Positions 1 to 41,541 of a DNA stretch of 41,541 nucleotides are shown one piece after another (the first letter of the stretch is position 1; each line of letters opens with the position of its first letter). The notes beneath the pieces were generated by a model that saw only the letters and a program-made list of their open reading frames with translations, was not told the DNA's origin and did not search any database. The stretch comes from Bacteroidales bacterium (lineage in GTDB: Bacteria > Bacteroidota > Bacteroidia > Bacteroidales > P3), in NCBI GenBank assembly GCA_017530105.1, contig JAFXMW010000040.1:1-41541 (forward strand). Direction: 5' to 3'. Position numbers and translations under genes: made by a program.

Positions 1-3000
1 GTACCCTTGCTGCGGGGTCGTAGCCATGAAGTCCGGATTCCCGTCCTTCTTCATCGGCATTCCTCCGCTTTGCGGCTGCGTTGCGGCTGCATTCCCGCCC
101 TCTGTGGGCGTTTCAGCCTGTGCCGTGGGTGCTTGTCCCTCGGTAGCCGTGTTCGGCTGCTGTGGCTGCTGTGGCTGCTCTGCGGTCCCATGCCACCGCA
201 CCCTGTCGTTCAGCTTGCCGGGTACCTCAATCTTCGTCTGGCCGTCCACAGTGTACTCCACGAACATGCCGTTCTCGTCGGGGACAAACTTCCCTTTCTC
301 GTACCGCACACGTCCCACAATCTCGGCCACATGCTCCTGCCCGGCATTGTCCACAACGCCCATCACCATTCCGGGCGTATAATCCTCCGGCGCACCCTCA
401 ATCCGACCGTTCTGACCACTCTGACCACTCTGATTACTCCGACTCTGCTCCTCCAAAGCCTCCGGGGTAGTCACCTCGCCCACGCTCTGGATGCCCCTTT
501 CGCCGTAGGGGTCGTCAATGATAATGTTCTTGCCCTGTTCGGGGTCGTAAGCCGCAAGTGTCGGGATGCTCTTCTCGCGGTCGATGCTCCCGTCGGGGTT
601 CAGCACCACGTCGCTGCCGTCGAGCAGATACACCGTCTTGGGCTGGCCGTCGGCACCCTCCACGTTCAGCGTCACAGGATGGACGGTCCCGTCCTCCCGC
701 GTCATAGGCTTGTAAGCCTCACGCTTCTCCTCCGCTCTGTCCTCCGCATCATCGACAATACGTTGGTTCACGCCATCCATGGCCGACTTTGCACTGACAT
801 ACGCTGCAACCGCCCAAGTCACTTCATCGCTCACGTTGGGGTCGTTGTCATAGAGACGCTGCATCCCCAGCGGGTCTTCGTCAATCACTCCCACATTGTC
901 CTCGCCAATCAGCCCGACAAGTTTTTGCCGTGCGTCGTTATAGGCCTGATTGATATTGTTCCGCAACTCGTCCGTTTTCGCATCCTCATAGCCCGCATTA
1001 TACGACTGCTCGGCTGCTGCCTCCTGCGGGGTCTGTACACCCTCTGCATCGCGTTTCGCCTTTCCCTGCTCCATGCCCTGCCGTGCGATAACGGCTGCTG
1101 CATATCTCAATGCCGCCTCATGCTGCTCTGCTGAATCATCGGAGTCTGCCAACACTGAAAGGATAGCCGCTTTGGGGTCGGTTTCGATGGCTGCTTGCAC
1201 GGCTTCCCACCTGTCACCGAATGCCGATGCACCCATGCGGTTGGCCTTGTTGTACTGCCGTGCGTTGTGCGCTCTCTCCACGCCATAGCCTACTGTCTTT
1301 GCACCAGCAAAGAAACCGCCCATGAGTGCCACACCCAGAAACGTATCAACGTTGTTGTCCCAGTTGAACAGGCCTGTGTCGGGGTCTTTGTCAAGTGTCT
1401 GGTCGCCCACAACAAGAGCGTTGAGCAACCCACCGGCTATCTCTTCCGTGTACTCGCCCATCACTCCGTGCCACTGCGCCCGCTTTTCCAACTCGCTGAG
1501 GAATCCTGCCACCTTGCCAGCGGGTACTTTACTGATGAAGTCGCCGACGGCTTGCAGGCCTATCTTCTTTGAGAATGTGGAGTTGTAGGCGTTTTCAATC
1601 GCACCGCCTATCTTGTCCTTACCTCTGCCGACGGCTGCACCCGCCTTTGTACGGGCTATGCCTTTGCCCACCTTGCTCGCACCCTTGCCCAACAATCCCA
1701 ATGCGGGGCCGAAGTAGTTACCCAGCATTTCGGAGTAGTTTTCGATGGTGGTAGATGCAAACGCCTTGCCAAAGGATTTCATCACGCTCTCAGCGTCCGT
1801 GTGGCCGTCAAAGGTGATATTGCCCTGCTCGTCTGTTCCATAATGCAAGTTGCCCGCCATGCGCTGCATTGCGTCTGCGGCTGTCCGTGCGGCTCCCGTG
1901 GTTACCGCCATACCTCCTGCACCTACAGGGTCTAAAGCAATGCGTGTGCCATACTTCATAGCCTGCTTGGCCACGTAACGTTTGCCGCCCTTCTGGATGG
2001 CTTCCTTGCCGAACTTCTTGAGGGCATATCGTACCATTGCCTTGCTTGCACCCTTACCAATGCCCGCTGCGGGGTTGATAGCCATATCTATCATGAAAGG
2101 TATTGCCTCGGCTGTCACCTGTCCTGCCTTGTACCCTCTGCCCAACTCGCTGCCGAAATAGGCTGTGGTGGCAAGTTCAACGGCTTTCGCGTCAAGCAAT
2201 GCCCGCTGGCTCTCGGTCAGCTGCTCGCCCTTGTCGTATGCTTCCAACGCCCGCAGGATAGCGGCCTGGTCTGTAACGTCTGTAATGCCGAAATCCCATG
2301 TGCTGACATCGAAAAACTTGTCACGCATACCACGGCCAGCTCCAGCGAAGAAATTGCCGTTGCGACTTGCAGCGTTGGCCTCGTCTATTATCTTCTGTGA
2401 GTTGTCCAATGCGTGTTTGGCTGCTTGATAGTCGCGTGTGTCATCGCTGAGTTGTGAGGGTACAGCGTTGGCTGCGGGGTTGCCGCTCTCGGCTGCTTGC
2501 ATTGAACGTCCCATCCTTGCCCAAAAACCGCCCTTATCCAACTCGCTGCCGTAGTTGTCAAGGTCGCGTTGGTAGGCCTCTTGCAGTCGGCTGTCAATGT
2601 CGCTGCGCATAGTCTCCACCTGCCCGCCTTGACCGCCCACGGCATTACGCTGTGCATCGTACCTTGCTTTGGTGTCCTCCCCTTGCTCCAACGGCATATA
2701 TGACTTGTTGCCCTCCTCCTCGGTGGGTGCAAAGGGTGTCTGCTGCATCGGTGCGCCGCTCCACTGCCCGGCTCTCGGGGCCGGTGCCATCGGCTTGGCG
2801 GGTGCTTGGGGCTGCGGGTTGGCTTGCGGATAGCCTTGTGTGTTGCGTACAGGCATACCCATAGGCGATATGCCGTACCCGCCCACGCTGCCCATTGCTG
2901 TCTGCGATATGGGCGTTGCGTTGGTCTGCTGTCTGCCCTGCTCATACTGCTCTTGTGCCACATCGTAGCGGGTCTTGCGTTGTGCTTGCCGCTGCGCCTG

Positions 3001-3258
3001 CTGCTGCGCCCTGTTGCTCGCCTCGTCCACGCCATTCGCCTCGTTCATGTCGTGGGTGTTGTATGGGTAACCTAATTTTTGGTCGAACTCTTCAAACGTT
3101 CCGCTCGTCACTGCTCCGTCCGCTTTCAGCGCTTCGTAAAGTTGCTTTCGGTTGCTTGCGCTGCTCATGTATCCACGGAAGTAATCAAGGCTGTTCTGCA
3201 CTGCACCATCCGCTTTCAGTGCGTTGTATAATTCTTCTACTTTGTCGGGAGTAGGCAT
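1..3258 (-). CDS. Large phage virion-like protein, partial (C-terminus beyond the window)
   Basis: Reading the minus strand from the ATG at 3258-3256 gives 1086 codons with no stop before the left edge, so the true protein is longer. The N-terminus has two similar segments of about 25-30 residues, each containing LYxALKADGAV (about residues 10-20 and 40-50). A Gln/Pro/Ala-rich linker follows (about 70-165), then Ala/Gly-rich stretches that could be membrane-active (about 400-500 and 610-640), and acidic and Gln/Pro-rich C-terminal parts. No catalytic motif was recognised. Very large low-complexity proteins of this sort beside coiled-coil and Ala-rich proteins are typical of internal or ejected virion proteins in Bacteroidales phages; that is family-level inference. 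The start lies 3 nt past the stop of the gene at 3262-4200, which suggests translational coupling. Phage assignment is likely; the exact role is unknown. Confidence 0.7.
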   Translation of the reverse strand, partial: MPTPDKVEELYNALKADGAVQNSLDYFRGYMSSASNRKQLYEALKADGAVTSGTFEEFDQKLGYPYNTHDMNEANGVDEASNRAQQQAQRQAQRKTRYDVAQEQYEQGRQQTNATPISQTAMGSVGGYGISPMGMPVRNTQGYPQANPQPQAPAKPMAPAPRAGQWSGAPMQQTPFAPTEEEGNKSYMPLEQGEDTKARYDAQRNAVGGQGGQVETMRSDIDSRLQEAYQRDLDNYGSELDKGGFWARMGRSMQAAESGNPAANAVPSQLSDDTRDYQAAKHALDNSQKIIDEANAASRNGNFFAGAGRGMRDKFFDVSTWDFGITDVTDQAAILRALEAYDKGEQLTESQRALLDAKAVELATTAYFGSELGRGYKAGQVTAEAIPFMIDMAINPAAGIGKGASKAMVRYALKKFGKEAIQKGGKRYVAKQAMKYGTRIALDPVGAGGMAVTTGAARTAADAMQRMAGNLHYGTDEQGNITFDGHTDAESVMKSFGKAFASTTIENYSEMLGNYFGPALGLLGKGASKVGKGIARTKAGAAVGRGKDKIGGAIENAYNSTFSKKIGLQAVGDFISKVPAGKVAGFLSELEKRAQWHGVMGEYTEEIAGGLLNALVVGDQTLDKDPDTGLFNWDNNVDTFLGVALMGGFFAGAKTVGYGVERAHNARQYNKANRMGASAFGDRWEAVQAAIETDPKAAILSVLADSDDSAEQHEAALRYAAAVIARQGMEQGKAKRDAEGVQTPQEAAAEQSYNAGYEDAKTDELRNNINQAYNDARQKLVGLIGEDNVGVIDEDPLGMQRLYDNDPNVSDEVTWAVAAYVSAKSAMDGVNQRIVDDAEDRAEEKREAYKPMTREDGTVHPVTLNVEGADGQPKTVYLLDGSDVVLNPDGSIDREKSIPTLAAYDPEQGKNIIIDDPYGERGIQSVGEVTTPEALEEQSRSNQSGQSGQNGRIEGAPEDYTPGMVMGVVDNAGQEHVAEIVGRVRYEKGKFVPDENGMFVEYTVDGQTKIEVPGKLNDRVRWHGTAEQPQQPQQPNTATEGQAPTAQAETPTEGGNAAATQPQSGGMPMKKDGNPDFMATTPQQGY

Positions 3259-3261
3259 ATT

Positions 3262-4200
3262 TTACAGATTTAAGTTTCTTGTATTTTTTAAATTGCCACT
3301 ATAAGTACTGTTACCGCTTTTCTGCCCTGCTGTGGCTGCTTTGGGTGTTGTCGCTTGTGTAGTGCCGTCGCTCGTTGTGGTGGTCGTGCCACTATCACCA
3401 TCGGTACTACGCACCGTACGCCACTTCTTCACCACCTTGCCACTCACGGGGTCGTATTCATAGTTTTCTTCGTACTCGTCCAGCTGGTGGCGTATCTTGC
3501 TCAACCGCTGCAACGCCACGCGCTGCTGCTCGAGGGTAATCTTCTGGTCGTAATAAGCCTGACGTATCTCGGCCTCTTGCCGTTTGAGTTCCAGCTTCGC
3601 CTCCTCTATGCCGTGCTTCCACTCCTGTTCATCCTTTGCTATATTCAGCTTGTCGGTTTTCAAGGCAAGTTCCTTCTCCCGCAACGCCAGCTGCTCGTTC
3701 TTCAGCCTGTACCCCTCTTCTGCGTTCCGCTGCTTCGAGACGTTCTGCACATAGTTAAGGTACTCCGCACGCCTCTTGTCGCGCTCAGCCTTGGCCTTTT
3801 CGTAACGTTTCCGCGACACCTCGCTCATCAGGCTCTTGTCCACCTCCTGGCTCGGGGCGTACCGGTCCGTGTGGTACAGGTCGCCGATGGCTCGCGCCAT
3901 GTCCGCTATGCCGTTCACCATGTCGCGGCTCTTCTGTCGCCGTGCCTCGGCCTCGTCGTCGCGCCGCATGGCATCGTACTGGCCCAGCAGCCAGTCCACA
4001 TCATATCTCTGTGGGGTGGTGGATTCATCACTCGGAACACTCTGACCATCTTGATCACTCCGATTCTCCACCTCGCCAGCATGAAAGCCTTCGGCCACAG
4101 GCTGGCCAAACTGACGGGGCTCGCCGCCGTGCAGCATGTCCTGCATCTTCCGTGTGACTTCCCCGTCCGTCAGCTTCTTTTTTTTCTTATCGTCAGCCAT
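3262..4200 (-). CDS. Coiled-coil phage protein of unknown function
   Basis: A 312-residue soluble protein with a Lys-rich start (MADDKKKKKL). A long charged, heptad-like region runs from about residue 115 to 245, rich in Lys, Glu, Arg and Gln, and predicts an extended coiled coil. The C-terminal 60 residues are Thr/Ser/Gly-rich and probably disordered. There is no signal peptide or membrane segment. It sits between an Ala-rich virion-like gene (4247-4858) and the giant virion-like gene (start 3258, 3-nt gap), all on the same strand, so it is probably part of one late structural operon. Four 9-nt-period ATAGA units lie immediately upstream of its start. I do not recognise a named family. A scaffold or internal virion protein is possible but unproven. 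Confidence 0.65.
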   Translation of the reverse strand: MADDKKKKKLTDGEVTRKMQDMLHGGEPRQFGQPVAEGFHAGEVENRSDQDGQSVPSDESTTPQRYDVDWLLGQYDAMRRDDEAEARRQKSRDMVNGIADMARAIGDLYHTDRYAPSQEVDKSLMSEVSRKRYEKAKAERDKRRAEYLNYVQNVSKQRNAEEGYRLKNEQLALREKELALKTDKLNIAKDEQEWKHGIEEAKLELKRQEAEIRQAYYDQKITLEQQRVALQRLSKIRHQLDEYEENYEYDPVSGKVVKKWRTVRSTDGDSGTTTTTSDGTTQATTPKAATAGQKSGNSTYSGNLKNTRNLNL

Positions 4201-4205
4201 AATAT

Positions 4206-4237
4206 TCTATAGGTTCTATCCAATCTATTGTCTCTAT
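4206..4237 (-). repeat. Four 9-nt-period ATAGA repeats upstream of the 4200 gene
   Basis: On the plus strand TCTAT occurs at 4206, 4215, 4224 and 4233, exactly 9 nt apart. On the coding strand this reads as ATAGA units, the last one about 5 nt before the ATG. The same arrangement precedes two other minus-strand genes of this element, which argues against chance. A translational or transcriptional leader element is inferred. Confidence 0.6.
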
Positions 4238-4246
4238 CACCCTCTT

Positions 4247-4858
4247 CTACCAATACTTCTTCCAACCCTCTTCATACAGGTCTTTGCCCGTCCCAAGGTT
4301 AGGCACCGCCGGTGCCCCCTGCACCCCTGGCACTCCCGCAACGCTCTTGCCAAGCCCGATAGCCTCGTCTATCCCGCTGCCCATCGTCGCCGCGGCACTC
4401 GCCGCTCCTTGCGCCGCCTTAGTCAGTGCAGCGGCACGCTGAGCCTCCAGGTTGTTCAGCTGGTTGTCAAGCCCCGCACGGGTCTGCTGGTACTGCTGCT
4501 CTATCTCGTCCTTGCGGTTCTCGCCTGCCGCCGCTATACGGCTTGCAGCCTCCGCCATCGCCTCCGCATTGGCCGCTTTCGTCGCCGCCACGCTCTCCTC
4601 CGTGCCTCCGGCCACAGCCTGCGCACCCTGCGCCGCACGGTTGCGCTCACGGATGCGTCGAGCCGTCTCGGTCAGCACACGCTGCGCGTCGGCACGCTGA
4701 GTAGTGTCCTCGTTGTACCTGCGGTCGTACCAGTTTTGGTTATCACGCTGCCTCTGTTCAAGGTTTTTCTTCACCCCTTTCATTGCCTGCGAAGCCTTCC
4801 AGCCACCATACAGCGACGATGCCAGCCCCAACGCCCCGCCAATAATCGAACCATTCAT
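4247..4858 (-). CDS. Ala/Gly-rich virion-like protein
   Basis: A 203-residue protein. The first about 25 residues are a Gly/Ala/Leu-rich hydrophobic stretch (IIGGALGLASSLYGGW), followed by a long Ala/Glu/Arg/Gln helical region that looks like a coiled coil (about 30-155), and a Gly/Pro-rich tail. This make-up (hydrophobic Gly-rich start, then Ala-rich helix) resembles internal virion or ejection proteins of podovirus-like phages, by general similarity only. It is the first gene of the minus-strand structural run, with 46 nt to the next gene. Its leader has the 9-nt-period repeats. No enzymatic motif is visible. Confidence 0.6.
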   Translation of the reverse strand: MNGSIIGGALGLASSLYGGWKASQAMKGVKKNLEQRQRDNQNWYDRRYNEDTTQRADAQRVLTETARRIRERNRAAQGAQAVAGGTEESVAATKAANAEAMAEAASRIAAAGENRKDEIEQQYQQTRAGLDNQLNNLEAQRAAALTKAAQGAASAAATMGSGIDEAIGLGKSVAGVPGVQGAPAVPNLGTGKDLYEEGWKKYW

Positions 4859-4882
4859 ATTTTATTGTTATTTAATATTTTA

Positions 4883-4914
4883 TCTATAATATCTATTCAA
4901 TCTATAATATCTAT
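4883..4914 (-). repeat. Four 9-nt-period ATAGA repeats upstream of the 4858 gene
   Basis: TCTAT occurs on the plus strand at 4883, 4892, 4901 and 4910, exactly 9 nt apart, so the coding strand carries four ATAGA units ending 24 nt before the ATG at 4858. The block is also a 17-bp direct repeat (4883-4899 and 4901-4917). It lies between divergent genes (minus from 4858, plus from 4981). Confidence 0.6.
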
Positions 4915-4948
4915 TCACAAGATATAATCATAGTGCAAAAATACAACC

Positions 4949-4956
4949 GTACCTTT
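4949..4956 (+). promoter_or_regulatory. Bacteroidales-type -7 promoter box for the 4981 gene
   Basis: TACCTTTG matches the TAnnTTTG -7 consensus of the Bacteroidetes primary sigma factor. It lies about 25 nt upstream of the ATG at 4981, implying a very short leader. No convincing -33 TTTG box is seen, so the call rests on the -7 box and position. Confidence 0.5.
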
Positions 4957-4980
4957 GCAACTCAATTATAAGTTGTGAAT

Positions 4981-5325
4981 ATGCCAAAAGGAAGGAAATC
5001 CGGCGACGGCCGCGGTCGCCTCGGTGGCCGACAGAAAGGCACCCCAAACAAAGAGGACCAGCCGCTGAAAGCCGTCCTGCACCAGAAGAGCGAAGCCTAC
5101 TTCACCGTCCCCGTCGATGATGAAGGCAACACCCAATTCGACCTCGACATGCGCGAAATGGAACCCGCCATGCGTGCCAAGCTGCAAATGGACATGCTGC
5201 AGTACCACACCCCAAAGATGCAGTCCGTCTCAGCCGACATGAACGTCAAGGAGGTCAACAAAACCTACACCGACCGTCTCGCCCGCCTCTCCCGTGGCGA
5301 AACCATCCCCAACGACACCGACTAA
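4981..5325 (+). CDS. Small phage protein with GRxxGTPNK motif (possible terminase small subunit-like or DNA-binding)
   Basis: A 114-residue protein. The ATG at 4981 is preferred over an in-frame GTG at 4975 because the promoter box is so close. The first 25 residues are strongly basic, with GGRQKGTPNK, a motif seen at the start of many short phage proteins including small terminase-like DNA-binding proteins. The middle is acidic and the C-terminus carries KTYTDRLARL. It is the only plus-strand gene of the element, transcribed away from the structural genes and towards the integrase, and has its own promoter and terminator. The terminase link is a guess from the motif and genomic position. The gene itself looks real from codon content, promoter and terminator. 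Confidence 0.6.
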   Translation: MPKGRKSGDGRGRLGGRQKGTPNKEDQPLKAVLHQKSEAYFTVPVDDEGNTQFDLDMREMEPAMRAKLQMDMLQYHTPKMQSVSADMNVKEVNKTYTDRLARLSRGETIPNDTD

Positions 5326-5368
5326 CCCCATTTCTTTTACTACTTTTACTACTTTAGTAAACATTTTT

Positions 5369-5400
5369 GCTCGCCTTACCGATAAGGTGAGCAATTTTTA
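5369..5400 (+). terminator. Rho-independent terminator after the 4981 gene
   Basis: GCTCGCCTTA (5369-5378) pairs with TAAGGTGAGC (5383-5392) through a 4-nt loop, with one G-T wobble, followed by AATTTTTA. It lies 44 nt after the stop of the small plus-strand gene. Confidence 0.75.
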
Positions 5401-5415
5401 TACGCCTATTCGCCA

Positions 5416-5452
5416 AAAACAACAAGCGGGTAGCCGTTCTCGGCCACCCGCT
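5416..5452 (-). terminator. Terminator after the integrase gene
   Basis: The arms 5425-5436 and 5441-5452 form a 12-bp GC-rich stem with one mismatch and a 4-nt loop. On the minus strand the stem is followed by a T-rich run (TTGTTGTTTTT). It begins 14 nt past the integrase stop, facing the plus-strand terminator at 5369, so the pair separates convergent genes. Confidence 0.75.
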
Positions 5453-5465
5453 TTCTCTATCCTAT

Positions 5466-6635
5466 CTATATCATCTTCTCCATTTCCTCCGCAATCGTCT
5501 CGTCCAGCAGCTTGGCATAAATCTGCCGCGTCATCTTCGTGGACGAATGCCCCAACACCTTACTCACCACCTCCATCTCCACCCCGCTGTTCAGCAGCAG
5601 TGTAGCCCCCGTGTGTCGTGCCCAGTGCGACGACACCGGCTTGTTGATACCCGCCATCGTCGCCAGCATCTTCAAATACTGGTTGTACTTCTGGTTCGAC
5701 ATCATCGGCAACTTCCCGCCGTACCGCTCGAGAATCTCCTGCGCTTGGGGCAGCAGCAGAAAAGTGAACTCCTGCCGCGTCTTGCCGCGCCTGCCCACAT
5801 ACATAGGCCTCCCCTTCACCTCCCGAATCCTCGCCGGGTCGAAAGCGGCCATATCAACATACGACAGACAGGTATAAGTCTGAAAAATGAACAGATCACG
5901 CGCGTGCCGCAGGTAGTCGATGGGCGGGTCCATGGCTGCAAGCCTTGCAAACTCCCCCGCCGTGAGGTACTTCTCCAGTGCGTCGCCGCCGGATTTATCC
6001 TTATTAATATGTATATGCTTGTAAGGGTTGCGCTGCATGATACCCTCGTCGATAGCGTCGATGATGAACGAATTGAGGAAACGGTGGTAGTTCCCCCACT
6101 TGCTGCAGTCCTTCATACCCTGACGGGTCAAGGCCTCATCCATCCGCATGATGTTCGCCTCGGTAATATCTGCAAAGGTGAGCATCCCGCCCCATTGGTC
6201 GAACCACCGCAGGAAACGGTCGTACCGCTCCTGGCTGTCCTCCGAACGTCCGTACTTGCGTATTGCCGCCCGCTCGGTGAAATAGTCCATCAGCTTTTTT
6301 TCGTGCGGCACGTTCGCCGTAATCTGCCGTTCCGACGCGTGGTTGATGTCCGCGACGATAGTGTCCATATCCAACCGTCCGCGCTCCATGAGGTCGTTGA
6401 CAGTCTTTCGGGCGTTGAGGACGTACATGTCGAGAGCGTTCTGCAGCTCCAGAGCGTCCAGACGGTTCACGATGCGTCCGTCGCGCCAATGCTTAGGCAG
6501 CACACGTATGCCCGTCACCGCAAAGCGTTGGATGCGCTTGTAGGTGATGCGCAGCTCGATTGTCCCCTCCTTTGTAGAAGAAGCCTTCTTCTTGCGGTCA
6601 AAGATTAATTTCATCAATGCTGTCCCGGTAGCCAT
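5466..6635 (-). CDS. int: Tyrosine recombinase / phage integrase
   Basis: A 389-residue site-specific recombinase, read from the ATG at 6635 (MATGTALMK); an in-frame ATG at 6614 (MKLIF) is an equally plausible start. The N-terminal about 90 residues match an arm-type DNA-binding domain (KEGTIELRITYKR), followed by a SAM-like core-binding domain (about 100-200) and the catalytic domain. Visible catalytic residues are HWAR (His-x-x-Arg), LGHSS, and the nucleophile Tyr at about 373 in QIYAK. Where most integrases have the first Arg (TGLR), this has TCLSYVDM with no Arg, as known for IntDOT of CTnDOT. It lies just beyond the 3' end of tRNA-Ser, so it should drive integration there. Its leader has the 9-nt-period repeats, and its upstream region has short direct repeats that could be arm sites. 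Confidence 0.93.
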   Translation of the reverse strand: MATGTALMKLIFDRKKKASSTKEGTIELRITYKRIQRFAVTGIRVLPKHWRDGRIVNRLDALELQNALDMYVLNARKTVNDLMERGRLDMDTIVADINHASERQITANVPHEKKLMDYFTERAAIRKYGRSEDSQERYDRFLRWFDQWGGMLTFADITEANIMRMDEALTRQGMKDCSKWGNYHRFLNSFIIDAIDEGIMQRNPYKHIHINKDKSGGDALEKYLTAGEFARLAAMDPPIDYLRHARDLFIFQTYTCLSYVDMAAFDPARIREVKGRPMYVGRRGKTRQEFTFLLLPQAQEILERYGGKLPMMSNQKYNQYLKMLATMAGINKPVSSHWARHTGATLLLNSGVEMEVVSKVLGHSSTKMTRQIYAKLLDETIAEEMEKMI

Positions 6636-6644
6636 AATAAAAAG

Positions 6645-6676
6645 TCTATTGAGTCTATAAAATCTATTGTATCTAA
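6645..6676 (-). repeat. Four 9-nt-period repeats upstream of the integrase
   Basis: TCTAT at 6645, 6654 and 6663 and a TCTAA variant at 6672, exactly 9 nt apart, giving ATAGA units on the coding strand 9 nt before the ATG at 6635. This is the third instance in this element. Two further TCTAT units with the same spacing lie at 5456 and 5465, overlapping the integrase stop. Confidence 0.55.
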
Positions 6677-6684
6677 TCACGAAT

Positions 6685-6760
6685 GGTATTACATTTTGTA
6701 GTACCACGGTATTACATTTTGTGCTTATGAGTGCTTATGAGTGCTTATGATAATAAGCAC
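6685..6760. repeat. Two sets of short direct repeats between integrase and tRNA (candidate integrase or excisionase sites)
   Basis: GGTATTACATTTTGT occurs at 6685-6699 and again at 6708-6722, 23 bp apart. Overlapping its end, GTGCTTATGA is repeated three times in tandem (6721-6730, 6731-6740, 6741-6750). A near-inverted copy follows (6751-6760, reading GTGCTTATTA on the minus strand). Phased short repeats in the int-att interval are typical of arm-type integrase or directionality-factor sites; that function is inferred. Confidence 0.6.
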
Positions 6761-6848
6761 AAAAAACCGCGTTCTCTATCCAAAATCCCATTTCCAACAA
6801 ATCCTAACATACTGACACACAACTGCAACCCCCACACAACCAAACAAT

Positions 6849-6880
6849 AAAAGGGAGCCACACAACAACGACTCCCTTTT
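6849..6880 (-). terminator. Terminator downstream of tRNA-Ser
   Basis: AAAAGGGAG and CTCCCTTTT form a 9-bp stem around a 14-nt loop. On the minus strand, where the tRNA is read, it ends in TTTTATTG. It lies 9 nt beyond the tRNA 3' end. Confidence 0.7.
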
Positions 6881-6888
6881 CAATTCAG

Positions 6889-6976
6889 CGGAAAGGAGGG
6901 GATTCGAACCCCTGAAGCGCTTTTAACGCTTACTCGCTTTCCAGGCGGGCCTCTTCAACCACTCGAGCACCTTTCC
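6889..6976 (-). tRNA. tRNA-Ser (anticodon GGA)
   Basis: On the minus strand the sequence begins with acceptor strand GGAAAGG (6976-6970), which pairs with CCTTTCC (6896-6890); the discriminator is G at 6889. The anticodon loop reads CTGGAAA, giving GGA, which reads UCC/UCU serine codons. There is a long variable arm (AAGCG with CGCTT), as expected for tRNA-Ser, and a standard T arm (AGGGG-TTCGAAT-CCCCT). CCA is not encoded. The 3' end points at the integrase, so the T-arm/acceptor segment is the probable attachment site core of the element to the left. Confidence 0.95.
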
Positions 6977-7079
6977 ATTGTGACAACCGAGGAGTGAAAA
7001 ATGAGATTTTACACACTCTTTTCATCTCTGAAATCGGGTGCAAAAGTACTACTTTTTTCGCAATTAGCAAAAAAAAATG

Positions 7080-7087
7080 TATTTTTG
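7080..7087 (+). promoter_or_regulatory. -7 promoter box for the M49-like lipoprotein gene
   Basis: TATTTTTG fits the TAnnTTTG Bacteroidetes -7 consensus and is followed by GC, as often seen. It lies 43 nt upstream of the ATG at 7130. Confidence 0.5.
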
Positions 7088-7129
7088 CATTTGTTGATTA
7101 ACACAGAAATAACGATAAAACTACTAAAA

Positions 7130-8764
7130 ATGAAAAAATTAGCATTATCAATTATGACCATTGCAATGCTTGCTACCGTGGGTTGCAAGAGCAACAAAAC
7201 CGAAGAAAAATCGGAAATTCAGCAGAAAGTTGACGAGTATGCCGAATTCACTTTGACCACCGATTTGAGCGTTCTTTCCGAAAAGGAAAAGCAACTCCTC
7301 CCCATCTTCATCCAGATTGCGGACATCATGGATGACCTTTACTGGGACCAGTATTTCGGCCCTGAAAACCGCGCCAACCTCGACACCATCACCGACCCTG
7401 ACGTCAAGAAATTCGCCATGATCCAATACGGTGCTTGGGACCGTCTGGGTGAGGAGCGTCCTTTCATCCCCGGCTACGGCGAGCGTCCCGCTGGCTGCAA
7501 CTTCTACCCCATTGACATGACTGCCGAAGAATACGAAGCACTTGCCGACCCCGCCAAGAGCAGCCAGTACACCGTCATCCGCCGCGACGAGAACGGTGCC
7601 CTCAAAGTGGTGCCTTACCATGTGGAATATGCCGACCGCCTTGCAAAAGTGGACAGCCTTATGGGCTTGGCCATCGACTTGGCTGAGGATCCCGGCCTGA
7701 AAAACTACCTCACCGAGCGCCGCAAAGCCCTCATGACCGACGACTACTATGCCAGCGATGTGGCTTGGATGAACATGAAAGAGAGCAAACTCGACTTCGT
7801 GGTCGGTCCTATCGAGAACTACGATGACGCCCTCTACGGCAACAAGACCTCCTACGAGTCATTCATCCTCGTGAAAGACGAGAAATGGAGCAACGACCTC
7901 GCCAAATTCGTCACCATGCTGCCCCAGTTGCAGAGCGACCTGCCCTGCGACCCGAAATACAAACCCGCCATGCAGGGTGCCGCCAGCGACCTTAACGTCT
8001 ACGACGTCATCTACTACGCAGGCGACTGCAACGCGGGCTCCAAGACCATCGCCATCAACCTGCCCAACGACGAGCGCATCCACAAAACCATGGGTGCCCG
8101 CCGTCTGCAGCTCAAGAACGCCATGCAGGCCAAATTCGAAACCATCCTCAAACCCATCGCCAACCTGCTCATCAGCGATGACCAGCTCGACAACGTCAAC
8201 TTCAACGCCTTCTTCAGCAACGTCTGCTTCCACGAAGTGGCCCACGGTTTAGGCATCAAAGAGACCGTCACCGACGGCAAGAGCCTGCGCGAAGCCCTCG
8301 GCAGCCAGTATAGCGCATGGGAAGAAGCCAAAGCCGACATCTGCGGCCTCTTCCTCACCACCCGCCTCATCGAAATGGGCGAAATCACCAACTGCACCAA
8401 AGAGGACGCCTTCGTCACCTTCATTGCCGGCATCCTGCGCAGTGTGCGTTTCGGTGCCACCGAGGCTCACGGCATTGCCAACATGATGTGCTTCAACTAC
8501 CTGCAGGACAACGGCGCTTTCACCCGCAACCAAGATGGCAAATACGTCATCAATGTTGAGAAAGCCGAAGAGGCCATGAAGAGCTGGGCCGCCCTCATCC
8601 TGAAAGTGGAAGGCGAAGGTGATGTATCGTTTGCCAAGACCTACTCGGCCGAGAACGGTAAAATCCGTCCTGACCTGCAGGCCGACCTCAACACCATCAG
8701 CACCAACAACATCCCCCGCGACATCCGCTACAACCAAGGCTTGAAAGCCCTCGGACTCCAATAA
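7130..8764 (+). CDS. M49 (dipeptidyl-peptidase III)-like zinc metallopeptidase, lipoprotein
   Basis: 544 residues from the ATG at 7130, chosen because it starts a signal peptide (MKKLALSIMTIAMLATVGC) with a lipobox (ATVGC), so the mature protein should be a lipid-anchored envelope protein. An in-frame ATG at 7001 would bury this signal and overlaps the promoter. The zinc-binding helix HEVAHG is at residues 368-373, and a second helix EEAKAD at about 398-403 supplies the third ligand. This HExxH...EExxAD pair with the downstream CGLF matches the M49 family, although classical DPP III has HExxGH. Expected activity is release of dipeptides from peptide N-termini; substrate unknown. The gene is monocistronic, with its own promoter and a strong terminator, and looks like the resident chromosomal neighbour of the tRNA. 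Confidence 0.8.
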   Translation: MKKLALSIMTIAMLATVGCKSNKTEEKSEIQQKVDEYAEFTLTTDLSVLSEKEKQLLPIFIQIADIMDDLYWDQYFGPENRANLDTITDPDVKKFAMIQYGAWDRLGEERPFIPGYGERPAGCNFYPIDMTAEEYEALADPAKSSQYTVIRRDENGALKVVPYHVEYADRLAKVDSLMGLAIDLAEDPGLKNYLTERRKALMTDDYYASDVAWMNMKESKLDFVVGPIENYDDALYGNKTSYESFILVKDEKWSNDLAKFVTMLPQLQSDLPCDPKYKPAMQGAASDLNVYDVIYYAGDCNAGSKTIAINLPNDERIHKTMGARRLQLKNAMQAKFETILKPIANLLISDDQLDNVNFNAFFSNVCFHEVAHGLGIKETVTDGKSLREALGSQYSAWEEAKADICGLFLTTRLIEMGEITNCTKEDAFVTFIAGILRSVRFGATEAHGIANMMCFNYLQDNGAFTRNQDGKYVINVEKAEEAMKSWAALILKVEGEGDVSFAKTYSAENGKIRPDLQADLNTISTNNIPRDIRYNQGLKALGLQ

Positions 8765-8784
8765 AAACAATCATATTAAACTAT

Positions 8785-8832
8785 CACATAGCCCGTTGCT
8801 GCATCGGTGCAGCGGCGGGCTATGTGTTTTTC
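8785..8832 (+). terminator. Strong rho-independent terminator after the M49-like gene
   Basis: CACATAGCCCG (8785-8795) pairs perfectly with CGGGCTATGTG (8816-8826). An inner GCTGCA/TGCAGC stem extends it, and TTTTTTC follows. Confidence 0.9.
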
Positions 8833-8856
8833 TTCACCCCTGCCGGGAAAAACCAC

Positions 8857-8963
8857 CTTCGCTCGTTATCCATCAGTTCTCCCATATTTCTCCCATATTT
8901 CTCCCATACGGGATGGGAGAAATATGGGAGAACTAACGCTGAAGTAACGGATAACGAGCGAAG
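8857..8963. repeat. Long inverted repeat with inner 11-bp tandem repeats
   Basis: Outer arms of 15 bp (CTTCGCTCGTTATCC at 8857-8871; its exact complement at 8949-8963) enclose perfect inner arms of 22 bp (8875-8896 with 8913-8934). The left half consists of TTCTCCCATAT-type units repeated three times at 11-bp period (8877, 8888, 8899). The structure is downstream of the terminator and upstream of the capsule promoter, in a region without genes. The remaining stretch 8964-9200 shows nothing I can call. Confidence 0.75.
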
Positions 8964-9208
8964 TCTCATTCAACAAAAAAAGATTCTCTTTAGCGGAAAA
9001 AGATACCTTGATGCATCATATATTCCTATTATACACTGCATTACGAGAAAGAAACAACTGGGGACGAGAGGGCTTTGTTGAGACTGGCGACCTTGGGGCT
9101 ATTGACATAGGTGATTTACCGGGTGAAACGACAAGGTGTTGAGCTGTGCGTTTGGCTCTGTCTTGCAAGTTTCTTTGCATAAAATGTAGGTAGAATTGAA
9201 AAAAAACG

Positions 9209-9216
9209 TAACTTTG
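9209..9216 (+). promoter_or_regulatory. Candidate promoter at the head of the glycan locus
   Basis: TAACTTTG matches the TAnnTTTG -7 box. The next start codon is at 9445, which implies a leader of about 220 nt. No invertible inverted repeats were found flanking it. Ahead of the first gene there is an unusually good Shine-Dalgarno AAAGGAG at 9433-9439, 5 nt before the ATG. Confidence 0.55.
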
Positions 9217-9444
9217 TAGTTGGGTAGAACGAGAGGATTATCCGTTTATCAGACTGGGTGCCAGATGCTAATATTCGGTAATCACGGGATTGGACAAAGT
9301 GTTTATTCTCATATTCCCCTATTTGAGAAGCAGGAATAAAGCCATCGCGTTCAATTGGATGGAGACTACCGTGAGAGGTTTTGTGGCAGGGGTAAGAAAA
9401 AGCGGCTATCAATTTAATAACTGACAATAAACAAAGGAGTTGAC

Positions 9445-10521
9445 ATGGAAAACAGACCTATGGTAACCATTGCTGTAGCGGTGTATAACGTTGAGAGATT
9501 TTTGCCGAAAGGTTTCGACTCAATTCTGGCACAGACCTATACAGATTTCGAGGTGGTTGTTATCGACGACGGTTCGACAGACAATACACTGGCAATGTGC
9601 CAGCGGATTGCCGAGACCGATTCCCGCATCAGGGTGTTACATTTCCCCCATAGGGGATTGGGTCCGGTGAGGAATTCGTTGATTGAGAATGCCCGTGGAA
9701 AATATCTGTATTTCTTTGACATAGACGATTATATTGAGCCTGACACACTGGCCGACAATGTGGCGGCTATAGAGGACGGGGATAACGACGTGGTTCTTTT
9801 TGGCTTTTACGTCGAGCAAAAGGTTACAGGGGTATGCGACGGAGTGAGCCTACCCGACAAGAGGATGGGGACCAATGAAGAGTTCAAGCAGTTCTATTGC
9901 AATGAGCTGGTGAAGTCGGCTTATGGGTGCGGCTATTTGTGGTCAAAGTTTTATCGGTATGAATTTGTGAGAGATTTGTATGCTGCCGGTGTGCATTTTG
10001 AGAATATAGAGATGCACGAGGACGAATTATTCAACCTCAAATTATTCAGGCACATCTCCCGATGCCGTTCGCTTTCGAAGAAATACTATCACTATGTGAT
10101 TTATCCCAAAGGAAATACCACCACCCGATACAGGGAAAGGGGCTATGAAAATTCAATTATTCTGTACAACAGCCGAATAGAACTGTACCGCGAATGGATA
10201 AAGGACCGGGAAGACCTGCTGGTTGATTTCCGACAGCTTTTGCTGATTGCGGTGAGTGGCAGTGTGATGATATTTGACTATTATTCCCAGGCCAATATGG
10301 GTTTGGTGAAGTCGTATCGGCAAGTAAAGCGTGTGTTGGGGCTTCCGGAGGTGCGGGAATGTGCTCAGAACTGTCGGATAGAACTGAGCGGCACGCACAA
10401 GAGTGCCTTTAACAGAATGATGGACAAGGCGTTCTACGAGAATAAACCGTTGCGGTTCCTTTTTGCCCGTTGGATAAGAGACCAATACCGGATTGTGAAG
10501 AAACTACGCAAAGGCCGGTAA
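9445..10521 (+). CDS. GT2 family glycosyltransferase
   Basis: 358 residues. The N-terminal GT-A domain shows the GT2 nucleotide-binding signature VIDDGSTDNT (about 39-48) and the metal-binding FDIDDYIEP around residues 91-99. The donor sugar cannot be deduced. It is expected to add one sugar to a lipid-linked glycan on the cytoplasmic side of the inner membrane. The ATG at 9445 is supported by AAAGGAG five nt upstream. It is separated from upxY by 435 nt containing a hairpin and a second promoter, so it may be a separate transcription unit ahead of the main operon. Family confidence is high; specificity is unknown. Confidence 0.9.
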   Translation: MENRPMVTIAVAVYNVERFLPKGFDSILAQTYTDFEVVVIDDGSTDNTLAMCQRIAETDSRIRVLHFPHRGLGPVRNSLIENARGKYLYFFDIDDYIEPDTLADNVAAIEDGDNDVVLFGFYVEQKVTGVCDGVSLPDKRMGTNEEFKQFYCNELVKSAYGCGYLWSKFYRYEFVRDLYAAGVHFENIEMHEDELFNLKLFRHISRCRSLSKKYYHYVIYPKGNTTTRYRERGYENSIILYNSRIELYREWIKDREDLLVDFRQLLLIAVSGSVMIFDYYSQANMGLVKSYRQVKRVLGLPEVRECAQNCRIELSGTHKSAFNRMMDKAFYENKPLRFLFARWIRDQYRIVKKLRKGR

Positions 10522-10616
10522 AAACATACGGCAAATCAGGAAAATTTTTTTTTCGAAAACAGTACCTTTTGCAGATGGTTTTACTGCAAGAGAAGTTGAT
10601 TTGCGCAAGGATTTCC

Positions 10617-10648
10617 TTGTTGCAACAGGGTATTGCCCTGTGCAACAA
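10617..10648. other. Strong stem-loop between first GT gene and upxY
   Basis: TTGTTGCAACAGGG (10617-10630) pairs with CCCTGTGCAACAA (10636-10648) with a single bulged A and a 5-nt loop. No T run follows, so it is not a standard terminator. It lies in the 435-nt gap 10522-10956, upstream of the upxY promoter; I see no gene in that gap. Confidence 0.55.
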
Positions 10649-10762
10649 AGAGACACTCTGGAGAGATGCTTCATCATCTGCACCAAAAGGGGTCCTATCG
10701 GTGTGATAACGGTATGGGAGAATAAAAAAACATAATAATATTAACAATTAAAAAAAAAGTTG

Positions 10763-10770
10763 TATTTTTG
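10763..10770 (+). promoter_or_regulatory. Promoter box for the upxY-led operon
   Basis: TATTTTTG fits TAnnTTTG and sits after an A-rich tract. The predicted start site is near 10777, giving a leader of about 180 nt before the upxY ATG at 10957. Confidence 0.6.
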
Positions 10771-10773
10771 CAG

Positions 10774-10807
10774 AATAGATAAATTGTCTATTATTGGTGT
10801 AATAGAC
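10774..10807 (+). promoter_or_regulatory. Two mutually exclusive hairpins in the upxY leader
   Basis: AATAGA (10774-10779) can pair with TCTATT (10787-10792). The latter is also part of GTCTATTA (10786-10793), which pairs perfectly over 8 bp with TAATAGAC (10800-10807). Only one stem can form at a time. In Bacteroides, UpxY proteins act in the leader between promoter and upxY, so an antitermination or pausing switch is plausible but inferred. Confidence 0.5.
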
Positions 10808-10956
10808 AGAAAGCAGGTGGATTACGCCGGAAGTCCTTGGACAGGGACAGGCGTTGAAAGGGAAGGATATAGCCCCCAATCTTCCAGGGACTTCACGCCC
10901 ATGCATGAAGTAGAGGGAGAATTGTCCCTACAGAAGGCATACAAAAGAACAACAGA

Positions 10957-11463
10957 ATGGCAGAACAACGATGGTATGCGGCAAAAGTGCAGTACAACCG
11001 GGTACAGCCCATACGTGAGCACCTGATGGCTGACGGAGCAGAACTCTTCATCCCGGAGGTGATACGGTCGCTGGTGTTTTTCAAAGCCACGGAAGAGTAC
11101 CTGGCACATTTCGAACAGGAGCATTTCAGCCAGATGTGGGTATACCGCAACCCGTTGACGCATAAGCCGTCGGCCATACCCGACCATGAGATGGAAGTTT
11201 TTGTATTTGTCTGCACATCGGGGAAACAAGGTCTGACATACCTCGGCGACGACCGACCGGAGTATCACCGCGGCGACAGGGTACGGGTTACAGAAGGGCC
11301 GTTGAAAGGTGCCGAGGGCCATGTGGTAAGGATAAAAAAGGACAGAAGGCTTGTAATCACCGTGCGTGGAGTGGCGGCACTGGCAACTACCTATATCCAT
11401 CCCCGTTTTCTGGAGCCTGTCGCAAAAGAACACAGCAATAATTCAGCCTGTGACAACACCTGA
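10957..11463 (+). CDS. upxY: UpxY-type NusG-like transcription antiterminator
   Basis: 168 residues, typical of UpxY proteins. The NusG N-terminal domain (about 1-100) starts with RWYAAKVQYNR, and a KOW domain follows (about 105-140; GDRVRVTEGPLKGAEGHV). In Bacteroides fragilis each capsule locus begins with such a gene, and its product prevents premature termination in its own long operon. Here it is preceded by its own promoter and a hairpin-rich leader, and followed after 72 nt by the sugar transferase. It probably controls expression of the operon from here towards 41205. No UpxZ partner is seen nearby. Confidence 0.92.
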   Translation: MAEQRWYAAKVQYNRVQPIREHLMADGAELFIPEVIRSLVFFKATEEYLAHFEQEHFSQMWVYRNPLTHKPSAIPDHEMEVFVFVCTSGKQGLTYLGDDRPEYHRGDRVRVTEGPLKGAEGHVVRIKKDRRLVITVRGVAALATTYIHPRFLEPVAKEHSNNSACDNT

Positions 11464-11535
11464 GACATACGCATTAGCTCCGCTGCATTGACTCGACAGG
11501 ATGGCAGCGAAAACCAACAGAATATAACACAAGAG

Positions 11536-12720
11536 ATGAGAAAGCCCTTATTTCCTCTCGACCCTTTGAAAGAGAAATACTACTACCCCAGAAAGAATTT
11601 TAAGGAGGTGGGGAGCGAAGGGTGTGACAAACTTGACCCCGACACCATTGAGGATGACGATGTCCGAAAGGTGTTCAAGGAGGTGGAGACTTTGCCAATC
11701 AAGCAAGTGTACCGATGGTTTCTGGACCATCGCGACGAGTTTGCCCCCACGTCGCTGCTTTGGGGCATCCGCAACAACGGCGGAGACCCGATACCAGACC
11801 GCGAGAATGGCGAGCCTTATCACGCTATATTCGTGCAACGCCCGCTGCACACGATTTACGAGCTGGATGTATTCCTTGCCAACGCCAACCGACATCTTAC
11901 CGACGGGGGCTACCTGATGTGCAATTGCCGCACATCGTCGGTGAAGAAGGCTGTCATTTACAGCCGCTACCCACGCGGCATAAACAGACTGTACTATGGC
12001 TTGCATTATTTGTGGCACAGAGTGTTCCCCAAAATCAAGGTACTGAAGAACATCTATTTTGCCGTCACCAAGGGTCGCAACCGCACCTTCCACCGCGTGG
12101 AGATACTGGGAAGGCTGTATCATGCAGGTTTCGAGGTGATATACGAGAGTACGACACATGGTGAGTTTCGTGTGCTTGCCCGCAAGGTGAAAGAACCTAT
12201 CACCGAGGGGGTGCCCAGTTCATCGCCCATCGCCAAACTGAAACGGGTGGGCAAGAACGGAAAGCTGATAACGGTTTACAAGTTCCGTACCATGTACTCG
12301 TACAGCGAGTATTTGCAGGAATATGTTTACCAACACCGCCGTCTGGACAAGACCGGCAAGTTTTACCACGACTATAGAGTGAACACCATAGGGGCATTGC
12401 TCCGCAAAACATGGCTCGACGAGCTACCGATGGTGATTAACATGCTGAAAGGGGAGATGAAACTGGTTGGTGTGAGACCGCTTTCGCAACAGTTTTTCGG
12501 ACTTTACAGCCCCGAGATGCAAGAACTACGCATCAAAACCAAGCCGGGTTTGCTGCCACCGCTCTATTACGAAAAGGAGCAACCCGAGACCCTTGACGGC
12601 ATACAAGAGTCGGAGCGCCGCTATATCGAGGCCTATCTGAAACATCCCATCAGAACGGATTGGAAATATTTTTGGGGGATTGTGGGGAACATCTTTTTCC
12701 ACCATAAACATTCCCACTAA
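11536..12720 (+). CDS. Phosphoglycosyl transferase (sugar transferase) with methyltransferase-like N-terminal domain
   Basis: 394 residues from the ATG at 11536; an upstream in-frame TTG at 11488 adds 16 residues. The C-terminal half has the bacterial sugar transferase signature: RVGKNGK (237-243), YKFRTMY, and the catalytic Asp-Glu in WLDELPMVIN (295-296) followed by GEMKLVGVRP. Such enzymes transfer a sugar-1-phosphate to undecaprenyl phosphate to start a repeat unit. Usually a re-entrant membrane helix directly precedes RVGKNGK; here that place holds a polar segment (ARKVKEPITEGVPSSS). The N-terminal half (about 95-215) instead resembles a degenerate Rossmann methyltransferase (YLMCNCRT...LGRLYHAGFEVIYES). 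It is probably the initiating transferase, but its membrane attachment is unclear. Confidence 0.85.
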   Translation: MRKPLFPLDPLKEKYYYPRKNFKEVGSEGCDKLDPDTIEDDDVRKVFKEVETLPIKQVYRWFLDHRDEFAPTSLLWGIRNNGGDPIPDRENGEPYHAIFVQRPLHTIYELDVFLANANRHLTDGGYLMCNCRTSSVKKAVIYSRYPRGINRLYYGLHYLWHRVFPKIKVLKNIYFAVTKGRNRTFHRVEILGRLYHAGFEVIYESTTHGEFRVLARKVKEPITEGVPSSSPIAKLKRVGKNGKLITVYKFRTMYSYSEYLQEYVYQHRRLDKTGKFYHDYRVNTIGALLRKTWLDELPMVINMLKGEMKLVGVRPLSQQFFGLYSPEMQELRIKTKPGLLPPLYYEKEQPETLDGIQESERRYIEAYLKHPIRTDWKYFWGIVGNIFFHHKHSH

Positions 12721-12763
12721 CAACGGATTGAAAGACAAAAAATGAAAAACCAAAATACACTAT

Positions 12764-13633
12764 ATGAGTGAATCACAGGAATGGACAACAGTAATCAAGC
12801 CTAAAGATAAATTGTTGGCTGTCGATTTCAAGGAGTTGTGGAGGTATCGCGACCTTTTCACCCTGTTTGTAAAACGCAATATCATCACCCAATACAAGCA
12901 GACGGTACTTGGACCGTTGTGGTTTGTGATACAGCCTGTACTGACGGTGTTGATGTATATGGTGGTGTTTGGCGGCATCGCCGGCATCGCCACCGACGGG
13001 ATACCGCAACCACTGTTCTATCTGGCGGGTACGTGCATGTGGCACTATTTTTCCGATTGTTTATTGAAAACATCAAACACCTTTGTCAGCAATAGCGGTC
13101 TTTTTGGCAAAGTGTATTTCCCCAGATTGATTACCCCTCTTTCCAACGTAACCTCCAATCTGCTGCGTTTCGGTATCCAGATGGGCTTGTTTATCATCGT
13201 CTATGTCATTTACGCCATCGGGGGATGCACAGCGCACTTGACATGGTATATCCTGCTGTTTCCGCTTCTGGTGATAATGATGGCCGGCCTGGCATTGGGT
13301 TTTGGAGTGCTGATTTCGAGTTTGACAACGAAATACCGCGACTTGCAGATACTCTTCTCTTTCGTAATATCGCTGTGGATGTACGCTACCCCCATTGTCT
13401 ATCCGCTTAGCCTCGCCAAAGGCAAGATGGCTCTTGGAATGGATTTATACACCATAATGCGACTCAACCCTGTCACCCCCGTGTTGGAGACCTTCAAATA
13501 CGGAGCTCTGGGTGCCGGTGAGTTTGTGGGATGGTCCTGGCTGGGATACAGCTTTGTGTTTATGGTTGTCCTGCTTGCCGTCAGTATAGTGGTATTCAAC
13601 AAGACTCAGAAGAGTTTCATGGACACTGTGTAG
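12764..13633 (+). CDS. wzm: ABC-2 type polysaccharide export permease
   Basis: 289 residues with about six hydrophobic spans: around 50-70, 80-90, 135-160, 168-190, 200-215 and 255-280. The N-terminal segment [23 protein letters not shown] is typical of Wzm/TagG/KpsM permeases just before the first span. It pairs with the ATPase at 15707. Together they would flip an undecaprenyl-linked glycan to the periplasm. gmd follows after 4 nt, so the genes are co-transcribed. Confidence 0.93.
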
Positions 13634-13637
13634 AGAG

Positions 13638-14759
13638 ATGAAGAAAGCATTGATAACAGGCATCACCGGACAGGATGGCAGTTTCCTGGCAGAGTTTCTC
13701 TTGGAAAAGGGATACGATGTGCATGGGGTAATACGCAGGTCGTCGGTAGACTTTCGTGAACGCATAGCCCATTTGGAGGGACATGTTCATTTCCATCTGC
13801 ACTACGGTGATATGAGTGATACGCTGAGCGTAATCCAGACTGTGATGGCTGTGCAGCCCGACGAGATTTACAATCTGGCAGCCCAAAGCCATGTGCAGGT
13901 GAGTTTCGACGCACCTGAGTATACCGCCAACGTGGATGCCACCGGGGTGTTGAGGATTTTGGAAGCCGTGAGACAGTGCGGGCTGGAAAAGAGATGCAGA
14001 ATCTACCAGGCCAGTACATCGGAACTTTATGGACGCGTGGAACAAGTACCACAGAACGAAGAGACTCCTTTCCACCCCTATAGCCCGTATGCAGTAGCCA
14101 AACTCTATGGCTACTGGATAGTGAAAGAGTATCGTGAGGCATACGGAATGTTCTGCTGCAACGGTATCCTTTTCAACCATGAAAGCGAGCGGCGCGGCGA
14201 GACTTTCGTGACAAGAAAGATAACTCTGGCCGCTGCCCGCATACGCCAAGGGAGGCAGGAGAAACTGTATCTGGGCAATCTGTCGTCGCTGCGAGATTGG
14301 GGCTATGCCCGAGACTATGTGGAATGTATGTGGCTGATACTGCAACACGAGAGGCCAGATGACTTTGTCATCGCCACTGGGGAGCAGCACTCGGTAAGAG
14401 AATTTTGCCAGCTTGCTTTCCACTATGCGGGCATTGAGTTGCGATGGGAAGGCGAAGGAGCTGATGAGAAAGGAATATGCACCGCCGTGGACGGTTCGCA
14501 GCCCGACAGCACGGGTCTGGTTGGCAAGACACTGGTGGAAGTAAGTCCTGACTTTTACCGTCCGACGGATGTGGTCAACCTGCTGGGCGATCCCGCCAAG
14601 GCTAAACGACAATTAGGATGGAACCCCGGAAAGACACCTTTTGACAAGCTTGTGAAACTGATGGTGGAAAACGATATGGCCAAAGTAGCATCAGACCATG
14701 CCGCCGCACGTGTGCGTTGCAATCTGGCCGAGTATCTGGAGAAAGGTATTGTGAAATGA
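13638..14759 (+). CDS. gmd: GDP-mannose 4,6-dehydratase
   Basis: 373 residues, the same length as E. coli Gmd. It is a short-chain dehydrogenase fold with NAD(P)-binding GITGQDGSF (about 8-16) and RRSS. The catalytic Thr/Ser and the Tyr-x3-Lys pair (SPYAVAK) are around residues 129-155. It converts GDP-D-mannose to GDP-4-keto-6-deoxy-D-mannose. The stop overlaps the start of fcl by ATGA, the usual gmd-fcl coupling. The intermediate could also feed an aminotransferase; see the DegT gene at 40093. Confidence 0.97.
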
Positions 14760-15697
14760 ACAAGGAGTCGAAAATATACGTTGCAGGGCATTGCGGAATG
14801 GTCGGGTCAGCGATAGTGCGACGGCTGCAGAAGGACGGCTACCACAATCTGCTGCTACGTTCTCATTCGCAGTTAGATTTATGCCGGCAAGAGGCGGTTG
14901 AAGACTTTTTTGCCAAGGAACGTCCAGAATATGTTTTCCTTGCCGCAGCAAAGGTGGGAGGGATTGTGGCCAACCAAAAGGCTCCGGCCGATTTCATGTA
15001 TCAGAACATGATGCTTGAGATGAACGTAATCCATGCCGCCTGGCAGAATGGATGCAAGAAACTCCTTTTTTTAGGGTCGAGTTGTATTTACCCGAGGCTT
15101 GCTCCCCAGCCCATGCGCGAAGACTGCCTCCTCACCTCGTCGCTGGAACCCACCAACGAGGCCTACGCCTTGGCAAAGATTTCCGGACTGAAATACTGCC
15201 AATACCTTAATCGCCAGTACGGCACTGACTATATTAGTGTGATGCCTACAAATCTCTATGGCCCCGGCGACAACTACCATCCAGAACACAGCCATGTGCT
15301 TCCCGCATTGATACGTCGATTTCACGAAGCAAAGATGGCGGGAGCAGAAGAGGTGACTTGCTGGGGTGACGGGACTCCACTGCGCGAATTCCTTTATGTT
15401 GACGATTTGGCCGACCTTTGTCTGTTTTTGATGAACAATTACAGCGGGGACGAGACGGTCAACGCTGGCACTGGCAAAGAAATAACCATCAAACAATTGA
15501 CAGAACTTGTGGCCCAAGAGGTGGGATACACGGGAAAGATAAAATGGGACATTTCCCGTCCCAACGGTACACCCCGAAAGTTGCTCGATGTGAGCAAGGC
15601 GAAAGCAATGGGGTGGACATACAGAACCGAAATAGAAGAAGGCATCCGCTTGGCCTACCGTGACTTCCTTGAGAATCCTGTCCGGGCGGAACGATAA
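14756..15697 (+). CDS. fcl: GDP-L-fucose synthase
   Basis: 313 residues from the ATG at 14756, which overlaps the gmd stop; an earlier in-frame start at 14717 would overlap gmd by 43 nt. It shows NADP-binding GHCGMVGSA (about 9-17), catalytic SSCIYP, and Tyr-x3-Lys (YALAK). It epimerises and reduces GDP-4-keto-6-deoxymannose to GDP-L-fucose. With gmd this predicts fucose in the glycan. Confidence 0.97.
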
Positions 15698-15706
15698 TCA
15701 TATCTT

Positions 15707-16951
15707 ATGGCAATAGCAATTGAATTTAACAATGTTTCCAAGCAATACCGGTTGGGCTTGGTCTCGACAAAAACACTAAGCCACGACATCCATCGCTGGT
15801 GGACAGTCAACATTCGCGGCAAAGAAGACCCCTATCTGAAAATCGGGTCGGTGAACGACCGCTCATCGAAAGCCGACAGCGAATATGTGTGGGCATTAAA
15901 GGACATTGACTTCAAGGTGGAGCAAGGGGATGTTGTAGGCATTATAGGAAAAAACGGAGCTGGAAAAAGCACACTGCTGAAGATTCTCTCGAAAGTGACG
16001 GGACCCACCACTGGAAGCATACGCGCCCGCGGACGTATCGGATCGCTCCTCGAGGTAGGCACTGGCTTTCACCCTGAAATGACTGGCCGCGAAAACATTT
16101 TCCTCAACGGGGCTATCCTCGGTATGACCAAGGCCGAAATAAACCGGAAACTTGACGAGATAATTGATTTCAGTGGCTGTGAACGCTACATAGACACTCC
16201 TGTCAAACGCTATAGCTCCGGAATGACCGTGAGACTTGGATTTGCCGTTGCCGCATTTCTTGAGCCGGAAATCCTTGTGGTGGACGAGGTGCTGGCCGTG
16301 GGCGATGCCGAGTTTCAACGCAAAGCTATTGGCAAGATGCAAGATGTGAGCAAAGGCGAAGGTCGCACAGTGCTTTTCGTCAGCCATAACATGGCCAGTA
16401 TACAACAACTGTGCCATCACGGAATATTGCTGAAAAACGGAATGGTGGAGAAAACGGGGAATGTAAGAGAAGTGGTCGACTATTACCTCGGCAGCATGCA
16501 AACGGTAAACGACTTTAACCGAGAAGGCAATGGTGCCGTCCGCATCATCGATTTCAGAATTCAGAATAGTTCCATCTCCCTTGGCGAAAATCTTGAAATA
16601 GAAGTCGACATTGAGGCGAAACAGAACGTCACGACTATCGATGCCAGTTTTGACATCAAAGACGAATCAGGCAAACAAGTGGCACACGTGGCCAGCAACG
16701 ATGACGAGTTCCAAATCGGTGCCATGAGGTCTGGCGAGAAGAAAACCATTCATTGCGTGATAAAAAACGTGAACCTCGCACCCGGGGGATACACTTCGAG
16801 TATCTGGATAGGAACACCCTATGTTGAATATGATATGGTGATAAATTGTGTCAGATTTAGTGTTACTCAAAACGATACCTTCATAAAAAGAGGCACCCCT
16901 TACGACAAATACTCGAAAGTAGTGTTGCCATCAAACTGGAAACAATTGTGA
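15707..16951 (+). CDS. wzt: ABC transporter ATPase with C-terminal glycan-recognition domain
   Basis: 414 residues. The nucleotide-binding domain has Walker A GKNGAGKS (81-88), the signature YSSGMTVRLG, Walker B ILVVDEVLAVGD and the switch His in VSHN. After about residue 250 comes a beta-rich extension matching the Wzt C-terminal domain, which in known systems binds the end of the finished polymer and fixes export specificity. It pairs with wzm at 12764, with gmd-fcl inserted between them. A capped or end-modified chain is therefore possible. Confidence 0.94.
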   Translation: MAIAIEFNNVSKQYRLGLVSTKTLSHDIHRWWTVNIRGKEDPYLKIGSVNDRSSKADSEYVWALKDIDFKVEQGDVVGIIGKNGAGKSTLLKILSKVTGPTTGSIRARGRIGSLLEVGTGFHPEMTGRENIFLNGAILGMTKAEINRKLDEIIDFSGCERYIDTPVKRYSSGMTVRLGFAVAAFLEPEILVVDEVLAVGDAEFQRKAIGKMQDVSKGEGRTVLFVSHNMASIQQLCHHGILLKNGMVEKTGNVREVVDYYLGSMQTVNDFNREGNGAVRIIDFRIQNSSISLGENLEIEVDIEAKQNVTTIDASFDIKDESGKQVAHVASNDDEFQIGAMRSGEKKTIHCVIKNVNLAPGGYTSSIWIGTPYVEYDMVINCVRFSVTQNDTFIKRGTPYDKYSKVVLPSNWKQL

Positions 16952-18012
16952 ACAACGAATCCTCCCCTGTACTGAGTATATTGGTTATATCTCATAACCA
17001 GCGCGAACTGCTGCCAAGATGTCTTGACAGTGTGTTGCGGCAAAAACTCACTGTTCCCTACGAGGTGATAGTCTCGGACGATAGGTCAACCGATGGAACA
17101 TGGGAACTTATTCAGGACTACGAAAAGAGGTATCCCGGCATAGTAAAAGGCGTCAAGTGCAACTCGGACCTTTGCAATCCCGCCACACGCTCGGAACGGT
17201 GTGGATGGAACAAAGCCAATGTTTACAAACACTCACAAGGAGACTACTTCGTTAATATCGATGCCGACGACTATCTGAAAAGCGACGACATCTATCAACA
17301 CCAACTGGACCTTCTCGTGGCCAACCCCTCGTGCTCTATGTGCCAACAGCGTATCTTGCAAGTGGACGACGGCGCACCCTTGGAAAGCGGCCATGCCTGG
17401 CCTGTCCACCCAAAACTGATAGACAAAGCTATTCTCACCCCATCCAATATTATACGCAATGAGATATGTGGTCTCAACCCGACATACATGATAAGGCGCC
17501 ATCGAGAAGAAAACCCCGCCGAGAAATACGGCAAACTATACGATGATACAGTAATATCCCTTTACCACCTTCAGTTCGGCAACGTTATTTTTACCGACCG
17601 TGCAGACTATGTGTGGGTGCAATATAGCAACAGCATCAGCAATTCCGACAAGGGCGATGAGAGGCAACTGCTTTATGGCCTCCTTCCTTATCAACATGCA
17701 CTCCTCATCCCCAAATTCACTTACTATTTCATGTCCCTTGCCAATCTCCCGATGCTGCATATACTTAAAAAATCCCTTTTCCATAAAATTGAACTAAAGC
17801 CAAGCACTATCCAACACCTGAAACTTTTCAATGGTTTTATCTTCCAATACTACACAAATGGACAGAAAGGACTAATGAGCAAGATACGGATAGCACGAAT
17901 TCTCATTCTTTATAAACAAATCAGTCACGAAAATAAGAAAATCGGAAAAGCCCGAAACATACAATATCTCATTAAAGCCCGAAAAAAACTTTATCGACTT
18001 CTAATCGGATAA
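16948..18012 (+). CDS. GT2 family glycosyltransferase
   Basis: 354 residues starting at GTG 16948, overlapping the wzt stop (GTGA), which supports coupling. GT2 motifs are VSDDRSTDGT (42-51) and the metal-binding IDADDYL (104-110). The C-terminal about 100 residues are Lys/Ile-rich and basic, as in many peripheral membrane glycosyltransferases. Donor and acceptor are unknown. Confidence 0.9.
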   Translation: MNNESSPVLSILVISHNQRELLPRCLDSVLRQKLTVPYEVIVSDDRSTDGTWELIQDYEKRYPGIVKGVKCNSDLCNPATRSERCGWNKANVYKHSQGDYFVNIDADDYLKSDDIYQHQLDLLVANPSCSMCQQRILQVDDGAPLESGHAWPVHPKLIDKAILTPSNIIRNEICGLNPTYMIRRHREENPAEKYGKLYDDTVISLYHLQFGNVIFTDRADYVWVQYSNSISNSDKGDERQLLYGLLPYQHALLIPKFTYYFMSLANLPMLHILKKSLFHKIELKPSTIQHLKLFNGFIFQYYTNGQKGLMSKIRIARILILYKQISHENKKIGKARNIQYLIKARKKLYRLLIG

Positions 18013-18042
18013 AAAGAAAAACCGTTCAATCGGATACAAAAC

Positions 18043-19065
18043 ATGAACATCTTAGACTGCACCATACGCGACGGTGGCTATGTGAACAATAACAACTGGG
18101 ACCCCGATATCCTCCGGACAATAGTCTCCTCCCTGTCCACCGCAGGCATCAAATACATTGAAATCGGCAACAACTTTGGACTGGGAGCACACCGACTGTT
18201 CGACTTAGCCCTCAACGACAACGATTTCATGAACATCTGTATGCCATGCAAAGGCAACTCCATTATTGGCATGTGGTATTGGGGGGCCTATGGCAAGAAA
18301 GAGGACATGAAATGGTTTAAGGAAAACGGGGGAGAATTCGTCCGCATAGGTGCCAATTCAAACAATGCTGAATTTGCCTACGAAAACATACGCTACGCCA
18401 AATCCCAAGGGCTGTATGTTTTTTGCAATCTAATGAAATCCTACGCCATCAGCCGATACCAGCTTGCCAAAGTGGCAGAAGAGATTGAAGCCTGTGGCGC
18501 CGACTGCCTGTATGTTGTCGACTCGGCGGGAGGCATGCTGCCCGACCAGGTAGCAGGGTATGTCAAGGCTGTAAAGGAATTCACCAACCTCCATGTTGGT
18601 TTCCATGGACACAACAACCTACTCATGGCCAACGCCAATAGCCTTGCCGCCCTGCAGGCCGGAGCCGATTTTGCCGACGGCACCCTTCGCGGTCTGGGAC
18701 GGGGAGCAGGCAATGCCCAACTTGAAGCATTGGTGGCCATCTGCCAGAAAGCCCGCATCATGCCCAACAACTGCAACCCTCTTGAACTGGCTGAAGTGGC
18801 AGGCAAAGTGGCGGGCAACCTATTGGTTAAAGGTAGTACAAAACGAGAAATCAATGTCGGTTTGGTCAACTTCCACGACTCCTACACCGATATTTTGGAA
18901 AAGACCTCGGCAGAATATGGTGTCGACCCCGAAATACTGATGGCTGAGGTGTGCAAAATCAATGTCATCAACCCCTCCGAAGAACTCTTCGACCTTGCTG
19001 CAAAACGCCTGAAAGAGGGTAAGAAATTCGAATTTGTCCCCGCATACTCTCATAAGATATACTAA
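18043..19065 (+). CDS. DmpG-like (HMGL family) aldolase
   Basis: 340 residues, a TIM-barrel of the HMG-CoA-lyase-like family. The N-terminal metal/substrate motif is DCTIRDGGY (5-13), and the metal-binding GFHGHNN has HGH at 188-190. The run DFADGTLRGLGRGAGNAQLE matches the 4-hydroxy-2-oxovalerate aldolase subgroup closely. These enzymes reversibly join pyruvate and an aldehyde to a 4-hydroxy-2-oxoacid. The usual acetaldehyde dehydrogenase partner is absent; instead a Rossmann-like protein and an ATP-grasp ligase follow. A biosynthetic role making a hydroxylated acid precursor for the glycan is inferred from context. Confidence 0.85.
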   Translation: MNILDCTIRDGGYVNNNNWDPDILRTIVSSLSTAGIKYIEIGNNFGLGAHRLFDLALNDNDFMNICMPCKGNSIIGMWYWGAYGKKEDMKWFKENGGEFVRIGANSNNAEFAYENIRYAKSQGLYVFCNLMKSYAISRYQLAKVAEEIEACGADCLYVVDSAGGMLPDQVAGYVKAVKEFTNLHVGFHGHNNLLMANANSLAALQAGADFADGTLRGLGRGAGNAQLEALVAICQKARIMPNNCNPLELAEVAGKVAGNLLVKGSTKREINVGLVNFHDSYTDILEKTSAEYGVDPEILMAEVCKINVINPSEELFDLAAKRLKEGKKFEFVPAYSHKIY

Positions 19066-19104
19066 AATCATTATTTGACCATTCACCATAATTCATAATC
19101 AGTT

Positions 19105-20127
19105 ATGACAGACCTAAAAATCAGATACGAACAGATGCTCCATGAAATGGAGAGTTTGGTCAAGATAACCAATAAACGTTCTGTCCTTATCCTACTTCAA
19201 CATACCAAACAAGAAGAAACCGAGCCCTGCATACCAGCGGTACGCGAAAGCATCTCAAATATCATTGGTTTTGTCTCTCTTGGCGATGAACAATACCTCC
19301 CCTACATCATCGGGCAGGCCGTAGGCATTGTCGACACAGTGATGATTGATGTCGATGCCAAAAGAGCCAACTCCGAAAAAATCCGGCTCACCGCAACACA
19401 GCTGGCCAAGGATAACGGTATTGCCGTAGCCTATTACAGCGACTATTCCACTTGGATTTCCTCAGCCATTGCCTTTATGCTTGAAATCGAGCAAAAGAAT
19501 AATGGAATAGTCAACTATGAGGACAAACGACTATTGATAGGACGCAATGCCTTGGCAACAAAAATGGTGATGGAGATGATCAACCGAGGCATGGATGTGT
19601 ATCTCTTTGCCCAAGAGTATCCCACGCCCTGTTTCCCCACCACCGGAGGAACCATTGAAATTGCATCACCCCACATTCATATTGTTGATGAACTATCCAA
19701 GACACACTTCAACACCCTTATTGGATGCGAACTGCAACAAAACAGCCCCTATCTTGACCAACTGTCCAACATCCGTTTTGAAATAATCTACGATTTAGGC
19801 ATCAACAACTTCACCCGCGAATTCATCAACCAAAAACGCGAAAACGGCACTCAGGTCTACCGCTCCGACGACCGTGCAGGCATCTCCGGTATAGTAGTCA
19901 ATCTGATGGAAACCAGCGAACTGGTCAAATCGCGTTTGGGAAAGACCTCCATAGGGGGCATCCCCATTGTCAGTGGAGGTTACGTCGGAGAGCAGGGAGA
20001 CGTGGTTGTCGACAATTATGTCGATGCTCACACCGTTCTGGGCATTGCCAACGGCGACGGAACCTTCAAACAAACCCTCACCCCAGAAGATGAAATCAAT
20101 CTAAACCGAATAAAAAAACTGGTCTAA
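19105..20127 (+). CDS. Unrecognised protein with Rossmann/FolD-like segment
   Basis: 340 residues, soluble. I do not recognise the family. Residues 142-170 (KRLLIGRNALATK...GMDVYLF) look like a nucleotide-binding beta-alpha-beta unit, similar in shape to the NADP site of FolD-like or shikimate-dehydrogenase-like proteins. A Gly-rich stretch GGIPIVSGGYVGEQGD lies near the C-terminus. It is set between the aldolase (39 nt before) and the ATP-grasp gene (2 nt after), so it is likely an oxidoreductase or related enzyme acting on the aldolase product. Function is inferred from context only. Confidence 0.7.
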   Translation: MTDLKIRYEQMLHEMESLVKITNKRSVLILLQHTKQEETEPCIPAVRESISNIIGFVSLGDEQYLPYIIGQAVGIVDTVMIDVDAKRANSEKIRLTATQLAKDNGIAVAYYSDYSTWISSAIAFMLEIEQKNNGIVNYEDKRLLIGRNALATKMVMEMINRGMDVYLFAQEYPTPCFPTTGGTIEIASPHIHIVDELSKTHFNTLIGCELQQNSPYLDQLSNIRFEIIYDLGINNFTREFINQKRENGTQVYRSDDRAGISGIVVNLMETSELVKSRLGKTSIGGIPIVSGGYVGEQGDVVVDNYVDAHTVLGIANGDGTFKQTLTPEDEINLNRIKKLV

Positions 20128-20129
20128 CT

Positions 20130-21338
20130 ATGAGTAACACCGTCATGGTCTTGCCTGGCACCAAATGGCAAGTACCCCTAATTAAGAAACTGAAAGAAAG
20201 AGGCTACCGCGTAGCCGTTGTTCACCCCTATAAGGATGCACCCGCATTCCAATATGCCGACGATGCAGTGTACGCCGACATCCTCGATCGCGAAACCGTA
20301 CTGAAAGCTGCCAAAGAATTAAACGTAGTGGCTGTAATGTCCGACGAATGTGACATCGCCACCCCCACCCTGGCCTACGTCTCCTCTCAGATGGGGCTGC
20401 CGTCCCAAACCGAGCCCATGGCACGCCTCTACACCGACAAGTCACTTATGCGTGACTTCTGCCGTGAACATGGCCTACCATGCCCGCAATACCAAGTTTG
20501 CGAAACCCTCGACCAAGCCATCGACTTCTTCCGCGCACTCAATCACAAAATGGTCATCAAACCCATCGATGCCAACAGTAGCCGAGGCGTTTTCACCATC
20601 GAGACCGAAGAACAACTACGACAACTCTTCGACTCCTCCATAGCCTACTCCCACCACCGCCATGCCGTAATATGTGAAAGTTTCATCTCTGGAGCTGAAT
20701 TCTCCGTCGACGGCATCCGGATGCCCGACAAGCATGTCTGCCTGGCCATCTCCGAAAAGCAGCAGTTCGACTACAACCGCAATCTGGACAGCTACCTCTA
20801 CTTCTCCTACGACAACCCGCTCTACGACTACGACCGCCTGCGTGAGGTCAACAACCGTTTTGTCGAACTCTCCGGACTCCCCTTCGGCTTCACCCATGCC
20901 GAATACCGCTACGAAAACGGCGAATTCTACCTCCTCGAAATAGGTGCCCGCGGCGGTGGCGGTCTCCTCTCCTCCATCATCGTCCCGGCTCTCACAGGTC
21001 TGGACAACTACGACATCCTCATCGACATGTTCGTCGGCAACAAAGTAACCAAGGTGATTGACGAAAAGAAATTCAAAAACAATAAAATCGCCGTAGTGAA
21101 ATTCTTCGACACTACCGAAGAAGGAGGAGTAGTGAAAGCCATAAAAGGCATCGACTTTCTGAACTCAACGAAAGAAATCCTCTACTGGCAACTCGACTTC
21201 AAACCCGGCGACCGCATTCACCGTCCCACCGACGGCGGCAACCGTATAGGCTTCTGTTTCTCCTGCACCGAAGGACGCGAAGCCATGGCTGCCCTGCAAG
21301 ACGAAATCGACAAAAGAGTGATTATCGAATATGAATAG
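20130..21338 (+). CDS. ATP-grasp carboxylate-amine ligase
   Basis: 402 residues. The N-terminal pre-ATP-grasp domain (VMVLPGTKW) is followed by the ATP-grasp core: MVIKPIDANSSRG with Lys144, the hinge region ICESFISGAEFSVDG (182-196), and metal-binding LLEIGARGGGG with Glu271 and Arg275. Such enzymes form an amide or ester bond through an acyl-phosphate. The substrate is unknown; an amino acid or the aldolase-derived acid is plausible. The end overlaps the next gene by 8 nt (ATGAATAG). From here to 23832 the coding strand becomes markedly C-rich. Confidence 0.88.
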   Translation: MSNTVMVLPGTKWQVPLIKKLKERGYRVAVVHPYKDAPAFQYADDAVYADILDRETVLKAAKELNVVAVMSDECDIATPTLAYVSSQMGLPSQTEPMARLYTDKSLMRDFCREHGLPCPQYQVCETLDQAIDFFRALNHKMVIKPIDANSSRGVFTIETEEQLRQLFDSSIAYSHHRHAVICESFISGAEFSVDGIRMPDKHVCLAISEKQQFDYNRNLDSYLYFSYDNPLYDYDRLREVNNRFVELSGLPFGFTHAEYRYENGEFYLLEIGARGGGGLLSSIIVPALTGLDNYDILIDMFVGNKVTKVIDEKKFKNNKIAVVKFFDTTEEGGVVKAIKGIDFLNSTKEILYWQLDFKPGDRIHRPTDGGNRIGFCFSCTEGREAMAALQDEIDKRVIIEYE

Positions 21339-22266
21339 CTCCGCCCCAAGCGTCAGCATCTGCTGTCTGGCCTACAACCATGCACCCTTCATCCGTCAAT
21401 GTCTCAACGGATTCCTCATGCAGGAAACCAACTTCCCCATCGAGGTGCTCATTCACGACGATGCCTCCACCGACGGCACCGACGACATACTCCGTGAGTA
21501 CCAAGCCAAATATCCCGACAAAATATTCCCCATCTACGAGGAACAAAACAAATTCTCACAAGGCTACCGCGGACGCATGGACATCGAATTCAACTACTCC
21601 CGCGCCAAAGGCAAATACATAGCCTATTGCGAAGGCGACGACTACTGGACCGACCCCCACAAACTGCAACGACAAGTGGACTTTCTCGAGTCCCACCCCG
21701 ACTACTCCATCTGCTTCCACCGCTGCAGCCACCTCAACAACGTCACCGGCAAACTAACCCCCGACAACTGCGGCGGCATCATCCCTTCCGGACAACAAGG
21801 AGTCGACATCACCATCGGAATGTTCATGAGCAAATGGATAACTCAACCCCTCACCATGGTGTTCCGGCGCGACAAATTCACTCCCGATTGGCAGAAACAA
21901 TACAAATACTACCGCGACATGCACGAAATCTACCACCTCCTCAACGTTGGCAAAGGCTACCTCTTCGCCTTCAACGGCGGAGTCTACCGCTACCATCCCG
22001 GTGGTGTCCACAGCATGATTTCCGCATCACAATACTGCCTCATGTCACTCCCCACCGATGAAGAATTCTACCGCATCAACCCCTCCCCCTATTCCAAACG
22101 AACCTACCTCGACACACTGCAGGAATGTATCAAAGTCTATGCCGGCACAGACAAACCCAAAGCCTTGAAATACCTCTTCACACACTTCCGCGTCTCCCGC
22201 AACTTCCGCGCCTTCATCAAACAACTGCGCATAATACTGCAAAGCAAAAACACAAACCAACAATAA
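21331..22266 (+). CDS. GT2 family glycosyltransferase
   Basis: 311 residues. GT2 signature IHDDASTDGT (41-50) and metal-binding EGDDYW around residue 99-104. It resembles the group of short capsule GT2 enzymes with SHPDYSICFHR after the metal site. It starts inside the end of the ATP-grasp gene and is followed after 21 nt by the adenylation gene. Specificity unknown. Confidence 0.9.
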   Translation: MNSSAPSVSICCLAYNHAPFIRQCLNGFLMQETNFPIEVLIHDDASTDGTDDILREYQAKYPDKIFPIYEEQNKFSQGYRGRMDIEFNYSRAKGKYIAYCEGDDYWTDPHKLQRQVDFLESHPDYSICFHRCSHLNNVTGKLTPDNCGGIIPSGQQGVDITIGMFMSKWITQPLTMVFRRDKFTPDWQKQYKYYRDMHEIYHLLNVGKGYLFAFNGGVYRYHPGGVHSMISASQYCLMSLPTDEEFYRINPSPYSKRTYLDTLQECIKVYAGTDKPKALKYLFTHFRVSRNFRAFIKQLRIILQSKNTNQQ

Positions 22267-22287
22267 ACACCAATCACCCACACCAGG

Positions 22288-23832
22288 ATGAACCCCACCA
22301 CATTCCAACAACAGATACTCGACCCACTGCTCAGGCATTTCGACCAAAACGCCGACAGCGATGCTTTCTTCATCGGCGGCAAAGCCTACTCCTATCGCAC
22401 CTTGCTCGCCCGCATCACTGCCATACGCACCCGTCTCCACAACCGCAACGACAACTCCAACCTTCTCGCCATTATTCTCGACGACCATATCGACACCTAT
22501 GCCTCCATCCTGGCCCTTTGGTTCGAAGGCCTCGCCTATGTTCCGCTCCACCCCCTCCAGCCTGCCAGCCGCAATCTGAACATCCTGCAACAAACCAACA
22601 CCCAAACACTGCTCTGCACTTCCACAGGCACAGACCTCACAACCCAAGCCCAACAAATCGGCATCAACATCATCCAGACAACAACCCTTGCCGACCCAAC
22701 AACACCCGACACCACCATCCTCCCCGCGGACGATAACAGCCTCGCCTACGTCCTCTTCACCTCCGGCAGCACCGGAACCCCAAAAGGAGTGTGCCTAACA
22801 CGTGACAACCTTGCCTCCTTTGTCGATTCATTCTGGAAAACCGGTATATCCATCCAGCCCAACGACCGCTGTCTGCAAGCCTTCGACCTCACCTTCGACG
22901 TAAGCATACAAACCTTTCTCACAGCACTGCTCTCCGGCGCCTGCGTATGCACCATACCCTACGGCCAGATAAAATACCTCTACGCCGCACAACTGATTAT
23001 GGAACAACACATCTCATGCGCCTCCATGGCCCCCTCCATGCTCACCTACCTCAAACCCTATTTCTCCCAACTCGACGCCAAAAGCCTCAAAACCTGCATC
23101 CTCACCGCCGAAGCCTGTCCCATCGACCTCCTGCAACAATGGGGACAATGCGCCTCAAACGCCGACCTCTACGACTTCTACGGCCCCACCGAAGCCACCA
23201 TCTACTGCACCTACTACAAATACAACCGCAACACCGCAAACCCCTCAGCCAACGGCATCTGCTCCATCGGCAAACCTCTCGCCAACATCCAAACCCTTAT
23301 CATAAACGAAGAAGGACAAACCCTGCCCCAAGGCGAAAAAGGAGAACTCTGCGTGGCTGGCCGCCAAGTAACCCCCGGCTACTGGAACAACCCCGAAAAA
23401 AACAGCACCTCATTCCTCTCCATCGAACACAACGGCACCAAACAAACCTACTACCGCACCGGCGACCTCTGCCAACAAGACCCCGACGGCAACCTCCTCT
23501 ACTTCGGACGCATCGACCAACAAGCCAAAATTCAAGGCTACCGTGTCGAACTGGGCGAAATAGAATACCAAGCCCGCCAACACTTCGCCGGACAAAACCG
23601 CACCGCGGCAATAGCCTACACCGACAACCGTGGCATCACCGAAATAGCCCTCTTTGTCGAAACCCCTTCCTCCGACACCACCTCACTCACCAACCACCTC
23701 AAAAACACACTCCCTCCCTACATGATTCCCTCCCGCATAATCTGCCTTCCCAACTTCCCGCTCAACCGGTCAGAGAAAATCGACCGCACAGCCCTGAAAC
23801 TCATCGTCACGACACAAAACGCTGATTCCTAA
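22288..23832 (+). CDS. Stand-alone NRPS-type adenylation enzyme (amino acid-AMP ligase)
   Basis: 514 residues, close in length to DltA and free-standing A domains. Core motifs are A3 LFTSGSTGTPKG (156-167), A4 FDVSI (203-207), A5 FYGPTEA (297-303), A7 YRTGDL (389-394), A8 GRIDQQAKIQGYRVELGEIE (407-426) and the A10 Lys497 in RSEKIDR. It should activate a carboxylic acid as AMP ester and load it on the ACP encoded 202 nt downstream. Asp204 aligns with the Asp that grips an alpha-amino group in amino-acid A domains, favouring an amino acid substrate; that is a by-eye alignment. The gene is extremely A+C-rich and G-poor on the coding strand, unlike the genes after it. Confidence 0.92.
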   Translation: MNPTTFQQQILDPLLRHFDQNADSDAFFIGGKAYSYRTLLARITAIRTRLHNRNDNSNLLAIILDDHIDTYASILALWFEGLAYVPLHPLQPASRNLNILQQTNTQTLLCTSTGTDLTTQAQQIGINIIQTTTLADPTTPDTTILPADDNSLAYVLFTSGSTGTPKGVCLTRDNLASFVDSFWKTGISIQPNDRCLQAFDLTFDVSIQTFLTALLSGACVCTIPYGQIKYLYAAQLIMEQHISCASMAPSMLTYLKPYFSQLDAKSLKTCILTAEACPIDLLQQWGQCASNADLYDFYGPTEATIYCTYYKYNRNTANPSANGICSIGKPLANIQTLIINEEGQTLPQGEKGELCVAGRQVTPGYWNNPEKNSTSFLSIEHNGTKQTYYRTGDLCQQDPDGNLLYFGRIDQQAKIQGYRVELGEIEYQARQHFAGQNRTAAIAYTDNRGITEIALFVETPSSDTTSLTNHLKNTLPPYMIPSRIICLPNFPLNRSEKIDRTALKLIVTTQNADS

Positions 23833-23904
23833 CTCAATCCGACTTTTTTTTACATTTATTGTTTACATATTCATACTTCACTGAAAACCAGCTCTATATC
23901 TATC

Positions 23905-23971
23905 ACATATATATTACATATATATCACATATATATCAGTTATATATTCAATCAATATATAAGTGATATAT
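23905..23971. repeat. AT-rich 4 x 11-bp tandem repeat with dyad (copy A)
   Basis: Four 11-bp units follow directly: ACATATATATT (23905-23915), ACATATATATC (23916-23926), ACATATATATC (23927-23937) and AGTTATATATT (23938-23948). The last 18 bp (23931-23948) are an inverted repeat of 23954-23971 with one mismatch and a 5-nt loop. It fills most of the gap between the adenylation gene and the ACP gene. A related copy is at 34701-34744. Confidence 0.75.
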
Positions 23972-24034
23972 AACCGACACAAAACCATTGCAAAAAATAC
24001 GCACCAAGAAATAACCCATAAGTACAAAAATACA

Positions 24035-24277
24035 ATGACACGACAGGAACTCATAGAAACCCTACAGCCGATAGTCCGTCGCTCGTTCTCCGATCCTAAC
24101 TTGTTGATTACCGACGACCTCACACCTGCCAACACGCCTGCCTGGACTTCACTCTCCTTCACTCAGTTGCTGACAGAAATCGAGAATCAATTCGGTATCA
24201 AGTTCGGAATGCTTGAATTGCTGCAAATGCAGAACATGGGCAGTATCGTCGACAAAACCCTGTCCCACCTCTCCTGA
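24035..24277 (+). CDS. Acyl carrier protein (variant)
   Basis: 80 residues from the ATG at 24035; an in-frame upstream start at 23963 would read into the AT repeat. The helix pattern and the segment TSLSFTQLLTEIENQFGIKF match ACP helix II and what follows. Ser39 sits where 4'-phosphopantetheine is attached, but the usual Asp of the DSL motif is Thr (TSL). It follows the adenylation gene and directly abuts the GNAT gene (TGA then ATG with no gap), so it most likely carries the adenylated acid to that transferase. Confidence 0.82.
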   Translation: MTRQELIETLQPIVRRSFSDPNLLITDDLTPANTPAWTSLSFTQLLTEIENQFGIKFGMLELLQMQNMGSIVDKTLSHLS

Positions 24278-25339
24278 ATGAACAACCTCGCTCCGGAAAT
24301 AAAGCTTTTCACTGCCGGCGACCTTGCAGACTGGCTGGCAACAGGTCACAGCACCGCAGGACTCTCCAATGAAGTGATTTCGCGATGCCGTGCCGCGGCT
24401 ATTGCCCACAACCCCTACGTACACAAGGACGACCCATGTGTGGCAGCCATTTACATCAATGGCAAGCCAGTCACATTCACCGCCACGTTTGCCGACAACA
24501 TCAATGGCACCGTCTACCGGTGGTTCAGCACCCTGTGGTGCAACCCCGAACACCGTGGGAAAGGGTACCCACTGATTGCCGTCGGCACGCTGATTGAACA
24601 TTATGGAGCGGAAAAATGCCTCGATATGTGGGGAGCGCCGGAGACCGTTGAGATATTCAGGTATTTCGGACACAACGACACCACAGTGCCGGAGTACCAA
24701 TTTACGCCTAAGAGCATCCGACGCGACAGTCTGAAAGGTCAGGCGGCATACTTGCTCAACAAACTGAAGAGAAATTTCGGCGGCGGAAGAACGAAGCAAC
24801 ATCGAACTTTCATCGAACCTACCTACAGGCTGCAATACACCAACACGGTGGACGAGGAGACCTATTGTTTTATCCAGAACCATGCCGGCGGGGACCTGAT
24901 TCCCCGTACCCGCGAAATGTTGAACTGGATACTGGCTTATCATTTCATGCAGAGGACTCCGCTGCTTGCCTCCAAAGAGGGTGGCAACCCGTTTCACGAT
25001 TGCGACAGCCGCTATTGGATGAGCGGGGTGAAACTGTTTGTCGACGACCGACTCGCGGCTTTCTATATTCTTGTTGACTCGGACAGGGGGTTGTCGGTTA
25101 AATATTTATACTACGACAAGGAGTATGCCGATTGTGTGTTCGATTCGGTTGCACGCCATGTGCAGACTCTGCGGAACCCCCGTTTCACGACCCGCCACCC
25201 GCAATTGGCCGACTATATCGATTCGATGCATCTTTTCGACAAAAAGACCATCGTCCCCATATCCTTTTCCTACCCCCCGGCATTTGCTTTCCCGGCAACG
25301 GCAATGTCGCAGGGTGGCGACGGCGACGGGTTTGTTTGA
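24278..25339 (+). CDS. GNAT-fold acyltransferase, putative ACP-dependent
   Basis: 353 residues. The N-terminal half has GNAT features: WFSTLWCNPEHRGKGYPLIA with the acyl-donor loop HRGKGY (92-97), followed by a typical alpha/beta segment ending in ETVEIFRYFGH. The C-terminal half (about 175-353) is of unknown type and may be a second, degenerate GNAT-like domain. The start codon directly follows the ACP stop. Inference: it moves an acyl group from the ACP to a sugar amine or nucleotide-sugar. A CoA donor remains possible. Confidence 0.72.
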   Translation: MNNLAPEIKLFTAGDLADWLATGHSTAGLSNEVISRCRAAAIAHNPYVHKDDPCVAAIYINGKPVTFTATFADNINGTVYRWFSTLWCNPEHRGKGYPLIAVGTLIEHYGAEKCLDMWGAPETVEIFRYFGHNDTTVPEYQFTPKSIRRDSLKGQAAYLLNKLKRNFGGGRTKQHRTFIEPTYRLQYTNTVDEETYCFIQNHAGGDLIPRTREMLNWILAYHFMQRTPLLASKEGGNPFHDCDSRYWMSGVKLFVDDRLAAFYILVDSDRGLSVKYLYYDKEYADCVFDSVARHVQTLRNPRFTTRHPQLADYIDSMHLFDKKTIVPISFSYPPAFAFPATAMSQGGDGDGFV

Positions 25340-25374
25340 TTTGACTGTTAAAGAAACAAATAAACTGCAATAAG

Positions 25375-26094
25375 ATGATTGTCACAAATCTTCCTGCAAT
25401 TGGACGGAAAATAAACAAGCGAGCCGACAGGTTGCGTTTCCAGCCTTTGGAGGTATTTGTAATCCATGCTGTTACGGACACCTATAACCCTGAGGCCTAC
25501 TTGCGGGAGGACTGGATGCAGACAGAAATATTTGTACAGACTATCAAACGATTGAAAAGAGACTACACATTTATTCCACTTACCGAGGCCTATGGGCATT
25601 TGAAGCACGATTGGCTGCGACGCAGGCGTTATGCTGTGCTGACGTGCGACGACGGTTTTGCTTCGGTGCAGGGGATACTGCCATTCCTTGAATCGGAAAA
25701 GGTGCCCATCACCCTATTCATTAACCCGCGCTATCTGGACGGAAAGAGCCGACGCGAGGGGTATGCCCCGTCGGTTGAGTATTTAACCGAGGCTCAGCTG
25801 GCAGGTTTGACGTCACACCTTGTCAGTATAGGAATGCATGGTTACGAACATTTGGATGCAACTAAACAAAGCGAGGAGGAATTCGGGCGCTCGGTGACAC
25901 TTTGCACAGAGATGCTCGGCAAGCATCCGCGCTACATACCTTACTTCGCCTACACATGGGGAAGGAATAACGCCACTACCGAAAGGGTTCTGAAACGCAT
26001 GGGGGTTGTGCCTGTGCTTTGCGACGGAGCCTCGAACTACCATTATCGCGGTGCCATCAGCCGGAGACTTCTGCCTGAAGAAGAAAACAAATAA
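25375..26094 (+). CDS. Polysaccharide deacetylase (CE4/NodB-like)
   Basis: 239 residues, no signal peptide. The NodB motif 1 equivalent is LTCDDGF (usually TFDDG), and motif 2 is MHGYEH with the two metal-binding His separated by three residues. Known members remove N-acetyl groups from glycans in a metal-dependent way. It lies 35 nt after the GNAT gene. De-acetylation could free an amine for the acyl group of the ACP, a link that is only inferred. Confidence 0.82.
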   Translation: MIVTNLPAIGRKINKRADRLRFQPLEVFVIHAVTDTYNPEAYLREDWMQTEIFVQTIKRLKRDYTFIPLTEAYGHLKHDWLRRRRYAVLTCDDGFASVQGILPFLESEKVPITLFINPRYLDGKSRREGYAPSVEYLTEAQLAGLTSHLVSIGMHGYEHLDATKQSEEEFGRSVTLCTEMLGKHPRYIPYFAYTWGRNNATTERVLKRMGVVPVLCDGASNYHYRGAISRRLLPEEENK

Positions 26095-26105
26095 TAACCG
26101 AAGAC

Positions 26106-27089
26106 ATGTCAACCCCTAAATATTCCGTCATAGTCCCACTCTACAACAAGGAACGGTATATCGAGCGCACATTATCGAGCATACTGGCGCAACGTTCCGA
26201 CGTGTCGACACCCGACTATGAGTTAATCGTGATTGACGACGGAAGCACCGACTCATCGCTACAGGTAGCCCGGACTATAATAGGCGACAAACGGCCGTGG
26301 TGCCGCGTGGTGAGTCAGAAAAACAGCGGTGTAGCCGCCACAAGAAACAACGGTGTTGCCATGTCGACGGGTGAATATATCTGTTTTCTTGACTCGGACG
26401 ACTGGTGGGAGCCGGATTTTCTGGCGGAGATGGACAGGCTGATTGCCGATTTCCCAGAGGCGGGCATGTACGGCACGGGTTTTTATTTGGTGAAAAACGG
26501 CAGACGTTCGGTCGCCCCTATCGGAGTGGACAAAGATTTTGAGAGGGGATATATCAATTACTGCCAAACTTATGCCAAGACCCTTTGCATGCCTATCACA
26601 TCGAGCTCGGTGGCAATAAGGAGAGAGTGTTTTGTGGAGGCAGGACAGTTTAACACCAAGCTCACATTCGGGGAGGATTTCGACCTGTGGATACGGTTGG
26701 CTTTGGCACACCCTGTGGCATTGGTAAACAAACCGTTGTCGAATTATTTTCAAGACCAGCCTGTGAAAGGACGGGCGACACGCCGACTGCACAACCCGGA
26801 GAACCACATGCTGTGGAATCTTGAATACCTGAGTGACGAGGAGAAACGGAACGGGGACTTGAAACTGTTGCTTGACAAACTGCGCAGCAGCGGGTTGTTT
26901 TTCTATTACCTTTCGAGCCAATACCACGATGCGACACTGCCCGAACTGGCTAAAATCGACTGGACTAAACTGCCCCATTCCTCATACAAGAAATACAATT
27001 CGCCTATTTGGCGTGAACGGCTTGTTTTCCGGCTAAGGCGTACGGGAGCAACCATAAAGAAGACACTTTTGTCTATTGTTCATTCATAA
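26106..27089 (+). CDS. GT2 family glycosyltransferase
   Basis: 327 residues with YSVIVPLYNKE at the start, VIDDGSTDSS (42-51) and the metal-binding LDSDDWWEP around 95-103, all typical GT2. The C-terminal part is basic. Begins 11 nt after the deacetylase gene; its end overlaps the most upstream possible start of the next gene. Donor and acceptor unknown. Confidence 0.9.
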   Translation: MSTPKYSVIVPLYNKERYIERTLSSILAQRSDVSTPDYELIVIDDGSTDSSLQVARTIIGDKRPWCRVVSQKNSGVAATRNNGVAMSTGEYICFLDSDDWWEPDFLAEMDRLIADFPEAGMYGTGFYLVKNGRRSVAPIGVDKDFERGYINYCQTYAKTLCMPITSSSVAIRRECFVEAGQFNTKLTFGEDFDLWIRLALAHPVALVNKPLSNYFQDQPVKGRATRRLHNPENHMLWNLEYLSDEEKRNGDLKLLLDKLRSSGLFFYYLSSQYHDATLPELAKIDWTKLPHSSYKKYNSPIWRERLVFRLRRTGATIKKTLLSIVHS

Positions 27090-28512
27090 TAACAACTTTC
27101 AACTTTCTAATATCTTGGTACCCTTTTTCCCAAAACAGATTTCCCGCCGTGGTATATTGATTTATCTAATATGCCTTGGCACCGTCAGCCTCATCTTTTT
27201 CCGTCACATGATGAAACTTGATTACATCGTAATCGGAATTGTATGGGTGCTGTTGTTTTTCTTGCTGTCGAGCCGGTACTCGATGAAATGGATTTCCCTG
27301 CCGGAAAAGAAGTTTGTAAGGAAATTATTCTGGACAGCATTTGCGTTCCGCGTGGTTTGGGTAATATTCTCGTTCTTCTTCTATATTGTCAAGACGGGGA
27401 TGCCATTCGAGTTCGGTTCGAGCGATGCCATGGGATACCACGATGAAGCACTGTGGTTCCAGGAGATTGGTTTTGCCTCGACATGGGACTACCTGTCGCA
27501 CAGATCAATAGCCGACGCCGGCTATCCTGTTTATCTGACATTGCTATACAGTGTAACCGGAGGAAGTATTATCATTACCCGAATAATAAAGTCGCTGCTG
27601 AGTGCATGGATGTGTGTGTTGATGTATCGTCTTGCCAAAAGGAACGTAGGAGAAGAGGCCGGCAGGATGACCGGCATTTTCTGTTGCCTCATGCCAAACC
27701 TGATTATGTACTGCGGACTTCACTTGAAGGAGACCGAGATGCTATTCCTTACAGTTGCTGCATTGGAGCGTGCCGACGCCCTGTTGCGCAGTCCGAAAGT
27801 GAACGTTTGGAATCTGATTGTGGTGGCACTACTTGTGGTGAGCTTGTTTTTCTTCCGTACAGTGCTGGGTGCCACAATGATATTTGCAATTCTGTCGGCG
27901 CTGGTGTTCTCATCCAATGCATTGATGGGGCGATGGAACCGAGTGGTGCTGATATCATGGGCCATTATCGCCTTGGTGGTAATGGCAGGAGGTACACTGG
28001 CAAACGAGACACTGAGTGTGTGGGAAGGTCGAAGCGAAAACCAGGCAGCAAAACGAGACTATCAGGTGTACAAGGGCATTAAATGGGCAAAATATGCAAC
28101 AGGGTCGGTTATGGCACCCATCATGTTTGTTCTGCCATTCCCCACGATGGTAGACGTAGACGAACAGTACAACCAGCAGTTGATAAACGGTGGTAACTAT
28201 GTGCGTAACTTCTTCGGAATCTTCACGCTGATTGCATTGTTCAGTGCCATTTTTGTCAAGAAGAACTGGCGCGACCTGGCATTGATAGGATCGTTTATAA
28301 TATCCTACTTGGGTGTAATATGTATGAGCGGTTTTGCCAACTCGGAGCGATTTCTTTTGCCAGGACTGCCATTCTTGCTATTGATGGCGGCATACGGCGT
28401 TTCACTGCTGGATGAACGAAATTTCAAATGGGTTAGAATTTGGTATTACATTGTGCCTGTCATGGTTATCGGCTGGGCAGTCTTTAAACTGGGTTCGCGA
28501 GGTATTCTATAA
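27076..28512 (+). CDS. Polytopic GT-C type membrane glycosyltransferase (ArnT/PMT-like)
   Basis: Up to 478 residues with about ten to eleven hydrophobic spans. The start is uncertain: the TTG at 27076 is the most upstream choice, with another in-frame TTG at 27115; the first ATG (27208) would cut off a transmembrane segment. An acidic pair in the first periplasmic loop (GYHDEALWF, about 124-132) fits the Asp/Glu of GT-C enzymes using polyprenyl-phosphate sugars. A side-branch transferase in the periplasm or a polymerase-like role are both possible; I saw no Wzx or classical Wzy. Confidence 0.72.
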   Translation: MFIHNNNFQLSNILVPFFPKQISRRGILIYLICLGTVSLIFFRHMMKLDYIVIGIVWVLLFFLLSSRYSMKWISLPEKKFVRKLFWTAFAFRVVWVIFSFFFYIVKTGMPFEFGSSDAMGYHDEALWFQEIGFASTWDYLSHRSIADAGYPVYLTLLYSVTGGSIIITRIIKSLLSAWMCVLMYRLAKRNVGEEAGRMTGIFCCLMPNLIMYCGLHLKETEMLFLTVAALERADALLRSPKVNVWNLIVVALLVVSLFFFRTVLGATMIFAILSALVFSSNALMGRWNRVVLISWAIIALVVMAGGTLANETLSVWEGRSENQAAKRDYQVYKGIKWAKYATGSVMAPIMFVLPFPTMVDVDEQYNQQLINGGNYVRNFFGIFTLIALFSAIFVKKNWRDLALIGSFIISYLGVICMSGFANSERFLLPGLPFLLLMAAYGVSLLDERNFKWVRIWYYIVPVMVIGWAVFKLGSRGIL

Positions 28513-28521
28513 TAAAACATT

Positions 28522-29616
28522 ATGGCACGGGAAAAAGTTGCGTATTTCTTTGGAAGTTTGAATAGAGGAGGCGCCGAGACACTGGTCTTGGATGTCCTTT
28601 CACGTCATTCCCAATTGCCGTATGATGCATTATGTATCTACCGCAACGAAGGTACGTTGTCGGAACGCTATCGCAACACCGGTGCACAGATGATAAGGCT
28701 GCCTCGGGGTAAAAGCTGGCTGGGTTACATAGTGCGGTTAAGCAAGGTGTTAAGAAAGGAGGGAGTCACTGTCATCCATGCACAAACGTCGCTGAACGCC
28801 ATTCTGGCGGTTGTCTGTACATGGTTCACCCGGGTGCGGGCTGTGACCACATTCCACGGATATGGTTATATCAATTCCCCGAAACTGCTGCGACGGCTTA
28901 TCTTCAAGGGCAGCGACAAGGTGGTGTTTGTAAGCAAGGAATTGAAGGATGCCTACCTGAAACGAGGTGATTTCGGCTGCAAGGAGAAATGCGTGATAGT
29001 GTACAACGGAATTGACTTTGACAAGTTTAACATCCTCGCCACTGGAAGCAACAACAAGAGACTGGAACTGTGCATGGTGGGCAGTTTCGGTGAAGGAAGG
29101 AACCACTTATTTGTATGCAAGTTTTTATCAAGACTGCTTGAAAATGGGATTGATTTCCATTTCACCTTTATCGGAGCAGCACGCGACAACGAAATGAAAA
29201 TCTACAATGACTGCGTTGACTATTGCAAGGAGCACGGCCTCGAAGGGTATGTGACCTTTGCAGGGCTGAGGGACGATGTCCCCGAACTGTTGCGAGGAAT
29301 GGACGCATTTGTCTATGCCACACGCCACGACAGCTTCGGAATAGCGGTGATGGAGGCAGTGGCGGCCGGATTACCCACTTTTGTGAACGATTGGTGCGTG
29401 ATGAAGGAATTGACACGGGAAGGAGAACTGGCCACCCTTTATGAGACCGACAATGTGGACTCGCTGTACGACAAGTTTTGTGATTTTGTAGCACACCGCG
29501 ACGACTACAGGACTAAGGCCAAAGAGAACGCCATACTGGTTAGAGAACTCTATAGTATTGAACAACATATTAAAACATTGATACAGGTATACGCTATTCG
29601 CAGTAATGCCGATTAA
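28522..29616 (+). CDS. GT4 family glycosyltransferase
   Basis: 364 residues, GT-B fold. The N-terminus FFGSLNRGGAETLVLD is the hallmark GGAE loop of GT4 enzymes. The donor-binding part includes VYNGIDFDKF and RHDSFGIAVMEAVAAGLP, a variant of the E-x7-E motif with the first Glu replaced. Begins 9 nt after the membrane protein gene. The sugar is unknown. Gap 29617-29749 after it holds no recognised signal. Confidence 0.9.
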   Translation: MAREKVAYFFGSLNRGGAETLVLDVLSRHSQLPYDALCIYRNEGTLSERYRNTGAQMIRLPRGKSWLGYIVRLSKVLRKEGVTVIHAQTSLNAILAVVCTWFTRVRAVTTFHGYGYINSPKLLRRLIFKGSDKVVFVSKELKDAYLKRGDFGCKEKCVIVYNGIDFDKFNILATGSNNKRLELCMVGSFGEGRNHLFVCKFLSRLLENGIDFHFTFIGAARDNEMKIYNDCVDYCKEHGLEGYVTFAGLRDDVPELLRGMDAFVYATRHDSFGIAVMEAVAAGLPTFVNDWCVMKELTREGELATLYETDNVDSLYDKFCDFVAHRDDYRTKAKENAILVRELYSIEQHIKTLIQVYAIRSNAD

Positions 29617-29749
29617 TCATTTTGACCATTCACATACTCTTTGCTGACAATAGCCTTTTGCCTGCTCATAAGCAACATTATACAGAAAAGCCCTTTTCGT
29701 GCATTCAGTCTCTCTGATGAGGGTGAAAATAATAAATAAAAAACATATT

Positions 29750-30709
29750 ATGAAATCAGTCGGTTTACCCATATCACACAAGGAAAACGAAAGGCGGAGG
29801 ACACTGGTTCCCCGCGACATACCATCCATCAAACACCCCGACCTTATTTCCATTGAAAAGGGCTATGGAGATGTGCTCGGATACCGCGACGAAGATTATT
29901 CCAGCCTTGGAGTGAACGTAGCAGACAGGTCTACTGTGCTGGCCAAAGACATCATTGCCGACCCCAAGGTGGGAGATGCCGAATATCTCGACACCCTGAA
30001 GGGACAAACCGTGTTCGGATGGCTCCATGCCGTACAAAACCGCGACATCACCGACAAGGTAATCAACGGTGGACTGACAGCCTACGCATGGGAGGACATG
30101 TACGAAGAGGGGCGACACAGTTTCTGGCGCAATAACGAGATAGCCGGCGAAGCCGCCGTCTTCCACGCCTACATGTGCCACGGCATATTCCCCTACAACA
30201 CCCGCGCGGCAGTGCTGGGACGAGGCAATATTGCTCGCGGGGCGGTGAAAACACTCAATTTCATGGGTGCCGAAGTGATACAATACGACCGGAAAACAGA
30301 ACAACTGTTCCGTCATGAACTTGACAGATTTGATGTTGTGGTCAACGCCATTCTTTGGGACACCTCGCGCCACGACCACATCATTTATCGCGAAGACTTG
30401 AAACGCATGAAACAAGGGGCCATGATAATCGATGTGTCGTGCGACCGCAACGGCGGAGTGGAAACCAGTGTGCCCACCACCATCGACAACCCCACCTACG
30501 AAGTGGACGGCATCACCCACTATGTGGTGGACCATACCCCGTCACTTTTCTGGAAAACTGCCACCGAAACCCTCAGCACCGAATTTGTCAAATACATAGA
30601 CTTCCTGATTGAAGACCGCCCTCTGGACAACGAGGTACTGCGTGGTTGCCACAACTTTGAAAAAGGCAAGATACTGGACAACCGCATCATCAAATTCCAA
30701 AACCGTTAA
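29750..30709 (+). CDS. N5-(carboxyethyl)ornithine synthase-like opine dehydrogenase
   Basis: 319 residues from the ATG at 29750; an in-frame ATG at 29699 lacks support. The protein matches the alanine dehydrogenase/transhydrogenase fold group: KSVGLPISHKENERRRTLVP at the N-terminus, the NAD(P)-binding loop AVLGRGNIARG (154-164), then YDRKTEQLF, AMIIDVSCD and VVDHTPSLF. The closest family I recognise is carboxyethyl-ornithine synthase, which reductively joins pyruvate to an amino acid side-chain amine. Related carboxyethyl-lysine residues are known constituents of some Gram-negative O-antigens. A role in making such a decoration here is inferred. Alanine dehydrogenase is a less likely alternative, given length and motifs. 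Confidence 0.8.
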   Translation: MKSVGLPISHKENERRRTLVPRDIPSIKHPDLISIEKGYGDVLGYRDEDYSSLGVNVADRSTVLAKDIIADPKVGDAEYLDTLKGQTVFGWLHAVQNRDITDKVINGGLTAYAWEDMYEEGRHSFWRNNEIAGEAAVFHAYMCHGIFPYNTRAAVLGRGNIARGAVKTLNFMGAEVIQYDRKTEQLFRHELDRFDVVVNAILWDTSRHDHIIYREDLKRMKQGAMIIDVSCDRNGGVETSVPTTIDNPTYEVDGITHYVVDHTPSLFWKTATETLSTEFVKYIDFLIEDRPLDNEVLRGCHNFEKGKILDNRIIKFQNR

Positions 30710-30727
30710 CGCAAAAAAGAGACACTT

Positions 30728-31741
30728 ATGAATATCACCATTACCGGCGGAGCAGGGTTCATCGGCTCCAATCTTTGTGAATATTTCGTGGCGAAAGGAC
30801 ATAACATAACCTGTCTTGACAACCTCTCTACTGGTTTCCGCCGCAATATCGAACCCTTGCTGGAAAAATCTAATTTCCATTTCATCGAAGGGGACATCCG
30901 CGACCTCGACACCTGCCGCAAAGTCCTGGAAGGGTGCGACGTGGTATTACACGAAGCCGCATTAGGCAGCGTGCCACGCAGCATCAACGACCCTCTGAAC
31001 ACCAACGCCAACAACATCGACGGCTTTCTTAACATGCTGGTGGCTGCCCGCGATGCCAAAGTAAAGCGTTTCGTCTACGCAGCCAGCTCATCAACCTATG
31101 GCGACAGCAAAGAGCTGCCCAAGATAGAGCACAACATCGGCCGCCCGCTCTCCCCATACGCCATCACAAAATATGTAAACGAACTATATGCCAATGTCTT
31201 CTCCAATCTCTATGGAATAGAAACCGTCGGGCTACGCTACTTCAATGTCTTCGGCCGCCGTCAAGACCCCAACGGTGCCTACGCTGCCGTGATACCCCTG
31301 TGGGTCAAAGCACTCATCAACCACCAGTCGCCCTTCATCAACGGTGACGGCACCTATTCGCGCGACTTCACCTATATCGACAACGTCATCCAAGCCAACG
31401 AACTCGCCGCCACCACTCCCGCCGAAGTATTGCGCGAAAGAATGTCGCTCTACAACACCACCCTGCCCCCCAAGGCTCCCATCGACATGGTGTTCAACGT
31501 AGCCTATGGAGGCAACACCACACTCAATGCCCTTTTCGCCTGCCTGCGCGACAACCTCGCTCACTTCGACCCCGCCATCGCCGACATACAACCCACCTAT
31601 CGCGAAAACCGTCCCGGCGACATACCCCACTCCCAAGCCTCCATCATCAAGGCACAGCGTGTGCTGGGATACCAACCGAAATACGATGCCCTGACAGGCT
31701 TCGGGCAAGCATGCGAATGGTATTGGAACAACCTACGATAA
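30728..31741 (+). CDS. wbpP: UDP-GlcNAc(A) 4-epimerase, WbpP/TviC type
   Basis: 337 residues, extended SDR fold. It has GGAGFIGSN (7-15), Ser-Ser-Ser with Tyr-x3-Lys (SPYAITK), and the subgroup-specific segments ALGSVPRSINDP, YFNVFGRRQDPNGAYAAVIP and NGDGTYSRDF. These are characteristic of WbpP-type epimerases acting on UDP-GlcNAc or its uronic acid, giving UDP-GalNAc(A). No UDP-GlcNAc dehydrogenase is seen in the window, so the plain N-acetyl sugar is the simpler assumption. Followed after 6 nt by a GT4 gene. Confidence 0.9.
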   Translation: MNITITGGAGFIGSNLCEYFVAKGHNITCLDNLSTGFRRNIEPLLEKSNFHFIEGDIRDLDTCRKVLEGCDVVLHEAALGSVPRSINDPLNTNANNIDGFLNMLVAARDAKVKRFVYAASSSTYGDSKELPKIEHNIGRPLSPYAITKYVNELYANVFSNLYGIETVGLRYFNVFGRRQDPNGAYAAVIPLWVKALINHQSPFINGDGTYSRDFTYIDNVIQANELAATTPAEVLRERMSLYNTTLPPKAPIDMVFNVAYGGNTTLNALFACLRDNLAHFDPAIADIQPTYRENRPGDIPHSQASIIKAQRVLGYQPKYDALTGFGQACEWYWNNLR

Positions 31742-31747
31742 AACCAG

Positions 31748-32677
31748 ATGAAAGTAATATTTGTAGCCAGCGGCAACAAAAGCGTGGGCACTGTCAGTGC
31801 CTTTGTCCGCTCACAATTCGAATCGCTGCAGCAGGAGGGTCTCGACATGATTCTCTTTCCCATCCGTGGCAAAGGATGGAAGTCATACTCCAAGGCCATA
31901 CTCCAACTGCGACGCCTTATCCGTCGCGAGCGTCCCGACATCGTCCACGCCCACTATTCCGTATGCGGTGTGGCTGCCGCCCTTGCTGCCTGCTGCTCCC
32001 GTTCCAAAGTCGTGGTTTCCATTCTGGGAAGTTTCCCGCGCAAAACCTTCAAACGGAGATGGGTGCGGTTCTTCATCAAGCACATCTGGGATGCCACCAT
32101 TGTCAAATCGCAACGCACAGCCAACCAACTGGGCATGACCCTGCCGGTAATCCCCAACGGGGTGAACCTCGACCAGTTTACACTCATCGACCAACAACAG
32201 GCACGCGAAATGTGCGGATTCGACCAAGACCACAAATACATCATCTGGTGTTCACACCCCTCCCGCACCGAGAAACGCTACAACTGGGCGGAGGAAGCCG
32301 TTAAACTGCTCAAAAACGACAAGGCCGTACTCTATCCCGTATTCGACAAAAGCCACGACGACGTAGTCAAATACATGTGTGCCGCCGACGTACTCCTCCT
32401 CACCTCGGTCATGGAAGGGTCGCCCAACGTAATCAAAGAAGCCATGGCCTGCAACTGCCCCATTGTAAGCACCGATGTGGGCGATGTGTCGTGGGTGACC
32501 GAAGGCGTAGCCGGTACCTATGTGGCACCCAACGGCGACACCCAAGCCCTCAGCCGGATGCTCTCCCAAGCCCTTGCTTTCGGCCAACGTACCCAAGGCC
32601 GCCAACGCATCATCGACTGCGGACTGACAACCCAAAAAACAGCTAAAAAAATAGAAGCCATATATGACACTTTATAA
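31748..32677 (+). CDS. GT4 family glycosyltransferase
   Basis: 309 residues, somewhat short for GT4. It has a GT-B fold with PDIVHAHYSVCG in the N-domain, IPNGVNLDQF at the domain junction, and an intact E-x7-E motif (EGSPNVIKE). Overlaps the next gene by 14 nt. Sugar specificity unknown. Confidence 0.9.
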   Translation: MKVIFVASGNKSVGTVSAFVRSQFESLQQEGLDMILFPIRGKGWKSYSKAILQLRRLIRRERPDIVHAHYSVCGVAAALAACCSRSKVVVSILGSFPRKTFKRRWVRFFIKHIWDATIVKSQRTANQLGMTLPVIPNGVNLDQFTLIDQQQAREMCGFDQDHKYIIWCSHPSRTEKRYNWAEEAVKLLKNDKAVLYPVFDKSHDDVVKYMCAADVLLLTSVMEGSPNVIKEAMACNCPIVSTDVGDVSWVTEGVAGTYVAPNGDTQALSRMLSQALAFGQRTQGRQRIIDCGLTTQKTAKKIEAIYDTL

Positions 32678-34064
32678 CCTCCTCGACCAACACCTCTTCC
32701 TCCCTATAGGCGACCTGGTCTATGGCAGCCGTGTGCAAGCCAAACTGAAAGAACTGCGCCGCACCGACCGCCTCGATGCGGCCCAACTGCGCCAACTGCA
32801 AGACGCTAAACTGCAACGGCTTGTCAGACACTGCTACGACACCGTGCCCTACTACACACAACTCTTCGACCGCCTCGGGATAAAGCCCGAACAAATCAAA
32901 ACCCGCGAAGACCTTGCCCTCCTCCCCGTACTCACCAAACAAACCATACGCGACAACTACGACAACCTCTTCAGCACAGCCATAAGCCCCAAACGCTGGC
33001 GCAAATCATCCACAGGGGGAAGCACCGGAATGCCCCTCAAATTCTGTACCGACACTGCCGAATGGAGCAGCTGGAAAGCCTCCACCCTGCGCGCATGGGA
33101 ATGGTACGGGCTGCAACTGGGCGACAAAATCTTCTCCCTCGGTGGCAGTTCCATCAACAAAAAGAAACAACTCTTCTCCTTCAAAGGCCTCTACGACCGC
33201 GTCATCATGCGCAACTACAAATACAGCAGCGCCGACGTAACCGATGAAAGCATGCACCGCAACTACGTCGAAATGATGAAACTCAAGCCCGCCGCCCTGC
33301 GCGGATACGGCTCGGCACTCTACATTCTGGCACGCTATATCGAAAAACAGCATCTCCCCGTCTGCCCCATCAAAGTCATTCTCACCACAGGCGAAGTGCT
33401 CATGCCCGAATACCGGCGCAAACTGGAAGAAGTGTTCCACGCCCCCCTCTACGATGCCTACGGTGCCGGCGACGGCGGCATCCTCTCGCACGAATGTCCC
33501 GAACACCAAGGCCTGCACATCACCGAAGAAGCCTGCATTATCGAAATAACCGACAAACAAGGCCATCCGCTGCCCGACGGACAGGTGGGACAAGTATGCG
33601 CCACCGACCTCGACAACTACGTCTTCCCCTTCCTCCGCTACCATGTGGGCGACATGGCCTATATCAAAACCGAGCCCTGCCCCTGCGGGCGTGCCTCAAG
33701 ACTCATAGGCGAAGTGATGGGGCGTGCCGGACGACTGATGTACAACAAACAAGGAGTCCCCATTTCTCCCACCGTACTCCCCATGATGTTCTATCCTCAC
33801 CTCGACTACCACAACACCGAATACCAGAAAACCTACTACAAAATCGACAAATTCCAAATCAGGCAAGACCGCAACGGCGACCTGCTGATTCTCCTCAAAC
33901 TCAAAGACCCCTCCGAACCTCACGAACAATTCAATTACATCATCGACAACTACCGCAACCACTTCACCGGCTCGGAAGTGCAACTGCAGTTTGTCGACGA
34001 CATCCCCTGTCTGCCCTCGGGCAAAGAAGACTACTGTGTTTCGGAATACGAATACCAAGCCTAA
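32664..34064 (+). CDS. PaaK/CapK-family adenylate-forming enzyme
   Basis: 466 residues. The phosphate-binding loop SSTGGSTGMP (115-124), the YGAGDGG segment where AMP-ligases have YGxTE, and a Cys-rich CPCGRASRLI match the phenylacetate-CoA ligase-like family, whose capsule members are called CapK. They activate a carboxylic acid as an AMP ester. This is the second adenylating enzyme in the locus, distinct from the NRPS-type enzyme at 22288. Its substrate is unknown; the opine-type acid from 29750 or an uronic acid are candidates. Confidence 0.87.
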   Translation: MTLYNLLDQHLFLPIGDLVYGSRVQAKLKELRRTDRLDAAQLRQLQDAKLQRLVRHCYDTVPYYTQLFDRLGIKPEQIKTREDLALLPVLTKQTIRDNYDNLFSTAISPKRWRKSSTGGSTGMPLKFCTDTAEWSSWKASTLRAWEWYGLQLGDKIFSLGGSSINKKKQLFSFKGLYDRVIMRNYKYSSADVTDESMHRNYVEMMKLKPAALRGYGSALYILARYIEKQHLPVCPIKVILTTGEVLMPEYRRKLEEVFHAPLYDAYGAGDGGILSHECPEHQGLHITEEACIIEITDKQGHPLPDGQVGQVCATDLDNYVFPFLRYHVGDMAYIKTEPCPCGRASRLIGEVMGRAGRLMYNKQGVPISPTVLPMMFYPHLDYHNTEYQKTYYKIDKFQIRQDRNGDLLILLKLKDPSEPHEQFNYIIDNYRNHFTGSEVQLQFVDDIPCLPSGKEDYCVSEYEYQA

Positions 34065-34117
34065 ACCACACCCTTCACGTCAACTACATCCCTAACACCC
34101 TAATACACAATCAACCC

Positions 34118-34600
34118 ATGTCCATAGTACAACACCGCTCACTGAAATCCATTATCAAAGGCATCTGGACCCACTCACTCTCCATACTCACCATGTTCAC
34201 CTTTCCCTATCAGGTGACCGTGGCGTGCCATCGTCTGCGGGGAGTGAAAATAGGCAAAAAATCGCACGTTGCCCGTGGCGTAATACTCGACGACCGCAAC
34301 CCCGAACTTATCGAAATCGGCAAAGGCGTAGCCATCACCTCTGGCGTGATGATCTTATGCCACCAACGCGACCTGACCGACTACCGTCCGGGCATGTATG
34401 CCATGCACTGCCCCTTCAAGGAGGGACGCGTTGTCATCAAAGACGGAGCACACATAGGCATCGGCGCCATCATCATGCCTGGAGTGACCATTGGCGAAGG
34501 AGCCATTATCGGCGCCGGCAGCGTGGTGACCCACGACATTCCACCCTACTGCGTGGCCGTGGGTTCCCCGGCAAAAGTCATTCGCGAGTTTAAAGCATAA
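34118..34600 (+). CDS. Left-handed beta-helix acyltransferase (WbbJ/LacA-like)
   Basis: 160 residues from the ATG at 34118. Hexapeptide repeats (IGIGAIIMPGVTIGEGAIIGAGSV) and the closing CVAVGSPAKVIREF are typical of trimeric LbH O- or N-acyltransferases using acetyl-CoA. The first about 35 residues are hydrophobic (SILTMFTFPYQVTVA) and may lie on the membrane. It probably acetylates a sugar of the glycan. Start chosen because upstream reading enters the CapK gene in another frame. Confidence 0.87.
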   Translation: MSIVQHRSLKSIIKGIWTHSLSILTMFTFPYQVTVACHRLRGVKIGKKSHVARGVILDDRNPELIEIGKGVAITSGVMILCHQRDLTDYRPGMYAMHCPFKEGRVVIKDGAHIGIGAIIMPGVTIGEGAIIGAGSVVTHDIPPYCVAVGSPAKVIREFKA

Positions 34601-34700
34601 TGCGCCGTTATTAGCGGTAATAAGAAGAAAACAAACAACTTATCTGCTCCCTCCCGAGGACGTAATCCATCATAGGCTGAAACTCAATATTTTATCCGTC

Positions 34701-34744
34701 ATATATATATCACTTATATATCACATATATATCCGTTATATATT
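34701..34744. repeat. AT-rich 4 x 11-bp tandem repeat (copy B)
   Basis: Units are ATATATATATC (34701-34711), ACTTATATATC (34712-34722), ACATATATATC (34723-34733) and CGTTATATATT (34734-34744). Unit 3 is identical to units 2 and 3 of copy A, unit 4 differs from copy A by two bases at its start, and similarity continues into CACAAAA downstream. It lies in the 260-nt gap 34601-34860, where I see no gene or clear promoter. Confidence 0.75.
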
Positions 34745-34860
34745 CTTTCGATATACAACTGATAGATAATACCCACAAAAACAATAGAAACGGGATAATA
34801 AAACAGACAAGCCTTACACAACCGAAGAAACACAAAGAATAAAGAACCAACCTGCTGATA

Positions 34861-35883
34861 ATGAAATATCTGTTTGAACTCAACCACCCCAAACACTACT
34901 ATCAATTCAAGTATGTGATGCAGACACTGAAGTCGCAAGGACACGAAATAGTGGTTCTTGCCCGCGACAAGGATGTGCTGCTCAATGTGCTGGAGGAGGA
35001 AGGGGTATCCTACATCGTGTTCGGAAAACACCGCAAAGCCATGTGGGCAAAGATACTGGGCACCTTTGGACTGATGGTGAACTACTGGAATATAGCCCGG
35101 AGGGAACGCCCCGATGTCATTGTGTCGAAAGCGTCATGGTACGGCACCGCAATGGCTAAAGCGTTGCACAAGAAATCCGTCATCTTCCCCGACTCCGAGG
35201 TGGTGAAAGTAACCAACCGCTATGTGGTGCCGCTATGCACCCGTGTCGTCACACCGCAGCCCTTCCAACTCAACTATGGTGAAAAACACCGTCGTATAGC
35301 CGGTATTTTCGAGGACTGCTATCTTGCCCCGTCTGTTCTTCACCCCGACAGCTCTGTGGTGGAGCGGTACGGCCTGCGCAAACCCTATGCCATAGTGCGC
35401 TTTGTGGGCTGGTATGCCAACCACGACGTGGGGAACGGCGGGTTCAACTACGAACAGAAGAAAACCCTGGTCGAGACCATCGCCCGATATATGAACGTGT
35501 ACATCTCCTCCGAGAAACCCTTGCCCGAGGAACTGTCGGCCTACAAACTGCCTACGCCCGCCAACGCCATCCACGATGTGCTTTATTGCGCCGACCTGTA
35601 TATCGGCGACTCGCAGACCATGGCCGCCGAGGCCGCTTTGCTTGGCACCCCCGCCATCCGGTCCAACACCTTCGTAGGTCCTAACGACATGTCGAATTTC
35701 ATCATGTTGGAAAAGGAGTACGGAATGCTTTACAACATCGCCGACCCAGCCGAGGCTATCGAAAAAGCCAAGCAACTGGCCGAAAGCCCCCGCAAAGCGG
35801 AGTGGTTGCAGAAAAGAGAGCAGTACTACGCCCACGTGGGTGACACCAATGCCGCCATTGTGGATATGCTAACCGAAATATAA
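34861..35883 (+). CDS. DUF354 family protein (GT-B-like fold)
   Basis: 340 residues. KYLFELNHPKHYYQFKYVMQ at the start and YIGDSQTMAAEAALLGTPAIRS near residue 240-262 match the DUF354 family, which looks like a GT-B/UDP-GlcNAc 2-epimerase fold. Members occur in archaeal and bacterial glycan clusters, with no settled activity. It is the first gene after copy B of the AT repeat and sits 2 nt before a deacetylase-like gene, a frequent partner. A glycosyltransferase role is plausible. Confidence 0.82.
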   Translation: MKYLFELNHPKHYYQFKYVMQTLKSQGHEIVVLARDKDVLLNVLEEEGVSYIVFGKHRKAMWAKILGTFGLMVNYWNIARRERPDVIVSKASWYGTAMAKALHKKSVIFPDSEVVKVTNRYVVPLCTRVVTPQPFQLNYGEKHRRIAGIFEDCYLAPSVLHPDSSVVERYGLRKPYAIVRFVGWYANHDVGNGGFNYEQKKTLVETIARYMNVYISSEKPLPEELSAYKLPTPANAIHDVLYCADLYIGDSQTMAAEAALLGTPAIRSNTFVGPNDMSNFIMLEKEYGMLYNIADPAEAIEKAKQLAESPRKAEWLQKREQYYAHVGDTNAAIVDMLTEI

Positions 35884-35885
35884 TC

Positions 35886-36644
35886 ATGGATTTCACAGTC
35901 AAGAAATACTGCCAGCTGCTCGATGCCCTCAAGGCAAGCGGACTCTCTTTCAAACTGAGGCACGATGTCGATTTGCTCCCCGCCAACTCGCTGCGTACCG
36001 CACAATTGGAGAAAGAGCGGGGATTGACCGCCACCTATTATTTCCGCTGCGTGCCGGAGAGCTACGACCCTGTCATCATCAAACAGATTGCCTCGCTGGG
36101 GCATGAAATAGGCTACCACTACGAATCGCTCACAACCTGTGGGGGCAACCTCGAAGAGGCATATCATGATTTTTGCGGCAACCTGGAAAAGCTGAGGCAA
36201 CTGGCACCCATACATTCCATTTGCATGCATGGTTCGCCGCGAAGCCCCTGGGACAGCCGCGACCTTTGGAAACACTACGACTACCATAGTCTGGGCATTG
36301 ATTTCGAGCCCTACCTCGACACCGATTTTTCGGACAAACTCTACCTCACCGACACTGGCAGACGTTGGGACGGCTACCACGTAAGCCTGCGCGACAAGAT
36401 ACCGCAATACCAGGACCTTTGGGACAGCCAAGGCCTCACCTTCCACTCCACCGACCAGATAATCGGGCAACTGCTCGACCCCTCTTCACGATTGCGGCAG
36501 GCTGGCAAGACCTTACTCATCACCACCCACCCTCAACGTTGGAACCCCTTTGGGCTACGGTACTGTAGAGAATACTGCACCCAAACGTTAAAAAACGTAG
36601 TCAAGCACTACATTATCAGGAAAAATAAAAAAAACACACAATAA
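35886..36644 (+). CDS. Polysaccharide deacetylase-like protein
   Basis: 252 residues without signal peptide. FKLRHDVDL near residues 20-28 corresponds to the Asp-containing NodB motif 1, and GHEIGYHYESL near 74-84 to motif 2. The second His of the usual H-x3-H is not in register, as also seen in some cytoplasmic family members. Further conserved-looking MHGSPRSPWD may be motif 3. Starts 2 nt after the DUF354 gene. Probable substrate is a sugar intermediate; activity is unproven. Confidence 0.75.
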   Translation: MDFTVKKYCQLLDALKASGLSFKLRHDVDLLPANSLRTAQLEKERGLTATYYFRCVPESYDPVIIKQIASLGHEIGYHYESLTTCGGNLEEAYHDFCGNLEKLRQLAPIHSICMHGSPRSPWDSRDLWKHYDYHSLGIDFEPYLDTDFSDKLYLTDTGRRWDGYHVSLRDKIPQYQDLWDSQGLTFHSTDQIIGQLLDPSSRLRQAGKTLLITTHPQRWNPFGLRYCREYCTQTLKNVVKHYIIRKNKKNTQ

Positions 36645-36659
36645 TAAGCAACTAACCCC

Positions 36660-36675
36660 GTTAATAGTTATTAAC
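36660..36675. promoter_or_regulatory. Short palindrome upstream of wza
   Basis: GTTAATA and TATTAAC form a 7-bp perfect dyad with a 2-bp spacer, 20 nt before the wza ATG. Possible operator; no TAnnTTTG box is seen next to it. Confidence 0.35.
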
Positions 36676-36695
36676 CTTATCAGGTATCAGGAAAC

Positions 36696-37487
36696 ATGAA
36701 AGCAATTAACAAAGTATTATTAGTCGCCTTTTGCGCTACTATTGCACTGAGTTCGTGCGTGACTCCCAGCCAGGTCAACTATCTTCAGGACATGCGGCAT
36801 GGCAGCCAGATTGAATTGGAGAACAAATTCCAAGCCATTATTAGCCCTTATGACGAACTGGATATTTATGTGTTCGGTCCATCAGACGACGAGAAGCTAC
36901 TTAAACCATTCAATATCAGCAGTTCAACCATAGGTGGCTCCTCCATTAACAGGCGTGGAGCATATCTAGTGGACGTTAATGGCAATATCCAATTCCCCGT
37001 GTTAGGTGAAGTACATGTTGCCGGACTGACACGTCTGCAACTTCAAGACTCGCTGAGAATACGTCTGGAGAAAGACGGGCTGTTGCACCAGCCTGTGGTT
37101 ATCGCCCGTTTTGCAAACTTTAAAATCTTCTTCCTCGGAGCTGAAGGAGGAAAATCCATCACCATCAGCAATGAGCGATGCACGTTTCTGGAGGCTTTGG
37201 CCCTTTGCGGCGATTTGAGTGTATACACCAACCGCAACAAGATTGCCGTAATGCGCGAGATTGACGGAAAGATGGTGATGCGGTATCTCGACCCGCGTTC
37301 CTCATCGGTGTTCCAGGATCCATTCTTCATGCTTCAACAGAATGACTTTATCATCACGCAAAACTACAACACCTCCACAACCCGGACCGAAGCCCGCAAC
37401 TTTGTCAGTATGTGGGTTTCTACAGCGATGTCCACCATCACTCTGGCCCTCACAATCATAAACCTCGTCAATAGAAGCAAAAACTAA
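36696..37487 (+). CDS. wza: Polysaccharide export outer-membrane lipoprotein (Wza-like)
   Basis: 263 residues. Lipoprotein signal with lipobox LSSC (Cys21). The poly-export domain (about 45-135) starts ISPYDELDIYVFG, followed by an SLBB-like region (about 140-215), and a C-terminal hydrophobic helix (about 235-258) that would insert in the outer membrane. It forms the exit channel for the glycan. Shorter than E. coli Wza (379), but usual for Bacteroidota. Followed by the Wzc-type kinase. Confidence 0.92.
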   Translation: MKAINKVLLVAFCATIALSSCVTPSQVNYLQDMRHGSQIELENKFQAIISPYDELDIYVFGPSDDEKLLKPFNISSSTIGGSSINRRGAYLVDVNGNIQFPVLGEVHVAGLTRLQLQDSLRIRLEKDGLLHQPVVIARFANFKIFFLGAEGGKSITISNERCTFLEALALCGDLSVYTNRNKIAVMREIDGKMVMRYLDPRSSSVFQDPFFMLQQNDFIITQNYNTSTTRTEARNFVSMWVSTAMSTITLALTIINLVNRSKN

Positions 37488-37530
37488 ATAGGCACCCCAT
37501 AAATTCTGTAAACTGATTATCACAAACGCC

Positions 37531-40044
37531 ATGGACGAAAATAATCAAAATGCCCAGGTCACACAGACCAGTCTGTCATTTCTCGACGACAAACAATCCA
37601 TTTCCTTTCACATAAAGGATCTTGTGTTTCTTCTGCTGCGCAATATCCACTGGTTGCTAATCTTTGCATTGATTGGTGGATTGGTGGCCAATTTCTATGC
37701 CCGCCGTCAGGAGAAGATATACGAAAGCAGTGCCAAGATATTAATCCGTAGCGGCAACGATGTCGGAATCAGCGATAACGACACCCGTGAAGCGACTATC
37801 CGCTCGGCACTGGGTCTGCGCTCGTTTTACTCGAGCACCATTAATAACGAGATAATGATTCTCACGTCGAAATCCACCATCAGGAAAGCCGTTGAGGATT
37901 TGCATCTGAATGTTATCTACACGACGAAGACCCGTCTGATTCACCGCGAGAAAGACCTTTACAACGCCGCCCCGGTAGAGATTGAGTTGGTGGACAATAG
38001 CGAAGAAGGGTTCACACTCCCGCGCAGGCTGACGCTGAAACCTGTCGACAGCAAGCATGTCATTCTTTCACGTCCGGGTCACCACTCCCTTTACATCCCG
38101 TTGGACAAGAAAGTCATCACTCCGATGGGTAAACTGATTGTTCACAAGACATGGGCTTTTGTGGACGACTATATCGGACAGGAGATTTATGTGGACAATC
38201 TGGATGTTGCCGCCGTAGCAGAACGCTATCGTGCACGGTTGGTGGTGCGCCGCAATGATGATAGGAACACCATTCTCAACCTGACCATGCGCGATGCCTC
38301 TCCCCAGCGCTGTGCCGATTTCATCAACACGGTTATCCGTGTGTACAACGACGGTGCCGTGAACGACAAGAAAAGGATTATTTCCGACACTTACAATTTC
38401 ATTAACGAACGTATCAACATCATCAGCGGCGACCTTGATGCCCAAGAGTCGGCTATGGCCAACTATAGGAGTGTCAACGATGTTGTAACCTCCACCAGTG
38501 TGGGCGAAAGATATATCACAACAAGTATTTCCTCAAACAACGAAATCACCCGTATGCAGGCGGAGCTGGAGATGGTGCGTGTACTTCTTTCTGCCATCCG
38601 AAACAGCGACGGCAGCCGGGTAATTCCCGTCGGTTCTATCTCCAACTCGATTATTGTGTCGTATCTGACCAATTATAACCAGCACACTCAGGAGGTGGCC
38701 CACTATCTTGAAGTCGGCACAACCAACAACCCAGTAGCCTCACGCGCTATTGAAAACCAGCGACAGCTGTTGCAAGACCTGGCCAGTATGACCGAGGGAT
38801 ACATCGCTTCGTTGGAGCAGCGCATAGTGAACGAGCGAAATGTTGCCAACGTAGCATCGGCCAAGATGCGTTCGGTGCCACAGAAGCAGATTTACCTTGA
38901 AGGCATGGAGCGTAACCAGAAAATCAAGGAACAACTCTATGTGTCGCTGCTGACACGCCGTGAAGAGCTGATGATTAGCCAGCCTTCGCTGGAGGGTAGC
39001 GCAAAGATTATCGACGGGGCACAGCCCAGTGGAAGCCCTGTGGCTCCCAATACCGCCCACATGACACTTGTCGGCATTATTGTCGGTTTGTTGTTGCCTA
39101 TCATCTACTACCTGCTGAAACGCCTGTTCGACACCCAGGTGAAGACCTATGCCGACATTGAGTCGGCCACTACGGTACCCTTCCTCTGCGAAATACCCTC
39201 ACTTGGCGAAGGCAACCATCAAGACATTATCGTAAACGAAAAAGAGCATGAAGGCATAGCAGAATCCTTCCGACATTTACGGGCAAAAATCGATTTCCTC
39301 AGTGGGAAACCCAATGAAGCCAAAGTGCTGCTCTTCTCGTCACTCCAGCCCGGCTCTGGTAAGACCTTCACAACAAGTAATCTTGCTGCCTGCATTGGGT
39401 TGACCGACAAACGGGTTTTGATTATTGACATTGACTTGCGCAAGGCATCACTCACCCGCAAATTCTACAGCCGTCACAAGCCTGGTCTTGTGAACTATCT
39501 TACCAATAAAGAAAACAATCTCGATGCACTTATCCAGCACAATGTAATTGCACAGGGTGTCGATTCGCTCTTCTCCGGTCCTATTCCACCTAACCCCGCC
39601 GAATTGTTGAGCAGTCCCAAATTCGACCAAATGTTCAGTGAACTGCGCAAGCGTTATGACTACATCATCATCGACGGTACACCTGCCGGCATGGTTGTCG
39701 ACACCGACATCATCAAACATGTTGCAGACCATACCTGCTTCATGATTCGTGCCCGTAAGTTTGATAAGCGTATGCTCCTCGACGTAGAACGCCTGTACAA
39801 AGAGAAAGCCTTCCCGAACATGTGTACCATCCTTAACGATGTGAAATACGACAAACAGCCGCTCTATGGACGCCGTTATGGATATGGCTATGGTTACGGG
39901 TATGGTTACGGCTACGGCTACGGCTATGGCTATGGTTACGGCTATGGGAACGAAGGTCTGCCCGAGGAGAACCCGAAGGACAAGAAATGGAGTATCAAGT
40001 CGCTTAACATCTTCAAGGGCAAAAAGCAAAATAAAAAAAGCTGA
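37531..40044 (+). CDS. wzc: Wzc-type polysaccharide co-polymerase / BY-kinase
   Basis: 837 residues. Wzz domain between two membrane spans (about 35-55 and 510-530), with a long coiled-coil periplasmic part. The cytoplasmic kinase has Walker A QPGSGKT (about 606-612), Walker A' VLIIDIDLRK (about 629-638) and Walker B YIIIDGTPAG (about 711-720). The C-terminus carries a tyrosine cluster in the form of twelve consecutive Tyr-Gly pairs (783-806), the likely autophosphorylation tail. Such kinases control chain length and export together with Wza, so the gene order fits. Confidence 0.95.
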   Translation: MDENNQNAQVTQTSLSFLDDKQSISFHIKDLVFLLLRNIHWLLIFALIGGLVANFYARRQEKIYESSAKILIRSGNDVGISDNDTREATIRSALGLRSFYSSTINNEIMILTSKSTIRKAVEDLHLNVIYTTKTRLIHREKDLYNAAPVEIELVDNSEEGFTLPRRLTLKPVDSKHVILSRPGHHSLYIPLDKKVITPMGKLIVHKTWAFVDDYIGQEIYVDNLDVAAVAERYRARLVVRRNDDRNTILNLTMRDASPQRCADFINTVIRVYNDGAVNDKKRIISDTYNFINERINIISGDLDAQESAMANYRSVNDVVTSTSVGERYITTSISSNNEITRMQAELEMVRVLLSAIRNSDGSRVIPVGSISNSIIVSYLTNYNQHTQEVAHYLEVGTTNNPVASRAIENQRQLLQDLASMTEGYIASLEQRIVNERNVANVASAKMRSVPQKQIYLEGMERNQKIKEQLYVSLLTRREELMISQPSLEGSAKIIDGAQPSGSPVAPNTAHMTLVGIIVGLLLPIIYYLLKRLFDTQVKTYADIESATTVPFLCEIPSLGEGNHQDIIVNEKEHEGIAESFRHLRAKIDFLSGKPNEAKVLLFSSLQPGSGKTFTTSNLAACIGLTDKRVLIIDIDLRKASLTRKFYSRHKPGLVNYLTNKENNLDALIQHNVIAQGVDSLFSGPIPPNPAELLSSPKFDQMFSELRKRYDYIIIDGTPAGMVVDTDIIKHVADHTCFMIRARKFDKRMLLDVERLYKEKAFPNMCTILNDVKYDKQPLYGRRYGYGYGYGYGYGYGYGYGYGYGYGNEGLPEENPKDKKWSIKSLNIFKGKKQNKKS
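39877..39948 (+). repeat. Twelve tandem Tyr-Gly codon pairs in wzc
   Basis: 72 bp of TAY-GGN repeated twelve times in frame. Third codon positions vary (TAT/TAC, GGA/GGC/GGT/GGG), so the repeat is maintained at protein level rather than being a fresh DNA slippage product. Unit changes would keep the frame and change only the number of tyrosines. Confidence 0.9.
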
Positions 40045-40092
40045 TTCAGACATTAGCCATTAAGATTGCCACAAATTCAGGAGTACTAAACC

Positions 40093-41205
40093 ATGGAGAA
40101 AGAGAGCACCATTACCGTTACAACTCCATTATTGCCCAATCTGGACGACTTGAACCAGATGTTGAAGGAGATATGGGCAAGCAAATGGATTACCAATAAC
40201 GGTCAGTTCCATCAGCAATTTGAAAAGGCATTATGCGAATATCTGAAGGTGCCCTATGTCAGTGTTTTTACTAATGGAACACTCCCTCTCCTGATAGCGT
40301 TGCAGGCTTTAGGGGTGAAAGGAGAGGTAATCACCACACCCTATAGTTTTGTGGCTACCACCCACAGCATCTGGTGGAATGGGCTGAAACCCGTCTTTGT
40401 GGATATAGACCCTTCGAACTGCGGCATTGACCCCGACAGGATAGAAGAAGCCATCACGCCCCAGACTACCGCCATCCTTCCTGTACACTGCTACGGCAAA
40501 CCCTGCGACAATAAACGAATACAGGAAATAGCCGACAAGCACGGGCTGAAAGTAATCTACGATGCGGCACACGCTTTCGGTGTGGAGGAAGATGGAAAGT
40601 CTATTCTCGAATGGGGAGACCTCTCCACCCTCAGTTTCCATGCCACCAAAGTCTTCAACACAGTGGAAGGTGGTGCATTGGTTATCCACGACGAACAGAT
40701 GAAACGCCACGTTGACTATCTCAAGAACTTTGGATTTGAAAGCGAGGTGGAAGTTGTAGCACCTGGTATCAACGGCAAGATGGATGAAATCAGGGCTGCA
40801 ATCGGCTTGCTCAATCTACAACATGTCGACTCTGCTATTGAAGCACGGCACCGCATTGCGGTACGCTATCGTCAAGCTCTTCGCAACGTTGACGGCATCG
40901 ACTTCTTTGAGGACATGCCCGGCGTGAGGCACAACTACAGCTACTTTCCCATCTTTGTCCATGCCGACAAATATGGCTTGACTCGGGATCAACTTTATTT
41001 CAAACTACAGAAGCACAACATCTATGGTCGACGCTACTTTTATCCCCTTATCAGCACTTTCGGTGACTACCGCCAGTTGCCCAGTGCTGCACCCGCGAAC
41101 CTTCCCAATGCCACTCGCATCGCCGATGAAGTAATCTGCCTTCCGATGCATCACGAACTAACCGACAGCGATATAGACAGGATTCTTGACATCATCGTTG
41201 ACTAA
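40093..41205 (+). CDS. DegT/DnrJ/EryC1 family sugar aminotransferase
   Basis: 370 residues, PLP-dependent. The cofactor Lys is in SFHATKVFNTVEGG (about residue 190), with the phosphate-binding FTNGTLPL near 59-66 and the DAAHAFG segment. The SFHATK-x-F-x-TVEGG form resembles VioA/FdtB-like enzymes aminating dTDP-keto-6-deoxy sugars. GDP-4-keto-6-deoxymannose made by gmd is another possible substrate (perosamine synthase reaction). No dTDP-glucose dehydratase is in the window. It is the last gene of the operon, before a terminator. Confidence 0.9.
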   Translation: MEKESTITVTTPLLPNLDDLNQMLKEIWASKWITNNGQFHQQFEKALCEYLKVPYVSVFTNGTLPLLIALQALGVKGEVITTPYSFVATTHSIWWNGLKPVFVDIDPSNCGIDPDRIEEAITPQTTAILPVHCYGKPCDNKRIQEIADKHGLKVIYDAAHAFGVEEDGKSILEWGDLSTLSFHATKVFNTVEGGALVIHDEQMKRHVDYLKNFGFESEVEVVAPGINGKMDEIRAAIGLLNLQHVDSAIEARHRIAVRYRQALRNVDGIDFFEDMPGVRHNYSYFPIFVHADKYGLTRDQLYFKLQKHNIYGRRYFYPLISTFGDYRQLPSAAPANLPNATRIADEVICLPMHHELTDSDIDRILDIIVD

Positions 41206-41224
41206 TTAACTCAGCAATACAAAG

Positions 41225-41261
41225 AACGGAGATTGCCTATAAAGCAGTCTCCGTTTTTTTA
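41225..41261 (+). terminator. Rho-independent terminator of the glycan operon
   Basis: AACGGAGA (41225-41232) pairs with TCTCCGTT (41248-41255), extended by inner TGC/GCA, followed by TTTTTTA. Confidence 0.88.
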
Positions 41262-41330
41262 TCCCAAATCGGTCATTAGGGTTTATGGCAGATTAGTATT
41301 TGTTTCAAGCATATTGGCCGCATCGCTGGC

Positions 41331-41391
41331 GAACGTTGCGTAAAGCGAGTGCAGAGAAAGCTCGCTTGCTCTGCCGAGTCATAGCAACGTC
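41331..41391. repeat. Structured palindromic repeat, copy 1
   Basis: Outer arms ACGTTGC (41333-41339) and GCAACGT (41384-41390), inner GCAGAG/CTCTGC with an AAGC/GCTT tip. Starts 70 nt past the operon terminator. An intervening stretch with a GTAGC/GCTAC hairpin separates it from copy 2. No gene is visible in 41262-41541. Confidence 0.75.
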
Positions 41392-41445
41392 AACGAAGTT
41401 AAGACGTAGCGGGCTACGGCGAGACAGGGATGTGGACAAGATGCC

Positions 41446-41507
41446 GAACGTTACGCAAAGCGAGAGCAGAGAAAGCTTGCTTGCTCTGCCGAGCCCAAGT
41501 AACGTCA
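41446..41507. repeat. Structured palindromic repeat, copy 2
   Basis: Same layout as copy 1: outer arms ACGTTAC (41448-41454) and GTAACGT (41499-41505), inner GCAGAG/CTCTGC and AAGC/GCTT. The outer stem differs from copy 1 by a paired change (G-C in copy 1, A-T here), which keeps the pairing. Confidence 0.75.
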
Positions 41508-41541
41508 TGGAACATAAAGAAATGCTGATATGGCATAAACA

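What the first reader, a model, noticed from the sequence alone, without database searches (positions are those of the whole stretch)
22288..25339. Adenylation enzyme, variant ACP and GNAT transferase form a likely acyl-decoration module in a capsule locus
A free-standing NRPS-type A domain with all core motifs, a dedicated ACP and a GNAT-fold transferase (ACP stop abutting GNAT start) lie together among glycosyltransferases. The logic matches DltA/DltC, and also the ACP plus ligase genes (rfbK, rfbL) of the Vibrio cholerae O1 O-antigen, where perosamine is acylated with a tetronic acid and export is also by Wzm/Wzt. Here the transferase is a soluble GNAT rather than a membrane protein. Asp204 of the A domain suggests an alpha-amino acid. 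Inference: a surface sugar is N-acylated by an unusual amino acid through an ACP.
Basis: partly seen in the sequence, partly recalled or inferred. Interest (0 to 1): 0.78.

Follow-up and report, generated by a model that had tools for sequence, protein, structure and literature searches.

The report
Capsule sugar deacetylate-and-reacylate gene module
A capsule gene cluster from a Bacteroidales bacterium carries a conserved four-enzyme set that probably strips an acetyl group from a sugar and replaces it with an amino acid handed over by a small carrier protein, a likely new way of varying bacterial surface sugars.

Summary
In detail: an intact NRPS-type adenylation gene (22288-23832), an ACP (24035-24277; WTSL instead of DSL) and a double-length GNAT-like gene (24278-25339) lie in a Bacteroidales-type capsule locus. 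All four recur together in 15 of 16 same-genus loci. GNAT relatives elsewhere sit beside a deacetylase on the same strand in 30 of 40 fetched loci, 25 of them without an A gene. The deacetylase-GNAT pair therefore looks like the core and A-ACP a donor-loading add-on. Best reading: the deacetylase frees an amine, A loads one alpha-amino acid on the ACP, and the GNAT transfers it to the amine (NodB/NodA logic with an NRPS-type loader). The specificity code is nearly constant (DVQ[S/A/P/V]IT[F/L][I/V]Y in 16 of 16) while neighbouring aldolase, ATP-grasp and WbqC genes vary, so the A substrate is probably one common amino acid, not an unusual one; diversity, if any, comes from tailoring. Biochemistry, substrate and acceptor are unproven.

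The parts
22288..23832 (+). Free-standing NRPS-type adenylation enzyme; code D-V-Q-S-I-T-F-I-Y plus Lys497
   Evidence: TIGR01733 339.4 bits; code by alignment to a recalled GrsA fragment; Asp204, Lys497
24035..24277 (+). Dedicated carrier protein, 80 aa, presumed phosphopantetheine Ser39 in WTSL
   Evidence: PF00550 over cutoff on the longer frame 23963-24277; WTS[LI] in 17 of 17 sister copies
24278..25339 (+). Double-length GNAT-like transferase, proposed N-(amino)acyltransferase from the ACP
   Evidence: sub-threshold PF00583; relatives over cutoff; invariant columns in 19 aligned copies
25375..26094 (+). Polysaccharide (NodB-fold) deacetylase, proposed to free the acceptor amine in the cytoplasm
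   Evidence: PF01522 45.1 bits, cutoff 23.1; three motifs in 16 of 16 aligned copies, window included
21331..22266 (+). GT2 glycosyltransferase directly upstream of A
   Evidence: PF00535; found upstream of A in 15 of 15 A-bearing sister loci
20130..21338 (+). ATP-grasp ligase with L-amino-acid-ligase C domain; proposed tailoring of the acyl group
   Evidence: PF13535, PF18603 over cutoff; best PDB hit 4dim 4e-16, L-amino acid ligase 3vot 6.1e-12
19105..20127 (+). Uncharacterised 340-aa protein of the accessory cassette
   Evidence: no significant Pfam, NCBIfam or PDB match; 64-65% identical in 3 sister loci
18043..19065 (+). DRE-TIM (4-hydroxy-2-oxovalerate aldolase-like) enzyme of the accessory cassette
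   Evidence: PF00682; 4jn6 E 7.5e-37; below the PRK08195 and TIGR03217 cutoffs
26106..27089 (+). GT2 glycosyltransferase downstream
   Evidence: PF00535; conserved downstream in the sister loci
12764..16951 (+). Wzm (12764-13633), GDP-fucose genes gmd/fcl, Wzt with Wzt_C domain (15707-16951): ABC export route
   Evidence: PF01061, PF16363, PF01370, PF00005, PF14524

Best explanation
A swap of one N-acyl group for another on a capsule sugar, in the cytoplasm. (1) The NodB-fold deacetylase (25375-26094) removes acetyl from an N-acetyl sugar of the growing or lipid-linked chain (inferred). (2) The A domain adenylates one alpha-amino acid, the same in all relatives by its code, and loads it on Ser39 of the ACP (inferred from family). 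(3) The double GNAT transfers the aminoacyl group from the ACP to the freed amine (inferred from ACP-GNAT and GNAT-deacetylase linkage). (4) Where present, swappable enzymes (ATP-grasp ligase, aldolase, orf19105, WbqC) elaborate the acyl group (speculative). Wzm/Wzt then exports the finished chain (inferred).
For: A, ACP, GNAT and deacetylase in 15 of 16 same-genus loci; the 16th (L037) is a 6.2-kb contig. ACP immediately upstream of a GNAT gene in 13 of the 15. GNAT relatives elsewhere: deacetylase within 100 bp on the same strand in 24 of 40 loci, within 3.5 kb in 6 more, against 80 PF01522 matches in about 82 Mb of 20 such genomes. Presence of an A gene beside the GNAT needs at least four changes on a tree of 58 GNAT proteins, so the link is not one frozen inheritance. 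Deacetylase motifs kept in 16 of 16 aligned copies and carrier WTS[LI] in 17 of 17 sister copies. No strongly hydrophobic segment in GNAT or deacetylase. Nod precedent: NodB mono-deacetylates, NodA moves acyl from an ACP to that residue (PMC5080398 passages). ACP-borne R-groups on an O-antigen amino sugar are proposed in Flavobacterium psychrophilum (PMC6519341 passages).
Against: No biochemistry. The GNAT donor could be a CoA thioester; 34 of 40 fetched distant loci have no A gene alongside, some of them cut by contig ends, and G923 has GNAT and deacetylase in a capsule-like locus but no A match at E 1e-40 in its assembly. The module is not general: 174 of 190 family genomes have no GNAT match. 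The acceptor sugar is unknown and the deacetylase could act on another residue. Two loci (L024, L027) do not have ACP directly upstream of GNAT. 8 of 40 distant loci have no deacetylase hit (3 of these lie within 130 bp of a contig end) and 2 have it on the other strand.
Confidence: 0.5

Rival explanations
1. The A-ACP-GNAT set acylates a nucleotide amino sugar before assembly, as proposed for F. psychrophilum WfpD/WfpG, and the deacetylase works on a different sugar.
For: ACP-to-UDP-aminosugar transfer is the model in PMC6519341 (passages). A DegT/DnrJ aminotransferase (40093-41205) in the window could make an amino sugar.
Against: A deacetylase sits beside the GNAT in most of the wider family (32 of 40 loci on either strand). 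WfpG is described as a PglD homologue, not a GNAT.
Confidence: 0.2
2. GNAT uses acetyl-CoA or another CoA ester; the A-ACP pair serves a different enzyme (an ATP-grasp ligase, or an MBOAT O-acyltransferase in sister loci).
For: 34 of 40 distant GNAT loci lack A. L034 and L035 have A and an ACP next to an MBOAT gene (PF03062 in L034; 82% identical frame in L035).
Against: No MBOAT was matched among the window proteins scanned with Pfam. ACP abuts GNAT in the window and precedes it in 13 of 15 sisters. Deacetylating only to re-acetylate would be futile (argument).
Confidence: 0.15
3. A and ACP hold an amino acid for on-carrier chemistry (aldolase, orf19105) and release an unusual amino acid, which is then attached by the ATP-grasp ligase.
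For: The aldolase-orf19105-ATP-grasp cassette lies upstream of A in the window and in L023, L026, L027.
Against: Aldolase and orf19105 are absent from the fetched stretch of 13 of 16 sister loci, while A, its code and the ACP stay in 12 of those 13.
Confidence: 0.1

Closest known systems
NodB/NodA(/NodF) N-acylation of Nod factors
   Same: deacetylase, then N-acyl transfer from an ACP to the freed amine; specialised ACP (NodF recalled)
   Different: window GNAT gives no Pfam NodA match and the window deacetylase no NodB-equivalog match; acyl would be loaded by an amino-acid A domain, not fatty acid synthesis
Dlt D-alanylation (DltA/DltC; biology recalled)
   Same: free-standing A domain loads a small carrier protein
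   Different: DltA models score far below cutoff (238.9 of 476; 232.5 of 559.85); no MBOAT matched among window proteins scanned; acceptor inferred to be a sugar amine in the cytoplasm
Flavobacterium psychrophilum O-antigen R-group genes wfpC-G
   Same: surface glycan, dedicated ACP, N-acylated amino sugar, variable R-group genes
   Different: R-group proposed from a fatty-acid-like pathway and moved by a PglD homologue (PMC6519341 passages)
Butirosin side-chain pathway (BtrI/J/H; recalled, papers not opened)
   Same: ACP-bound aminoacyl group, ATP-grasp ligase, transfer to an amino sugar
   Different: loading is by ATP-grasp, transfer by a non-GNAT enzyme (recalled, not tested)
Exosortase-A EPS loci (TIGR03098 ligase, deacetylase, FemAB protein; composition recalled)
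   Same: acyl ligase, deacetylase and a GNAT-fold protein in one glycan locus
   Different: window A scores 200.5 against the 592.35 cutoff of TIGR03098; window GNAT has no NCBIfam match at E up to 0.01

Membership tests
NRPS-type amino acid adenylation domain | TIGR01733 over cutoff, core motifs, Asp235-equivalent | tested here: met
   339.4 against 317.4 bits; motifs and Asp204
Dlt system | DltA equivalog score | tested here: not met
   232.5 against 559.85 (TIGR01734) and 238.9 against 476 (PRK04813)
Dlt system | MBOAT (DltB) partner | tested here: not met
   no MBOAT match in the window proteins scanned; present in sister loci L034 and L035
GNAT superfamily | Pfam Acetyltransf clan match over cutoff | tested here: inconclusive
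   window protein 16.5 against 20.7 bits; relatives L049 and L089 over cutoff, while L043 and L093 had no Pfam match; the two halves align only weakly (E 0.043, probability 1.2%)
Polysaccharide deacetylase (CE4/NodB fold) | PF01522 over cutoff and catalytic motifs | tested here: met
   45.1 against 23.1 bits; motifs in 16 of 16 aligned copies
NodA/NodB | NodA Pfam family; NodB equivalog TIGR04243 | tested here: not met
   no NodA hit at E up to 5 (HMMER filters drop most weak matches); no TIGR04243 hit for the window deacetylase at E up to 0.05
Exosortase-A EPS ligase | TIGR03098 over cutoff | tested here: not met
   200.5 against 592.35
V. cholerae O1 rfbK/rfbL | sequence relation of ACP and ligase | not tested
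   no sequence was compared
Aminoacyl-ACP dependent N-acyltransferase | transfer from loaded ACP to an amine | not testable with these tools
   needs enzymes

The most novel reading that the evidence does not exclude
A capsule diversification engine: a fixed deacetylase-A-ACP-GNAT core puts one constant amino acid on a capsule sugar amine, and swappable cassettes (ATP-grasp ligase with or without aldolase, RraA-like enzyme, or WbqC) extend that amino acid on the carrier, so related gut bacteria display different non-ribosomal dipeptide-like side chains on otherwise similar capsules.
Probability: 0.2. Interest if true: 0.8.

Novelty: new variant of a known kind. Interest (0 to 1): 0.6.

Why it matters
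Deacetylation followed by ACP-dependent N-acylation is best known from Nod factors. Here the same logic appears, with an amino-acid loader, in capsule loci of Bacteroidales, and the deacetylase-GNAT pair is spread over the wider group without a job known to me. If true, it adds aminoacylated sugars to the surface repertoire of these bacteria and turns a set of unannotated capsule genes into testable enzymes.

Tried and rejected
Considered and dropped: (a) the aldolase/orf19105/ATP-grasp cassette makes the A substrate: the code does not follow the cassette. (b) Dlt or exosortase-A membership: scores below cutoffs. (c) Naming the amino acid from the code: DVQ..I recalls proline codes (recalled), but F and Y at the last pocket positions do not fit; a literature search for code strings found 0 papers. 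(d) The module as the chain cap read by Wzt_C: by eye the Wzt C-terminal type follows the adjacent GT2a gene instead; not tested formally.

Led nowhere: viral contigs (6 pattern matches, no relative); PDB searches for the GNAT and orf19105 gave nothing significant. Literature searches for the combination gave 0 papers or one paper off the subject by its listing. One search listed two papers on butirosin-related proteins, not opened. The library is open-licence PMC only and matching is by words.

Limits: GNAT matches, own genome counted: 16 of 190 in the family sample, 45 of 393 in the order sample, 6 of 395 in the phylum sample. Of the 49 other order/phylum genomes I fetched 40 loci; the nine left out are G597, G617, G636, G645, G750, G806, G845, G944, G568. 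The deacetylase calls in those 40 loci come from a profile of the capsule-locus deacetylases at E 1e-3; Pfam was run on two of them, both positive. The tree dropped L090 and L107 for odd length, counted L037 as A-bearing with its genus although its contig shows no A gene, and took L088 (cut at a contig end) as without A; several branches are long.

Full report
What is there. The window is a Bacteroidales-type capsule locus: NusG/UpxY-like regulator, initial sugar transferase, Wzm/Wzt, GDP-fucose genes, several glycosyltransferases, Wza- and Wzc-like proteins (the name UpxY is recalled). That the window itself is from a rumen is not shown.

The adenylation gene scores over the TIGR01733 cutoff and has Asp204 and Lys497. 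The ACP has WTSL where carriers usually have DSL; 17 of 17 ACP copies in the 15 sister loci that have one share WTS[LI], while distant ones read WDSL, WNSL or WESI. The third gene is about twice the length of one GNAT domain; it is GNAT only by way of two relatives that pass the Pfam cutoff, and its two halves align only weakly.

The missing partner. Thirty-five bases after the GNAT stop starts a deacetylase gene (PF01522) without a strongly hydrophobic segment. Three motifs stand in 16 of 16 aligned copies, window included. In 16 loci of the same genus, cut from 15 genomes, GNAT occurs in 16, and A, ACP and deacetylase each in 15; the exception, L037, is a 6.2-kb contig. Three loci (L023, L025, L026) carry two GNAT genes. 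A GT2 gene precedes A in all 15.

Wider family. GNAT relatives occur in 45 of 393 genomes of an order sample and 6 of 395 of a phylum sample, the own genome counted in both. Of 40 loci fetched from the 49 others, 24 have a deacetylase within 100 bp on the same strand, 6 within 3.5 kb, 2 on the other strand, 8 none. PF01522 matches number 80 in about 82 Mb of 20 of these genomes (sizes are rounded by the tool and a few matches are two pieces of one gene), so adjacency is far above chance. Only 6 of the 40 have an A gene. On a tree of 58 GNAT proteins (two of 60 dropped for length) the presence of A needs at least four changes (caveats under Tried and rejected). So I take the deacetylase-GNAT pair as the wider unit, which an amino-acid loader with ACP joined or left repeatedly. 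Four distant A-bearing clusters (L093, L101, L102, L114) have a further protein related to the 260-aa GNAT of L093; these four and L110 have different codes, with Lys at the fourth position.

Substrate. Nine pocket positions read DVQSITFIY in the window; over 16 A domains the pattern is DVQ[S/A/P/V]IT[F/L][I/V]Y, and L078, from another family, fits it too. The accessory genes do not stay constant: aldolase-orf19105-ATP-grasp in 3 of 16 sister loci, ATP-grasp with an RraA-like gene in 2, other ATP-grasp genes in 6, WbqC in 3, none of these seen in 2 (L033 and the short L037). The window's ATP-grasp is 76-77% identical to those of L023, L026, L027 and 41% to that of L022, while its GNAT groups with L022 (98/91 support). 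The cassette and the core thus seem to have different histories. The simplest reading is that the core handles one common alpha-amino acid and the cassette changes it afterwards or serves another sugar. Which amino acid is not known.

Mechanism. I propose deacetylation, loading of the amino acid on the ACP, and transfer to the freed amine, all in the cytoplasm, before Wzm/Wzt export. Shown: gene content, motifs, synteny, constancy of the code. Inferred: every reaction. The precedent for the order of steps is Nod factor synthesis (passages of PMC5080398); for ACP-borne groups on an O-antigen amino sugar, F. psychrophilum (passages of PMC6519341). Passages of PMC1569441 on exosortase loci name a polysaccharide deacetylase among correlated genes, and the words ligase and acyl carrier do not occur in it; the rest of that comparison is recalled.

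Against it: 34 of 40 distant GNAT loci have no A gene alongside, and G923, which has GNAT and deacetylase in a capsule-like locus, has no A match at 1e-40 in its assembly. These must use another donor, so donor choice is not shown by family membership. Sister loci L034 and L035 carry A and an ACP next to an MBOAT gene, so an ACP here can also serve an O-acyltransferase. The module is found in 16 of 190 family genomes only, many of them incomplete.

Verdict. Word searches of the open-licence library for this combination found no description of it; that is no proof that none exists.

Noticed in passing
window 1-6976: Integrase (5466-6707, minus) beside tRNA-Ser (6888-6976, minus) and a large LPD14-domain protein (1-3258, minus): probably an integrated element just upstream of the capsule locus.
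   Followed up: no
L034 and L035, about 4100-10600 of the reverse complement: Sister loci carry A-ACP-MBOAT-(~317-aa protein)-VOC-second ACP-GNAT, a Dlt-like set merged with the GNAT set.
   Followed up: partly
L121:8834-9865 (minus), G639: The only orf19105 relative outside the own genome in a 393-genome order sample; it lies beside a WbqC relative (28% to that of L034, E 2e-27). WbqC also takes the cassette slot in L034-L036.
   Followed up: partly
L093, L101, L102, L114: Clusters deacetylase-A-small GNAT-ACP-GNAT with Lys-containing codes (for example DAHKLGVIN), outside any evident capsule locus; product unknown.
   Followed up: partly
L089:9370-12767 (minus): A GNAT-deacetylase pair next to its own ketoacyl synthase III and an ACP-like frame, suggesting a fatty-acyl donor for this version; no second case among the 40 loci.
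   Followed up: partly
L022-L037: A DUF1919 gene lies near the GNAT in 9 of 16 sister loci, and a 371-aa protein without a significant Pfam match in 7 of 16; neither is annotated in the window.
   Followed up: no
window 32664-34064: A second adenylate-forming enzyme, PaaK-like, below the curated cutoffs shown, in the same locus.
   Followed up: no
window 29699-30709: Alanine dehydrogenase/transhydrogenase-like protein, 74-82% identical in the 8 of 16 sister stretches where it was seen.
   Followed up: no
window 15707-16951 and sister loci: By eye, the Wzt C-terminal part seems to change together with the adjacent GT2a gene.
   Followed up: no
window 22001-24000: Strong negative GC skew (about -0.45) over the adenylation gene, unlike its neighbours.
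   Followed up: no
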